Part shown: one piece after another, positions 1 to 64,000 of the stretch
Position numbering within the stretch: the first letter of the stretch is position 1
Layout of the letters: every line of letters starts with the position of its first letter
From: Chrysophaeum taylorii
Taxonomy: Eukaryota; Sar; Pelagophyceae; Pelagomonadales; Pelagomonadaceae
Direction of reading: 5' to 3'
Assembly: GCA_029834535.1 (NCBI GenBank)
Contig: JAQMWT010000181.1
Location: forward strand, 25,756 to 89,755
Length of the DNA: 64,000 nucleotides
The notes under the pieces: model-generated
Databases searched by the model: none
The model's input: only the letters and a program-made list of their open reading frames with translations
What the model was told of the DNA's origin: nothing
Translations under genes and position numbers: made by a program

Positions 1-657
1 TTCGACGAGTACATGGGCATACCAATTAACATTTAAAGACATTCGATTAAACTGAGATTTAAGCTCAGTAACATCTGTACAAGACACTGTCTCATAGTAG
101 TCGTAAGCTAAAAGCATTACTGCACGTAGTTTATTTGGATATCCAGTAAGTGCATATATCTTCTTTAATTGAGGCCACATAGCGAGTGCGGGTTTTTCTT
201 GTGATTCCAGATTAAAGAATGTGTACAAGAAACCAGCATACGTTTCGCAGTGTTTGATCCAGTCGGCATTAGAGAGACCTGTAAAGGATATGTTAGTTAG
301 AGATGAATCATACACAATTGATTTAGGGAATCGGATATCTAATAAAGTGAGGACACGTTTAACATCCTCATTTAATTCGGGACGAACGAGATTGTATGAT
401 TCTTGGTAGTAAAGTCGTTCGAGATTATTACGGACATCAACTGTTAGTTGATGTGATGAATTGACGTGCCAAGTTTTAAGATGATCAGGCAAGGCATCTT
501 CATCAGGTAAGTGTAAATCATTTACTTGTTCAGCTTTCCATTGAGCGAATATGATATCAACTTCTTGTTCAAGAAGTTGGTTATACTCCGGAGCATTCTG
601 GGTGTAAGCTTCATACGAATCGAAGCAGAATAACGCGTCCACGTATGGACTTGTCAT
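1..657 (-). CDS. gag-like protein of E1, N-terminal part, incomplete
   Basis: An open frame runs from an ATG at 657 off the left window edge, about 219 codons with no stop. It is nearly identical to the first 219 residues of the E6 gag at 33802. Known Gag proteins form the virus-like particle in which the RNA is reverse transcribed; that role is inferred here from position between the LTR and the protease frame of E6. A longer start exists: an ATG at 795 is in the same frame, but the fifth codon is TAA. In E6 the same leader carries a different stop and an 8-bp duplication, so the ancestral gag probably began at that upstream ATG. No zinc knuckle (CCHC) is visible. Confidence 0.7.
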   Translation of the reverse strand, partial: MTSPYVDALFCFDSYEAYTQNAPEYNQLLEQEVDIIFAQWKAEQVNDLHLPDEDALPDHLKTWHVNSSHQLTVDVRNNLERLYYQESYNLVRPELNEDVKRVLTLLDIRFPKSIVYDSSLTNISFTGLSNADWIKHCETYAGFLYTFFNLESQEKPALAMWPQLKKIYALTGYPNKLRAVMLLAYDYYETVSCTDVTELKSQFNRMSLNVNWYAHVLVE

Positions 658-795
658 ATGCCTGCGAAGCACCTCAATTTGTAAGCTCACCTTGGTTGAG
701 TTGTCTTGGAAACGCAATCCTGCGTTGATTTTATCAACGAGGTTTTGTTCTTGTTTGTAGATATCCGTAGTGGATATTGGTTATTGTTTTGACAT

Positions 796-1680
796 GGTTG
801 TTACCTATTAAAGAATAGGTTATAGGATTGATATACAGATTCGACACATAAGAATGAAGGGTTTCTCGAGTGCGGGTCATATGTACAGTACGCTATTTTA
901 AGAGTGGACTTTTTTACAACACCAAACAAATCAACATGCTATTTAAAAACAGGATGACTTGGGACTGAAGAATGGATTAATTCTCGAGCAGTCAGTCTTT
1001 TGTTGGGGAATAGGAGGAAAAAAACCGTACAAGTTTCCGCGGCTTGTGTAGGAAAATTTTTAATTTTATTGGCTATGCGAGTGCATATGACCAGTGACCG
1101 ACCCAACTCGGTCACAAACCAAATTAACTGGTGGGCACATACCGTCACACAACAAATATGTACAGTAGACCACCGTCAAACACATTTTCGCATTGTACTC
1201 GTGATCAGGCGCAAATTGATCACTCCATTTATACGTACAACACAGTTGGGCTGACACACCTACGCATCTGGGCCCATAACCTGGAGAGATTTGACCCTCT
1301 CCGGGTACATGGTAGATACTGCGTGCAGTCTTAGGCGTGTACAGACCATTCCGCTCGTCACATGCTACTACACAAGGTAGGGATTTAAGCCCTAACTCCT
1401 TAAGGACATTAGGTCCCATAGAAGCGTTTACACTGACAACGAGGAACGAAGCCTCTGTTAATTACACAGAACACCCCGTACCTGACGGTACGCACCTGGA
1501 GGCCTACTCCATATCGGAAAAGAGCTTCAGACTGGGTTCTTCATAGTCATGAAAATATATAATTGCGGAAGGGGTAAGGAAGGAAAGAGTGAAAGCCGTA
1601 TTACGGAGAGAAAACCCTCTTGTAGAGATAGGTGCGAAATGTTCCAGTGTCGCACACATAATAGTGTGGCTCTCTGGATT
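796..1680 (-). repeat. LTR and untranslated leader of E1
   Basis: Alignment with 32771-33655 in inverse orientation defines this region. The outer end is at 1680; the inner LTR end cannot be placed, because the second LTR of this element is not in the window. A GACCGAGTTGGGTCGGTC palindrome lies inside. The LTR does not show TG...CA ends. A 117-codon frame inside it (1066-1419) is treated as non-coding. Confidence 0.7.
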
Positions 1681-2546
1681 TCTTACAAACTCCTCATCTA
1701 CGTTGAATATCCACCTTCTTGCTGGTGCACGCCATTCCGAAGGCAGCCTACTTGTTGAAAACAAGATCAGCAAATACCAAGCTTCCATTGACGCATTCGG
1801 ATCCACCTACACCCTCACTGCCGGCGATAGTCCCGCTGACAAGACACTTCATCTTGATTCCTTCCAAGGATATTTTTGGCTCGTGCAAGCTTATCCCCCA
1901 GTCGACACAGCTCACGGCACCCTCCCTGCCATCCGCAATCTGCTACAACAGTGCGCCCTTGTCATGCCCAACTGTGTTACTTATGATCAATCTTCCGACC
2001 GGCACTCTTTCAAAGACAAGTACTTCTCATTGGAAGACCATCACCTTTCTCACAGTCGGTATATTGGCTACTTACGCGGCAGCGACCGCAAGCTTGGATC
2101 CAAATTCCATTATATGCTTGCCCCTCTGCCCACCATACGTTGATACGCCAGCGTGATCTTGCTGGATCCACGCAACGGGGAACTCGCTACCCAGCTCGCT
2201 CTGAGCTTATTAAAGCCAGGAGCCATACTCGCCCTCAGGCAACCTTCTTACTCTCACCGAAGAAGGACCTGTGCTGTGATCTTCTCAGCAATGCCTTGCC
2301 TGCAGGCAGTTACCATACTCTCTATACGCATATATGCCGCATGGTTGTCGATATGAAGACTCCCATGTTGGATCCCTCCTTTCAACATGATCTTGCCACG
2401 TTGAAGAAAGAAAGAAGACCTATGTGTCTACCTTCTTCACTCAGGAGCTGGCTCTCTCCAGTCACAGCTCAGACACTATCTCCCAGGCTGATGCATTCAT
2501 GAGCTACATCTCCAACCGCAGCTGGACCGAAATGTCGCTAAACTAC
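1681..2546 (+). pseudogene. C-terminal part of C5-MTase-like domain of E2
   Basis: Two overlapping frames (1589-2143 and 2140-2502, only the part right of 1680 being E2) match residues about 290-560 of the E7 methyltransferase ORF. Shared blocks include IDAFGSTYT, EDHHLSHSRYIGYLRGSDRK and, near 2285, the motif X equivalent LSNALPAGSY. The reading frame shifts near 2143 and has a TGA after the APLPTIR block. In other C5-MTases motif X closes the catalytic domain. The domain ends at a TEMSLNY site. The first half, with motifs I to VIII, is off the window left of E1. Confidence 0.65.
2526..2546 (+). other. Putative protease cleavage site TEMSLNY (MTase|IN border, E2)
   Basis: The codons read T-E-M-S-L-N-Y after the MTase domain and before an acidic linker leading to IN. 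The same peptide occurs at the equivalent place in E7, E9 and E10 and at other domain borders. S-x-N-Y is a known kind of retroviral aspartic protease site; use here is inferred. Confidence 0.5.
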
Positions 2547-2644
2547 CGCTCCTCAGGAACTGCACCTGGAGAAGCACTTTCTACAGCCACAACTGCTACT
2601 GATGTTGACTCCAACGACGACACCACCGCTCCCTCATTAGATGC

Positions 2645-2767
2645 TAAAGATAGGAAATTCTATTTAGGGCTAGTACCCCCTATCCTAGGGTTAGCACCTT
2701 CACATCTCACACTAAAAAAATCAGAAAACATCGCTGTGTTATCAACACCGTGCTGTCCTCGTTGTTA
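2645..2767 (+). repeat. 5' LTR of E3 (homologous part)
   Basis: It matches 10700-10749 joined to 15784-15867 of the 3' LTR. After the shared GTTGTTAA at about 2767 the two LTRs no longer align, so the 5' copy may have lost about 75 bp, or the border differs. Confidence 0.7.
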
Positions 2768-3890
2768 AAGGTTTCTCCCGTCTTGCTAATTGTCTTCGTA
2801 CCCCGAACGACTCTCAGCTCCTCGACGAAGATAAGGCTGCGATTCACCATCTGCTCAAGCTTATTGCACGCATCACAACGCACCACAGTTATATCGACGT
2901 TTGAACGCAGCTTCTGGGCTCACCTCAAGCCCCACCACTCCCTCAACTTCAAGCCTCTCCGCTTTGTCACCGACGTCGGTCGTCTGCAGACCAAAGACAA
3001 AGACAATCCGCGCCTCCGTTCACGCCGCCTTGGTTTCCACCTCACCGAAGTTGACGATGACGCTTCTCCTCCCGAAGACGAGAAACCCCCTGATCCAGAC
3101 GACGCATCTCCGGACGACGCCGACCTTGTCGACGCCTTTATCACTGACGTCTCGACCCAGACGATGACAACGCACGCATCCAACACCTCCACGCTTATCG
3201 CAAGAAACAACTCACTCGCCACCCTAAGAAAAACAAAAAGCCCCTGAATCCTCGTTCACCGTCATACTACGACATCAATGACTGTCCCAAGCCCAAGACC
3301 ACCCCGGTCACACCCACCAAACATAAGCCAAATCCCCGTGTTCCTCCTGTCACCCCTGACAAAGCGAATACCCGCACCTCCGCAAGGTCACATTTCCCAC
3401 ACAAACGCACCCTCCCAAGCCACCCACTCCTGACCAACGGTTCGAAGTCCCACTACGTGATGTTCGCCGTAAACCCCAGACCATCCGTAACCTCGGTCAA
3501 GCTGCCCGGCAACACACCTCCAACTCTGACCGCATGACCAAGCTCATCAGCCTCATCACCGCCATCTCTGACGAGATTCTCCTATCTGAGGCTGATACTG
3601 ATGCCGCCGACTTCCTTCAGCTCCTCTCCTCCGACCAACCGCGGGATGATCAAGCTGATGAGGGCGCAATCGACGATGGCTTGTCATATGATAACCAAGG
3701 TCTACTCGGTTTATATGATGACCAAGGTCACTTTGGCTTATACGACGATGACCAAGTTCCCGAGATCGAAGATCAAGAAGACTCAATCGAAGAATACGTA
3801 CAACGCCACCAAGACTACATACTTGCACTTCATCAGAGCCGGCTTGTTCGCTAGCGGTTGCCGACGACGCCTGTGCCGCCAACCAAACAA
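2768..3890 (+). pseudogene. Degenerate gag region of E3
   Basis: No long single frame remains. One frame (to 3247) gives an acidic, Asp/Pro-rich stretch around 3045-3150. Another frame between about 3160 and 3520 is very basic (RKKQLTRHPKKNKKP), as in a nucleocapsid tail. The frame 3534-3854 is acidic with a short repeat built on GLYDDQGHFGLYDDDQ. Position between the LTR and the protease motif makes a gag origin likely. No zinc knuckle is visible. The protein family is not recognised. Confidence 0.45.
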
Positions 3891-3933
3891 CTTAAATCAG
3901 GCACCCAGCCTGGCGATGACAAAATTGCCCACA

Positions 3934-4182
3934 TCATCGACAATTTCCAACACAGTCGCAGATTTCTTATGCGCAGCGTACACCGCAGGAAATCCTTCTA
4001 AAAATACGAACTCCCTGCACGGATGCAACGGCCCCGGCACCGAATTTTCTTTGCTCGACGGCGGTGCTTCCTTTTGTTTACTCGCACCACAACAAATTTT
4101 GTTCAAGAATCCATACGCAGGATTCCCGAGCATACCATCCGCATGGGAAGAGGCACTCTCACCAGCAACTTCATTGGTATAA
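3934..4182 (+). pseudogene. Copia aspartic protease remnant of E3
   Basis: The frame reads FSLLDGGASFCLL with the catalytic Asp codon at 4057-4059. Copia proteases usually show DSGAS; here the triad is D-G-G, followed by the typical A-S. The frame ends at 4182 inside the domain and the sequence continues in the frame of 4023-4946, so at least one frameshift is present. A retroviral-type protease would act as a dimer and cut the polyprotein. Confidence 0.6.
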
Positions 4183-4599
4183 AGCCACCATATCTGCAAG
4201 CTGCAGGTCTCTCATCACACGACATCAAAGGCTCTACTGGCTACGCATTATACTTGGTTTTCCTGGTCGTCCCGCATTTCCGACCAGGTTTACAGGTTAT
4301 AACGACATCCCAGTTAAAAGCTCTCAAAGTTCAGGCAACGGACCCGCCGTTGCCGCAAATGCCATATTTGTATGAATTTCTGAAAAACTCCACTTCAGAC
4401 CCTCATGACTACAAAACACTTTTAAAAACCACTGCTGTAGTTATCGCTCATCGACAGACTAACGGCCTCCTGTCACTGCCATCTCATCCTAAGCATGTAT
4501 TCGCCAATGTGGTCAGCTTCCACACTCGTCGCGAGATGTCCCTCAAGGATGAAATCGCAAACATTACGCAAAAAGTCGCAAAAACACGCTCGCAGTCCC

Positions 4600-6400
4600 A
4601 TTTTCTCGATTTTGCCAAATTGCAAGCTTATTCTGCTTTTCTGGCGGAATCTTTCAAACTGCCGAGCCCCTATTTAGAATATGCGCTCACTGGTACCGCG
4701 GTCCTCTCTGTGTTCACACAACCCCCTCCGCTGCACACCGCCAATATCGCAGGTGGACTCCACCAAGAAGGCCTCACCTCCTTTCGCAAACGCTTCGACA
4801 AACGCATTATTGTCGTTGTCACCTGTGAAATTAACCCCACCATGCACGCCCGCGCGCAACAGGTGTTCCCGGATGTCAGCATTACAGGGATCTCAGGCAG
4901 CTTACTGCGCCCTTCAAACTGGCAAACTACGACTGCCTCGACTTGAGATGGCTGTCTTCACCCTGCCCTGTCAACACCCAGCGTAATGAAGGAATATGAT
5001 GGCCATGCAACTCCAGCGACTGCCGATCTTTTGGTCAAAGAACAAGCCCGCTTTGTTCGTTGCATGCTCTCGACATACACCACTGTCGATGACGTTCCAC
5101 CATACCCGAAAACTCATCACGAGTGCACGCAACTCGCCAAACACTATCAATGTGTGGGCTACTTTCGACACTCCGGTGTCTACAACGCCTCAACCTTCGG
5201 CGACGCCATAAGCAAGCACCGCTATCTCGCTGTCTTCGCTCGGCACCCGCTATATGGCTACAATCTCCAGAAAACGGCCTCCTCCTGGTTGACATCCCCA
5301 TCGAGCATGGTTCCCTTCTTGGACCCTAGTCACACCATCCCAGGAGATCTCTGGATACCCGCCCCCGCCCTTCGCGGCACTGTGACCCGCTCAACCTTGG
5401 ATTACCATCAACAAAAGGCTATCTTCTCGTACACACCCGCCAACGCAGCTCAACTGTCGATTTACGAGAATGCACGCATCTGCCAAATGCTCGCACGTCC
5501 AAAGCAGCCTTTCATGGATCTTGGACTAGACGCAGACGGCACCCCCTATGCCTCCATGACTTCCATCCCGCACCTCCTGGTATTTACACTACTGCACAAC
5601 CACTTGCTGCAACACCCCACTCTCGCCTCCTGGAACACGCTTCGCTGCTTCCACGCTTCCGAGTCAAAATGCGCCTACCAGCTGGATGGACTCGTCCCCG
5701 GCACCGCTGCTACCGCCCTTGCATGCGGCTACTTCACGCGCGCCTCGCTCACGCTCCATTCGCGCCACCCCCAGATCCTGGATTGCTCCCACCAAACCGC
5801 CGCTTTCTCGCCGCAACACGCCTTCTCCCTGTCTGTCCCCAAGGGCACCGCTTTTCTGGTCGTGGCCTTCACCACCTCCTCGGCTGCCGCGCACAGCTGC
5901 TCGCGTCCCTCCACGTGGGTCCACTACATGAATCGCTCGCACCCCGGATTTGCCGCGATCGATTCACGAGGGCGAATCACTCTCGATGACCCCACGGGAC
6001 TCATAATGTCCGAAGCACGTCCCACTTACGCGGACTATGTCGGCCACATCGGCGAAACGCTCCGGAAAAGCACCAAGTGCTACTCGGTCACTGGCTCGTA
6101 CCCCGCCAACACGAGTCACTCCAACGCACTTCTGCTGGTCTCCCCCGAACGCATCCGATACGCGACTCTTGACGAAGTCGCAAAATTTGGACACCATTCG
6201 GACCCAGCGCTTCTCCGCTTGTTCCGCCAGCACCCACCGTTCTTCGCGTTCAAGGCACTGGCCAACGCTGTCCCACTTAACATGCTGCAGGCCAAGTACA
6301 GTGCTGCCCTCGCACATCACGCCTCGCATCACCACGTGGACCTTCACATCGAATGGGGCGCCCTACGCAATGGCATTCCTAGCCCAGGAGACATCTGTCA
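4600..6400 (+). pseudogene. C5-cytosine methyltransferase-like domain of E3 (between PR and IN)
   Basis: C5-MTase motifs appear in canonical order. Motif I region: TAVLSVFTQPPP (about 4694) followed by VVVTCEINP (4815), the acidic cofactor-binding strand. Motif IV: LSSPCPVNTQRN with the catalytic Cys codon at 4964-4966. Motif VI: TTVDDVPP (ENV replaced by DDV). Motif VIII: NASTFGDAISKHRYLAVFAR (about 5190-5245). After about 300 residues, the size of a target-recognition domain, come motif IX-like RIRYATLDEVAK and motif X-like KALANAVPLNML (about 6255). Frameshifts lie near 4890 and 4985; from 4986 onward one frame is open to 6824. The family transfers methyl from S-adenosylmethionine to C5 of cytosine. 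Activity cannot be judged, and motif VI has lost its Glu. Confidence 0.78.
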
Positions 6401-6639
6401 GATCACGGAACTCTGCTCCAACATCGCCGGCCGCCTCCTAGCAGTTGAAGACCTCCACCTCACCTCCCTCTTCGGTGCGGTTGCAGGTCCTCACTGTGCT
6501 GCGATTCGCAAGTCACCCAACTCGAGAAACCTCGGAACGTTGCTTGCCGAAGCCACCGTTGCAAAGGTCAGAGTTGACAAGCGAGCCACCCGCCCGAGCA
6601 CACCGACTGTTGCGCTGCCTCCTTTTCACAAGCCTGGCA

Positions 6640-7583
6640 CCATTCAGCACGCTCAAAGAGTGCTCCTGGTCACCCGCTGGCACCGCATTCACCACCAGCA
6701 GCCCGAGATTCTTCGCCGCACGATCGCAGCTAATGTCACTAACCTCCGCCCAGGTGATGACCGGTATCTGCAGGACTGCACCGACTGCAAGCGCTGCCAG
6801 TCACGCGTCGGTTTCAGCCAGTAGAACGCTTATTGGTCGCATGGCGAACTGGCCTATGCCCCTGGCCAACATCTCCACATGGATGTGTCCTACCCGAGCA
6901 TCCGCAAATGCTATGGTGGATTTCGTTACATCACGCACTTCGTGTGCGTTATATCGCCCCACAAATGGGTATACTTCCTGCGGAAACTGGACGCACAAGA
7001 CGTTCTTGCAGGAATCCTCTACGTGGTCAACGTCGTAAAGGTCGAATTCGATGTACATGTTAAAATGATATCATCGGACGCATTCTCGACATTCCGCTCC
7101 GAAGCCTTTCACCCGCTCAAAGTGCAACTTGGAGTCCAGTTTCAAATCATTGGTCGCCACCTACACCAGCGGAACTTGGTGGAAAACATCATAAAAGAAA
7201 ACACCAGGGGCACCGTCGTTCGCCTTCCGAATCTGCGCCATGTTCGCATCAAAGGGAAGCCCATCAGCGCCGAGTATTACCATCCGTTTGCTCTGCTGCA
7301 CGAGATCCAAGCCGACAACCAACGCTCCCATGGACTGCCTTCGCGCACTCACATGTCTTGCACCGTCCCCAGGCGCATCATGTCGTCAAAGGCACCACTC
7401 TTGAAGCTCCTCCCATTTGGCGAACCAGTCACTTTCGTATACCCGCGAAGCCATCAAATGGAGCCCTCCAGCGTCTCGGCCTCCTACTTCCACAGCAACA
7501 ATTATCTGCCTAACCTCCCGGGCACTGGCAGATTTAGCCGCGATGTCCACAGCCCCATCCTGCTTGTACATCAAGGGAAGTAA
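6640..7583 (+). pseudogene. Integrase of E3
   Basis: The frame that begins at 4986 carries the zinc-binding start (W-H-R-I-H-H about 6680, then C-T-D-C at 6780-6790). After a single in-frame TAG (6822-6824) it continues to 7583. The catalytic core has the three acidic residues: HMDVSYPS (about 6875), SSDAFSTFRS (about 7075) and QRNLVENIIKENTR (about 7180). IN precedes RT, which is the Copia order. The only visible lesion in the core is the nonsense codon before it. IN inserts the cDNA copy into host chromosomes. Confidence 0.75.
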
Positions 7584-7784
7584 GGGAAAATCGTCACGTC
7601 AAACGACTTCCACGTCGACGCAGATATGCCTGTTAATCGCAACAAGGAAATTGAGCTCATTAAAATCTGCTCGTACATCAAGGGAGGTATTGGAAAATCG
7701 CCACTTCAAACGACTTCCACGTCGACGCAGATATGCCTGTTAATCGCAACAAGGAAATTGAGCTCATTGAAGCACAGGCACAGT
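7571..7784 (+). repeat. 107-bp tandem duplication in E3 linker
   Basis: Two adjacent copies of a 107-bp unit, each ending near GGAAATTGAGCTCATT, differ by a few bases. The length is not a multiple of three, so the duplication shifts the reading frame after IN. Confidence 0.85.
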
Positions 7785-8485
7785 CTCCAACAAACTCACG
7801 GCAAGATAACCCGCCCCCAGCCATCAGCAACCAGCCGATGCCGGAACTTGGACAGGAATCACGAAATGAGGGCGAGACTCGCAATCACGACCACGACGAC
7901 AAACCTCACGATAACACGGATCCAGCTCAAAACTCTGCCACCAGTCCAAGCTCCGATAGTGACGAGCCACCCGAACAGGACTTTTCGCTCCTCAACAGGC
8001 CTCCTCCAACGGACGGCAGTATCCCGATGCCAAAGCGACACGACCAATTACAGGTTATTCTCGACGACTCAGGCTTTACCCCTGTCATTGTGCATCGCAA
8101 CCAGAGTGACAAACTCAAAGCAGATCTCAAGGACGACCGCGGTTTCCGCATTCCTAAAGATCAACTCTACATCGTGAAACTCTACATCGTGAAACGTGTT
8201 GACTATGGGCAGCTGTTCACCAGGCGCATTATCGCCTCAGAGTATGGTCGCAACTGGAAGTACCAACAGGATCAGCCCACGGCACGCGCCACAGCCAACA
8301 TGTCTAGCACATTGATGTTCCTTATCAGTGTCCGCGCTTTGCACCGAGGGCATGCCGCCAGCCTCGCGTCCGGATTGAACATAAGGAGACATGCTAAGCC
8401 ACCGGACGATGTACCGATAGGATGCCTCCTCGCGCACACTACTAAAGATTACGGCATATTGGGTGGCAGCGCGTTTGATCTGTAG
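7733..8485 (+). pseudogene. IN-RT linker region of E3
   Basis: A 250-codon frame after the tandem duplication is Asp/His/Pro-rich at first and basic later. A 15-bp repeat encodes LYIVK twice (about 8167-8197). It occupies the place of the linker between IN and RT in lineage A but shows no clear similarity to it. I do not recognise a domain. Confidence 0.4.
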
Positions 8486-8506
8486 AGAGAAACAGACGCC
8501 GGGCTC

Positions 8507-10654
8507 TTGCATGTCGACTTCCCACAGATGCCGTATCATTCGTCTGTTCTAGTTGACCATCTGGACAACGATAACACTGTCCTCGAGAACTACGTGTGCC
8601 ATGACAATTTGTCACCGGCAGAGTACTATGCGCGACAATGGAACCGAGAATTCTGCTGTATGAGTTCCTCCCTGTTATGGGACATCTCCGCGCACCAGCA
8701 CTACCACATAGTTTCTCGTCATATACATGCTTTCATGCACGACTCCGGCGAACTCGATCACCTTTTTCTAAGTCTAAGTGACCCGAACCAAGACATACTT
8801 CAAGAAGTCATGGACTATGACTTGCAGCACATCGACCACGTCGAGTTGCAGCTCGTGACTGCAGATGACATTGTCTATGAGCTCAAGGGCCTCAGCGAAG
8901 AAGATAAGCTCAAGCACATCGCTTCAATTCGCTAGAAGATTGAGGGATTATGCTCTAGTGGCGTCTTCAAGCTGGAGCCATTGCCGCCGGATCGTTCGTC
9001 AATATCGACGAAACTCGTGCTAAAGATCGAGTATTTTGCTGACGGCACTCCGGACCGCTATAGGGCTCACCTAGTTGCCCGAGGTTTCTTGGCACGCGTC
9101 GGCATCGATTTCCAAGCCACCTCTTCACCGACCGCGATGCTCGCCACCAACCGGTTATTGCTCGCCATCGCCGTGAAGCACAAGCTCCCCGTCGCGCACG
9201 CGGACATCCCACAGGCCTTCATCCAATCGGCGCTTCATCGCCCGGTATGGATCGATTTGCCTCATGGTATTTGTGTCTCGCAGAACCTCATTCAGCAAAT
9301 ACACAAGAACCACCCAGAGTCCAAGCTAGCTCTGCGACTCGTCAAGGCACTCTATGGTCTCAAACAGTCAGCTTTGTTGTGGAACATCAAGCTTGACTCG
9401 TTCCTTCGACAACACGAGTTCGAACGCTCGCAAGTCGACACTTGTCTCTACATAAGCTGGGATCGATCTATCAACAGATGGGTTCTCCTATCCGTTTCCG
9501 TCGACGATCTTTTGATCACTGGTACCAACACCGCCAAAATTGCGTTTCTTCGCACTGCCTTGGAGAAAGAATATGGCAAAGGCACCTGGCACGACAATAT
9601 TCGATTTTTGTTTGGTATCGATGTGCATTACAATGTATCCGCTGGTCATCTCACTATGAATGTCGCAACAAAGATCAATAAAATACTCGCCGAACCTAAG
9701 CTCGACATTCGCGGTTCGGACGTACCACACTCTAATTTGCTCCATCATAAGCCTTCGGCTAAGCTTCTCTCCGATTTGGCTCCTACCCTCGACATTCTTC
9801 GCAAACATATTCCTCATTATTGTGGCACTAGTATCTACCTCTCCGTTACATGTCGCCCTGATATTACAACTCTGTGCAACAAATGCTGCAAAGGCATGCA
9901 CAATCCTGAGCAGACTCATCTTCTGCACTTGTGTGTTTTACTTCGCTAATTGAAGGGTACTCCGAATGACTATTTAGATTATTCATCCGACTGCCCTTCC
10001 ATTACGCCCTTTATTCGGCACTTGATCACCAACTATCCTGAATTGCATCATCTTAGTTCGCCCATTATTTGTTTCACTGATGCCAGTTTTGCAGACAATT
10101 CCGAACCCCGCTTACGATCTCACTCTGGTGCTTGTATTTTCGTTGTTGGCAGTCTCGTATTTTGGTCTAGTAAACGACAGACACTCACGGCCAAGAGCAC
10201 CATGGAAGCCGAACTCATCGCCGCTGGCGCGGTTGCTGATGAATGTCAATGGTTTCATAAGACCTTTTCTTCCCATCCCTATTTATTTTCGTGTGATCAA
10301 GCTCACGCTACCCCCCTGCTTATCGACAATGCTAGCGCATTTCATGTTGCTAATCACCCTAAAGTCAGTGCTCCCTCTCGTCATATTAACTTACGAGAAT
10401 TTCGCATCCGTGACTACCAAGCCAATTCTGTGATTCGTCCCCTCTGGTGTCCTACTCAGTACCAGATTGCCGATCATTTTTCGGAACTTCTTTCTCGCAC
10501 TTTGTTTCACAAGTTCAAGAACGCCCATGGTGTTCATTCCACCTCTTCTTCACCACCATCTCATCTAGTCCACCTTCCCACTTCTCTTCCACCATCCGAC
10601 TCCGTTCAAAACACTCTTCACGTTCTTGTTGACGGGAAATCTCTTCCTGTTTAG
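8507..10654 (+). pseudogene. Reverse transcriptase - RNase H of E3
   Basis: One frame of 716 codons is interrupted only by TAG at 8933-8935 and TAA at 9947-9949. RT blocks: KLVLKIEYFADG, YRAHLVARGF, ADIPQAFIQS (first catalytic Asp), LVKALYGLKQS and the active-site SVSVDDLLITG (about 9505). The second stop falls where Copia elements read LLRYLKGT, so it is a one-base nonsense change. RH residues follow: CFTDASFAD (about 10075), TMEAELIAAG (10202) and LLIDNASAFH (10320), with HINLREFRIRD near the end. RT-RH copies the RNA into DNA in the particle. No second ORF follows before the LTR at 10700. Confidence 0.85.
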
Positions 10655-10699
10655 TTTGATCCGGATTTTGCTCGGTCCCGAGTTCAATCTGTGAGGGCG

Positions 10700-10749
10700 T
10701 AGAGATATAAAATTCTATTTAGGGCTAGTACCCCCCTATCCTAGGGTTA
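10700..10749 (+). repeat. 3' LTR of E3, first part
   Basis: It matches 2645-2693 and is preceded by the purine run GTGAGGGCG, a weak polypurine-tract candidate. The LTR is cut at TATCCTAGGGTTA by the LINE; this 13-bp sequence is repeated at 15771-15783 as the LINE target-site duplication. Confidence 0.8.
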
Positions 10750-10890
10750 CGGAGCAAGCTCGAAGGTTAGCGAACGTGCGCTGATCAAAACAACTTAGAT
10801 TGGCGGGCGTGAGAGCGTCGAGCTGAAATGAGAGTGGGGTGGGAGGGTGTAAGGGGTGTAAGGTGTAAGCAAGGACGGCAAGGCGTTAGC

Positions 10891-12540
10891 CTAACCGTCC
10901 GGGCGCCGCCAGGGGCCAGGCGGCCGAGAGGCGTAGGGGCCGTTGGCGTTTCTGTGAGCGTCTAGGCGCTCCCTGAAGTGCGCCTGTGCGTAGTGCCGTT
11001 GCCGGAGGTGGGCGGTAGCTGCACCGCCTTCGACATACTGGAGGCCTGCTAGAAGGAGACGGGCACGCTCACGATGCACCGTGATGGAGAGGCGCCTGTA
11101 GAGGCGCGTTTTCTGAGCCGCCGTGGCTGCCGCGAGGGAAGGAGCACCCTCCTTGAGGCCGGTGTTGATACCAATTTGACGGGCAAAACGGTGGAGGAGA
11201 CCAAGTAGATTGTCACTACCCTCCGCGAAATTACCAACTACAAACCCCAGCACGGGCCCGAACTCCGCAAGGCGGCCCCGGAACGGACCCCGCGAGGCTG
11301 CCGGGTCGACCCCGCAGAATTTCCTGTCGGCGTACGCAGCGTGCGCGACGTATTCGCGTTGGATGTCGTTGGCCCGCTTGTCGACTGGGCTCGGGGTGCC
11401 ATCGCGGCGGCGATCGACGTTAGTGGTCGGATACCGCGACGGGCAGAATACGATCGTCTTGACCTCGCCGAGGCGGAGACCGCCCGGAGTAGGCGTTCCC
11501 GGTGGCTCCGCGATTGAAAAGTCAGGAACGAGCCTCGACGTGGACTCGAAAGAACGGAAAGCACGACGGGCGAGGGGCGGGGCGCAATTCCAGAACAAGC
11601 CCAAGGGCTCGACCGTGTGCCGGACGCCCCCTTCTTGCAGGAGGCCACTCAACACGTAAAGCACCGAGTCGTGCATGCAGGACCGAGCTCCGTTACGGTT
11701 GACCAAGCGATGGTCCGTGAGCAAGACGTTGCCGTGCGGGTCGAGAACCCGCTGGGTGTCGCCAATAATGCCACGTCCGGACAGCGGTACGCAGGCTGGC
11801 GACGGCAGCCCGACGTAGTTGGCAACGACTCCCGGGAAGTCGCTGTTCGGGAATGCCAGAGATGGCGAGGGCCATGAAGCCACCCAGGCGGTGGAGAGCT
11901 TGTCGGTGCACAGGTAGGACGCCTTGATGACGTCACGCGCAGGGAGAGCACGAAGGCTCGCCTCAAGGCGCTCAGCTCGAAGAGCCTCGCGTTGTCTCGT
12001 CACGGCCCGCTGTACCTTCCCGTACGGGGCTCCGGCCGATGTGTCAATGCCCGCGCATTGTACTGGCGCGGCCAATGGGCCCTCGCCAGGCCTCCCGGTG
12101 TCCGCCTGCAAACGGCTCCAAGCGCCACAGAAAGTGCGGGCCAGCAAGGACGTTGGTTGGGACGCCGCAAGGGTCGCGAAGCGCGAGCTCATGTTGGCCT
12201 CGTCGAAAGAGTTACGCCCCAGCAAGGGCGCGAGCGGCTCGCAGAAACCGCGCACTGTGCCGCCCATGGCCGGAGAGCGGCTGAGCATGCGGGGGAGGAC
12301 CGCACAGGCGGTCCCGGCGAAAGCCGCATCAGCGACATCGGCACGCGAGCGCAATCCAAGGCCACGCAGCCGACTGGGTAAACGCAGGCGGTGTGTCGCA
12401 AAGGGGTCCACAGCCACAATATCGCCGGCAGGGCCCAGCGCCGTGTAGTAGGAGTCAAGGGCCGCGGCGTCGAAACGGGTGAGGGCTGCATGCGAGTCGG
12501 CCGGGTAGGCGTGCTGGGCAACGTGGTCAGCAAGAGAGTA
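10891..12540 (-). pseudogene. LINE C-terminal region with restriction-like endonuclease
   Basis: A 508-codon frame (12417-10891) starts with the end of the RT thumb (RLPSRLRGLGLRSRADVADA). Its second half carries RLVPDFSIAEPPG and, about 15 residues on, LRLGEVKTIVF: the PD...(D/E)xK arrangement of RLE nucleases, at about 11525 and 11465. In known RLE LINEs this domain nicks the target DNA that primes reverse transcription. No CCHC knuckle is evident between RT and nuclease. The C-terminal ~100 residues are Arg-rich. Confidence 0.7.
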
Positions 12541-13049
12541 GCACAGTAGTACATGACAGCATGGGCGGCATGGCGCGAGTGTGACGTGAGTGCACCTTGA
12601 ATAGTTTCGATCTTATAGCACATTTTGTCGATTTTCTCGCTCACCTCTTGCCGGGCAAACGACGGGGTGCCAACCGCAATGCCGCCAATCGTGATGCCCT
12701 CACTCACGACCCTAATGCCGCGGAGAGTTCGAAACGAGCAGCCGCCCTCTGTGCGCCATTCCACTAGATCCTGGACGGAGGGGTCGTCCAAGACACGAAG
12801 ACCCTAGGCCGGGCAGTGGAGGTAGGACTTGTCAAGCCGCAGTGTACCGTTGCGCACCTTGATCTCATTCCCATACGCCAGAGCAGCCAGCACAGCTTCG
12901 CGTGGAGGGCCAGCCATGACGCCGTCATCGAAGAAAAAGCGGGCACAACCCCCGTGCGAGCTGAGACGGTCGTCTGATGCCTTCTGCTCGGGGAAGGCAG
13001 CCACCGCGCACACAGCCGGGAAAGTGGGCATGCCCTGGCGTCCGCCGTT
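12540..13049 (-). pseudogene. LINE RT palm and thumb
   Basis: After the SINE-like insert the frame reads NGGRQGMPTFPAVCAVAAF, then CARFFFDDGVMAG (about 12925), the RT active site with Phe in place of the usual Tyr, followed by LRLDKSYL and ITIGGIAVGTPSF (thumb). A TAG stop at about 12806 and a frameshift near 12540 break it. The order of blocks matches other non-LTR RTs. Confidence 0.72.
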
Positions 13050-13057
13050 CTCTGAAC

Positions 13058-13447
13058 TAACTAACTAACTTCAGACCTCACCCGAGCATGGGAGCCAGGC
13101 CAGACAGGCAGGAGCCGATCCGGAATCACAGAGGAAAAATCACGCAGTTTGGGCTGAGGCGAGGGACGAGGACTCGTTGGTGACGGACCGCCACTGCGCG
13201 CGGTCTTGTGCGAAGTCGTGCAAAAGCGTCGCAGGCCGCAAACGTGTTGGTCCACGAACAATCGACCTGTCCGTCGCGTTCTGCCCAACCGAGCGAACCC
13301 CATCCCAGCGCGGACTTTCCGGGTGCTAACCGGCCAGCCCGGGAGGCGAGCAGGCACCGTCTCACTCCGGGACGGCCGGGGCCGCCGCAGGGAGCAAGCG
13401 TGTTAGGCGCCGTCCTCCATCGCAACCAACGGTTAGCGATCGCAGGG
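13058..13447 (-). mobile_element. SINE-like retroposon, copy 1, inside the LINE RT
   Basis: A 390-bp insert is flanked by CTCTGAAC on both sides (13050-13057, 13448-13455) and ends in a short (GTTA)n tail in its own orientation. A second copy is at 50273-50636. Removing it joins the LINE RT frame at GGRQGMP, the expected RT motif. It has no long coding frame. It could be a SINE or the 3' end of an unseen LINE. Confidence 0.7.
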
Positions 13448-15748
13448 CTCTGAACGGAAGGAGGCAAAGTCGCCGTCAAGAACTATGGGGGAAACCGGCG
13501 TCAACTCGGCCTCTGCAAGGCGCCCGAGCGACGCAAGGTTGCCCCCTGCTGCGTAGCATCGCTGCGTCGCAGTTGCGCGTTCGATGTGGTTGAAGCAGTT
13601 CTCCTCATCGATCTTGATGATGGCAAAATCGGGACGTAGCTCCAACAAAGAGCGCAGTCCAAAGATGAATGGAGAGATCCCGGGAGCCACGTCGACGCCG
13701 CACTGAACTGGATAGCAATGTGCGGCAACATCGTCACGGATTAGCAACGCGAAAGCGCGGCCAGTGGCTCTCGCGCGCACGCAGCCCATCGCAATAGGAA
13801 GCGCGTCCGGCACCGCGTCCGGGGACTCGAGAGGTTTCTTCGAGAGCGGCACGAGGAGGCTGGTACCGACGAAGGTGTAGTACCAGGCGGGAAGCTCGCC
13901 GGCAACGTACGCAGTCTCGAACTCGTTTACAAGAGACATGACGCGCTGGGCCTACGGGCAGGGGAATTCGCACGCCAGAACTGAGAGATGCTCGTTCCGG
14001 AGCCCTGCGGGCCCGATCCCCGCCTTCGGTGGCAAGCGGCGATAAATCTCGGTAAGGTCGAGGACAATACGCGGCGCGGAGCCGCGATCGAAGCCCCCAA
14101 TCGAATGATTGCGCGACGGGTGTTTAGCTGCCTTCTGGGCGATAACACGGGCATCGCTGGCGTTGGCGACGCCCAACCTGACAATAAGCGCGACGGCCTT
14201 TCCCAACTGACCGGCATGAATGAGGTTCATGACCCTGGTCAGATCGTGGGCCGGAGGAGCGCGCCGGCCGCGCGCACGTGCGTTATCCACGTCACGGACG
14301 AAGCAGTCAAATACACGCTCGTAGTCCCGACATTCCCACGCGTCAAAGCGGGCCGAGACAGCCGCGCGGCCGCGCTCGCCCCCGCGAATCGATCTGAAGA
14401 AGAGGAAGTGCGCGATAGTCAGCCACTTGATATCCCTCGAACGCTCCAAATCGTCGGCCGCGTCATTCCATCGCTGCGTTATGTCAACCATGGCCCGTGC
14501 CCAGCGCACTGCGACGTCGGAAAGGCACGGGTTCACGAAGACACGGAGCTGGTCCAGGTCGAGCTCGTCGATAACCGAACAGGGATTCGCAGGATCCCGA
14601 CGTGCCATTGGGGGTGGGGACGGATATGCCGCGCGAAGATGATCCGCCGCTGTCTGGGCTCCAGCAGCGGCGGCAGCACGGTCCGCCGTGGCCGTAGCTC
14701 GCGCGGCCGAGGCAATGTCGGCAGCGTCGGCCGCCGCCGCCGCCGCAGCGCTATCTCGCAGTGCCTCCGCCTCCGCTGCGGCGGCCGCCGCATCGGCTAC
14801 AGCTCGAGCATCTGCCGCCCGAGCTGCCGCCGCTGCCGCTTGAGCCGCCGCCGCCGCAGGGTCGGGAGCTGACTGTCGCCGTCGGCGCCCAGTGCCTATT
14901 GACTCTGACCGGCCAGGGTGTGGCTGTGAAGGTGGCGGTGGCGATGGATTAGGGTGGCTGCGCGTACTCCGACCGTGTGTGCGCACGGACGAGTCGTCGC
15001 GCTCCTTACGGCATTGCGCAGGTCCGTCGAGGCGCCTGCAGGCGTACTCCTGATCCACAGCTGCAGAGCGCTCCCGGGCGTATGCGACCGCGGCAGCAAC
15101 AGCGGCTTCATTGTCCGTGGCGAAGGTCCCCATCAGTGGCGCGTCACGAGCAGCGACAGCACGGTTGAGGGAAGCGAAGACCTGCTGTGCCTTGTACTCG
15201 TGGAACACCGAGAATCGAGCCGCGGCCGCCCCATCGATGGCCATGCGCACAATCCGCGCAGCCTTGCGGAATTCTGCGTTCGCCCGAGTCGACGAAGTAA
15301 TCCCGAGCACAGCTCGGGCGGCGCCCATAGAGAAAGAAGCCGAAGCGCGTAGTCCATGGAGCGCGGCGTATTTGGTATTAATGAACTGCTCGACTTCACT
15401 CTGGGCGATGTGGAACACGAACGGGAGGGCTTGCTCAAGGGCCAAACCGAGAGCGACAGCCGTCGAGTGCAAGGGCACGAATGCTGCCGCAACAGACAGA
15501 CCGAGTGTGGTGACCAGTCCCCGACTGCCCATGGCCGTGAAGGCGGGACTGATGTCAACTATGGTCACCGACTCGAGCTTGTACGACGATGGGACGGAAC
15601 GCCGAACGGCTCGCGCCTGGCGAGTGGGGTGGAAAGCACTCGCCCCGGATTCAGGGTCTCGGATCGGCCTCGCAAATCGCAGGTGTAGCATGCCGCGATG
15701 AAGACGGAGGAGCTTACCGCTCGTCGCTGTGTGGCCGCCGCGTCTCAA
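13433..15748 (-). pseudogene. LINE ORF, N-terminal part and RT fingers
   Basis: A single frame from about 15748 to 13433 is broken only by TAG at 13952-13954. The first 230 codons match nothing I know. An Arg/Ser/Pro-rich stretch follows, then about 80 residues dominated by Ala (about 14640-14890), likely one long helix. The RT part includes PPKAGIGPAGLRNEHLS (about 14000), VPLSKKP, PIAMGCVRAR (about 13790) and KIDEENCFNHIER (about 13600), which holds the first catalytic Asp in a D-x-x-N-x-F context. The start codon is uncertain; the first ATG in frame is near 15694. The frame is closed at 13448 by the SINE-like insert. Confidence 0.7.
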
Positions 15749-15783
15749 ATTCCCTCCATCACTTTCAACTTATCCTAGGGTTA

Positions 15784-15928
15784 GCACCTTCGCATCTCAC
15801 ACTAAACAAATCAGAAAACATCGCCGTGTTAGCAACACCGTGCTGTCCTCGTTGTTAAGAACAGGACAGGGCAGCCTACCACTGCTCTCGCTCTACCGGA
15901 GGGTAGCACAGTAGAAATTACTGTTCTC
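15784..15928 (+). repeat. 3' LTR of E3, second part
   Basis: It continues the LTR after the LINE duplication. The first ~85 bp match 2694-2767 almost base for base. The end at 15928 is fixed by the TAGATGC repeat and by E2 coding sequence that follows at once. Confidence 0.75.
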
Positions 15929-15929
15929 T

Positions 15930-17050
15930 AGATGCATCCACAGAACTCAAATTCAACGTTCGTAGGAAGCAACATATCCCTGTCAAGGCGATTCCCTGTA
16001 AGTCGCTCGCTCATAGCACAGTCGAATATCTGAATGCCAAGGAAAGAGCCAACCGCTCCCACAAGGTACACCACTGCCCTGACATCGTTGGTGCTAAAGC
16101 TCCTGCCGTCATTGCTCGTCCTGGCTTCTCTGCCTCGGATATACCCTACAGAGACCTCTGCATCGACTGCAATTGCCATAACAAACGTCATCGCCATGAT
16201 CAAGAGAACCAGACAAGCCCAATTTTGAACAGACTCACCGACCAGGTAAAGTCTGGCTTGCGATGGTGGCTACGTCACCATTCCCTCTGAAAGGGGCGGC
16301 TTCACGCACATCATTGTATTCAAAAAACTACGATCAAAATTTCCTACTGGCTTACTTTACGCGCACTACCAACGCAACCGAATTCACGCAAGCCCTGCAC
16401 TACTTGTTTGCCTTTTGCAAGACACAACTAAATGTACATTTGCGTACGGTATACTCCGACGCGTTCCGGCCGTATACTCCGACGCGTTCCGGCCGTATAC
16501 TCCGACGCGTTCCGGCCGTACTTCGGCCAACATATCACTACCCCCTGCCGGGTAGATAAAGGCATCAACCTCGTTGCGTTCCCGCCTTACCTTCATCAAA
16601 TAAACCACGAAGTCGAACCGAGCATAGGTTTTGTTGCTTCTGCCTCCTCCACTCGCCTCCGCAACCTACTCAATGCCCATTACCGTGGCGCCAAAATCGT
16701 GGAACCCGCAGTCCACTTTCCGTGGGCTGTGGTCCATACAATCCAAACCTACAATATTTTACCGAATGCCTAACTCGAACGTATTGACCACGCCAGCATC
16801 CGTCCACAACAATTTCTTTTTAACCAACTGACCACTCCTCAACATGATCCCCTTAAAATATTCGGCAATGAGTGCTTTCTCCTTCTAGAACCTCACGAAC
16901 ATCACAAATATGAACCGTATCGTCGACACTATCTATACCTGTGCTGTGCCAATTCGCAGAACCTGCTTGTTTCTCCTCGTGTTGACCACAAAGCTGATGT
17001 CGTCCTCAACCCTGAAAATCGCCAACTTCACGTTACCTCCAAGCTGACCT
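15930..17050 (+). pseudogene. Integrase of E2
   Basis: The sequence resumes with an acidic-to-basic linker (ELKFNVRRKQHIPV), then the zinc-binding start (H-K-V-H-H-C-P-D about 16065, C-I-D-C about 16170). The core has CDGGYVTIPS (16258), YSDAFRPY (about 16450) and INHEVEPSIGF (16605), giving D-D-E. Single-base changes and a 23-bp triplication at the second Asp break the frame. The region to 17050 (ECFLLLEPHEHHKYEP, then ADVVLNPENRQ) matches the IN C-terminal part of E7. Confidence 0.72.
16449..16517 (+). repeat. 23-bp unit repeated three times at the IN active site of E2
   Basis: The unit GTATACTCCGACGCGTTCCG plus GCC is present in three perfect tandem copies. It covers the codons of the second catalytic Asp (Y-S-D-A-F-R-P). 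Two extra 23-bp units change the reading frame. Confidence 0.9.
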
Positions 17051-18114
17051 TCACCAATTTGATTCAGCGCTCCACCCAGGACCCTGAACATGCACCTCCA
17101 CCTGATGCTCCACCCATGTCTTTCGACATCACCCCGTATCGAGATGACGACCCCGAGGATGCGTTGCAGAGGGGGATTCACACTCAGAGGGGGCACCCCA
17201 CTGCTCCGTCTCCTTCCCCCGCTCCCGCTCCGTCGCCGTCTCCGCCTCAGTCTTCTACTTCTACCCCAGCAGCTTCACCTCCTGCTGACGACAATACTCT
17301 TTCGCCACCACCAATTCTCCCTTCTTACAAGAGCATATTTTCCCAAGACAACGTTCAACTGGTCCCGGGTCATAAACGCCCCAACCAACGCAACGCATCC
17401 TCTATGGCATCTGTGACTGCTCGGCTCAAAGCCTCCACTGTTGGTGCCTACAAAGCCACTGGTGGCGAACTCGCTGACTTCCGATGGGACCTTCAGCATC
17501 GCTTTCTCGATTTCAAATCACCCACCCTCTCCGCCCTCGACTCCTCTGGTGGCATCCACTGGACGGCTCTCTGCCCAGAGGGGGAACAGGCTATGCTGGT
17601 ACAACACCTTCTCCCATTACGTACCGACCTTTTAACTCGATATCCTTTGATTGATGGTGTTTTATCGCAAACCAACTACGCATCAAGCATTCCGTCGGCT
17701 ACACACTTCACCACGACGACACACCATTCTGCCACCTTCCGTCTTCTCTTATTGCCATGTTCACGGCACACGCCTCTGTTGTTGGTGTTTCCCCATTGCA
17801 ATCTGCTTACTCCTACCTGGCACCTACCAGCCTCATCGATCATTCGAGTTTGGCGCTACATCCGCTGCAGTATCTGACCTGGAGGAACATATCCTCTGCT
17901 CTACCGAGCACATTACCCAGGTACTTCACGAGGAACCTCAACCACCAGGAACCTGACAATTCCACTCCTTCCACTTGCGCCACTCACGCCTATCCTGAAG
18001 TCTTTACACTGCTTCGACCGAAAAGTCGTTAAAATATGCCCCCCCAGCCACCGTAGGCCCGGATGAATACAAAGCCCAAGAGGCCGACGTATCTATCGAT
18101 GAGTACAAGCTCAA
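17051..18114 (+). pseudogene. IN-RT linker domain of E2
   Basis: The frame 17059-17877 runs from a Pro/Ser/Ala-rich tract to a conserved block shared by all lineage A copies: ARLKASTVGAYKATGG, then ADFRWDLQHRF and a Cys-Pro-Glu-Gly stretch. I do not know this block; its conservation in every copy suggests a structural role in the polyprotein. After about 17640 frames change. A degenerate cleavage-like site TEKSLKY lies at 18017-18037, just before the RT domain. Confidence 0.55.
17170..17202 (+). promoter_or_regulatory. Paired internal polypurine tracts (central-PPT candidates)
   Basis: Two CAGAGGGGG runs stand about 20 bp apart and a third CCAGAGGGGGAA lies near 17577. The same pair and third copy occur in E4, E7, E9 and E10. 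Such tracts can resist RNase H and prime plus-strand DNA; here they also encode Q-R-G, so a protein reason is possible. Confidence 0.4.
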
Positions 18115-19817
18115 GTGTCTACAAGGACTTACTCCCGAAGACCGGCACCTTACATCAAGGCGATTGCAAAGGAGCTGCACGATATAGTGCGCTTCGGATG
18201 CTTCAAGCTAGCTCCACCTGATGCTTCGACTCGCCCAATTGACCGTCGCCTGGTACTCAAGATCAAGACCGATTCGTCCGGGGAGTATATCAAGCACAAA
18301 GCTCGGTTTGTCTTGCGTGGCTTCCTAGCTTCACTTGGCGCCGATTTCTTTGGGACGTTTAGTCCCATGGCAACGATGACTGCTATACGTGTCATCTTAG
18401 CTATTGCTGCTTACAAGAACCTACCCGTGTACCACAGCGACGTGCCCAACGCGTTCGTCCAGTCTGACATAGACGCGCACGTCTACGTACAGCTTCCCGA
18501 TGGCATCAAATTACTCGATCCTCAGGACGATAAGTACCGTGGTCGCCGCTTGCCCAAGTTACTGAAGTCTCTTTATGGACTCAGGCAATCTCCCTCTCTC
18601 TGGAACAAGGAGATCGACAGCTTCTTTCGGAGCCTTGGGTATAAGCGACTCCATGCGGACACATGCTTATATGTTCGCACGTCTACCCATGCTCGATTCC
18701 TCATTTGTAGCTTATCGGTGGATGATATCGTTATAGTTGCGAATGATGATACCCTGCGCTCTGAGCTCCAAGAAGCACTACATAAGCGCTTCTCCGTGGA
18801 ACAGTTCGAGCCAGTCCATACTCTTCTGGGAATGCGTGTCTGCCGAACGTCGGATGGATCCATTTCTCTAGACGTCCAAGCCAAGTTAGACTCGCTATTC
18901 GACGACCATCCCATATTGAAGACACTCACTCCGCTGAAGTATCCGATGTCATATACGCTCACCTACAAGGAAGGTTCTCCTTCCACCGATTTGGAACTCT
19001 ATATCCACAACCATTTCGCGACCCTACTTGGCAAGTTGGTATTTATGCAAGTCGCATGTCATCCAGATTGTTCTCGAGCTCTAGGACGCTGTTCCCGAGG
19101 GCTCTTCGTCTCTGGTTTCACCCGACAGGGAGCGCTATTGAGAATCACTTGCGCGTTATCTCATCTAACCGAATTGGCTTATCGACCATAGTAGACTATC
19201 CGGACAAAGATATTGCTACGGGCAAGTTCGACCCTCTCGTTGCTATGGTGGATGCTGACAATGCTCCTTCACTGGAACAGGGAGATAGGAAGTCCACTAC
19301 TGGCTATGTCTTCTACCTGTACAACTTCCTCATCGCCTTAAAGAGCAAGCTACAACCTATAGTCTCGTGCTCTACCCACGAAGCTGGGCTCATCGCACAA
19401 AGTATTTGCGCTGACGAAGCCGTCTGGCTCCGTAAACTACTCCTTGAGCTCTCGTTCGTGGTTAATCCGACATTCTACACGAACACGCAGGCTGATCCTC
19501 CATCCGATTTTGATGCAGACAACTAGCCTATTGCCGATGATATGCGCTTCATCAGAAGCCTGCCTCTGTTGTCTGACAACGCGGCGGTCGTCCACACGTC
19601 TAATAGTCCTGACGGCTCTTCTCGCAGCAATGCCCCCTCTACACGATGGTTCAAAATTCGCGAGTATGTCGCATTACAGAAGATTCGCGTCCATCATGTC
19701 CCTGGCAAGTTAGATGTAGCTGATGGCTTTACAAAGCCTCTTGCAGCCGACTTTGCTACGTTCCGCTTTCTTCTAGATATACCGCATGTTCCTGGCTCAG
19801 ACCAAGACGAGACCTAA
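18115..19817 (+). pseudogene. Reverse transcriptase - RNase H of E2
   Basis: RT is intact for about 330 codons: LVLKIKTDSSG, KARFVLRGFLAS, SDVPNAFVQSD, LLKSLYGLRQS and the active-site SLSVDDIVIV (about 18715). A deletion after RALGRCSRG removes the RT-RH junction and shifts the frame. RH follows in another frame with MVDADNAPSL (19247), STHEAGLIA (19374) and LSDNAAVVH (19570), with an in-frame TAG at 19525 and a final TAA after DQDET. Downstream, in that same frame, the codons read LTLVTAMSLD before a TAG, the degenerate form of the SLNY site seen in E7-E9. Confidence 0.75.
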
Positions 19818-20049
19818 CCGCTAACTCTGGTGACCGCAATGTCGTTAGACTAGTCCTTCTGTTTATCACCATGACCCTTTTCGTTCTCCCTGATAAGATC
19901 ACTGATGCTCCTTCAGCCAGCATGGTGAACAACACTACTCTCGAAGACTCTCAACGTACTATGCAGTCTACTGGATCGGCTATCTGACCTTCCGATCTTG
20001 TGCTCGCAGTTGAACAGTTGGACTTTACCAACCCAGTAACAGGCGAGTA

Positions 20050-20790
20050 GAACCCCATGTCTCTGCACGCTCTCCTTTGCATGTCCTTGTCATCATTGGA
20101 TAAAGATCACAGTATAATGGAAGTATCTCCCCCTGTCACAAACACCTTGACCAACAGCTTACTACCTTGGCTACATGACCAACACCCGGTTGTCATGATC
20201 ACATGCAAAATTAACCTCACATTTGTACCCGTGCGTGTAGACTCCTCTGGACACTGCACTTTGCGGACTTACTGAAACTATCGTTGCTCTTCGAGTCGAC
20301 AAAATACGCATGCCACGCTCTGATTTAGCTTCCTCCGCGCTTCCATGTCAACTTTTTTTTTGTTTTTTTTTTTTTTTTTACATCATGAAAGAGTATGGCG
20401 GATGACCCACCTCCATCTGAGTGAGTCGGCCTTTTGCAAAAGCAAAGGCTCGCCTTGTTCAGTGCACACTACTAATGTACACCATTATCGAACATGATCT
20501 GCCTAATATGCGACCACCCGAATACCACTGTTCGCCCTGTATTACTAAATGCACCAATTCTGTCATTTTTTTGTTACTTCTAACGCCTTGGCCTCTGATG
20601 ATACTATTACCAAACATCACAACACCAGCGTATTCGCTCGGCGCCCACTGTACACGAGCGATCTCAAAGGATCCACTTCTCGTTTGGTATTCCCACCGCC
20701 AAACATTACTTCCTCCTATAGACTAAATGCTTAGTGCCTGATGACGCATGGCTCACGAACACCCCGGTGGTACCATATCGTCCACATTCA
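20050..20790 (+). pseudogene. Relic of a lineage B C5-MTase domain downstream of RNase H
   Basis: Decayed sequence aligns with E3 4740-5260 in order. Around 20185 it reads VVMITCKINLTF against VVVTCEINPTMHA of E3; near 20385 MKEYGG against MKEYDG; near 20440 KARLVQCTLLMYTIIEHD against the motif IV-VI part; and near 20600 SDDTITKHHNTSVFARRPLY against the motif VIII part. Stops and frameshifts are many. It lies where E7 and E9 have the 3' ORF. It may be a fragment of a B element or a second MTase acquired at the 3' end. Confidence 0.55.
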
Positions 20791-21655
20791 TCGTCTACTA
20801 TGGGCATGAGGTCTGAGTTCCTCACTGTCTCGCTATCCCACCTCATATCGCTATGTATGCAAGACAATATCCGACTTTGTGTCACGCTTCTTTGCTTCCT
20901 TCGTGATCTCCGATAGGATTCTTACAGCACGCTTTTTCAGTCCATGTCCTCATTCTCTCTTTATCATCACGCATAATATCTTCCTGGACTTATCTTCTAC
21001 CCATATTAACAACCGTCTTCTGATCACGCATATCAATGAAGATAATAACGTCCAGGTTAGCAAGCTGCTGATGATTCTAACATGAACTGAAAGAAAGTGT
21101 GTTTCTTCATGTGACCTCCGTAGTTTCACTCCTTCATTGCTGTTCACCGACAGTTCACAATTTTCTATCATTTGACCGCTCTTACTAAGAGGACTGCAAC
21201 CCCGACCTAACTTGCAAGTTTCATCTTTTCCACGTTGCATTCAAATGAAACAACGACGCTTCATGGAACATGATGCTCAGGTTGAAGTCTTCCATCCTCG
21301 CCCTTACACATCGACTTATGCCGCAACACAACTCTGCCAAGAGTGTTAACCGTTGCCCGACTCACACTCTGAACGTGAGATGTCTCTGCTCTCTGCCATA
21401 TGTGAGATAAGGTCTAGCAGCGTCGCTACCTGTGCCTTCGCCCTTGCATTCTCCTCCTTTCATTTTGTTTGTTTCCTCTAGCTCTCGCTAAGAACATCCC
21501 GAGTGTTACCTCTCTGACCAAGCCCAAGTCCTGACACTCTCTCCTCTGATGATGAACCCGTTGTGCCACTTTATGTGACCTCCGAGGTGCACTTATTGTT
21601 CATCCTGATCTCGTCGTTATCACATTTCTCGAGAGATGTCATATTGCTCTGCATC
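20791..21655 (+). other. Degenerate 3' region of E2, no recognisable gene
   Basis: AT-rich, frame-poor DNA between the MTase relic and the polypurine tract. I see no clear match to the 3' ORF of E7 or E9. The last ~100 bp (from about 21575) align with the untranslated DNA upstream of the LTR in E8 (48975-49090). Confidence 0.5.
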
Positions 21656-21759
21656 AAGACATCTCGAAGGGTGCAGAGTAATCTGCCAACTCCCACCCTT
21701 ATTCCGTCCGTCGAGAGCGCGATCTCTTCCTTACCCTTCTTCTTCCCTTTTCACCAAAT

Positions 21760-22045
21760 GAATTATTCGGTCATATGTGTTCTTTGAGCGGTGCAAATTG
21801 TTATATGTGATTTTGAAAATAGAATTGGTATATGTAAACCGCTTAACCCTATATTGTTATAAGTGTCATTTAGATACATGTAATTGTTAAAGTGTCACTA
21901 ATATAACGAAACTGGTATAGAGGCCGCCATTGTAAAAATATTGTAATAAGTGTCACAGCTTTTTGTAAAATTGTTATAAGTGTCACTTTTTTTCTGGTAA
22001 AATCTTTTTTAGCGTCACACTTTTAAAAAAAATGTAATAAGTGTC
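21760..22045 (+). repeat. Left subterminal repeat array of the MULE
   Basis: At least five copies of a TTGTWATAAGTGTCA-like word (for example near 21852, 21890, 21941, 21968, 22032) lie in AT-rich DNA. Their complements fill the right end, so they probably bind the transposase. Confidence 0.65.
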
Positions 22046-22307
22046 ACATGTTTGAGTTGCTTCACATTGCTTTCCTTACCCCTGGCGGTTACCCCTTTCG
22101 GTTTGAAGCTCGTGGGCAGTTTGAAGGTTGGCGACAGGAAGGAAGCGCTCCTCAACCCGCTCGGCACCCTCGAGAAGTCAAGGGCACGATCGAAGCAAGG
22201 TAAGAAGTTAGCGCGCATAATCCTTTCCTGCCGCAAGCAGCGCGCTCCAGTCTCCGGAGTAGTTGCCAAGCTAGAGGAGAGCGTGCTGCAGACAGAAAGT
22301 GCCGCCG

Positions 22308-24769
22308 ATGACATCAGTGCCGCCGACGATGGCTCCTGTGTCGCAGAACTTAGCAGCGGCGGCAATCGCGCTCGGCGAGTCGTCGTCGGAGGAGAGTTTT
22401 GGGGAGGAAGAGATTGAGCAGGAGGCCGCGGCGCTCGTGCGGCGCGCGGCTTTGACGGAGTCCGAGAAGAAGGCCAATAAGGCCAAGGCGGATAAGGAGC
22501 GCAAGGCACGGATCGCGGCGGAGGACGAGGAGCAGTCATGGCGCGCTCCGCGCTCGCTGAGGGAGCTCAGTACTGTCGACTGGGATAAAGAAGTGCGCGC
22601 CGAGGAGTTGTTACGCGCGCGCGCCGTGCTGAACTCGTACAACGGCGAGAAGGAAGAGTCGGTGACGAGCTGGAAATCCAAAAAGGGGGCGCTGGTGACG
22701 GCGATGGAGCAACCCGAGGCCTCGGGTGCGTCGTTCCTCACGTTCCTCGACACGGCCAATCCGCGCTCCAAAGTCAAGCCCGTCAACAACCGTACGCAGC
22801 TGCGAACGGTCTTTACGCAGCTGACGTGCTCCCATTTATTCGACGCCCGCCGCCGCGAGGTCTCCTGCGTCGCGTCCTGGAAGCTTGTAAACTTCAAGCG
22901 ACACGACCCGGATTGCGGGATGCTCTCGGTCGATGGGCGTCGTGATAGACAAGACGCCGACTCGCACCCGCACCGCGATCGCAGGACGGCTTACTCGGCA
23001 GAAGTCTTGGCTCAAGCCGCCGTGCAGCCCCAAAGGGGAAACCGCATGTCCGTGCCCCGCTCAGGTGTCAAGGCGGTACTCGCACCCATTTGTCTTGTGA
23101 CCCCTTCCGAAGACCTAGTAACGCGTGTGACGTCGATGGCTGCCCTCCAGCTCCGTGGAAAGCCGAGCGACAACCTGAAGAAGATCAAGCCTTACATCCA
23201 AGCACTACAGGACGCGGGCTGGTACGCCAAGTTGCTCACTGCCACCGCCGATCAAATGAACGCTATCGCCGTAGCACGGGCCAGGGCGGACCTCAAGCAC
23301 TTGAACAAGGGCCGGCCCCGCGAGAAGCAGGTCACCCTAGACGAGGCAACGTTGCCGCGGGCCGATCCGAACAAGGTCTATTACAGGGGCTGGGTCGTCG
23401 CTCCGCCCACGACCTGGAGGATGCTCCAGGGCAACTTGATCAAGCCAGTGTCTGCGGCCGATTTCACCAGGGCCAAGCATGTCGACGGCGGTAATTTCGG
23501 CGCCGTGACGAGCTACGACTCGAACTACCACATCACTCCCCTCGTCTTCATGCACACCACCGAGAACGAGTCCACCGAGAGCTGGCCCCGACTGTTCCGC
23601 GAGGGTAAGGAGTACTACGGCGAGGAAAAGATCGACACTGCCACCACCGTGTTTATCGTCGACGGCGATAAGGGCGGTGCTGCCGCTATTCAGAATGAAA
23701 TTCATCGTGGACGCATGTTTCTGTGCGAGGAGCACAGAGGAACCTTGCTCGCCGGCAAATCCGGCACCAAGGGAGCCAAGGATCTTTACTTCAACTTCGT
23801 ATTCGTCCGAGTCTTGCAATGTCACCTTTTGTCACTCTCAATGTTGTCAATCTCGTGTTAGCGACAGACGTTTCACAGGTGGAGGCGACGAGCGAGCACG
23901 CACAGCAGGTTGCGTACGAGAAGCTCTCGCCGAAGGAAAAATCGTTCGTGGACAAGTTCACACGAGATGTTCAGTGCGCGCTGCAGAACGCGGGTCTCCT
24001 CCACAAGAAGCACACCTCAAACCAGGTCGAGTCGCTCTGGTCTCTGGTAAATGAGGTCCGGGAAATCGAGGACCCGGCTGCTGCACTTGTTCGTTTCGTC
24101 GAGATGAGCGAGGAGAAGATTGACAAGTATGCGGCAGAGGCGAGCAGCATGTCGAAATTTGCGACGACAAAAGCGATCGGCAAGCTCGCCGAGGTCGAAG
24201 TGGCCGCGAGGGATCAAGTGACGCGCATCGCCTGGTCTGGCGGGGGGCAGGCGCGCGCCTTCTGCAGTCGACGCGCCTTCCACGTGAATATCCACCATAA
24301 CTGCCCAACCTGCGATTGTGGCGGACCCCAAGTCAACGAGTTTCCGTGCATTCGCGTTGCCGCTGTTATCAATGAGTTCGCGAGCAAGACGCTGCAGGAG
24401 TGCGTCTCGCGCCTCGACACGACGGCCCTGATGAAGTCTCAGTACCTTGCCGCCGGCCAGTTGCCTGTGCCGGACTTTGGCTCGGTGGTCCCGGCCGAGA
24501 CGGCCCTTACCAAGCCACTCGCCGTCCCACGGCCTCGCGGAAGGCCCAAAATGATGCGCGGCGGTAGCCGCAACGACGCCGTCAAGGCCGCCGCGAAGAG
24601 GATGAGAGCGGAGCGGAATCACCAACGGATGGACGGCAGTGGCGACGACGAGGAGAGAAAGGAGAGCGAAGAGGAACCCCACCGTCATCTTCGCCAGACA
24701 GCCACTCGGGCAGCCCATGCCAGCGCTGAGGCTTTTCGCCAGCTCCCGGGTAACAACGCCGTTCTCTAA
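22308..24769 (+). CDS. MULE transposase, two exons
   Basis: The first frame (ATG 22308) and the second (to 24769) join in phase if 23799-23878 is removed, giving 793 residues. An acidic, Lys-rich coil comes first. A MuDR-type zinc motif follows (SCVASWKLVNFKRHDPDC, about residues 185-205). The DDE core shows HVDGGNFGAVTSYDSN with ENESTESW, then VFIVDGDKGGAAAI and CEEHR. A SWIM-like finger closes it (CPTCDCG...FPCIRVAAV), with Arg where SWIM normally has His. The tail is basic with GRPKMMRGG, an AT-hook-like piece. MULE transposases cut and paste DNA at the inverted repeats. GTG at 22299 is also in frame; I chose the ATG. Confidence 0.75.
23799..23878 (+). other. Candidate intron in the MULE transposase
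   Basis: It starts GTATTCGT and ends TTTCACAG, is 80 nt long and sits exactly between codons (phase 0). Splicing joins KDLYFNF to VEATSEHAQQ and merges two otherwise overlapping frames. No transcript was seen; this rests on splice-site form and frame alone. Confidence 0.6.
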
Positions 24770-25264
24770 ACTGGCTCCACTCGCTCCCCACCATCACCGT
24801 CATTTCAATATCGGCAATTGGACCTCGTCAGCGTCATCATCTTCTTGAGAAGACTATCATCACCAAAGCAGCTCGGCTCCTCCTACCTCCCCACGTCCCT
24901 CCCTCCTGTGTCGCACCCGGCGACTCCAGACAAGTCCGCACAACAATACCATCGTCACCAGAATCTCAGACTGACGATTCTTCGGTCAACACAAACGATG
25001 TAAAGCGCAAAATTTAATAAGAGGCCGCGAGCTGCTTTGACTGCATGGCAGGTAGTGCTTGTAAAGCGACGCGCGAGAAAATATTCGAGCGGCGAGCCGT
25101 GCCGTGTCGTGTCGTCCCGTCTTGTGACGTGATGTCGCCATCCCGTTGGAGAGAAGAGGATAAGATGGAAGAGCGCGTGCCCGCGCGCCGCAGCAGGAAC
25201 CCGCGCCGCCTGCTGCGACGCGCTGCGTTGAGGTGCGTCGCCTGCTGCGGCGCGCTGTGTTGAG

Positions 25265-25644
25265 TCATCTTATCGCGTGACAATAGTGTAGCACTGCTAG
25301 CATTTATTACACGATACGCGACACTTACACGAAGAGCGTCAAAAAAAAAGTGACGCTGATAAGAGTTTGCAAGTAAGTTGCGACCATACTTAAATTTAAA
25401 TGCAAGCGCTGTGACATTTATAACAATTAAGTATAAAATAGTGACATATAAAAAAATTACAAAAATTAGGACGTGGCACTTACAACATTAAAATACAATT
25501 TGTGACACATAATACAATTTACATTAAAAGTGACACTTAATACATTTTATGTACATTCAATGACACTTTTAACAATTAAATGTACTAAAATTTCACATAT
25601 AACAAATATTACAGTTCGTATGACACATATAGCCACCGCGCTGC
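25265..25644 (-). repeat. Right subterminal repeat array of the MULE
   Basis: AT-rich DNA with about seven TGACACTTWTAACAA-like words (near 25411, 25442, 25473, 25501, 25530, 25560, 25620), the complement of the left array. Just inside (25190-25263) GC-rich DNA contains a ~30-bp imperfect duplication around CGCCTGCTGCG. Confidence 0.6.
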
Positions 25645-25872
25645 TCACCAAATCTATAGTCCCTGATTTGCGTCCAAGCTCGTCATGAACTAGCGCTTCC
25701 CGTAGGTATGTAGGGTCACATGTTAACCTGGTGTGTTTCTATGTATCGTCTGTCGTGTGCCGAGGCTAGGGGGGGCTGACCTTTGTTCCCTGAAATCTAC
25801 CCTGCCAGACTCGCACGGTGAGGCAGGATGGTCTCTCAGTGACCTAACCACTGCCCGGCGGAATTCTCTGCA

Positions 25873-27491
25873 CATTCACAACAACATTCCCGGAGTTTTT
25901 TTATAATGCAACATTCAACATCTAAAACTTTCATGTGTTTTGACAATCTGTCCACTAATCCCGATCTACCTTTGTTTGATGTCGACTCTGTTGCACGTGT
26001 CTTTATGTCCAACATCTCATCTTTAGATGATACATCAACTTCCACCTCTAAACCCACAGAAAAGCATATCCCATTAATAACACCAAGGCAAGAACACGAA
26101 AGATACGCTTCATTCGACAGGAAGGTACATTCTCGTGGTATGCTCGCTTTTCGCGATGTGCAGCGACGTGCTACAATTTTCCGTGATGACACTCATCATT
26201 CGAGTGACTCTCAAGCCACAATGGCTGTTCAGGTCATCTCGAATCCAGGTCATCACCCATCTGATGTTCCCTATTGAAGGTTTTGCGTTGACTGTACTCT
26301 CCACAAGAAGTAATTCCCGCATTCTCATAATTTAAAGAACAGCCATCCTTCGAAAATACTTTCCAACCTGGTGAAGCATGGACATGTGACGGTGGATATA
26401 TTTCCATACTCTCCGAGTGGGGTCAATTCCGCCACATATTGGTCTTCAAGTGTCTCATTTCTAAATTTTTGTTAGTGTATTTCGGTCGCACTACGAGTGC
26501 TAGCGAACTCTGTAAAGCACGCGAGTTTGTTCGCGGTTTCTGTTCTACTTTTGTTCATGTGCAATTGAAACAAATCTACTGTGACTCCTTTAAACCCAAT
26601 TTGTCCCAGTATGTCACCACTCCCTATCGTGTTGAGCATGGCATTAATATGTCGGCCTTCCCGCCTTGCTCGCATGTGTTTAATCATGAAGTAGACGCTG
26701 CTGTTGGTCACATAGCAACCGCTGCGTCCACTAGACTTAGGACCCTCCTGAATGTGTCATGCAAGGGTCATCCAATAACTGACCCTGCTCCACATTTTCC
26801 GTGGGCTGTAATTCATGCTGTTCAGTCGTATAATTTCCTTCCTAATGTCTCTCTCGAACGCATTTATAATAAAGTGCAAGTCCCCAACAAATGTTGCTAG
26901 GCCAACAGTTTGGTTCTGTTTGTTATTTGCGCTTGGAACCTAATGAGTTTCATAAGTATGAACCTCGTTGTCGCCCTTACATCTACTTGTGTGGCGCTAA
27001 TGCCATTAACCCGCTAGTTACACCGCATGTTAACCATTTAGCTGATGTTGTTCTTAACCCAGAGAACGGCCAAGTCCGTGTCTCTTCCAAGCTCACTTTT
27101 CCTTATCTAATTTATAAGTCTCCTCCCGATTATGAACAATCCCCATCACCTGCATCTTCTCCTGAAGTACCCTTTTCTGTTCAAAGCATACCCAGTGATG
27201 CGTTGCAAAGGGGGATTGCTGTATCAACCGACACTGAACACGAGAGGGGGACTACCTCCACTCCTTCACCAGCTCCAGCTCCAGCTCCTTCGGCTATGAC
27301 TCCCGCTTCTGCTGTCCCAGTTGAGACACCTACGACATCTGACCTCCCGCAAAATGCTTTGCGAATTATGCAAACATTTCGTGAGGTGTTCTCCCAAGAT
27401 GCTCTACGTCTCATGAAAGGTCCTAATCAACCTCAACCTCGACGTAAAACAAATCTCCAAGCAGTACAAGCTCGCTTCGCTTCGCCCACTA
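25873..27491 (+). pseudogene. Integrase of E4
   Basis: Before 26340 several frames hold remnants of the linker and zinc-binding start (HHPSDVPY, then C-V-D-C near 26287). The core is clear: CDGGYISILSEWGQF (26388), IYCDSFKPNLSQ (26575) and FNHEVDAAVGH (26682), giving D-D-E. The frame ends at 26900 after LERIYNK and continues at 26891-27491 with YLRLEPNEFHKYEPRCR and ADVVLNPENGQ. The last part is Pro/Ser/Ala-rich with two AGAGGGGG-type purine runs (27205, 27243). Confidence 0.72.
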
Positions 27492-27493
27492 TA

Positions 27494-29110
27494 CAGGCGG
27501 GTCGACACTAAAAATCAGCCGACACTAAAAATTACCCGCCCTTTCGAAACTCAGCTTCCGCAGCTAGGAAGGCCAACAGATCCAAGCCGAAGGTGGCGAA
27601 GCGCCCCAAGGCACGGAAGGAGCCCGGGCGGGCCCCTATGACAGCCCGGGAGAAGCGGCAGCGAGAAAAAGCGGCTCCGAAGCGAGTTTTCAACAAGATA
27701 TTGGCTGCGTTGGACGCGGAAAAGAAACGCCAGCAGCAGAAAGCCTTCGCGGAGGCCTTAGCGTATTGCGATAAGGAAGGAGTAGGGGCCGAGAAGTGCA
27801 TGACGGACCACCCAGAGTGGATTGAGCTCATCACCTGGAGTCAGCTCGACGATCGACTGAAGGAGCGTGTTTTGTTTGATGAAACAGCCGCGACGCACAC
27901 TCGCTCGGACCGGATGTCGCTCACGGCGAAGGAGGAGCAGGCGCCTGTGAAGTGGATTGTTGCGAGCAACAAGGCCCGCGCCGCGCCAAGCTGCGAAGAG
28001 ATTGGAGTCAAAGTGCGCCATATTTTACTCAAGCGTCGACTTCAGAACCGGCGCGGCGGACGCAAGAAAGTCCCATTCAACAACGCCAACTACAAACTTG
28101 TGTGCGGCCATTCGCCCTCGGGAGAATTATTCATAGGTTTCTTCGCCCGCAACTCGCACCGGATCAGCACGAAAATCAAGCAAAACAATCGAGGCGAAGC
28201 GTGCCGCCGTGAACTGCGACGAGATGGTCGAGGAGTATTTTGCGGGGATCCACGGACTTCGCGCCGAGCTCAAGGCCGCGGGGATTATGGACGAGCACGG
28301 CGCCATATCGGACCCCCGCCTTGTCCTGAACCTCGACGAGGCGCCCCAGTTCGTGGACTACGCCGACAACAAAGGGAACGACAAGGCCAAGTTTGGGGCC
28401 GGCAAGGGTGACGTCTGCTGGGCTGAGGCCTATGACTACCGCGAGTGCAACACTGACATGATGTACTGGGGCCTGTGCGGGCCGCGATGGACGCGGCTGT
28501 CTCGGCATGCTTCGAGGCGTGGCAGCGCTGCAAGGACGGCTGCGTCTGCGGCCTTGACAACGGCGCCGTGTGCTACGCCAGCAAACTCAAGTACTGCGAG
28601 ATCTGCGGGGACCTCAAATAGAAGCGGTGCAGTAAGAAGGCGTGCAAAAAGGCGCTGGAGGATCTTGCATTTGCCGTGCCGGATGATGCTGATGCTGAAG
28701 ATGAGGAGGAGGAGGACAGCAACGCCGAATTCGAGCGCGAGATCGGTCACGATCGTCGCCGGCGTCGGCGACCCCAGCCACGAACCATCCAGCTACCTGA
28801 GTCCCGCCCAAAGCAGCTCCCAGGGTCCCCACCGACACTTCGGGAGCTACGGTCATGCTTATTTCGACACCTAGTGCCCCTAGTGAGCCATCATCCCCTT
28901 CCTCATGCATGGTAATTTTTAGTGTCGGGTACTGCTAGACATTACCCCACACCATGCCACGATCACGCTAAACTGGGGTATGGCGTGCCCCGGGTCCGAA
29001 AGGAGAGTGGTCGGGAGTACTCCTGAGTGTCTCACATCGCTCGTTGGTCGAGTTCGGTCCATGGTACGGCCCTTGCAACAAAACAGTAATTTTTAGTGTC
29101 GACCCGCCTG
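27494..29110 (+). mobile_element. Pogo-like DNA transposon (Tc1/mariner superfamily), 1.6 kb
   Basis: Perfect 22-bp inverted repeats starting CAGGCGGGTCGACACT lie at 27494 and 29110. TA is duplicated on each side (27492-27493, 29111-29112). CAG ends with a TA duplication are typical of pogo/Tigger elements. The repeat word ACACTAAAAAT occurs twice at each end. Removing the element restores the host codons T-I-G-D-Y-K-Q-A-G-G, which match TIGAYKAAGG of E7, so the target site is certain. Confidence 0.85.
27533..28620 (+). pseudogene. Pogo-like transposase remnant
   Basis: The frame open from the left end to about 28200 is basic at first (RKANRSKPK) and likely DNA-binding. A one-base frameshift near 28195 leads to a frame with LVLNLDEAPQFVDY (about 28325), resembling the first catalytic Asp region of DDE transposases (N-x-D-E). 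The second and third acidic motifs are not visible: about 30 codons later the frame changes and a Cys-rich end follows (CKDGCVCG, then CEICGDLK and a TAG at 28618). The middle of the catalytic domain appears deleted, so the copy would depend on another source of transposase. Confidence 0.55.
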
Positions 29111-29112
29111 TA

Positions 29113-30860
29113 GGCGATTACAAGCAAGCGGGTGGACTTTGGCCGATTTTAAATGCGATTTGTCCAAGCGCCACATCACCTCATTGGCCCCACCCTCCAC
29201 TCCCTCCATGCTGCTAATGGCAGCCACTGGACGCATATGCCTCCAGAGGGGGGAATTTACCCCAACCCTTCATCATCACGTTCACCACCTTCTTTCGCAA
29301 CCACCTTGCTTACGTGCTTCTTCTGGTGTGGACCAGAGCAGACATATAGTTCCATCGTATGCCACTCCAGTTCATTTTATCGACACATCCAGCCTCTCGG
29401 ATTTCCATTGACCTCGTGCTCTTGTTCACCTAATTTGCAGAGCATGCGCAAGCATTCCAGGTGCCTACCGCACAATACGCTTATGCTCTGTTGACGCCCC
29501 ACGCTATTATGGCACATAATAATGCATCCTATGGTGATTCCGACCCACACCTCTCTGACCTCGAGGACTACATCACTGTGCAAGCTCACTATATTAAGTC
29601 ACATCTACAAGCTGATCCTCTACTTGTAGTTCAACTAGTCGAAACTCCCGAACATGCTCCCGCTCATTCTGATGCCGATTCTTATGCCATCACTTATTCG
29701 AATCAAGATCAAGATCATAGCACAGTCGGCCCTGCTGAGTACAAGATTGAAGCCAAAGATATCAATATTGATGAGTATGAGCTGACCTGCCTAAAAGGTC
29801 TCTCGGACGCCGATCGCAAGGCCTACATCTCCCCGATTTCCAAGATCTTCGACATAGTCAAGTTCGGCTGCTCTAAGTTATCGCTGCCGATGGCTAACTC
29901 CAAGCCCATCGATACCAGGCGCGTGCTGCGTATCAAGACCAATGCGGCCGGCGAATATACCAAGCACGAGGCGAGATTGGTGCTGAGGGGATTTTTAGCT
30001 TCCCTCGGAACCGATTTTTTTAACACGCTCAGCCCGATGGCGCAGCTTACAGGTATTCGTTTTGTTATAGCAATAGCTGCGCACCTCGGCTTCTCGTCTG
30101 TCATATAGATGTGCCCAATGCGTTCGTCCAAGCCCTTATCGATTCTCATGTATACGTCAAGCTCCCGCAAGGCATCTATTTAATGGAACCTGCAGATGCT
30201 AAATACAGAGGCCGTCGACTTCCTAAATTGTTGAAGTCACTTTACGGACTACGGCAGAGTCCTGCACTTTGGCACCAAGCAATTAACGGTTTCTTCGATT
30301 CTCTTGGCTATCATCGCTTTCGCACTGACACGTGCATTTGTACCAAGGTCCGAGAGATGCCATCTTCTTGTTGTGCACTTTATCTGTGGACGACGTTGTC
30401 GTCATTTGCACCTCAGAGATACTTCGTCTTGAATTTCAACAAGCTATGAAGAAGCAGTATTCAGTTGACGCTTTTGAGGAAGTACACACCCTCTTGGGTA
30501 TGCGAGTTACGAGAACTTCTGATGGCACCATTTCGCTGGAGTGTCAGGCTAAGATCGACGCAATCTTCGAGAAGCACTCTATGTTACTGAAATTGAAACC
30601 TTCCTTGACTCCGATGTCGCTCTCTGCCACTTATAAAACTGGAGAGCCGTCATCTGAGACGGACAAGTGCATTCTTAACACCTTTTTGACCCTTCTTGGT
30701 AAATTGACATTTGTTCAGTTATCTTGCCGGCCAGATATTTCCCAAAGTCTCAGCCGGTGCTCTCGAGGGGTGCATAATCCATCCTTTTTGCACGTCCAGC
30801 TATTGGCCGGTACCTTTCGATATCTTCGCAAACCCGAGAACCGCAACCTCCACCTATGAT
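29113..30860 (+). pseudogene. Linker and reverse transcriptase of E4
   Basis: The linker resumes with GDYKQAGG and loses frame until 29461. From there the frame runs through DEYELTCLKGLSDADR (with Glu in place of the usual context) into RT: RVLRIKTNAAGEYTK, ARLVLRGFLASLG. A one-base shift at 30106 precedes VPNAFVQALID and LLKSLYGLRQS. Another near 30350 precedes the active-site TLSVDDVVVI (about 30382). The last frame ends at 30859 with FRYLRKPENRN. Confidence 0.72.
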
Positions 30861-30880
30861 ATCATTCGAAGTCTCCCGCC

Positions 30881-30995
30881 TTGATGGATCACTTGCGCTC
30901 TATCATTGGCAATCGCCCAGACATGGCAACCATGTTAGACTACACCGCAGAGCAGGTGGATTCTGGTAATTTTGATCCTCTTGTTGCATTTGTAG
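30881..30995 (+). pseudogene. RNase H start of E4, truncated
   Basis: The codons read LRSIIGNRPDMATMLDYT and NFDPLVAFVD, equivalent to the RH start of E7. The first catalytic Asp of RH is reached, then the similarity stops at about 30995. Confidence 0.6.
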
Positions 30996-31766
30996 ATCGG
31001 CATTGTCCGCACTTCGTTATCATAGCAGACAGTGGCCAACTGTGCTACTTCATGATCCTGAAGATGTGGGAGCGCTTCAGCATTGAAATGCCAGGCCTGG
31101 TATTCAGGAGGCAAATCTTCGACGGAGCCAAGATTAAACTCCGCCACTCTGGCGTTGGAAGCAATTCCACTCATCGAGAAATCAACAACGGGTCCCTCCG
31201 GTTAGAGAATGTCAGCACCGCGACTGCTTTGGGTGCGACTCTTGCTGCTCGTTCTGCCATGAGAATTGTGACGTGAACCTGTGGGTTTTCAGAGCAGAGT
31301 TGACTACTTGTAGACATTCGAGGGGGCTCTGTCTAGCGGAAGTCTATGTACACTCATCGGTTAAACGATGGAAGGATGCCTACATAGCAACTGTGCAAAC
31401 TGCGATTCCAATCAGTGTGAAGGTTAGCACTGACTGGCAGTTGCGGGTAAGTTGTGCTCTAATGAGCGGTTAGTGCATCATCGTGGAGTGTCCGAGTGGA
31501 CATACCCAAAATATTCCATAGCGCGCATGCAATCAGTACAGTTAAACAGAATACGCACACACCAACACTTTCACGACAACACGATGACATAAAAACAAGT
31601 ACACAAGGTTACGCAGCCTTAACGTGTGCGGTGTAGCTATGTACAACCCATGTTAAGCACATACAAACAAGCGTGTTGCATGGCGAGGTTAGACTGGCGC
31701 GGTAACAGTCCAATACCCAACAGTTACGTGCATGCAACACATGACTCTTCAGGACCCGCCCACCAC
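30996..31766 (+). other. Unassigned sequence after the E4 break
   Basis: No match to any element in the window. On the minus strand a frame (31174-30996) encodes NARVAEFNLGSVEDLPPEYQ and on to CYDNEVRTM, an ordinary-looking composition that could be an exon or part of an unknown element. The rest, to 31766, shows no frame of note. Confidence 0.35.
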
Positions 31767-32080
31767 CAGCAGAGTATTCCGCGAGGCAGTGGTATAATGT
31801 CACTGAAGAACCATCCCGTCTCACCGTGTGAATCTGGCAGGTTAAGTTCAGAACAGGTTAGTTCCCCTAGCCTCGGCACACGACAGACGAGACATAGGAC
31901 AACACCTAGGTTAACATGTAATCCTACATACCAACGGGACGCGCTAGACCATGATGATGAGCGTGAGCACAAATAAGAGGACTGATTCGGTGAAAAGGGA
32001 AGAAGAAGGGTAAGGGTAAGGGTAGGGTGGGTTTAGGAACCAGGTGGTTACGCGCGCAGCCCTCCCCTGCCACTGAATGC
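31767..32080 (-). repeat. Divergent lineage A-type LTR (solo or truncated)
   Basis: It aligns with the LTRs of E2, E7 and E9 through GGCAGTGG, ACCATCCCGTCTCACC, CTCGGCACACGACAGACGAG and GCGCTAGACCATGATGATG. It is closest to the E2 LTR. The ends are diverged (CTGCCA at 32080 side, CAGCAGAG at the other) and I see no attached coding region, so it may be a solo LTR. Confidence 0.6.
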
Positions 32081-32380
32081 CCGGGGAAAGTCGATGGACG
32101 TCGAAAGGGGCTCCCAACTGGCCACTTTGCTCCGGAGGCCACCCTCGTAGCTCCCGCACTCGTGATTCTATGCTGCTTTATTTCCTAGAGCCCCGCTGAT
32201 GAGCGTGAGCAGGAACCGGAAGATCGAGTTTACGTGGAAATCCAGGCAAAAACGCATGAAAGCGAACGCACTCGAAATATTAAACCTTTTTTTTTTTACG
32301 AAGCAGTGTCTCCGAATGATGTCTCGTATTTGAATCAACAATTAAACGCTGCTGTGTATACCTGGTGTGTACATGTTGTT
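32081..32380 (+). other. Unassigned sequence between LTR and E5
   Basis: No coding frame or known repeat. A T-run lies at 32287-32298. Confidence 0.4.
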
Positions 32381-32770
32381 CATTAAATGTTTGCATTCTG
32401 TCCAGCATCTCCGGTTTCAACTCAACTGTTGGACACCCACGGATTCGAACTTGACCTCATGCGGAACTCTCTCCCACATCTGCTTCCGACCGAAATGTCG
32501 TTAAACTATGGCCAGAACGTTGCAGGCACTTATCACACCCTTTACACTCACATCTGTTGCGTGGTCCTCGATATGAGGCCGCTTATGTTGGACCCCTCCT
32601 TTCAACATGACAATGCTACCTTGAAGAGGACCTATGTATCTACCTTCCTCACTTGTGAACTGCTTCTTTCCAGTCACAGTTCAGATACTATCTTTCAGGC
32701 GGATGCATTCATGAGCCACATTTCCAACGGCAGCTGGACCGAAGAGTCGTTAAACTACCGCTCCTCAGGA
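32381..32770 (+). pseudogene. E5: fragment of a lineage A element (MTase end)
   Basis: The frame 32387-32770 holds GTYHTLYTHICCVVLD, the sequence right after motif X in lineage A, and ends with a TEESLNY site (32738-32758) and RSSG as in E2. A second SLNY site (32489-32509) lies only 230 bp upstream, directly before the motif X remnant, so the fragment looks rearranged. E6 inserted right after RSSG. Confidence 0.6.
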
Positions 32771-33655
32771 ATTCCAGAGAGCTACACTATTATGTGTGCG
32801 ACACTGGAACATTTCACACCTATCTCTACACGAGGGTTTTCTCTCCGTAATACGGCTTTCCCTCTTTTTCCTTCCTTCCTTACCCTTCCGCAATTATATT
32901 TTCATGACTATGAAGAACCCAGTCTGAAGCTCTTTTCCAACATGGAGTAGGCCTCCAGGCGCGTACCGTCAGGTACGGGGCTTTCTGTTTAATTAACAGA
33001 GGCTTCGTTCCTCGTTGTCAGTGTAAACGCTTCTATGGGATCTAATGTCCTTGAGGAGTTAGGGCTTAAATCCCTACCTTGTGTAGTAGCATGTGGCAAG
33101 CGGAATGGTCTGTACACGCCTAAGACTGCACGCAGTCTCTACCATATACCCGGAGAGGGTCAAATCTCTCCAGGTTATGGGCCCAGATGCGTAGGTGTGT
33201 CAGCCCAACTGTGTTGTACGTCTAAATGGAGTGATCAATTTACGCCTGATCACGAGTACAATGCGACAATGTGTTTGGCGGTGGTCTACTGTACATATTT
33301 GTTGTGTGACGGTATGTGCCCCCCTGTTAATTTGGTTTGTGACCGAGTTGGGTCGGTCACTGGTCACATGCACTCGCATAACCAATAAAATTAAAATTTT
33401 TCCTATACAAGCCGCGGAAACTTGTACGGGTTTTCCTTCCATTACCCAACAAAAGACTGACTGCTCGAGAACTAATCCATTATTCAGTCTCAAGTCACCC
33501 TGTTTTAAATAGCATGTTGATTTGTTTGGTCTTGTCAATAAGCCCACGTTTAAAATAACGTACTGTACATAGAACCCGCACTTGAGAAACCCCTCATTCT
33601 TATGTGTTGAATATGTCTATCAATCTTATAACCTATATCTTAATAGGTCACAATC
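32771..33655 (+). repeat. LTR and leader of E6
   Basis: It is the inverted counterpart of 796-1680. AATAAAATTAAAA near 33384 could serve as a polyadenylation signal. The inner LTR border is not determined. The leader holds an ATG at 33656 that would start gag in the other copy; here a TAG after 14 codons and an 8-bp duplication (near 33785) break it. Confidence 0.65.
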
Positions 33656-33801
33656 ATGTCAAAACAAAAACCAATATCCACCACGGATATCTACAAATAA
33701 GAACAAATCCTCGTTGATAAGATTAACGCAGGATTGCGTTTCCAAGATAACTCAACCAAGGTGAGCTTGCAAATTGAGGTGCTTCGCAGCTTCGCAGGCA
33801 T

Positions 33802-35337
33802 ATGACAAGTCCATATGTGGACGCGTTATTCTGCTTCGATTCATATGAAGCTTACACCCGGAATGCTCCGGAATATAATCAACTTCTTGAACAAGAAGTT
33901 GATATCATCTTCGCTCAATGGAAAGCTGAACAAGTTAACGATTTGAACTTACCTGATGAAGATGCCCTGCCCGAACATTTAAAGACTGGACACGTCAACT
34001 CTTCCCATCAACTAACAGTTGATGTCCGTAATAATCTTGAACGACTTTACTACCAAGAGTCGCATAATCTTGTTCGTCCTGAATTAAATAAGGATGTCAA
34101 ACGTGTCCTCACTTTATTATATACCCGATTCCCCAAATCAATTGTGCATGATTCATCTTTAACTAACATATCCTTTACAGGTCGCTCTAATGCCGATTGG
34201 ATCAAACACTGCGAAACTTATGCTGGTTTCTTGTACATATTCTTTAATTTGGAGTCCCAGGAAAAGCCCGCTCTCGCTATGTGGCCTCAACTAAAGAAAA
34301 TTTATGCCATTACTGCACATCCCAACAAATTACGTGCTGTGATGCTTTTAGCTTACCACTACTATGAGACAGTGTCTTGTACAGATGTTACGGAGCTTAA
34401 ATCTCAGTTTAATCGAATGTCTTTAAATGTTAATTGGTATGCCCATGTATTCGTCGAACAACTCCTTGCTTCCCAATCTCAGGCAAAGCAATTAAATAAT
34501 GATGAAGCATCAATCCAATATAATAACTCCAAAATCACTATTAAAGCTCACGAGGAGATCTACCGTCTATATGCTAATCCCTCGGATCACGAGCGCTATT
34601 CTCAATCTTCATTGGAATGGCGTAAACTCTACGAGACACGCTCTGGTAACAACTCGAGTCACGATCCCGAATTGTTAAAGCTAGTTGATCCTAACGACGT
34701 TCGTCCACTATTGGAATTCATGTTAAAGATATACAATGAGACAAAATTTTCTTCTAACCGACGCTTGGATAAACCCGCTTCCTGGATCCCTTACATCCCT
34801 GGTACTACCGCTACCAAGCCACCTAAGGTATTATTGATGGACACTATTCATCAATCCCACGACTCTCTAAACTACGCTTACTCGTTGTTAGCCACTGTAG
34901 CTGGACAGTCTGGCTCCAACGCTCGTAAGCTTCGTAATGCAAAAGACAAAGCATCGACAATTTCACCCCGTGACACGACGTACTATCGTCCACCCTCAAA
35001 TTATAACGTCAAAGGTACCAGCTTCGATCGTCCTGTCTACTCATCTTCCTCTAACCGCAATGCACGCTCTAATATGTCTCTTATGGACCGGGCTACTTAT
35101 CAAGTTGATCGTCTTCGCCGCCTGTTTGGTAAATTACAGGAAGCGAATCCCAACCCTTCCACCGAATCTAAAATGGTACAGGAGGAAATGAAAAGCTTAT
35201 TGAGTACCCTCTGGACAACCGCTTCTCAAGCTTCGACACAGTCCTTAGATCCTGACGAAGCCACCCAAGTTCATCTCTACTTATCTCGAGTTGATACTAC
35301 GTCCAATACCATATCGAACCCTCTTAGAAGCCGATAA
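33802..35337 (+). CDS. gag-like protein of E6
   Basis: A 511-codon frame starts with ATG and is intact. It is mostly helical in appearance with many Asn, Ser and Tyr and ends with a charged stretch (QVDRLRRLFGKLQEAN). No CCHC zinc knuckle is present. Residues 355-358 read SLNY (34864-34875), the putative protease site, encoded with Ser TCT and Leu CTA instead of the TCG and TTA common elsewhere. Near the end the codons CTT AGA lie four codons before TAA, where a +1 slip would enter the protease frame. Family not recognised by sequence; the role is inferred from position and from the partial E1 copy. Confidence 0.7.
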   Translation: MTSPYVDALFCFDSYEAYTRNAPEYNQLLEQEVDIIFAQWKAEQVNDLNLPDEDALPEHLKTGHVNSSHQLTVDVRNNLERLYYQESHNLVRPELNKDVKRVLTLLYTRFPKSIVHDSSLTNISFTGRSNADWIKHCETYAGFLYIFFNLESQEKPALAMWPQLKKIYAITAHPNKLRAVMLLAYHYYETVSCTDVTELKSQFNRMSLNVNWYAHVFVEQLLASQSQAKQLNNDEASIQYNNSKITIKAHEEIYRLYANPSDHERYSQSSLEWRKLYETRSGNNSSHDPELLKLVDPNDVRPLLEFMLKIYNETKFSSNRRLDKPASWIPYIPGTTATKPPKVLLMDTIHQSHDSLNYAYSLLATVAGQSGSNARKLRNAKDKASTISPRDTTYYRPPSNYNVKGTSFDRPVYSSSSNRNARSNMSLMDRATYQVDRLRRLFGKLQEANPNPSTESKMVQEEMKSLLSTLWTTASQASTQSLDPDEATQVHLYLSRVDTTSNTISNPLRSR

Positions 35338-36406
35338 GGAATCTCTTGTTTCAGAAGAAAAGTATCAAACTGAAACATCTGCTCCTGAAGCGTCCCCCAG
35401 TGATGCGGAGCAGAGGGGGACTGCTGATACAGAGAAAATGTTCCACACTTTCCTGTCCATTAAAGATGATGAAATCGATAACATCCCTCAGCCGCTATTG
35501 CAGCACATAAATGCTAAAGCTCAGAATGCTATCGTTCGTCGTCAAGCTCGGGAAACTTCCTCGCACTCTGAGCTCCCCAGTAATCTAAACAATGAAGATA
35601 ATGAAGATGGTACAGATCCCCCTGTGTTGCTACCAAAATTAAATACTGGTTTTACACTCGTCGCTGTGCCTTCCGAACAAACGCAAAGTTTCATGACACA
35701 GTACGTGTTTGGTCAAAGCTCAACACATGCCTGTTATGCAACAATGCTTAAATTGTACAACGAGTACAATTTGCCGCTAATGACTACGCCAGGATATGCT
35801 GACACATGTGCTTCTCAACATGTAATTAACTTTAAACGTTATGCTGATCCTGTCCACGTCGTAAAGCTACCCGAGTCCTTGTCGCCTGCTATCCAGACTG
35901 CTACGGATACGCAGAGAATCACACATGCTATGATTATAAGGACCGTCATTCCCACTCTCCCAAAGCATCCAATTGTGGGATATGTAAAGCTAGACGTTGC
36001 GCTTGTTCTACCCAAGCAAAACGACCATAACGATCCCGATCTACACATCATCAGTATGACTCAATGGGGAGAAGATAAACTTGGTATACATCTTTATGGA
36101 GTTGAATTTAAAGGACCATCGTCTATCCAGAGTATAATTGATGATAATGTCAAGATTACTTTGTTTAGACTCAGTAACCTGTTGCCAACTCTACCAATTT
36201 ACTCGCTACAACAAGCAAAAGCGCGTAAAATGGAACTTCGCTCACTACAGTTCAGACTATGTGCTTTTAATGAACAACGCGAAATGCTCAAACTATACTC
36301 CACCCTCATGGAACGAGTAATTTGCGTCCCATGGCTTAAAACCATCCTGGAGTCAATGCATTCGCAGCTGCCTTACACACGCAAGCATTTCCCACCTCCT
36401 GTATGA
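35291..36406 (+). CDS. Protease region of the E6 pol
   Basis: The frame overlaps the end of gag by 47 nt and is +1 to it. An acidic linker contains DAEQRG on a purine run (35403-35418). The protease motif is YADTCASQHVI with the catalytic Asp at 35801-35803; the canonical Copia form is DSGAS, so the Gly is replaced by Cys. The downstream half (to 36406) includes LDVALVLPKQ and a Lys/Arg-rich helix. The stop TGA at 36404 is in frame with the methyltransferase that follows, so the stop looks like a nonsense change in one PR-MTase polyprotein. Confidence 0.65.
   Translation: MILRPIPYRTLLEADKESLVSEEKYQTETSAPEASPSDAEQRGTADTEKMFHTFLSIKDDEIDNIPQPLLQHINAKAQNAIVRRQARETSSHSELPSNLNNEDNEDGTDPPVLLPKLNTGFTLVAVPSEQTQSFMTQYVFGQSSTHACYATMLKLYNEYNLPLMTTPGYADTCASQHVINFKRYADPVHVVKLPESLSPAIQTATDTQRITHAMIIRTVIPTLPKHPIVGYVKLDVALVLPKQNDHNDPDLHIISMTQWGEDKLGIHLYGVEFKGPSSIQSIIDDNVKITLFRLSNLLPTLPIYSLQQAKARKMELRSLQFRLCAFNEQREMLKLYSTLMERVICVPWLKTILESMHSQLPYTRKHFPPPV
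35323..35337 (+). promoter_or_regulatory. Candidate +1 ribosomal frameshift site at the end of gag
   Basis: Gag frame reads CTT AGA AGC CGA TAA. Slipping CTT to TTA gives the downstream frame L-E-A-D-K-E. The yeast Ty1 element uses CTT AGG C in the same way. Only one copy is available here. Confidence 0.4.
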
Positions 36407-36795
36407 CGCAAGGTTACAACGTGTTTGCTCCATACAGTAACTTCATCTACTAGCCCACGAATACCTACAGTAACTTTACTTTGCTCTGGGATGTCCACTC
36501 CTGCATTCTTAGCTTGCGCTTCTAATGACCTGCAAATCAACATCAACGTTAAAGTTCTTGTTGAGAGCGACGACAATATCACGCACATGCTACGAATACG
36601 TTTTGGTAATTCCATCGAAGTTTTCCCATCCTTACCCAAGTTTTTGACATATCTCCATCGAGCATCGGACGTTGAACGTGCACGATATTACACTGACATA
36701 GTGGAATTGACATCACCATGCACAAATCGCAACATAATCAATGGGAGATCCATTTCCACCTTCGAGCGCGATATGGATGATTCCTTGTTCCCAAG
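36407..36795 (+). pseudogene. N-terminal part of C5-MTase-like domain of E6
   Basis: In the same frame as PR. Motif I-like: PTVTLLCSGMSTPAFL (about 36470), the cofactor-binding loop, then VKVLVESDDN, the acidic strand of motif II. Motif IV: DIVELTSPCTNRN with Cys codon 36719-36721. The residues around the Cys match DIIEITPPCTNRN of E7 almost exactly. The domain is cut at 36795 by the E7 LTR. This is the clearest view of motif I in the A/C type. Confidence 0.7.
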
Positions 36796-37108
36796 TGCAG
36801 AGCATTTAGCAAGCAGTGGTAAGTCACCTGGGAAACCATCCCGTATCATCGTGAGCGTCTGGAAGGTCAATTCGGGGAATGAAAGGTTATGTTCCCTATA
36901 TCATCAGAACACGACAGGCGGCATCTAGCACTACACGAGAAAGGTTAAGTGTATAGTGCAACATACCTCGGGACGCGCTAGACCATGATGATGAGCGTAG
37001 GCACAAATCAGAGGACTATTAGATTGTGTAGAAAGGAAGAAGAAGGGTAAGGAAGAGATCACGTTCTCAACGGACGGATAAGGGTAAGAGGCAGCAGATT
37101 TCTCTGCA
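36796..37108 (-). repeat. 3' LTR of E7
   Basis: 313 bp with ends TGCAGAG and CTCTGCA (an inverted 7-bp terminus containing TG...CA). It is nearly identical to 52086-52400 and 49092-49407. Confidence 0.85.
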
Positions 37109-37118
37109 CCCCCTCGAG
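37109..37118 (-). promoter_or_regulatory. Polypurine tract of E7
   Basis: CTCGAGGGGG stands directly before the LTR in element orientation. Equivalent runs lie at 52401-52410 (E9) and 49082-49091 (E8). Confidence 0.65.
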
Positions 37119-37258
37119 ATGTCTTAAGCGCAAGGTGCGACTGTAGAGCATCTCTTGAGAAAGATGATGATGAAGAAAAAAAAAAGGAAAGGAAGGAGAA
37201 TACAGTCTTGATGGTCGCAGAGGTCACATAAGAGGCATCAAGAGTATAACAGGGTGTC

Positions 37259-39228
37259 TTAGGGCTTGGACTTGGTGGAGCTGAGAGTCGACTTGACGCT
37301 TTTGAACAGAGCATTACGAAACACAGGTACGACAGACAGTGTGTTAAAGCTATCTGAGGTGGTGGACGTTACTGGTTCGAGAGTATCGTCTTCGTCCGCT
37401 TCTGCTGTCAGGCGGTGAACGCCAATAGTATAATGGTGTGGTACCATACGAAACGTGAGTGCAAGTAAAGCATTCAGTAGGGATGGCACTTGTGAGTCAA
37501 GTTGTAGGGTGTCCAGTTGGTTTTCCAAAAAGTTAGACTCAGCGAACGGATCCGAGAGGATAGAAGGGTCTTCAAATTCACATGCGAAGGGAATGCTTTG
37601 AATATACGAGAGCAAATTATCACGCAGACGATGGAGGTGATCGTCCGGGGAGGAATGGTTGGCGGCATATTGGTCATGAGCTGTTAGCGTTAAGCGAGAC
37701 AGTAGCTCTGTGATCTTGAACAGTGTTATAAGCAACACGTGTGCATTGGCTGTAGGAGGAAAGAGCCGGTTTTCCAGGGAGGTAATTGAAGCAATGGCTG
37801 CCTGTAGATCTGTGTGCAGAGATAGATTCTCAGCGCTGAGGGTGTTGACCTTGCGAATATATAGGCGAAGAGTTTCCTGGAGTTGTTCGACTTGTTGACG
37901 CAATGCACCGACATCATCAGGCGAGGCAGAAGGAGCAGGGTGTGTCGATGGCGAAGACATTTCCAGAGTAGATTCTGATGAGGGAAGTGAGTAGTTAAAT
38001 GACATTTCGGTCGACACATGCTGTGCAAGTCGGGGGTATTTCGTGTTTAGGAAGTGCAGAAAGTCTTGACGTTCGGCCGAAGTATAGGTGGGACCGAACA
38101 TTACATCCAAGAGTGATGGCGGCTTTGTATCGTCTGAGGATGATACGTAGTCGTCAAGGTGTTGTACCCACGATTGGATAACAGTATGAATCACATGGTG
38201 GTATTTGGTGGGCTTGAACATAGCCTGAGTTTTACGAGCTTGTGTTCGCTCGAGCGTTACAAGAAAGTTAAGATGCTCCAGGTGCATCTGAGTAATAAGC
38301 CGAAGATCTAGTGCCAATGGTAATTGAGTAGTGGAGTCTGTGGCTGCATCGGTTACTGATAAGCCTAAATGAGCAAGTGACGAATGTTGCCTTAGGTTTC
38401 TGGTCAAGAGAGCATGTAGCTCCTTTGGCAAATGATACGTACGCATGATGGTTGCACGTATATGACCGGCTGAGCGCCCATTGCAGGAAGGTTGGAAGGA
38501 GGTAGCATTACGTGCACATACGTTAGGTTGTATGGGCGCCTGATCGGTGTTGTGACAAGCACAACAAATGTTAGTGGTGATAGTTGAGATGGGGATGTGA
38601 CCATTCTTCTTGTGGTCATCTGTGTTGAGGTGACTCAGCACTTCAGTGGGGAGTTCACTAGGTGCTTGTGACTTCGAATTATATGTGGTAGAAGCAAGAA
38701 ATGTAGGCTGCCCCAAATCGTTGAGGCATTGCGTACAGTAGGATGACAGGATGAAACGTTCACGTTTGGGGCCTCTGTAGCAGCCAATAGAAGTAATAGC
38801 AGGAGCAGCTTCCCAAAATGTAGTAATGGGTAGGCGCATGGATATGAATGTCGTTAGTTCCACAAACAGTAAAGAGTCAGCAGATTCATATATCGAGTTG
38901 AGTGCCGTAGAGATTTCCGCTCGCATAACAGAAGAGAAGGGCGTAGCAGGAATACGGAAGCTCTCAGAAGAGAGTATCCTCGTTCAATCAGGGCAAAATC
39001 CATGTTGAGGCCATCCTGGAGTGTTAGGGATTGTAGTAAAACAGGTTCAGCTGGTGTCGGTGAGACAGTAGCAGCCTGGGAGGTAGTAGGAGTGACAGTG
39101 GTTATGGGTTGTCGCTTTTGCGACAACTTGGGAGAAGGCTCGGCCGTGGAGAGCGAGCGTGGAATTGTCCTTCGAACGACTGGAGAGATGCCACGGCCAC
39201 GGCCACGGGAGTGCCAAGAAAAAGACAT
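37259..39228 (-). pseudogene. 3' ORF of E7 (Zn-ribbon and coiled-coil protein), one frameshift
   Basis: It corresponds along its length to the intact E9 protein at 52559-54535. The first ~100 codons (from ATG 39228) are in one frame and the rest, from 38926, in another, with the shift near 38980. It contains RGRGRG near the N-terminus, the four-part cysteine set, the SLNY-like site as TEMSFNY (37991-38011), a heptad-rich coil and a Ser/Thr-rich end. Function unknown; see E9. Confidence 0.7.
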
Positions 39229-39293
39229 GAGCGACACTCACACGACACGTACAAAAAAATGTGGCAAAAGAAGGTAGGGCCAGGGCTAGTTTG

Positions 39294-39350
39294 CTAGTTT
39301 AACGACGTTGCGGTCACTAGGGTTAGGCATCTTCAATCCTGTAAAGGATT
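39294..39350 (-). other. Pol stop followed by an in-frame SLN motif (E7)
   Basis: RH ends PLQD-TGA. The same frame continues R-C-L-T-L-V-T-A-T-S-L-N and then TAG. E8 shows the same, E9 reads the full SLNY. Confidence 0.6.
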
Positions 39351-41578
39351 GTCGTCAGAGGCATGATGCATACCGAGTAGAGAGCGAAAGGTGGAGAACT
39401 CAGCAGCAAGTGGCTTTGTAAAACCATCCGCCACGTTTAGCTTGCCGGGAACATGATGGACTCGTATTTTCTGTAGCGAGATGTACTCACGGATCTTAAA
39501 CCATCTGGTCGACAGTGCCTTGGATCGAGAGGACCCATCTGGGTTATTAGAGGTGTGAACAGCGGCAGCATTGTCAGAAAAGAGGTAGGCTTCTGATGAA
39601 GCGCATATCTTCAGCAATTGGGTTGTCATTGTCATCGAAGTCAACAGGGTCAGCGGTGTTCTCACCATTAGCATTGTTGACGTAGAAGGTGGGGTTGACG
39701 ACAAAGGAGAGTTCCAACAACAGCTTGCGTAGCCAAACAGCTTCATCAGCACAAATACTGAGGGCAATCAACTCAGCTTCGTGAGTTGAGCAGGAGACAA
39801 TCGGTTGAAGTTTGCTTTTCCAACCAATAAGGCAGTTGAAAAGATAGAAGACAAACCCGGTGGTAGATTTCCTATCTTCCTGTGCTAAGGAAGGGGCATT
39901 GTCAGCGTCAACCATGGCAACTAAGGGGTCAAACTGTCCAGTAGATACATCCTGTGGTTGGTAGTCGACCACAGTGGATAGATCAATTCGATTAGCGGAG
40001 ACAGTGCGAAGGTGAGCTTCAATGGCATTACCTTTAGGGTGAAACCAGAGGCGAAGTGAGCGGTTTTCCGGCTTCTTGAGGTAGCGAAGTAAATGCTCTA
40101 GCATTTGGACGTGAACATATGCGAGTGTGTGCATGCATACCACGCGAACATCTGCCCAAGGCTTGCGAGAAGTCAGGTCTGCAGGCAACTTGCATGAACA
40201 CCAGCTTGCCAAGGAGGGTGGCAAAGTGCGAATTGATGTACAACTCTGTTTCAGTGCTGGGAGTGCCATCTTTATACTTGAAGGACGATGACATAGGATA
40301 TTTAAGCGGGGTCAGTTGCTGCAAGACTGGGTGATCAGCGAAGAGTTCATCCAGCTTGGCTTGCACATCCAGAGAAATGGAGCCGTCAGATGTGCGACAC
40401 ACACGCATGCCTAGGAGGGTATGGACAGGTTCAAACTGCTCTACAGCATACCGTTTGTGGAGGGCATCCTGTAATTCAGTACGAAGAGGGTCGTCATTGG
40501 ACACAATAACAATGTCGTCTACAGACAGACTGCATACGACGAACTTAGCATGTGCGGATACTCGAGCATATAGGCAAGAGTCCGAATGCAGGCGTTTGTA
40601 GCCAAGGCTACGGAAGAAGCCGTCTATCTCTTTGTTCCAAAGGGATGGTGATTGCCGAAGTCCATAAAGTGACTTCAGCAGTTTCGGTAGACGTCGGCCC
40701 TTGTACTTAGCGTCATCGGGGTCGATAAGCTTGATGCCGTCTGGTAACTGAACATAGACATTGGCATCGATGTCAGACTGAACGAAGGCGTTCGGGACGT
40801 CTGCATGGTAGACAGGCAATTGCTTGTATGCTGCAATAGCTAGTAGTACCCGGATTGCGGTCATGGTGGCCATGGGGCTGAAGGTACCAAAGAAATCGGC
40901 GCCAAGAGATGCTAGGAAGCCACGTAGTACGAGGCGAGCCTTGTGCTTAACGTATTTGCCTGCAGAGTCTGTTTTAATCTTCAGCACCATCTTGCTGTCA
41001 ATAGGACGAGAGACACCGTCGGGTAAGGAAAGTTTGAAGCAGCCAAAGCGGATAATGTCGTGGAGTTCCTTGGCGATGGCCTTGAGGTAGGCGTGCCTGT
41101 TTTCAGGCGACAAACCGTGGAGGCACTTAAGTTTATATTCGTCAATGGAAACGTCCGCTTCTTGGACCTTATATTCGTCAGGACCAACAATGGCTGGTGA
41201 ATTATAGTTTAGCGACGTTGCGGTCGAGGCAGTGTGCGCAACTTCGGGATAAGCGGAAACAGCGTCAGTAGGAGTAGTAGGGGCAGATTCCAGTTGGATA
41301 TGGATAGTAGGGTCGGTACGTAAGACCTGGGTGATAAACTCTGTAGAGACCAGAAGGTATTCCTCCAAGTCAGCCAGAGATGCAGAAGTAGCGCCAAACT
41401 CGGATGAGTTGTGATCAATAAAGCTGGTCGGCGCCAGGTACGTAAGTGCATATTGTAAGGAAGAAGTGCCGAAGGCAGCAGCGTGTTCAGTGAACGCAGA
41501 TAAAAGGGGCTGAGGAATAGGGCACGTAGGTGAACCATCAGCAGTTAAAAGGTTGCAGCTGGGATGCTGGATGCGCAC
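39333..41578 (-). pseudogene. Reverse transcriptase - RNase H of E7
   Basis: RT frame 41578-40034 includes MVLKIKTDSAGKY, ARLVLRGFLASLG, ADVPNAFVQSD, LLKSLYGLRQS and the active-site SLSVDDIVIV (about 40515). A frameshift at about 40130 falls after LGRCSRGMHA. RH continues from 40269: MVDADNAPSLAQED (about 39910), STHEAELIAL (39775), then a second shift near 39585, and LSDNAAAVH with KIRVHHVPGK. The first 40 codons of the RT frame still belong to the linker. Upstream a TATSLNY site lies at 41204-41224 and would separate the linker from RT. Confidence 0.8.
41204..41224 (-). other. Putative protease site TATSLNY (linker|RT border, E7)
   Basis: Codons T-A-T-S-L-N-Y precede DEYKVQEADVSIDEYKLKC and the RT. 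E9 has it at 56498-56518; E10 has it with one base lost at 62849. Confidence 0.5.
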
Positions 41579-41599
41579 TTGGCGTGGGCGAAGTAACCA

Positions 41600-43240
41600 T
41601 CGACGTGCGGGTAGCGGGCAAGTAAGTCAGTGCGCAACGGGAGAAGAAGACGAGCTAACAACGCATGTTCCCCTCTGAGCAGATAGCAGACCAGAGGATA
41701 CCACCACGGAGATGAAGGGCGGAGAGGGCGGGAGACTTGAACGTAAGAAAGTGGTGGCGAAGATCCCAGCGGAAATCGGCGAGTTTGCCACCAGCGGCTT
41801 TGTAAGCACCAATAGTAGACGCTTGTAACCGGGCTCGGATAGTTTTCATAGAAGTGGCCTTGCGAGTGTTAGGCTGTTTGGAACCTGGGACAAGAATGAG
41901 GTCATCTTGTGCAAAAAGGTCTTTGTAAGAAGGAAGCAAGGGCGGCGGTGACATAGAGCCAGATTCGTCGGCGATAGCGTCAGAAGAGGGAGAAGAGGCC
42001 GGAGTAGGGGACGAAGAAGGAGGAGCTGAAGGAGGTGGGGAGTGCCCCATCTGAGGATGAGGAGTCCTTGTCCCCTCTGAATGACATGGTCTTGGATAGT
42101 GGTGTGGGGTGTGAGCGAGAAAGGCGCGGAAGGAGCGTGTGGCGGAGGAGCTAGTTCAGGATCAGGAGTAGGATGCTGCAACATGTAGAGGAATTGCAGC
42201 TTGGACGAAACACGAATTTGTCCGTTTTCAGGGTTGAGGACGACGTCAGCGAGATGGTCGACGCGTGGGGAGACGAGCGGGTTTTGTGCGTTGGCGCAAC
42301 AGAGATACAGATATTTGCGGCGGCACGGTTCCCACTTGTGGTGTTCATGGGGCTCCAATAGGAGGTAACATTCAGCGCCAAAAATCTTGAGCATATCGTG
42401 TTGGGGAGTGCTGAGTTGGTTGTAGAGTAGCTGTTGCGGACTCAGAATAGCATGATGAATGCGCTCGAGCGTGGCGTTCGGGAGAAGGTTATAGCTTTGA
42501 ACGGTGTGTATCACCGCCCATGGGAACATGATGGCGGGTTCCACGATCTTGGCGCCACGATAGTGAGCATTAAGGAGAGAACGAAGGCGAGTTGAGGAGG
42601 CGGAGGCGATGAAACCGATGGCAGACTCAACTTCAAAGTTAAAGTGGTGCATGTACGGCGGGAAGGCAATGAGTTGAATGCCCTTATCGACGCGGTACGG
42701 GGAGGTAATGTGCTGGCTAAAGTAAGGCTTGAATGCATCGGAGTAGAGGGTGCGCATGTGCACATTGAGTTGTGTACGACAGAAGTCATACACAAAATCC
42801 AGAGCTTGAGTGAACTCCGTGGCGTTGGTGGTGCGTGTAAAGTACACCAAGAGAAATTTCGAAATGAGTTCCTTGAAGACGATGATATGTGTGAAGCCTC
42901 CCCATTCGGATGGGATGGTCACATAGCCGCCGTCGCACGCCCAGACTTCACCGGCTTTGTGGGTTTGCTCAAAGGGGCTTGGTCGCATTGAAATGCTTGT
43001 GCGGGTGGCGCTTGTTGTGTGCGATGCAGTCGGTGCATAAGTCGCGATATGGTATGTCAGAAGCAGAGAATCCAGGGCGAGCAAGTACGTTGGGGGCCTT
43101 GGCAGCGACGTTGTCGGGGCAGTGATGCACCCGGTGAAAGCGATTAGCACGTTCTTTGGCATTGAGATATTCGGTGGATCCGTGTGCGAGAGACTTACGA
43201 GGAATGGGATGAGCGGGAATGTGCCGTTTGCGCCGAACAT
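41600..43240 (-). pseudogene. Integrase core and linker of E7
   Basis: After a small deletion near 42970 the frame runs through the IN core: EVWACDGGYVTIPSEWGGF (about 42925), LYSDAFKPYFSQ (42745) and NFEVESAIGF (42620), giving D-D-E. ECYLLLEPHEHHKWEP and ADVVLNPENGQ form the C-terminal part. At the paired purine runs (about 42090) the frame shifts; the linker then reads MGHSPPPSAPP, LLPSYKDLFAQDDL and TIGAYKAAGGKLADFRWDL (42050-41655). IN joins cDNA ends to target DNA. Confidence 0.78.
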
Positions 43241-45137
43241 CGAACTTGAGTTCGGTGTCTAAGGCAGGGGGGGGCGGTGCGTCGTCATCCTGGTGCGCAG
43301 CAGGGTCACTTGGAGGTGCATCCTCATCATCACGAGTAGCGAGAGTATCTTCGTAGGACGAAGATATATAGTTTAACGACATTTCGGTCAAGCAGTTGCT
43401 GGAAATAGACATCATAAAAGATTGTGCCAAAGACAAGGTATCTGTGCTGCACGTGGTGGAAGCTTGGTCAACGGTCATGAGATTGGACACATAGGATTCT
43501 TCGTCATGGCAGCAGTATGTTGGAAGGTAGGGTCCAACATAATGGGATTTAATATCGGCGACGATGAGCAAAAGGTGCTTGTACAGAGCGCTGTACGTAC
43601 CGGCAGGCAGAGCATTGCTGAGCATGTCACAGCAAAGGTCATGGCGTAGAGACAAGAGGAAAGACTCCTGTTGTTTGGTGTGGTTGTTAGCACGAATCAA
43701 CTCCGGTCGAGTGGGGTAGCGTAATTTCCCGTTGCGAGGGTCGAGTAAAATAATATTGGCATACCCTCGGACGGTTGGCAATGGAGCAAGCATTGAGTGG
43801 ATTTTAGAGCCGAGTTTGCGGTCACTTCCACGAAGGTACCCTATATAGCGACTATGAGATAAGTGGTGATCTTCCAGAGCAAAAAGAGAATCCTTGTAAT
43901 CGAAAGAGTTGTCGGTGGCCTTGTAGGTAAGGCAGCCAGGCATCACGAGAGCGCATCTGGACACGAGGTTTTGTATGGCGGTGCCATAGGTGGTAGCGGA
44001 GCCAACTTGGGGAAGGGCTTGGACTATCCACAAGTAACCCATAAACGGCTCCATATATATGGACCTGTCCCGGTCGCGGGGGATGTCGGAAGCAGTGAAC
44101 GTATACGTGCTTCCGAAGGCGTCGATGGGAGTTGGATTTTTGGTGGTGGCGTTCTCTATGGTGAGGTTGCCGTCGGAATGGTGGCCACCAGTTAAGAAGT
44201 AAGAGTTGTGTGATGTTGATGAGGTTGTAAGTAATAACCTGTGTGACGGTTGGTTAGTTTCGAAAACGGTTATGTAATAGGACACAGGAGTGGGTGAGTT
44301 AGTATGTAAGCTTGCGAACACGTTATAGAGGATTGTAAAAATCTTGACGTGTATAGGATGTGTTGCATTGGGTAATGGCTCCATAGAGGAGCGTTTAAAG
44401 CACAACTGATGGTAAGTACACTCGGGTTGAACAGAGTGAGTACGTTGCTCGTGAGCCTGTTGTGAGTGAAGGCGAAGTAGTAACATATTGAGGGATTCAA
44501 GGTCAGCCATAGTAAGCTGAGCAGAACCTGTGCGAGAGTAAGGTGCAAACGTTTTAGGAATGGACATGTATGGAGGATCAGGGAACACCCGGATCCAGTC
44601 TTTGGTTAGGTGGTTAGGTAGCCAAAGGCGCTTGGGGATAGCTTGCAGATCATCCACGATCTTTAGGAAGGGGCGTGGATGGAGGATGGGCCACGATGAT
44701 AGTTTAATTGGTCCAGTAGAATATCTGCGGGCGACGCATATCCACCTTTCTCTAGATTGGTAGTCGCCACATAGGTAGGTCGGGAACCTATCAACAACAT
44801 CGACACAGTAATCAAGGGTAGTATAGATAAGGTTGGCCACTGTGATGTGGTCTTGATGACAGTACTTATGCGGAGGCGTCATCTCAACCAGTAGTACCAA
44901 GGGCTGGAGTAGCTTGATGACAGACAGCATGCTGTCGAAAAGAGAATCGTCCAGCAGACTGTGTAAGTCTTCTGACTTTTGTTGTTTTAGTAAATTCCTG
45001 TTTGTGCAGGGAGGAGTGATCTCGATTATATCACAATAGAATGAGCGCCTTTCCTCGGGTGAGATTAGGTGAAGATGGTTGATAAAGGCGGGGAGAGATT
45101 CAAATAATAGTACAGTAGGAAAACGGTGGCGTAACAT
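42969..45137 (-). CDS. C5-cytosine methyltransferase-like domain and IN zinc region of E7
   Basis: A 722-codon frame, open at its 5' end. Motif IV: DIIEITPPCTNRN with Cys44 (45006-45008). Motif VI position: LLVEMTPP (84-86, Glu kept). Motif VIII: CGDYQSRERWICVARR (123-138), very close to the Q-S-R-x-R of known C5-MTases. A region of ~330 residues that could be the target-recognition domain includes IDAFGSTYTFTASD and HHLSHSRYIGYLRGSDRKLG. Then LRYPTRPELIRA (motif IX position) and LSNALPAGTYSALYKHLL (motif X, about 43590-43625). TEMSLNY (43368-43388) ends the domain. The final part is the IN zinc region (HRVHHCPDN, CTDCIAHNK). The family methylates cytosine C5 using S-adenosylmethionine; activity here is untested. 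Confidence 0.78.
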   Translation of the reverse strand: MLRHRFPTVLLFESLPAFINHLHLISPEERRSFYCDIIEITPPCTNRNLLKQQKSEDLHSLLDDSLFDSMLSVIKLLQPLVLLVEMTPPHKYCHQDHITVANLIYTTLDYCVDVVDRFPTYLCGDYQSRERWICVARRYSTGPIKLSSWPILHPRPFLKIVDDLQAIPKRLWLPNHLTKDWIRVFPDPPYMSIPKTFAPYSRTGSAQLTMADLESLNMLLLRLHSQQAHEQRTHSVQPECTYHQLCFKRSSMEPLPNATHPIHVKIFTILYNVFASLHTNSPTPVSYYITVFETNQPSHRLLLTTSSTSHNSYFLTGGHHSDGNLTIENATTKNPTPIDAFGSTYTFTASDIPRDRDRSIYMEPFMGYLWIVQALPQVGSATTYGTAIQNLVSRCALVMPGCLTYKATDNSFDYKDSLFALEDHHLSHSRYIGYLRGSDRKLGSKIHSMLAPLPTVRGYANIILLDPRNGKLRYPTRPELIRANNHTKQQESFLLSLRHDLCCDMLSNALPAGTYSALYKHLLLIVADIKSHYVGPYLPTYCCHDEESYVSNLMTVDQASTTCSTDTLSLAQSFMMSISSNCLTEMSLNYISSSYEDTLATRDDEDAPPSDPAAHQDDDAPPPPALDTELKFDVRRKRHIPAHPIPRKSLAHGSTEYLNAKERANRFHRVHHCPDNVAAKAPNVLARPGFSASDIPYRDLCTDCIAHNKRHPHKHFNATKPL
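43368..43388 (-). other. Putative protease site TEMSLNY (MTase|IN border, E7)
   Basis: The site lies between motif X of the MTase and the Asp-rich linker before IN. E9 (58663-58683) and E10 (60776-60796) have it at the same place. Confidence 0.5.
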
Positions 45138-45164
45138 ACGAACAAGCGTATCGATTTAGGGTAA

Positions 45165-45780
45165 GGATCAGGTAGGCGCGCGAGCCAGGCTGTGATCCTC
45201 CAAGCCGTCTACGGCGACCTCGCAGACTGTTTCCACGACCCGCGGCGGCTCTTTCAGCGCGCCATTCTCACGCCCCGTTGAAACGATGTTGTCGATGCTG
45301 ACAACGCGCGCATGAATGACCGCGGCCTTTTTTCCCGGAGACGAGGCGTCGGAGTTCTTTTCGGCCGACTAGGTTGGGTCGGAAGACGACGCCTCGCTCT
45401 CAAGAGTCGAGTTTTGAACTCCCTGACAACCAACGGCATGCTGACTTTGATCGCGAGCTTAAAGTCTTCGCAACCTCGACCCGTCGCTCGGCCACTGCAA
45501 CGGTACCAGATACATGATCGATCGTGTCGTTGTCACCGAGGCTCCTCCAACCTGTATCCCTTAAGGCCCGCCGACGCCAAACGATCACCAAGAGCCAGGG
45601 CCAGACGCCCCGCGAGGTCGGCGTCCTCTTGCCCAAGCCCGTCTTCTGTCACGTCCAGCTCTACGTGGCTCTCTGTCGATCGGCAACCCCGAGGATATCC
45701 TCTTCTTGGTCGACGACTCCACCCTACTCCACACGTGCTGCGCAATACCGATAAGCCCCCTCCCGGCGTCTACGCGCGCA
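45165..45780 (+). pseudogene. Helitron Pif1-like helicase fragment
   Basis: Plus-strand codons show the last motifs of Helitron-type helicases: RLFQRAILTPR, a TGA, then NDVVDADNARM (about 45265-45315); NLDPSLGHCNGTR (about 45474); VVVTEAPPTCIP; and KSQGQTPREVGVLLPKPVF followed by HVQLYVALCRS (about 45592-45685). These match the helicase motifs near the end of the Rep-Helicase. Frameshifts and stops occur between blocks. Nothing upstream of motif V is present. It fills part of the gap between E7 and E8. Confidence 0.75.
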
Positions 45781-46128
45781 CTGTAGGTGAACTTACTGGG
45801 ACCAGGTGAACTTACTGGGGTTAGAGATTGGGACTAGGTGAGCTGAGTGACCAGGTGAACTTACTGAGACCAGGTGAACTTACTGGGGTTTTTAGAGTAA
45901 ACTCAAGGGTTGGCGGCGCGTGCGGATCGAAGCAGCTTGGGTTGGCGGGGGTGAGAGCGACGAGCTCAAAGGAGAGTGGGGTGAGTGGGTGTGAGTACGA
46001 GTGGGTTTACGCCGATCTTACTGGGGTTAGAGATCGGGACTAGGTGAACTTACTGACCAGGTGAACGTAACCGGACGGTGAACTTACTGGGGTTAGAGAT
46101 TGGGACTAGGTGAACTTACTGGCCTGCA
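45781..46128 (+). repeat. Irregular repeats of AGGTGAACTTACTGGG
   Basis: The word GGTGAACTTACTG recurs about seven times, often next to GGTTAGAGATTGGGACTAGG. In the middle (about 45920-45995) lies a ~75-bp stretch similar to 10770-10850 near the 3' end of the LINE. The array is not a simple tandem repeat and may be the 3' region of the Helitron. Confidence 0.7.
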
Positions 46129-46130
46129 CT

Positions 46131-46189
46131 TGTCTAGAGATAGGTGTGAAATGTTCCAGTGTCGCACACATAATAGTGTAGCTCTCTGG
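46131..46189 (-). repeat. Fragment of the lineage C LTR end
   Basis: 59 bp match the outer 60 bp of the LTR at 1620-1680, ending with the same terminus CTCTCTGG on the plus strand. The next base is lineage A RT sequence (E8). Confidence 0.8.
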
Positions 46190-46190
46190 C

Positions 46191-47288
46191 GAACCTGTCC
46201 ATACCCTCCTAGGCATGCGCGTGTGTCGCACATCTGACGGTTCCATTTCTCTGGATGTGCAAGCCAAGCTGGATGAACTCTTCGCTGATCACCCAGTCTT
46301 GCAGCAACTGACCCCGCTTAAATATCCTATGTCATCGTCCTTCAAGTACAAAGATGGCGCTCCCAACTCTGAAACAGAGTTGTACATAAATTCGCACTTT
46401 GCCACCCTCCTTGGCAAGCTGGTGTTCATGCAAGTTGCCTGCGGACCTGACTTCTCGCAAGCCTTGGGCAGATGTTCGCGTGGTATGCATGCACCCACGT
46501 ATGTTCACGTCCAAATGCGAGAGCATTTGCTTCGCTACCTCTAGAAGCCGTAAAACCGCTTACTTCGCCTCTGGTTCCATCATAAAGGTAATGCCATTGA
46601 AGCTCACCTTCGCACTGTCTCCGCTAATCGAATTGATCTATCCACTGTGGTCGACTACCAACCGCAGGATGTATCTACTGGACAGTTTGATCCCTTAGTT
46701 GCCATGGTTGACGCTGACAATGCCCCTTCCTTAGCACAGGAAGATAGGAAATCTACCACCGGGTTTGTCTTCTATCTTTTCAACTGCCTTATTGGTTGGA
46801 AAAGCAAACTTCAACCGATTGTCTCCTGCTCAACTCACGAAGCTGAGTTGATTGCCCTCAGTATTTGTGCTGATGAAGCTGTTTGGCTACGCAAGCTGCT
46901 GTTGGAACTCTCCTTTGTCGTCAACCCCACCTTCTACGTCAACAATGCTAATGGTGAGAACACCGCTGATCCTGTTGACTTCGATGACAATGACAACCCA
47001 ATTGCTGAAGATATGCGCTTCATCAGAAGCCTACCTCTCTTGTCTGACAATGCTGCCGCTGTTCACACCTCTAATAACCCAGATGGGTCTTCTCGATCCA
47101 AGGCACTGTCGACCAGATGGTTTAAAATCCGTGAGTACATCTCGCTACAGAAAATACGAGTCCATCATGTTCCCGGCAAGCTGAACGTGGCGGATGGTTT
47201 TACAAAGCCACTTGCTGCTGAGTTCTCCACTTTTCGTTCTCTACTCGGTATGCATCATGCCTCTGACGACAAGCCTTTACAGGATTGA
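46191..47288 (+). pseudogene. RT end and RNase H of E8
   Basis: The RT part (46215-46544) ends at a TAG after LLRYL. Two frameshifts later RH is open from 46647 to 47288 with MVDADNAPSLAQED, STHEAELIAL, LSDNAAAVH and KIRVHHVPGKLNVADGF, so all three catalytic acids are present. It ends PLQD-TGA (47286-47288). Confidence 0.75.
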
Positions 47289-47306
47289 AGATGCCTAACT
47301 CTAGTG

Positions 47307-48960
47307 ACCGCAACGTCGTTAAACTAGCCCTGGCCTTACCTTCTTTTGCCACAAATTTTTGTACGCGTGCGAGTGTTGCTCGTGTCTTTTCTTGGCACTC
47401 CCGTGGCCGCGGCATCTCCCTAGTCGGTTGAAGGACAGTCCTTTCTCGCTCTCCACGGCCGAACCTTCCCCCAGGTTGTCGCAAAAGCAACGAACCATGA
47501 CTGCTACTACTGCTACCACACTGGCTGCTGCGGTTGCACCGACACCAGCCGTGCATATCTCACCTCAGTCGCTGACGTTCCAGGGCGGCCTCAGTATTGA
47601 CTATGCTGCTTACGAGCGAGGAATCTCTCTCCGTGAGAACTTCCGTGTCCCTGTCACCCCATTTGTCTCTTATTTTATGCGAGTGGAACTCACACTGCCC
47701 TATGAGTCTACTGACTTTTCATTGTTTGTAGACCTGACCACATTCATATCCATGCGCTTACCCATTACTATACTTTGGGAAGCTGCTCCTGCTATTGCTT
47801 CTATTGGCTGCTACAGAGGCCCCAAACGCGAACGTTTCATTTTGTCGCTTTCCTTTTTGTACGCAGTGCCTCAATGATCGTGGACAACCGACTTTCCTAG
47901 TCTCGACCACGTACAGTTCCAAGGCACAAACACCTCGTGAACTCCCCACTGAAGTGCTGAGTCACCTCAACACGGACGACCATAAGAAGAATGGTCACAT
48001 CCCCATTTCTGCTATTACCACGAACATTTGCTGCGCTTGTCACAACACCGATCAGTTTACTTGTGACTCTTGTTCGAACACAGAGTCGCACAGCTCAGGC
48101 TATGCAAGCCATCCATTCAGCATTTGATTACTACTGTTGCTCGATCGCGTGTACAACATCTTGACGACTACGCATCATCCTCTGATGATACAGAACCGCT
48201 ATCACTCCGGGATGTAATGTTCGGCCACACTTATACTCAGGCAGAACATTAAGACTTCCTGCGCCCCCTTTTTTTTAACGTTGACCGAAACGTCGTTAAA
48301 CTACTCACACTCCACGCTAGACGCTACTCTGGAGATATCTTCGCCATCGTTACCTACGTCTTCTGCTTCGCTTGCTGATTTCGACGTCTTGTGCCAACAA
48401 GTCGACCAACTCCAGGAAACTCTTCGAATATATATTACCGAGGCTGCCATTGCTTCATCACCTCCCTGGAGAACCGGCTCTTCCCTCCTACAGCCAACAC
48501 CCACGTGTTACTTATAACACTGTACACGATCACAGAGCTGTGGTCTCGCTTAACACTCACCGCTCATGACCAACATGCTGCCAACCACTCCTCCCCGGAC
48601 GATCACCTCCTTCATCTACGTGACAAGTTGCTCTCATGCTTCAGAGCATTCCGTCCGCTCTCATGTGAATCTGAAGACTCTTCTATCTTCGTTCGCCAAG
48701 TCAAACTTTTTGGAAAACCAACTGGACACCTTTAACTAGATTCTCTGTCGCCATCCATACTGAATGCTCTACTTGCACTCACCCTTCTCTTGGCACCACA
48801 TCATTCAGCTATTGGTGTTCACCACCTTACAGCAGAAGCTGACGATGATTGATAATCCTAACACACGGTCTGTTGTATCTGTGTTTCTTAATGTTCTGTT
48901 CTAAAGGGTCAAATCGACTCTCAGCTCCACCAAGTCCAAGTCCTAAGCCTCTTCTATACT
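47307..48960 (+). pseudogene. 3' ORF of E8, deleted and frameshifted
   Basis: After the RH stop the same frame reads TATSLN then TAG (47307-47327) and stays open to the equivalent of the 3' ORF start near 47380. The N-terminal domain (to about 47870) has one frame. The first CxxC (CTQC, 47862) and second (CCACHNTDQ, about 48035) remain, then a deletion removes about 120 residues. TETSLNY lies at 48284-48304, followed by a shortened coil. It shows that the 3' ORF is a general part of lineage A. Confidence 0.65.
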
Positions 48961-49091
48961 CTTGATGCTTCGTATGTGACCTCTGCGACCATCAAGACTG
49001 TATTCTCCTTTTTTTTTTTTTTTCCTTCATCATCATCTTTCTCAAGAGATGTTCTATAGACGCACCTTGCGCTTAAGACATCTCGAGGGGG

Positions 49092-49407
49092 TGCAGAGAA
49101 ATCTGCTGCCTCTTACCCTTATCCGTCCGTTGAGAACGTGATCTCTTCCTTACCCTTATTCTTCCTTTCTACACAATCAAATAGTCCTTTGATTTGTGCT
49201 CACGCTCATCATCTCGGTCTAGTGCGCCCCGAGGTATGTAGCACTATACACTTTACCTTCCTCGTGTAGTTCTAGATGCCGCCTGTCGTGTTCTGAGGAT
49301 ATAGGGAACATACCTTTTCATTCCCCGAATTAAATACTTCCAGACGTTCATGATGAGACGGGATGGTTTCCCAGGTGACTTACCACTGCTTGCTAAATGC
49401 TCTGCAG
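49092..49407 (+). repeat. 3' LTR of E8
   Basis: 316 bp, TGCAGAG...CTCTGCA, preceded by the polypurine run CTCGAGGGGG (49082-49091). It is the inverted counterpart of 36796-37108 and 52086-52400. Confidence 0.85.
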
Positions 49408-49440
49408 AAATGAAATACGCAATGCGGGGATCTCTATGAC

Positions 49441-51019
49441 ATGAACCCCACCAAGAACAAGGATGCTGCGAGCCGACGTTATTCTGTACTGAACCGTGGC
49501 CGCGGTGGCGTGTCATCATTATCCTCTCCTTTCAATGCATTAAATCCAGGCGTTGCTCCAACCAGTTCTCCTAATCGGAAGCATCAAACATACCTTTCGG
49601 TTGCTCAAGGAAATCAGTCCACGCCCGTGACTCCTAAGTCACAAACTGTCCAACAACAGACTAAATCGCATGTAGCAAATTCCGAGTACTTCTTGCTCAA
49701 GCATTGTAAATTCGATGCTATGGCGATGATGTCAGGGAATGTTCTTTCACTTGGCACCCAGCCACCGAATTTCTTGCTACCACCACCTAAAGATCCTCAA
49801 TGTTGGCATCAATCCATCCAACAGCTGCTTACGGAGGCACAACAAACAAACTGTGTTGACAACCTCCAATTCTTGAGCTCACTGCTATGTTTAAAGGCGA
49901 AGCGCATCCGGAACGCGCCTAACATACCGACCAACGAGGGTATTCGATTTCATCGATACCCACCCATTAAAGGGGTTGTCAAAGTACATGTGGCGTGTAC
50001 CAGATGTTATAATAAAACCAATACGCCGGGTACACCCCTTGTACTCGCTATTTGCACTGAAGATGAGCTTAAAACTGACAAAATCATTAAAATCATCGAG
50101 GACCATCTTGCGTCAGAACAACACGCTTCGCATTGTTTTGACGTACCGCGTCCTTTCTTTCTGTTGATTTGTGTCATGTGTAATCTGTCGTTGCACGGGA
50201 CAGCGTTAATTCGCAATAATCGACAATCTTTTCATCTTTCATGCTTTAATGATCCAGCTGCATGATCCCTTACCCTGATCGCCGACCGCATGGTTGCGAT
50301 GGAGGACGGTGCCTCATGAATCCTGAGCCTTGCGAGGGCATCCGCCCTCCCGGCGTAGGTTGGCACCTATTCGCCTCCCGGGCGGGCCGGTTGGCAGCCG
50401 GAACGTTCGCAGTGGGACGGGGTATGGCCGGGGGGCGAAGACGGAAGGTTATCGACGAGTTGGTTGTCAGTCACATCGCGGTCTCCTCGTCGCATGGCGA
50501 CAAGCTCGATGGTCACTCTCCGCCGACCGACCTTTCGGCGCTCCTCGTCTACAGGCCCGTGATTCCGGACGGGCACCTGTCGGTCCGGCCTGGCTCCCAT
50601 GCTCGGGAGAGGTCTGAAGTTAGTTAGTTAGTTAGTGAAGTGAAATACCAGCACCAGTCGAAACTTCATCTTCTGAACCCACGCCAGATAAATCTAACGA
50701 CAACATGGTTGAATCTTTACGCCAGTTAAAAGGAGAGATTCAATCTTTATCCTCACGTCTCACTAACAGTGAGCAGCAATTGATGGCACGAGATCAACAG
50801 CTATCGGTTGCGCTAAAGAACTTAACCCAGGTACAAGAAGCTTACGACACCTTAAACGCTCAAGTAACCGAGAATATTAAACACGTCGCGCTCTTGGATA
50901 ACATACTATCAAGCCACCAGATGCATCAGGATAATTTAATACCGACCTTAGCTGTCTTTGTCCACATAATCTCACGATCGCTCATTTCGTCTATTGGACA
51001 GTTTCCTGTCTGTCTGTAG
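49441..51019 (+). pseudogene. 3' ORF of a lineage C element, split by a SINE-like insert
   Basis: The first part (49441-50265, 274 codons) has RGRGG at residues 20-24, then a Ser/Thr/Pro-rich stretch and a domain with C186-x2-C189, C244-x2-C247 and C268. Spacing between the two CxxC pairs (54 residues) equals that of the E9 3' ORF (53), and RN-x-x-S-F-x-x-S-C is shared. The second part (from about 50640; ATG 50705 in frame) is a heptad-rich coil (SLRQLKGEIQSLSSRLTNSE). A retroposon (50273-50636) separates them. Overall identity to E9 is low, so the shared layout reflects old common origin. Function unknown. Confidence 0.62.
50273..50636 (+). mobile_element. SINE-like retroposon, copy 2
   Basis: It aligns with 13058-13447: both start CCCTGATCG/CCCTGCGATCG, share GGTTGCGATGGAGGACGG and TGGCTCCCATGCTCGGG and end with GTCTGAAGTTAGTTAGTTAG. 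No flanking duplication is obvious here. The two copies differ a good deal in the middle. Confidence 0.65.
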
Positions 51020-52085
51020 GACTTGACGAACCAGGCGAGCACACGACCAGAATCATCTCCTAGACATGTCTATAAAGGGACTCCATAGGTACACTCTCTG
51101 TCGAAAATATCTGCGAGTACGCAAATTCATAAACCAAAAACTCGCTGTCTAAGAGCAACGCCTTACTCGACACTTTCAATTCGACATGCTGCGCATGAAC
51201 CGCGACTTCATGTAATATACGCACCGAAATTGTATTCGAAGTCGCAAAGACCACCATAGTACATTTTTTGTATAGGAGTTACACGATATTTACTTATTAA
51301 TTATTTTCTTGTAATAATCCATGACTTATCGTGCCCGAACTATTCACAAACTCAAGCCTAATCTTATTGCGAGCTCGTTTGAACACGGCCCGTAACGGGC
51401 CCGCGGAGTACTTACTGCCCGTCGTAAAAAAGAAATCCTGCTCCATTTCAACGGATTCTCGTGGACATAAGTTATGCAAGCATCGCAGGATCACAGTGAG
51501 TTCCGCGCTTTGGACGGTTTCCGAGACACAGATCGTGCAGAGGCAGCGCGGGTGCACGCTGGGAGTGTTCCGTGCCTTTGACGGTTGCCGAGACTTTCTG
51601 ACTTTTTGGCGGCAGTGCGGTTCGGGCATGATACATGGCTCAATGTCGCTTGAAAGAAAGAGTTCCGCAATTTCCGAGACAGTTCACTGCGAGGACCCAG
51701 CGCGGTTCGGGCACACGGTAGCTCGGGAGATCGTCGAGGAACTTCGAGTGGAAGAGGCGCGGTTTGGACACCCATTTGTAAGTTTGCGGACAGTTACTCA
51801 TATGGAGCGAATTAGTAATGGTTTAGCAGTGACGCAACCCATATAGACGGCGCGACGTCGGACGCGGCCGGCTGTATTGCAAGCGGCATATTTTCCCGTT
51901 GTCTTTTCGGCTCGAGCTTGGGTATTCGGTGCACCGCGCCGGATGGCGGTCACAGCGGGGATGTTGGCCGTGACGTCCAGATGGATCAGGATCACGGGCC
52001 AGGTCAAATACATATGATGAGGCACAGAAATCTCTAATCGACGATGCTGCTCATAACTTACATGCCGCTATGTCTGATGCACAGG
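51020..52085 (+). other. Unassigned region with a 171-codon frame
   Basis: The first ~230 bp may continue the lineage C 3' ORF. From 51331 (GTG) to 51846 a frame encodes a protein with loosely repeated segments (VSETQIVQRQRG, then ISETVHCEDPARFGH and EEARFGH); the DNA has matching imperfect ~110-bp repeats around TTTCCGAGAC and GCGCGGTTCGGGCA. No ATG start is near and no family is recognised. 51847-52085 shows nothing clear. Confidence 0.35.
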
Positions 52086-52400
52086 TGCAGAGCATTTAGC
52101 AAGCAGTGGTAAGTCACCTGGGAAACCATCCCGTCTCATCATGAGCGTCTGGAAGTATTTAATTCGGGGAATGGAAAGGTATGTTCCCTATATCCTCAGA
52201 ACACGACAGGCGGCATCTAGAACTACACGAGAAAGGTAAAGTGTATAGTGCTACATACCTCGGGACGCGCTAGACCATGATGATGAGCGTATGCACAAAT
52301 CAGAGGACTATTTGGTTGTGTAGAAAGGAAGAAGAATGGTAAGGAAGAGATCACGTTCTCAACGGACGGATAAGGGTAAGAGGCAGCAGATTTCTCTGCA
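52086..52400 (-). repeat. 3' LTR of E9
   Basis: 315 bp with TGCAGAG...CTCTGCA ends, followed on the inner side by the purine run CTCGAGGGGG (52401-52410, complement). Confidence 0.85.
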
Positions 52401-52558
52401 CCCCCTCGAGATGTCTTAAGCGCAAGGTGCGACTATAGAGCATCTCTTGAGAAAGATGATGATGAAGAAAAAAAAGAAGGAAAGAAAGGAGAATACAGTC
52501 TTGATGGTCGCAGAGGTCACATAAGAAGCATCAAGAGTATAGCAGGGTGTCTTAGGGC

Positions 52559-54535
52559 TTAGGACTTGGACTTGGTGGAGCTGAGAGTCGACTTGACGCT
52601 TTTGAACAGAGCATTACGAAACACAGGTACGACAGACAGTGTGTTAAGGCTATCTGAGGTGGTGGACATCGTTACTGGTTCGAGAGTATCGGTATCGTCT
52701 TCGTCAGCTTCTGTTGTCAGGTGGTGAACACCAATAGCAGAATGGTGTGGTACCATACGAAACATGAGTGCAAGTAAAGCACTCAGTATGGATGGCACCA
52801 GCGAGTCAAGTTGTAGGGTGTCCAGTTGGTTTTCCAAGAAGTTGGACTCAGCGAACGGATCCGAGAAGATAGAAGAGTCTTCCGATTCACATGCGAAGGG
52901 AATGCTTTGAATACACGAGAGCAACATATCACGCAGATGATGGCGGTGATCGTCCGGGGAGGAATGGTTGGCGGCATATTGGTCATGAGCTGTAAGAGTT
53001 AAGCGAGACAGCAGCTCTGTGATCTTGTACAGTGTTATGAGTAACACGTGTGCATTGGCTGTAGGAGGAAAGAGCCGGTTCTCCAGGGAGGTGATTGAAG
53101 CAATGGCAGCCTGCAGATCTGTGCGCAGAGATAGATTCTCAGCGCTGAGGGTGTTGACCTTGCGGATATGTAGGCGAAGAGTTTCCTGGAGTTGCTCGAC
53201 TTGTTGACTCAAGGCATCGTCATCATCAGGCGAGGCAGAAGGAGCAGGGTGTGTCGATGGCGAAGACATTTCCAGAGTAAGCTCTGATGTGGAGAGTGAG
53301 TAGTTTAACGACGCTTCGGTCAACACATGCTGTGCAAGTAGGGGGTTTTTCGCGTTTAGAAAGTGCAGAAAGTCTTGATGTTCTGCCGGAGTATAAGTGG
53401 GGCCGAACATTACATCCAGGAGTGATGGCGGCTTTGTATCATCTGAGGATGATACGTAGTCGTCAAGATGTTGTGCCCACGATTGGGCAACAGTATTAAT
53501 TACATGGTGGGATTTGGAGGGCTTGAACATAGCCTGGGCTTTGCGAGCCTGCGTTCGAACAAGAGTTACAAGAAAGTTAAGATGCTCAAGGTGCATCTGA
53601 GTAATAAGCCGAAGATCCAGTGCGAATGGCAGTTGAGTGGTGGAATCTGTGGCTGCATCGGGTACCGATAAGATTAAATGAGCAAGTGACGGATATTGCG
53701 TTAGATTGCTAGTCAAAAGAGTATGTAGCTCCTTTGGCAAATGATAGGTGCGTATGATGGTTGCGCGTATATGACCAGCTGAGCACGCATCACAGGAGGA
53801 TTGGAAGGAAGTAGCATTGCGGGCACATACAGTAGGTTGTATAGGCACCTGATCGGTGTTGTGACAAGCGCAGCAAATGTTCATGGTAATAGTCGAGATG
53901 GGGATGTGACCATTCTTCTTATGGTCGTCCGTGTTGAGGTGACTCAGCACTTCAGTGGGGAGTTCACGAGGTGCTTGTGACTTCGAACTGTATGTGGTAG
54001 AGGTAAGGAAGGTAGGTTGTCCCAAATTGTTGAGGCATTGCGTACAGTAGGATGACAAAATGAAACGTTCACGTTTGGGGCCTCTGTAGCAGCCAATAGA
54101 AGCAATAGCAGGAGCAGCTTCCCAATATATAGTAATGGGTAGGCGCATGGATATGAATGTTGTTAGTTCCACAAACAGTGAAAGATCAGTAGACTGATAG
54201 ACTGAGTTGAATGCCGTAGAGATTTCCGCTCGCATAAAAGAAGAGAGAAAGGGGGTGGCAGGGACACGGAAGTTCTCAGAGAGAGAGATTCCTCGTTCAA
54301 ACAGGGGAAAATCCATGTTGAGGCCATCCTGGAGTGTTAGGGATTGATGTAAGATATGTTCAGCTGGTGTCGGTGCGACAGCAGCAGCCTGGGAGGTAGC
54401 AGGAGTAACAGTGGTCATGGGTTGTCGCTTTTGCGACGACTTGGGAGAAGGCTCGGCCGTGGAAAGCGAGCGTGGAATTGTCCTTCGAACGACTGGAGAG
54501 ATGCCGCGGCCACGGGAGTGCCAAGAAAAAGACAT
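52559..54535 (-). CDS. 3' ORF of E9: Zn-ribbon-like, coiled-coil protein of unknown function
   Basis: An intact 658-residue frame starts at ATG 54535 (a GTG three codons earlier is in frame). Layout: RGRG near residue 9 and a basic Ser/Thr/Pro-rich start; a domain with C164-x2-C167, C221-x2-C224, C237 and C248-x2-C251, which could bind zinc; a mostly helical part; TEASLNY (53300-53320), which would split the protein; a heptad coil (QQVEQLQETLRLHIRKVNTL, then LSAENLSLRTDLQAAI); and a Ser/Thr-rich tail. No signal peptide or membrane segment is seen, so it is not envelope-like. Since the gag lacks a zinc knuckle, this protein could supply nucleic-acid binding in the particle; that is conjecture. 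Confidence 0.72.
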   Translation of the reverse strand: MSFSWHSRGRGISPVVRRTIPRSLSTAEPSPKSSQKRQPMTTVTPATSQAAAVAPTPAEHILHQSLTLQDGLNMDFPLFERGISLSENFRVPATPFLSSFMRAEISTAFNSVYQSTDLSLFVELTTFISMRLPITIYWEAAPAIASIGCYRGPKRERFILSSYCTQCLNNLGQPTFLTSTTYSSKSQAPRELPTEVLSHLNTDDHKKNGHIPISTITMNICCACHNTDQVPIQPTVCARNATSFQSSCDACSAGHIRATIIRTYHLPKELHTLLTSNLTQYPSLAHLILSVPDAATDSTTQLPFALDLRLITQMHLEHLNFLVTLVRTQARKAQAMFKPSKSHHVINTVAQSWAQHLDDYVSSSDDTKPPSLLDVMFGPTYTPAEHQDFLHFLNAKNPLLAQHVLTEASLNYSLSTSELTLEMSSPSTHPAPSASPDDDDALSQQVEQLQETLRLHIRKVNTLSAENLSLRTDLQAAIASITSLENRLFPPTANAHVLLITLYKITELLSRLTLTAHDQYAANHSSPDDHRHHLRDMLLSCIQSIPFACESEDSSIFSDPFAESNFLENQLDTLQLDSLVPSILSALLALMFRMVPHHSAIGVHHLTTEADEDDTDTLEPVTMSTTSDSLNTLSVVPVFRNALFKSVKSTLSSTKSKS

Positions 54536-54595
54536 GAGCGACACTCACACGCGCACAACAAATTGTGGCAAAAGAAGGTAGGCCAGGGCTAGGGG

Positions 54596-54637
54596 ATAGT
54601 TTAACGACGTTGCAGTCACTAGGATTAGGCATCTTCA
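54596..54637 (-). other. Pol stop, in-frame SLNY site and lead into the 3' ORF (E9)
   Basis: RH ends PLHY-TGA (54635). The same frame then reads R-C-L-I-L-V-T-A-T-S-L-N-Y-P and stays open for 30 codons to a second TGA, three codons before the 3' ORF ATG, again in the same frame. This fits an arrangement in which pol and 3' ORF were once, or sometimes are, one polyprotein. Confidence 0.55.
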
Positions 54638-56395
54638 ATAATGTAAAGGCTTGTCGTCAGAGGCATGATGCATACCGAGTAGAGAACAAAAAGTGGAGAA
54701 TTCAGCAGCAAGTGGCATTGTAAAACCATCCGCCGCATTTAGCTTGCCGAGAACATGATGGACTCGTATTTTCTGTAGCGAGATGTACTCACGGATCTTA
54801 AACCATCTGGTCGACAGTGCCTTGGATCGAGAAGACCCATCTGGGTTATTAGAGGTGTGAACAGCGGCGGCATTGTCAGACAAGAGAGGTTGGCTTCTGA
54901 TGAAGCGCATATCTTCAGCAATTGGGTTGACATTGTCATCGAAGTCAACAGGATCAGCGGTGTTCTCACCATTAGCCTTGTTGACGTAGGTGGGGTTGAC
55001 GACAAAGGAGAGTTCCAACAGCCGCTTGCGTAGCCAAACAGCTTCATCAGCACAAATACTGAGGGCAATCAACTCAGCTTCGTGAGTTGAGCAGGAGACA
55101 ATCGGTTGAAGTTTGCTTTTCCAACCAATAAGGCAGTTGAAAAGATAGAAGACAAATCCGGTGGTAGATTTCCTATCTTCCTGTGCTAAGGAAGGGGCGT
55201 TGTCAGCGTCGACCATGGCAACTAAGGGATCAAACTGTCCAGTAGATACATCCTGCGGTTGGTAGTCGACCACAGTGGATAGATCAATTCGATTAGCGGA
55301 GACAGTGCGAAGGTGAGCTTCAATAGCATTACCTTTAGGATGGAACCAGAGGCGAAGTGAGCGGTTTTCCGGCTTCTTGAGGTAGCGAAGCAAATGCTCT
55401 AGCATTTGGACGTGAACATACGTAGGTGCATGCATACCACGCGAACATCTGCCCAAGGCTTGCGAGAAGTCAGGTCTGCAGGCCACTTGCATGAACACCA
55501 GCTTGCCAAGGAGGGTGGCAAAGTGCGAATTGATGTACAACTCTGTTTCAGAGCTGGGAGTGCCATCTTTATACTTGAAGGACGATGACTTAGGATATTT
55601 AAGCGGGGTCAGTTGCTGCAAGACAGGGTGATCAGCGAAGAGTTCATCCAGCTTGGCTTGCACATCCAGAGAAATGGAACCGTCAGATGTGCGACACACA
55701 CGCATACCTAGGAGGGTATGGACGGGTTCAAACTGCTCTACAGCATACCGTTTGTGGAGGGCATCCTGTAACTCAGTACGAAGAGGGTCGTCATTGGACA
55801 CAATAACAATGTCGTCTACAGACAGACTGCATACGACGAACTTAGCATGTGCGGATACTCGAGCATATAGGCAAGAGTCCGAATGCAGGCGTTTGTAGCC
55901 AAGGCTACGGAAGAAGCCGTCTATCTCTTTGTTCCAAAGAGATGGTGATTGCCGATGTCCATAAAGTGACTTCGGCAGTTTCGGTAGACGTCGGCCCTTG
56001 TACTTAGCGTCATCGGGGTCGATAAGCTTGATGCCGTCTGGTAACTGAACATAGACGTTGGCATCAATGTCAGACTGAACGAAGGCGTTCGGGACGTCTG
56101 CATGGTAGACAGGCAATTGCTTGTATGCTGCAATAGCTAGTAGTACCCGGATTGCGGTCATTGTGGCCATGGGGCTGAAGGTGCCAAAGAAATCGGCGCC
56201 AAGAGATGCTAGGAAGCCACGTAGCACGAGGCGAGCCTTGTGCTTGACGTATTTGCCTGCAGAGTCTGTTTTAATCTTCAGCACCATCCTGCTGTCAATA
56301 GGACGAGAGACACCGTCGGGTAAGGAAAGTTTGAAGCAGCCAAAGCGGATAATGTCGTGGAGTTCCTTGGCGATGGCCTTGAGGTAGGCGTGCCT
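54635..56395 (-). CDS. Reverse transcriptase - RNase H of E9
   Basis: One frame covers RT and RH without a stop (550 codons from MVLKIKTDSAGKY at 56287; the frame is open back to about 56395). Active-site residues: ADVPNAFVQSD, SLSVDDIVIV (about 55805) and, for RH, MVDADNAPSLAQED (55205), STHEAELIAL (55075) and LSDNAAAVH (54880). KIRVHHVLGKLNAADGF lies near the end. Small changes from E7 (LPKSLYGHRQS for LLKSLYGLRQS) may impair it. This is the most complete RT-RH in the window. Confidence 0.85.
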   Translation of the reverse strand, partial: RHAYLKAIAKELHDIIRFGCFKLSLPDGVSRPIDSRMVLKIKTDSAGKYVKHKARLVLRGFLASLGADFFGTFSPMATMTAIRVLLAIAAYKQLPVYHADVPNAFVQSDIDANVYVQLPDGIKLIDPDDAKYKGRRLPKLPKSLYGHRQSPSLWNKEIDGFFRSLGYKRLHSDSCLYARVSAHAKFVVCSLSVDDIVIVSNDDPLRTELQDALHKRYAVEQFEPVHTLLGMRVCRTSDGSISLDVQAKLDELFADHPVLQQLTPLKYPKSSSFKYKDGTPSSETELYINSHFATLLGKLVFMQVACRPDFSQALGRCSRGMHAPTYVHVQMLEHLLRYLKKPENRSLRLWFHPKGNAIEAHLRTVSANRIDLSTVVDYQPQDVSTGQFDPLVAMVDADNAPSLAQEDRKSTTGFVFYLFNCLIGWKSKLQPIVSCSTHEAELIALSICADEAVWLRKRLLELSFVVNPTYVNKANGENTADPVDFDDNVNPIAEDMRFIRSQPLLSDNAAAVHTSNNPDGSSRSKALSTRWFKIREYISLQKIRVHHVLGKLNAADGFTMPLAAEFSTFCSLLGMHHASDDKPLHY

Positions 56396-56449
56396 GTTTC
56401 AGGCGACATACCGTGGTGGCACTTGAGTTTATATTCGTAAATGGAAACG

Positions 56450-58426
56450 TCCGCTTCTTGACCTTATATTCGTCAGGACCAACAGTGGCGGTGAATTATA
56501 GTTTAGCGACGTTGCGGTCGAGGCAGTGTGCGCAACTTCGGGATAAGCGGAAACAGCGTCAGTAGGAGTAGGAGAGGCAGATTCCAGTTGAATATGGATA
56601 GTAGGGTCGGTGTAAGTAAGACTGGGTGATCAACTCTGTAGAGACCAGAAGGTATTCCTCTAAGTCAGCCAGAGATGCAGAAGTAGCGCCAAACTCGGAG
56701 GAGTTGTGATCAATAAACTGGTCGGCGCCAGGTACGTAAGTGCATATTGTAAGGAAGAAGTGCCAAAGGCAGCAGCGTGTTCAGTGAACGCAGATAAAAG
56801 GGGCTGAGGAATGGGGCACGTAGGTGAACCATCAGCAGTTAAAAAGGTTGCAGCTGGGATGCTGGATGCGCACTTGGCGTGGGCGAAGTAACCATCGACG
56901 TGCGGGTAGCGGGCAAGTAAGTCAGTGCGCAACGGGAGAAGAAGACGAGCTAACAACGCATGTTCCCCCCTCTGAGCAGAGAGCAGACCAGAGGATACCA
57001 CCATTGAGAAGAAGGGCGGAGAGCGCGGGAGACTTGAACGTAAGAAAGTGGTGGCGAAGATCCCAGCGGAAATCGGCGAGTTTGCCACCAGCGGCTTTGT
57101 AAGCACCAATAGTAGACGCTTGCAGCCGGGCTTGGATATTTTTCATAGAAGTTGCCTTGCGGGTGTTGGGCTGTTTGAACCTGGGACAAGAATGAGGTCA
57201 TCTTGTGCAAAAGGTCTTTGTAAGAAGGAAGCAAGGGCGGCGGTGACATAGAGCCAGAATCGTCGGCGAGAGCGTCAGAAGAGGGAAGAAGCAGGAGCAG
57301 GGACGAAGAAGGAGCTGAAGGTGGTGGGGAGTGCCCCCTCTGAGGATGAGGGGTCCGTGTCCCCCTCTGAATGACATGGTCTTGGATAGCGGCGTGGGGT
57401 GTGAGCGAGAAAGGCGCGGGAGGAGCGTGAGGCGGAGGAGCAAGTTCAGGATCAGGAGTAGGATGCTGCAGCACGTAGAGGAATTGCAGCTTGGACGAAA
57501 CACGAATTTGTCCGTTTTCAGGGTTGAGGACGACGTCAGCGAGATGGTCGACGCGTGGGGAGACGAGCGGGTTTTGCGCGTTGGCGCAACAGAGATATAA
57601 GTATCTGCGGCGGCACGGTTCCCACTTGTGGTGTTCATGGGGCTCCAATAGGAGGTAACATTCAGCGCCAAAAATCTTGAGCATGTCGTGTTGGGGAGTG
57701 CTGAGTTGGTTGTAGAGTAGCTGTTGCGGACTCAGAATAGCATGATGAATGCGCTCGAGCGTGGCGTTCGGGAGAAGGTTATAGGTAGCTTTGAACGGTG
57801 TGTATCACCGCCCATGGGAACATGATGGCTGGTTCCACGATCTTGGCGCCACGATAGTGAGCATTAAGGAGAGAACGAAGGCGAGTTGAGGAGGCGGAGG
57901 CGATGAAACCGATGGCAGACTCAACTTCAAAGTTAAAGTGGTGCATGTACGGCGGGAAGGCGATGAGTTGAATGCCCTTATCGACGCGGTACGGGGAGGT
58001 AATGTGCTGGCTAAAGTAAGGCTTGAGTGCATCGGAGTAGAGGGTGCGCATGTGCACATTGAGTTGTGTACGACAGAAGTCATACACAAAATCCAGAGCT
58101 TGAGTGAACTCCGTGGCGTTGGTGGTGCGTGTAAAGTACACCAAGAGAAATTTCGAAATGAGTTCCTTGAAGACGATGATATGTGTGAAGCCTCCCCATT
58201 CGGATGGGATGGTCACATAGCCGCCGTCGCACGCCCAGACTTCACCGGCTTTGTGGGTTTGCTCAAAAGAGGGCTTGGTCGCATTGAAATGCTTGTGCGG
58301 GTGGCGCTTGTTGTGTGCGATGCAGTCGGTGCATAAGTCGCGATATGGTATGTCAGAAGCAGAGAATCCAGGGCGAGCAAGTACGTTGGGGGCCTTGGCA
58401 GCGACGTTGTCGGGGCAGTGATGCAC
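56450..58426 (-). pseudogene. Integrase and linker of E9
   Basis: The frame 58426-57779 holds the zinc region (HHCPDN, CTDCIAHNK) and the core with CDGGYVTIPSEWGGF, LYSDALKPYFSQ and NFEVESAIGF. A 4-base insertion near 57784 shifts the frame, which goes on at 57684-56950 with the C-terminal part and the Pro-rich linker containing the paired purine runs (57340-57370). Further indels follow to 56450; TATSLNY lies at 56498-56518. Confidence 0.75.
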
Positions 58427-58554
58427 CCGGTGAAAGCGATTGGCACGTTCTTTGGCATTGAGATATTCGGTGGATCCGTGTGCGAGGGACTTACGAGGAA
58501 TGGGATGAGCGGGAATATGACGTTTGCGCCGAACATCGAACTTGAGTTCGGTGT

Positions 58555-59789
58555 CTAAGGCAGGGGGGGCGGTGCGTCGTCATCCTGGTGCGCAGCAGGG
58601 TCACTTGGAGGTGCATCCTCATCATCACGAGTAGCGAGAGTATCTTCGTAGGACGAAGATATATAGTTTAACGACATTTCGGTCAAGCAGTTGCTGGAAA
58701 TAGACATCATAAAAGATTGTGCCAAAGACAAGGTATCTGTGCTGCACGTGGTGGAAGCTTGGTCAACGGTCATGAAATTGGATACATAGGATTTCTTCGT
58801 CATGGCAGCAGTATGTTGGAAGGTAGGGTCCAACATAAGGGATTTAATATCGGCGACGATGAGCGAAAGGTGCTTGTACAGAGTGCTGTACGTACCGGCA
58901 GGCAGAGCATTGCTGAGCATGTCACAGCAAAGGTCATGGCGTAGAGACAAGAGGAAAGATTCCTGTTGTTTGGTGTGGTTGTTAGCACGAATCAACTCCG
59001 GTCGAGTGGTAGCGTAATTCCCGTTGCGAGGGTCGAGTAAAATAATATTGGCATACCCTCGGACGGTGGCAATGGAGCAAGCATTGAGTGGATTTTAGAG
59101 CCGAGTTTGCGGTCACTTCCACGAAGGTACCCTATATAGCGACTATGAGATAAGTGGTGATCTTCCAGAGCAAAAAGAGAATCCTTGTAATCGAAAGATT
59201 GTCGGTGGCCTTGTAGGTAAGGCAGCCAGGCATCACAAGAGCGCATCTGGACACGAGTTTTGTATGGCGGTGCCATAGGTGGTAGCGGAGCCAACTTGGG
59301 GAAGGGCTTGACTATCCACAAGTAACCCATAAACGGCTCCAAATATATGGACCTGTCCCGGTCGCGGGGATGTCGGAAGCAGTGAACGTATACGTGCCTC
59401 AAAGGCGTCGATGGGGGTCTTTTGGTTGGTGATGGCGTTCTCTATGGTGAGGTTGCCGTCGGAATGGTGGCCACCAGTTAAGAAGTAGGAGTGTGTGTGT
59501 TGATTAGGTTGTAAGTAATAACCTGTGTGACGGTTGGTTAGTTTCGAAAACGGTTATGTAATAGGACACAGGAGTGGGTGAGTTAGTATGTAAGCTTGCG
59601 AACACGTTATAGAGGACTGTAAAAATCTTGACGTTTATAGGATGTGTTGCATTGGGTAATGAATGGCTCCATAGAGGAGCGTTTAAAGCACAACTGATGG
59701 TAAGTACACTCGGGTTGAACAGAGTGAGTACGTTGCTCGTGAGCCGTGAGGGAAGGCGAAGTATAAACATATTGAGGGATTAAGGTCAG
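58555..59789 (-). pseudogene. C-terminal part of the C5-MTase-like domain of E9
   Basis: It is equivalent to residues about 185-590 of the E7 ORF and broken by many one-base indels. Motif X (LSNALPAGTYSTLYKHL, about 58890) and the TEMSLNY site (58663-58683) are intact. Motifs I-VIII are missing because the copy stops at the head-to-head junction. Confidence 0.65.
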
Positions 59790-59799
59790 CACAGGTTCT

Positions 59800-60796
59800 G
59801 CTCAGCTTACTATGGCTGACCTTGAATCCTATCCAATATCGTTACACTTCGCCTTCACTCACAATAGGCTCAAGAGCAACTACTCACTTTGTTTCAACCC
59901 CGAGTGTACTTACCACATTGTGCTTTAAACGCTCCTTATGGAGCCATTCATCTACCAATGAAACACATCCTAATAATAAATAAATAAATAGTATTAATAC
60001 ACGTCCAAGATTTTACAATCCTCATAACGTGTTCGCAAGCTTACATAACTAACTCACCCACTCTGTGTCCTATTACATAACGTTTTCGTAAAACTAACCA
60101 ACCGTCACACAGGTTATTACTTACAACCTCATCAACATCACAACCCCACTTCTTACTGGTGGCCACCATTCCGACGGCAACCTCACCATAGAAGAACACC
60201 AACAACAAAAGACCCCCATTGACGCCTTTGGAAGCACGTAATACGTTCACTGCTTCCGACATCCCCGCGAACGGGACAGGGTCCATATATATGGAGCCGT
60301 TTATGGGTTACTTGAGGATAGTCCAAGCCTTCCCCCAAGTTGGCTCCGCTTACATCATGGCACCGCCATACAAAACCCTCTGATCGTCCGCCATCTGTCC
60401 TCTCCTTCCGTGTGATGCCTGGCTGCCTTACCTACAAGGCCACCGACAAACTCTTTTTTCGACTACAAGGATTCTCTTTTTGCTCTGGAAGATCACCACT
60501 TATCTCATAGTCGCTATATAGGGTACCTTCGTGGAAGTGACCGCAAACTCGGCTCTAAAATCCACTCCATGCTTGCTCCATTGACACCGTCCGAGGGTAT
60601 GCCAATATTATTTTACTCGACCCTCGCAACGGGAAATTTTCCAACATACTGCTGCCGTGACGAAGAATCCTATGTATCCAATTTCATGACCGTTGACCAA
60701 GCTTCCACCACGTGCAGCACAGATACCTTGTCTTTGGCACAATCTTTTATGATGTCTATTTCCAGCAACTGCTTGACCGAAATGTCGTTAAACTAT
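59800..60796 (+). pseudogene. C-terminal part of the C5-MTase-like domain of E10
   Basis: The blocks IDAFGST, LEDHHLSHSRYIGYLRGSDRK (about 60485-60545) and APLTPSEG are readable in changing frames. The piece from the NGK codons to motif X is deleted (60640: NGNFPTYCC). The TEMSLNY site at 60776-60796 is intact. Confidence 0.6.
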
Positions 60797-61029
60797 ATAT
60801 CTTCGTCCTACGAAGATACTCCTACTCGTGATGAGGAGGATGCACCTCCCGCTCATTCCCATCTCCTCGTAAGTCCTCGCACACGGATCCACCGAATCAT
60901 CTCAATGCCAAAGAACGTGCTAATCGCTTTCACCGGGTGCATCACTGCCCCGACAACGTCGCCGCCAAGGCCCCCAACGTACTTGCTCGCCCTGGATACT
61001 TCTGCTTGACATACCATATCGCGACTATG

Positions 61030-62880
61030 CACCGACTGCACCGCACACAACAAGCGCCACCCGCACAAGCATTTCAATGCGACCAAGCCTCCTTTTGAGC
61101 AAACCCACAAAGCCGGTGAAGTCTGGGCGTGCGACGGCGGCTATGTGACCATCCCATCCGAATGGGTGGAGGCTCACACATATCATCGTCTTCTTCAAGG
61201 AAGCTCATTTCGAAATTTCTTTGGTGTACTTTACACGCACCACCAACGCCACGGAGTTCACTCAAGCTCTGATTTTGTGTATGACTTCCCTCTGTCGTCG
61301 TACACAACTCAATGTGCACATGCGCACCCTCTACTCGATGCATTCAAGCCCTACTTTAGCCAGCACATTACCTCCCCGTACCGCGTCGATAAGGGCATTC
61401 AACTCATTGCCTTTCCCGCCGTACATGCACCACTTTAACTTTGAAGTTGAGTCTGCCATCGGTTTCATCGCCTCCGCCTCCGCCGCCTCTCAACTCGCCT
61501 TCGTTCTCTCCTAATGCTCATATCGTGGCGCCAAGATCGTGGAACCAGCATCATTGTTCCCATGGGTGATACACACCGTTCAAAGCTATAACCTTCTCTC
61601 GAACGCCACGCTCGAGCGCATTCATCATGCTATTCTGAGTCCGCAACAGCTACTCTACAACCAACTCAGCACTCCCCAACACGACATGCTCAAGATTTTT
61701 GGCGCTGAATGTTACCTCCTATTATTGGAGCCCATGAAACCACAAGTGGGAAACCGTGCCGCCGCAAATATTGTATCTCTGTTGCGCCAACGCGCAAAAC
61801 CCGCTCGTCTCCCCACGCGTCGACCATCTCGCTGACGTCGTCCTCAACCCTGAAAACGGGCAAATTCGTGTATCGTCCAAGCTGCAATCCTCCTCTACAT
61901 GCTGCAGCATCCTACTCCTGATCCTGAACTTGCTCCTCCGCCTCACGCTTCCCCCGCGCCTTTCTCGCTCACACCCCACGCCGCTATCCAAGGCCAGTCA
62001 TTCAGAGGGGGACACGGACTCATCCTCAGAGGGGCACTCCCCACCTCCTTCAGCTCCTCCTTCTTCGTCCCATACCTGCCTCTTCTCCCTCTTCTGACGC
62101 TTCGCCGACGAATCTGGCTCTATGTCACCGCCGCCCTTGCTCCTTCTTACAAAGACCTTTTTTGCACAAGATGACCTCATTCTTGTCCCAGGTTCCAAAC
62201 AACCTAACACCCGCAAGGCAACTTCTATGAAAAATATCCAAGCCCGGCTGCAAGCGTCTACTATTGGTGCTTACAAAGCCGCTGGTGGCAAACTCGCCGA
62301 TTTCCGCTGGGATCTTCGCCACCACTTTCTTACGTTCAAGTCTCCCGCCCTCTCCGCCCTTCATCTCAATGGTGGTATCCTCTGGTCTGCTATCTGCTCA
62401 GAGGGGAACATGCGTTGTTAGCTCGTCGTCTTCTTCTCCGTTGCGCACTGACTTTACTTGCCCGCTACCCGCACGTCGATGGTTACTTCGCCCACGCCAA
62501 GTGCGCATCCAGCATCCCAGCTGCAACCTTTTTAACTGCTGATGGTTCACCTACGTGCCCCATTCCTCAGCCCTTTTATCTGCGTTCACTGACACACGCT
62601 GCGGCCTTGGCACTCTTCTTACAATATGCACTTACGTACCTGGCGCCGACCAGCTTTATTGATCACAACTCCTCCGAGTTTGGCGTACTTCTGCATCTCT
62701 GGCTGACTTGAGGAATACCTCTGGTCTCTACAGAGTTTATCACCCAGGTCTTACACACCGACCCTACTCTCCATATTCAACTGGAATCTGCCCCTACTAC
62801 TCCTACTGACGCTGTTTCTGCTTATCCGAAGTTGCGCACACTGCCTCGACCGCAACGTCGCTAACTATAAATTCCACCAG
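61030..62880 (+). pseudogene. Integrase and linker of E10
   Basis: CDGGYVTIPSEW (about 61130), the second Asp region (61335, with a base lost just before it) and NFEVESAIGF (61440) are present, split over at least six frames. The linker (62122-62421) is readable with TIGAYKAAGGKLADFRWDL. Purine runs lie at about 62005, 62030 and 62400. Confidence 0.65.
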
Positions 62881-64000
62881 CCATTGTTGGTCCTGACGAA
62901 TATAAGGTCCAAGAAGCGGACGTTTCCATTGACGAATATAAACTTAAGTGCCTCCACGGTTTGTCGCCTGAAAACAGGCACGCCTACCTCAAGGCCATCG
63001 CCAAGGAACTCCACGACATTATCCGCTTTGGCTGCTTCAAACTTTCTTTACCCGACGGTGTCTCTCGTCCTATTGACAGCAGGATGGTGCTGAAGATTAA
63101 AACAGACTCTGCAGGCAAATACGCTAAGCACAAGGCTCGCCTCGTACTACGTGGCTTCCTAGCATCTCTTGGCGCCGATTTCTTTGGTACCTTCAGCCCC
63201 ATGGCCACCATGACCGCAATCGGGTACTACTAGCTATTGCAGCATACAAGCAATTGCCTGTCTACCATGCAGACGTCCCGAACGCCTTCGTTCAGTCTGA
63301 CATTGATGCCAACGTCTATGTTCAGTTACCAGACGGCATCAAGCTTATCGACCCCGATGACGCTAAGTACAAGGGCCGACGTCTACCGAAACTGCTGAAG
63401 TCACTTATGGACTTCGGCAATCACCATATCCTTGGAACAAAGAGATAGACGGCTTCTTCCGTAGCCTTACAAACGCCTGCATTCGGACTCTTGCCTATAT
63501 GCTCGAGTATCCGCACATGCTAAGTTCGTCGTATGCAGTCTGTCTGTAGACGACATTGTTATTGTGTCCAATGACGACCCTCTTCGTACTGAGTTACAGG
63601 ATGCCCTCCACAAACGGTATGCTGTAGAGCAGTTTGAACCTGTCCATACCCTCCTAGGTATGCGTGTGTGTCGCACATCTGACGGTTCCATTTCTCTGGA
63701 TGTGCAACAACGCTGGATGAACTCTTCGCTGATCACCCAGTCTTGCAGCAATGACCCCGCTTAAATATCCTATGTCATCGTCCTTCAGTATAAAGATGGC
63801 ACTCCCAGCTCTGAAACAGAGTTGTACATCAATTCGCACTTTGCACCCTCCTTGGCAAGCTGGTGTTCATGCAAGTTGCCTGCAGACCTGGACTTCTCGC
63901 AAGCCTGGGCAGATGTTCGCAAAGGTATGCATTGCACCCAGTATGTTAATGCCAATGCTAGAGCATTGCGTCGCACCTCAAGAAGCCGGAAAACCCGCCT
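62881..64000 (+). pseudogene. Reverse transcriptase of E10, incomplete
   Basis: The frame 62961-63233 gives LKAIAKELHDIIRFGCFKL, MVLKIKTDSAGKYAKHKARL and FLASLGADFFGT. After a base loss near 63225 it goes on with ADVPNAFVQSD, and after another near 63408 through SVDDIVIV (about 63545) and LGMRVCRTSDGS. Several more indels precede the window end. Confidence 0.7.

Follow-up and report, generated by a model that had tools for sequence, protein, structure and literature searches.

A C5-cytosine methyltransferase-like domain in the Pol polyprotein of Ty1/Copia retrotransposons from the pelagophyte Chrysophaeum taylorii

Copia elements at the locus

The window, a 64,000-nucleotide stretch of the genome of Chrysophaeum taylorii, a pelagophyte alga and thus a photosynthetic stramenopile, holds parts of retrotransposons from three families, A, B and C, each with a region that resembles C5-cytosine methyltransferases (MTases) (Table 1). 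The MTase reading frame at 42969-45155(-) belongs to E7, a family C element whose insertion interrupts the MTase sequence of a family B element (E6). The E7 frame is a decaying, 5′-truncated and broken copy, 91.7% identical over amino acids 53-640 to the open pol frame of locus L029. It begins at IDTLVRML and lacks motif I, whereas its intact relatives possess approximately 50 extra residues, including VMLLCSGLSTPAFL.

Table 1. Features of the family A, B and C elements in the window
Feature	Position	Strand	Remarks
Family A protease-like region	3997..4532	+	protease call from motif and place only
Family A MTase region	4653..5549	+	frame-shifted copy; 64.8% to L025, E 2e-122
Family A integrase region	6606..7783	+	87%
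Family A reverse transcriptase region	8726..9757	+	86%
Family B Gag/protease-like ORF (part), ADTCAS motif	35666..36403	+	96% to L035; no Pfam match
In-frame TGA between Gag/protease-like ORF and MT-IN-RT ORF, family B	36404..36406	+	
Family B MTase (E6), N-terminal part, motifs I (36467-36499) and IV	36407..36799	+	88% to L033
3′ LTR of E7, ends TGCAGAG...CTCTGCA	36796..37108	-	93% to LTR of C42 copy
RNase H-like region of E7	39336..39921	-	97% to L038:3618-4205(-)
Reverse transcriptase of E7	40034..41578	-	RVT_2 E 1.9e-42
Integrase ORF of E7	41846..43258	-	frame differs from MT ORF; 96-98% to L029
Family C (E7) MTase region, motifs IV to X, and integrase start	42969..45155	-	5′-truncated, without motif I
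Motif X (SNALP)	43605..43619	-	
Motif IX region	43683..43778	-	PTVRG 43778-43764 ... RPELIRANN 43709-43683
Motif VIII, QxRER (QSRER)	44745..44759	-	
Motif VI equivalent, EMT instead of ENV (EMTPP)	44871..44885	-	
Motif IV, PPC with catalytic Cys (PPCTN)	45000..45014	-	Cys invariant in 8/8 A3 rows
E8, second family C copy, MTase C-terminal part	58684..59490	-	broken frames; 63%

The assignment to Ty1/Copia follows from an RVT_2 domain that scores well above its cut-off and from an integrase encoded upstream of it. The rve domain is correctly placed yet falls below its cut-off wherever it is seen, as in the integrase frame of E7 (rve, E 0.002; SH3_retrovirus, E 9.2e-5, likewise below cut-off), and the homologous order was found for the integrase at 14 of 18 loci and for the reverse transcriptase at 10 of 18. 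The RNase H-like stretch was recognized by eye, from a DAD...RKSTTG... motif in the L038 copy, where there is no Pfam match; across eight pieces, the Gag/protease-like and RNase H-like stretches gave no relevant match to Pfam. In domain order, a protease-like motif is followed by the MTase and then by the integrase. The preliminary description had placed the MTase between protease and integrase; the integrase side of that placement holds, and the protease side is a call from a D-x-x-A motif and its location, with no Pfam match, the form D(G/T/S)(G/C)A(S/T) being present in six of eight frames inspected. In families B and C the MTase follows a conserved in-frame TGA, which is present at all eight readable junctions.

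The termini were read in one copy, C42, in which a 317-bp LTR match (92.7% identical) ends in TGCAGAG/CTCTGCA. This copy also contains a polypurine tract (GAGGGGG), a candidate primer-binding site (PBS), GGTTATGGGCCC, right after the 5′ LTR, and flanks (GATAA/GATAG) that agree at four of five positions, as for a target-site duplication.

Identity of the methyltransferase domain

In family A the identification is direct: a 1952-amino-acid pol frame has, ahead of integrase and RVT_2, a region that passes the curated cut-off of PF00145, and the family A E-values run from 1.1e-7 to 5e-9. Families B and C remain below that cut-off, with matches in one of eight members (E 0.035) and one of five pieces (E 0.004). 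A PF00145 search, put forward earlier as a check on the E7 frame, fails there, as no Pfam family matches at E≤1, nor does the MT-IN stretch of the window when translated with stops as X. The identity of this frame is settled by other copies. Families B and C are 41-42% identical to P0121, a transcript protein that matches PF00145 with an E-value of 4.4e-4 and, at 20.2 bits, just misses the cut-off of 22; the E7 frame itself is 41% identical to P0121 (E 2.6e-65).

Families B and C (the latter including E7) have motifs I, IV, VI, VIII, IX and X in common. The catalytic cysteine of motif IV is found in all eight B/C rows, one of which reads RC for PC, and family A has LPC in nine of nine. Motif VI is ENV in all nine family A rows and EMT in B, C and P0121, with the glutamate retained. 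Motif VIII (QxRER) and motif X (NA(I/L)PAG) are complete in 8/8 B/C rows, while the motif VIII position of family A reads SKTR. The FxGxGG consensus of motif I is not matched, the collinear positions being CSG(M/L)ST in B/C and IIAGG in A. Motifs IX-X of B/C align by hhalign to DNMT2-like proteins, the stretch that matches the motif IX region of E7 being paired with RYFSPREIANLLGF.

Every motif string named in the preliminary description is present in the sequence. The canonical order given there for E7 stands for motifs IV, VI, VIII and X, to which a IX-like region can be added, and motif I is missing from the ORF. One of its two cofactor loops, TVTLLCSGMST of E6 (from 36467(+)), is motif I; TAVLSVFTQ of the family A copy E3 (4695(+)) probably is not, and profile comparison places motif I of family A about 14 residues further on, at TAIIAGGLHQEGF.

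When the retro-domains were compared by hhalign with each other and with DNMT2-like proteins, none of 60 column shuffles reached the observed score in any of the three comparisons, although a reversed-profile control came close in one of them; family C alone against A gave an E-value of 0.2. Taken with the collinear motifs and with P0121 as an intermediate, these profile comparisons support a homologous link from B and C to A. By these sequence criteria, the domain is a C5-MTase directly in family A and through homology in B and C, so that the three lineages described earlier as sharing it are upheld on different kinds of evidence.

Searches further afield returned little. A single search for related DNMTs returned DNMT2-like proteins. 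AlphaFold2 models of A1 and A2 had pLDDT values of 29.2 and 28.0, too low for a fold search. In a PDB sequence search A2 found only chains of M.HhaI (E 0.21-0.49), and A1 and A3 found unrelated chains (E 1.1 and 1.3). Family A pol residues 240-940 had no relative among 7989 scored candidates in a protein database search, and IMG/VR scans with A3 and A2 gave 72 and 109 pattern hits, with no relative among them. A TET/JBP-like dioxygenase, considered for an HxD motif between motifs VIII and X of family A, was rejected: two pieces had no Pfam match at E≤10, and HxD was not seen at the corresponding place in B/C.

It could be that the domain is noncatalytic and has been retained as a nucleic-acid-binding or structural module of Pol, as the departures of motif I and ENV from consensus and the sub-threshold scores of B/C would allow. 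This is improbable, if the least so of the alternatives considered here, given that the catalytic Cys, the motif VI Glu, QxRER and motif X are invariant across the B/C rows, that P0121 keeps PPC, EMT and QARER at its level of divergence, and that family A keeps LPC and ENV throughout.

Selection and possible substrates

The domain lies upstream of integrase and reverse transcriptase in elements of high copy number, with 61 family C loci and at least 150 family B loci. It is under purifying selection: in family B its dN/dS is 0.04-0.06 at a dS of ~0.9, near the integrase value of 0.02, which bears out the earlier view of a retained component. Inheritance of the domain together with pol appears to be older than the divergence of lineages B and C, and probably also older than the split of lineage A from B/C.

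The likely target, as we infer it, is the cDNA of the element itself. In families B and C the domain opens the part of Pol that lies past the in-frame UGA and would thus be synthesized as part of a minor readthrough product, enter the particle and be freed by the protease. It would then C5-methylate the nascent cDNA before the integrase inserts it, and each new copy would land already methylated. Such premethylation might shield the cDNA from cytosine deaminases or nucleases; alternatively, it might silence the insertion and lower its cost to the host. The full reading, of a Ty1/Copia Pol polyprotein with a built-in C5-MTase that methylates element cDNA, is one that we hold with moderate confidence.

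An RNA substrate, either the genomic RNA or the tRNA primer, is a slightly weaker contender than loss of catalysis. The thought of a tRNA primer arises because the candidate PBS is presumably similar to the one, based on a half-tRNA-iMet, in Drosophila copia. CpG depletion, as a trace of self-methylation, gave no clear signal in the DNMT-bearing elements, the set that was measured, and so weak a signal would suit an enzyme acting on RNA. Against this, the host DNMT2-like protein has no special kinship to the retro-domains (Z of -1.1 to 0.8 in pairwise comparison with A, B, C and P0121), and in B/C ~320 residues separate motif VIII from motif IX, an interval like the large target-recognition regions of some DNA methyltransferases. 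In favor of an RNA target, passages in the literature tie DNMT2 and DNMT6 to RNA (PMC12344493), and for LINE-borne enzymes de Mendoza et al. (2018, PMC5890265) bring up methylation of RNA.

Action mainly on host DNA in trans, altering host chromatin rather than the element's own cDNA, is less probable again. The many copies would favor it, as would the presence of two host-type genes (DNMT2-like and DNMT5-like) among the 20 inspected of 57 PF00145 matches. However, CpG is abundant (observed/expected 1.22-1.51) in four stretches within and beside two host genes, unlike what long-standing genome-wide methylation would leave. Conceivably, though we doubt it, C5-MTase carriage is the ancestral and dominant Copia state here, and, if the host has only DNMT2- and DNMT5-like enzymes, the elements may supply de novo cytosine methylation, each insertion being premethylated and then maintained by DNMT5. 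That the domain is no methyltransferase, with motifs resembling one by chance in a long polyprotein, is very improbable: the missing Pfam match of the window ORF and the poor AlphaFold2 models are outweighed by the family A scores and by the ties of B/C to A through P0121 and the profiles.

Comparison with known elements

Capture of DNMTs is already known from other retrotransposon types, and the Copia case appears to be new. Passages of de Mendoza et al. (2018, PMC5890265) describe retro-DNMTs in LINE, DIRS and Gypsy elements. KnitGypsy-Dnmt3 of Klebsormidium nitens likewise has a C5-DNMT under purifying selection in the Pol of an LTR retrotransposon, but it is a Gypsy element of a charophyte with a Dnmt3-class domain, whereas the elements here are Copia (RVT_2, with integrase before reverse transcriptase), reside in a pelagophyte and encode a diverged domain (PMC5890265). 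SymbioDIRS-Dnmt3 and SymbioLINE-Dnmt of Symbiodinium are similar in their numerous retrotransposon-borne DNMTs under purifying selection, and de novo CG methylation by SymbioDIRS domains was demonstrated in yeast; they are, however, DIRS and LINE elements, without the RVT_2 and Copia order seen here, and Symbiodinium Copia is stated in the same source to be without any DNMT domain (PMC5890265).

A literature search found no earlier report of a Copia-borne C5-MTase beyond a passing mention in PMC12344493 (2025). That article names "LTR Copia and DIRS" DNMT3 elements and credits the 2018 report on streptophytes and dinoflagellates, yet the passages of its source describe Gypsy, DIRS and LINE elements. 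Its main text contains no word starting with "pelagophy", and a Copia precedent may lie in its supplement. With the present elements, the range of retroelements that bear cytosine methyltransferases appears to extend to Copia and to a photosynthetic stramenopile. The domain has diverged enough for the Pfam model to miss two of three lineages, and further such elements may be hidden. Because the families are abundant and the domain is strongly selected, one can now test why a parasite should methylate itself, in an alga whose genome is published and backed by long-read data.

Two other stramenopile systems invite comparison. The diatom CoDi elements are also Copia-like, but the passages that describe them leave a DNMT domain unmentioned (PMC9998398, PMC3145265). 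Sola1-1_Ec32 of Ectocarpus is, as here, a stramenopile transposon with a DNA methyltransferase; it is transposase-bearing, and its methyltransferase, described as a separate gene, includes a ParB domain and belongs to the N4-cytosine or N6-adenine type (PMC12477816).

The methyltransferase domain and its host-gene relatives

Three Copia lineages, families A, B and C, carry a C5-cytosine methyltransferase (MT) domain upstream of integrase (IN). A PF00145 profile search of the genome (70.8 Mb, 697 contigs; 123 of 474 candidates scored) gave at least 57 matches. The 20 of these that were read, on which the following counts rest, are two host-type genes and 18 loci (L011-L028). The family A domain is present in 18/18 of these loci, its main matches being 64-98% identical to L025, and a protease-like stretch lies upstream of it in all 18; integrase follows on the same strand in 14 and reverse transcriptase (RT) in 10. 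L025, the longest open copy among them, has an ORF of 1952 aa. Because family A matches PF00145 within a pol ORF that also contains RVT_2, the identity of the domain is considered settled, and in this family it is almost certainly a C5-MTase homologue; the same is very probable for families B and C. The preliminary description had placed a C5-MTase between protease and integrase and had named the window ORF 42969..45137. Its identification holds for family A through PF00145, whereas the window ORF, 42969-45155(-), matches 0 Pfam families at E<=1; all the motif strings reported for this ORF are nevertheless there, in order. The family A member in the window, E3 (about 2750-10534, +), is frame-shifted. 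A fragment at window 20283-20513(+), in decayed surroundings, shares 40% identity with the methyltransferase of family A (E 4.5e-7) and possibly represents one more lineage.

The host-type genes are a DNMT2-like gene, which has 100% identity to Chrysophaeum taylorii CTAYLR_008533, and a DNMT5-like gene with an SNF2 domain. In the latter (L010 4168-9900(+), C5-MTase plus SNF2), 'TSC' stands at the expected PPC position. The published C. taylorii assembly comprises 71 Mbp in 702 contigs, and the main text of that paper contains no words beginning 'transpos' or 'copia' (PMC10366177).

Retrotransposon-borne DNMTs are already known from LINE, DIRS and Gypsy elements, and the same study describes Symbiodinium Copia as lacking them (de Mendoza et al. 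2018, PMC5890265); a passage of PMC12344493, citing that study, names 'LTR Copia and DIRS'. Literature searches over open-licence PMC papers, a collection from which most subscription journals and all preprints are absent, showed no account of pelagophyte Copia elements that bear a DNMT. As far as found, both the element class and the host group are new, and Copia carriage in a pelagophyte extends the known cases to them.

Element anatomy and the Gag-Pol junction

The order of parts is LTR, Gag/protease-like ORF, TGA, MT, IN, RT, RNase H-like stretch, LTR. The family C copy on contig C42 spans ~11.9 kb, with LTRs that match over 317 bp at 92.7% identity, end in TGCAGAG...CTCTGCA and are flanked by GATAA/GATAG; 'GGTTATGGGCCC' follows the 5′ LTR and a GAGGGGG run precedes the 3′ LTR. 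The candidate PBS after this 5′ LTR seems to resemble the half-tRNA-iMet PBS of Drosophila copia. Pfam gave no match for the protease, Gag or RNase H stretches; the protease is a putative assignment from its place in the element and the motif D(G/T/S)(G/C)A(S/T), seen in 6 of 8 frames examined. In the C42 copy, ~2 kb (L038 1671-3618) separate the RNase H-like stretch from the 3′ LTR.

All eight readable B/C junctions (L029, L031-L036 and window 36404-36406(+)) have a single in-frame TGA between the Gag/protease-like ORF and the MT-IN-RT ORF, which share a frame; the next base is C in seven, and L029 and L033 have additional stops upstream. In these Copia elements the conserved TGA may be a site of programmed stop-codon readthrough. 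In family A (L025, L020) the gag and pol ORFs instead overlap, and since pol lies in the -1 frame, frameshifting rather than readthrough is suggested.

Coordinates of elements, domains and reading frames
Feature	Position	Strand	Remark
Family C copy/piece	36796-45155	-	window
Family C copy/piece	46191-49406	+	window
Family C copy/piece	52082-59790	-	window
Family C copy/piece	59789-63995	+	window
E7 integrase	41846-43258	-	rve E 0.002, below cut-off; 3′ of MT ORF
E7 reverse transcriptase	40034-41578	-	RVT_2 E 1.9e-42
E7 RNase H-like stretch	39336-39921	-	same strand, 3′ of MT ORF
E7 LTR (3′)	36796-37108	-	same strand as MT ORF
L025 PF00145	residues 349-475		E 1.1e-7
L025 rve	residues 1016-1110		E 0.006, below cut-off
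L025 RVT_2	residues 1686-1933
L025 gag	2100-3833
L025 pol	3797-9652
L020 gag	2714-3805
L020 pol	3730-7098

Selection, abundance and possible function

The MT domain is real, old and under selection: the earlier proposal of an old, kept component is borne out by purifying selection in diverged families. By the Nei-Gojobori method, dN/dS over family B motifs I-VIII is 0.04, 0.04 and 0.06 for L033 against three copies (dS 0.86-1.0), beside 0.02 for integrase and 0.12 for spacer 600-760. Family C gives 0.07-0.09 (L032 against four copies, dS 0.41-0.61) and family A 0.12 at dS 0.84 (L025 against L020), the latter pair giving 0.09 in the protease-like part and 0.30 in integrase, where the ORF of one copy ends. 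Close copies show higher values (L029 against three C copies, 0.18-0.31; L034-L036, 0.29; L025-L022, 0.20; the exception is L034-L035, 0.07), as expected if post-insertion decay adds to the count. Since families B and C have diverged equally in MT (58.8% identity) and integrase (58.2%), the domain seems to have travelled together with pol; family A is 18.6-20.5% identical to B or C in MT and 24.9-26.8% in integrase.

Among the best 150 of 1670 RVT_2 candidates, at least 47 (26 B, 21 C, 0 A) are preceded on their own strand, at a distance of 1.5-7 kb, by one of the MT matches listed, and 103 have none of these there, which does not make those loci DNMT-free; control pairings gave 1 on the wrong side and 2 on the wrong strand.

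That diverged and abundant families keep the domain under purifying selection indicates that it matters for transposition. Because MT opens Pol, ahead of integrase, it may act on cDNA inside the particle, as was thought likely for DIRS elements by de Mendoza et al. 2018 (PMC5890265); a catalytic MT acting on cDNA is slightly favoured. The elements have a CpG o/e of 0.87-1.06, and four stretches within and around two host genes have 1.22-1.51. When copies are compared, CG transitions outnumber GC ones in 18 of 19 pairs (0.9- to 2.0-fold), pairs that share copies and are not independent. These data, from a comparison without DNMT-free Copia, are compatible with some methylation, by the element's own MT or by host DNMT5 alike.

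The E7 copy and its surroundings

The ORF 42969-45155(-) of E7, a family C element, is a stop-to-stop open stretch of 728 codons lacking, relative to open relatives, the first ~50 residues, motif I included. It is a dying copy: dN/dS of its motif IX-X part is 0.92 against L029 and 0.29 against L032; the frame is apparently disturbed after aa 587, which contributes to these values. The sequence upstream of the ORF is similar to that upstream in the copy L030. In two family C copies, E7 and C117, unrelated sequence replaces gag, protease and motif I (upstream of window 45155(-); L030 ~1089-1290), a common replacement suggestive of the spread of a truncated derivative.

The four family C copies or pieces within window 36796-64000 do not all point the same way; the stretch has a palindromic junction at 59789/59790 and contains a direct repeat of 7.7 kb (94.6% identical). 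The E7 3′ LTR adjoins base 36796, within the MT domain of an opposite-strand family B element, and at this nested insertion (36791-36800) the DNMT of one Copia element is disrupted by another DNMT-bearing Copia.
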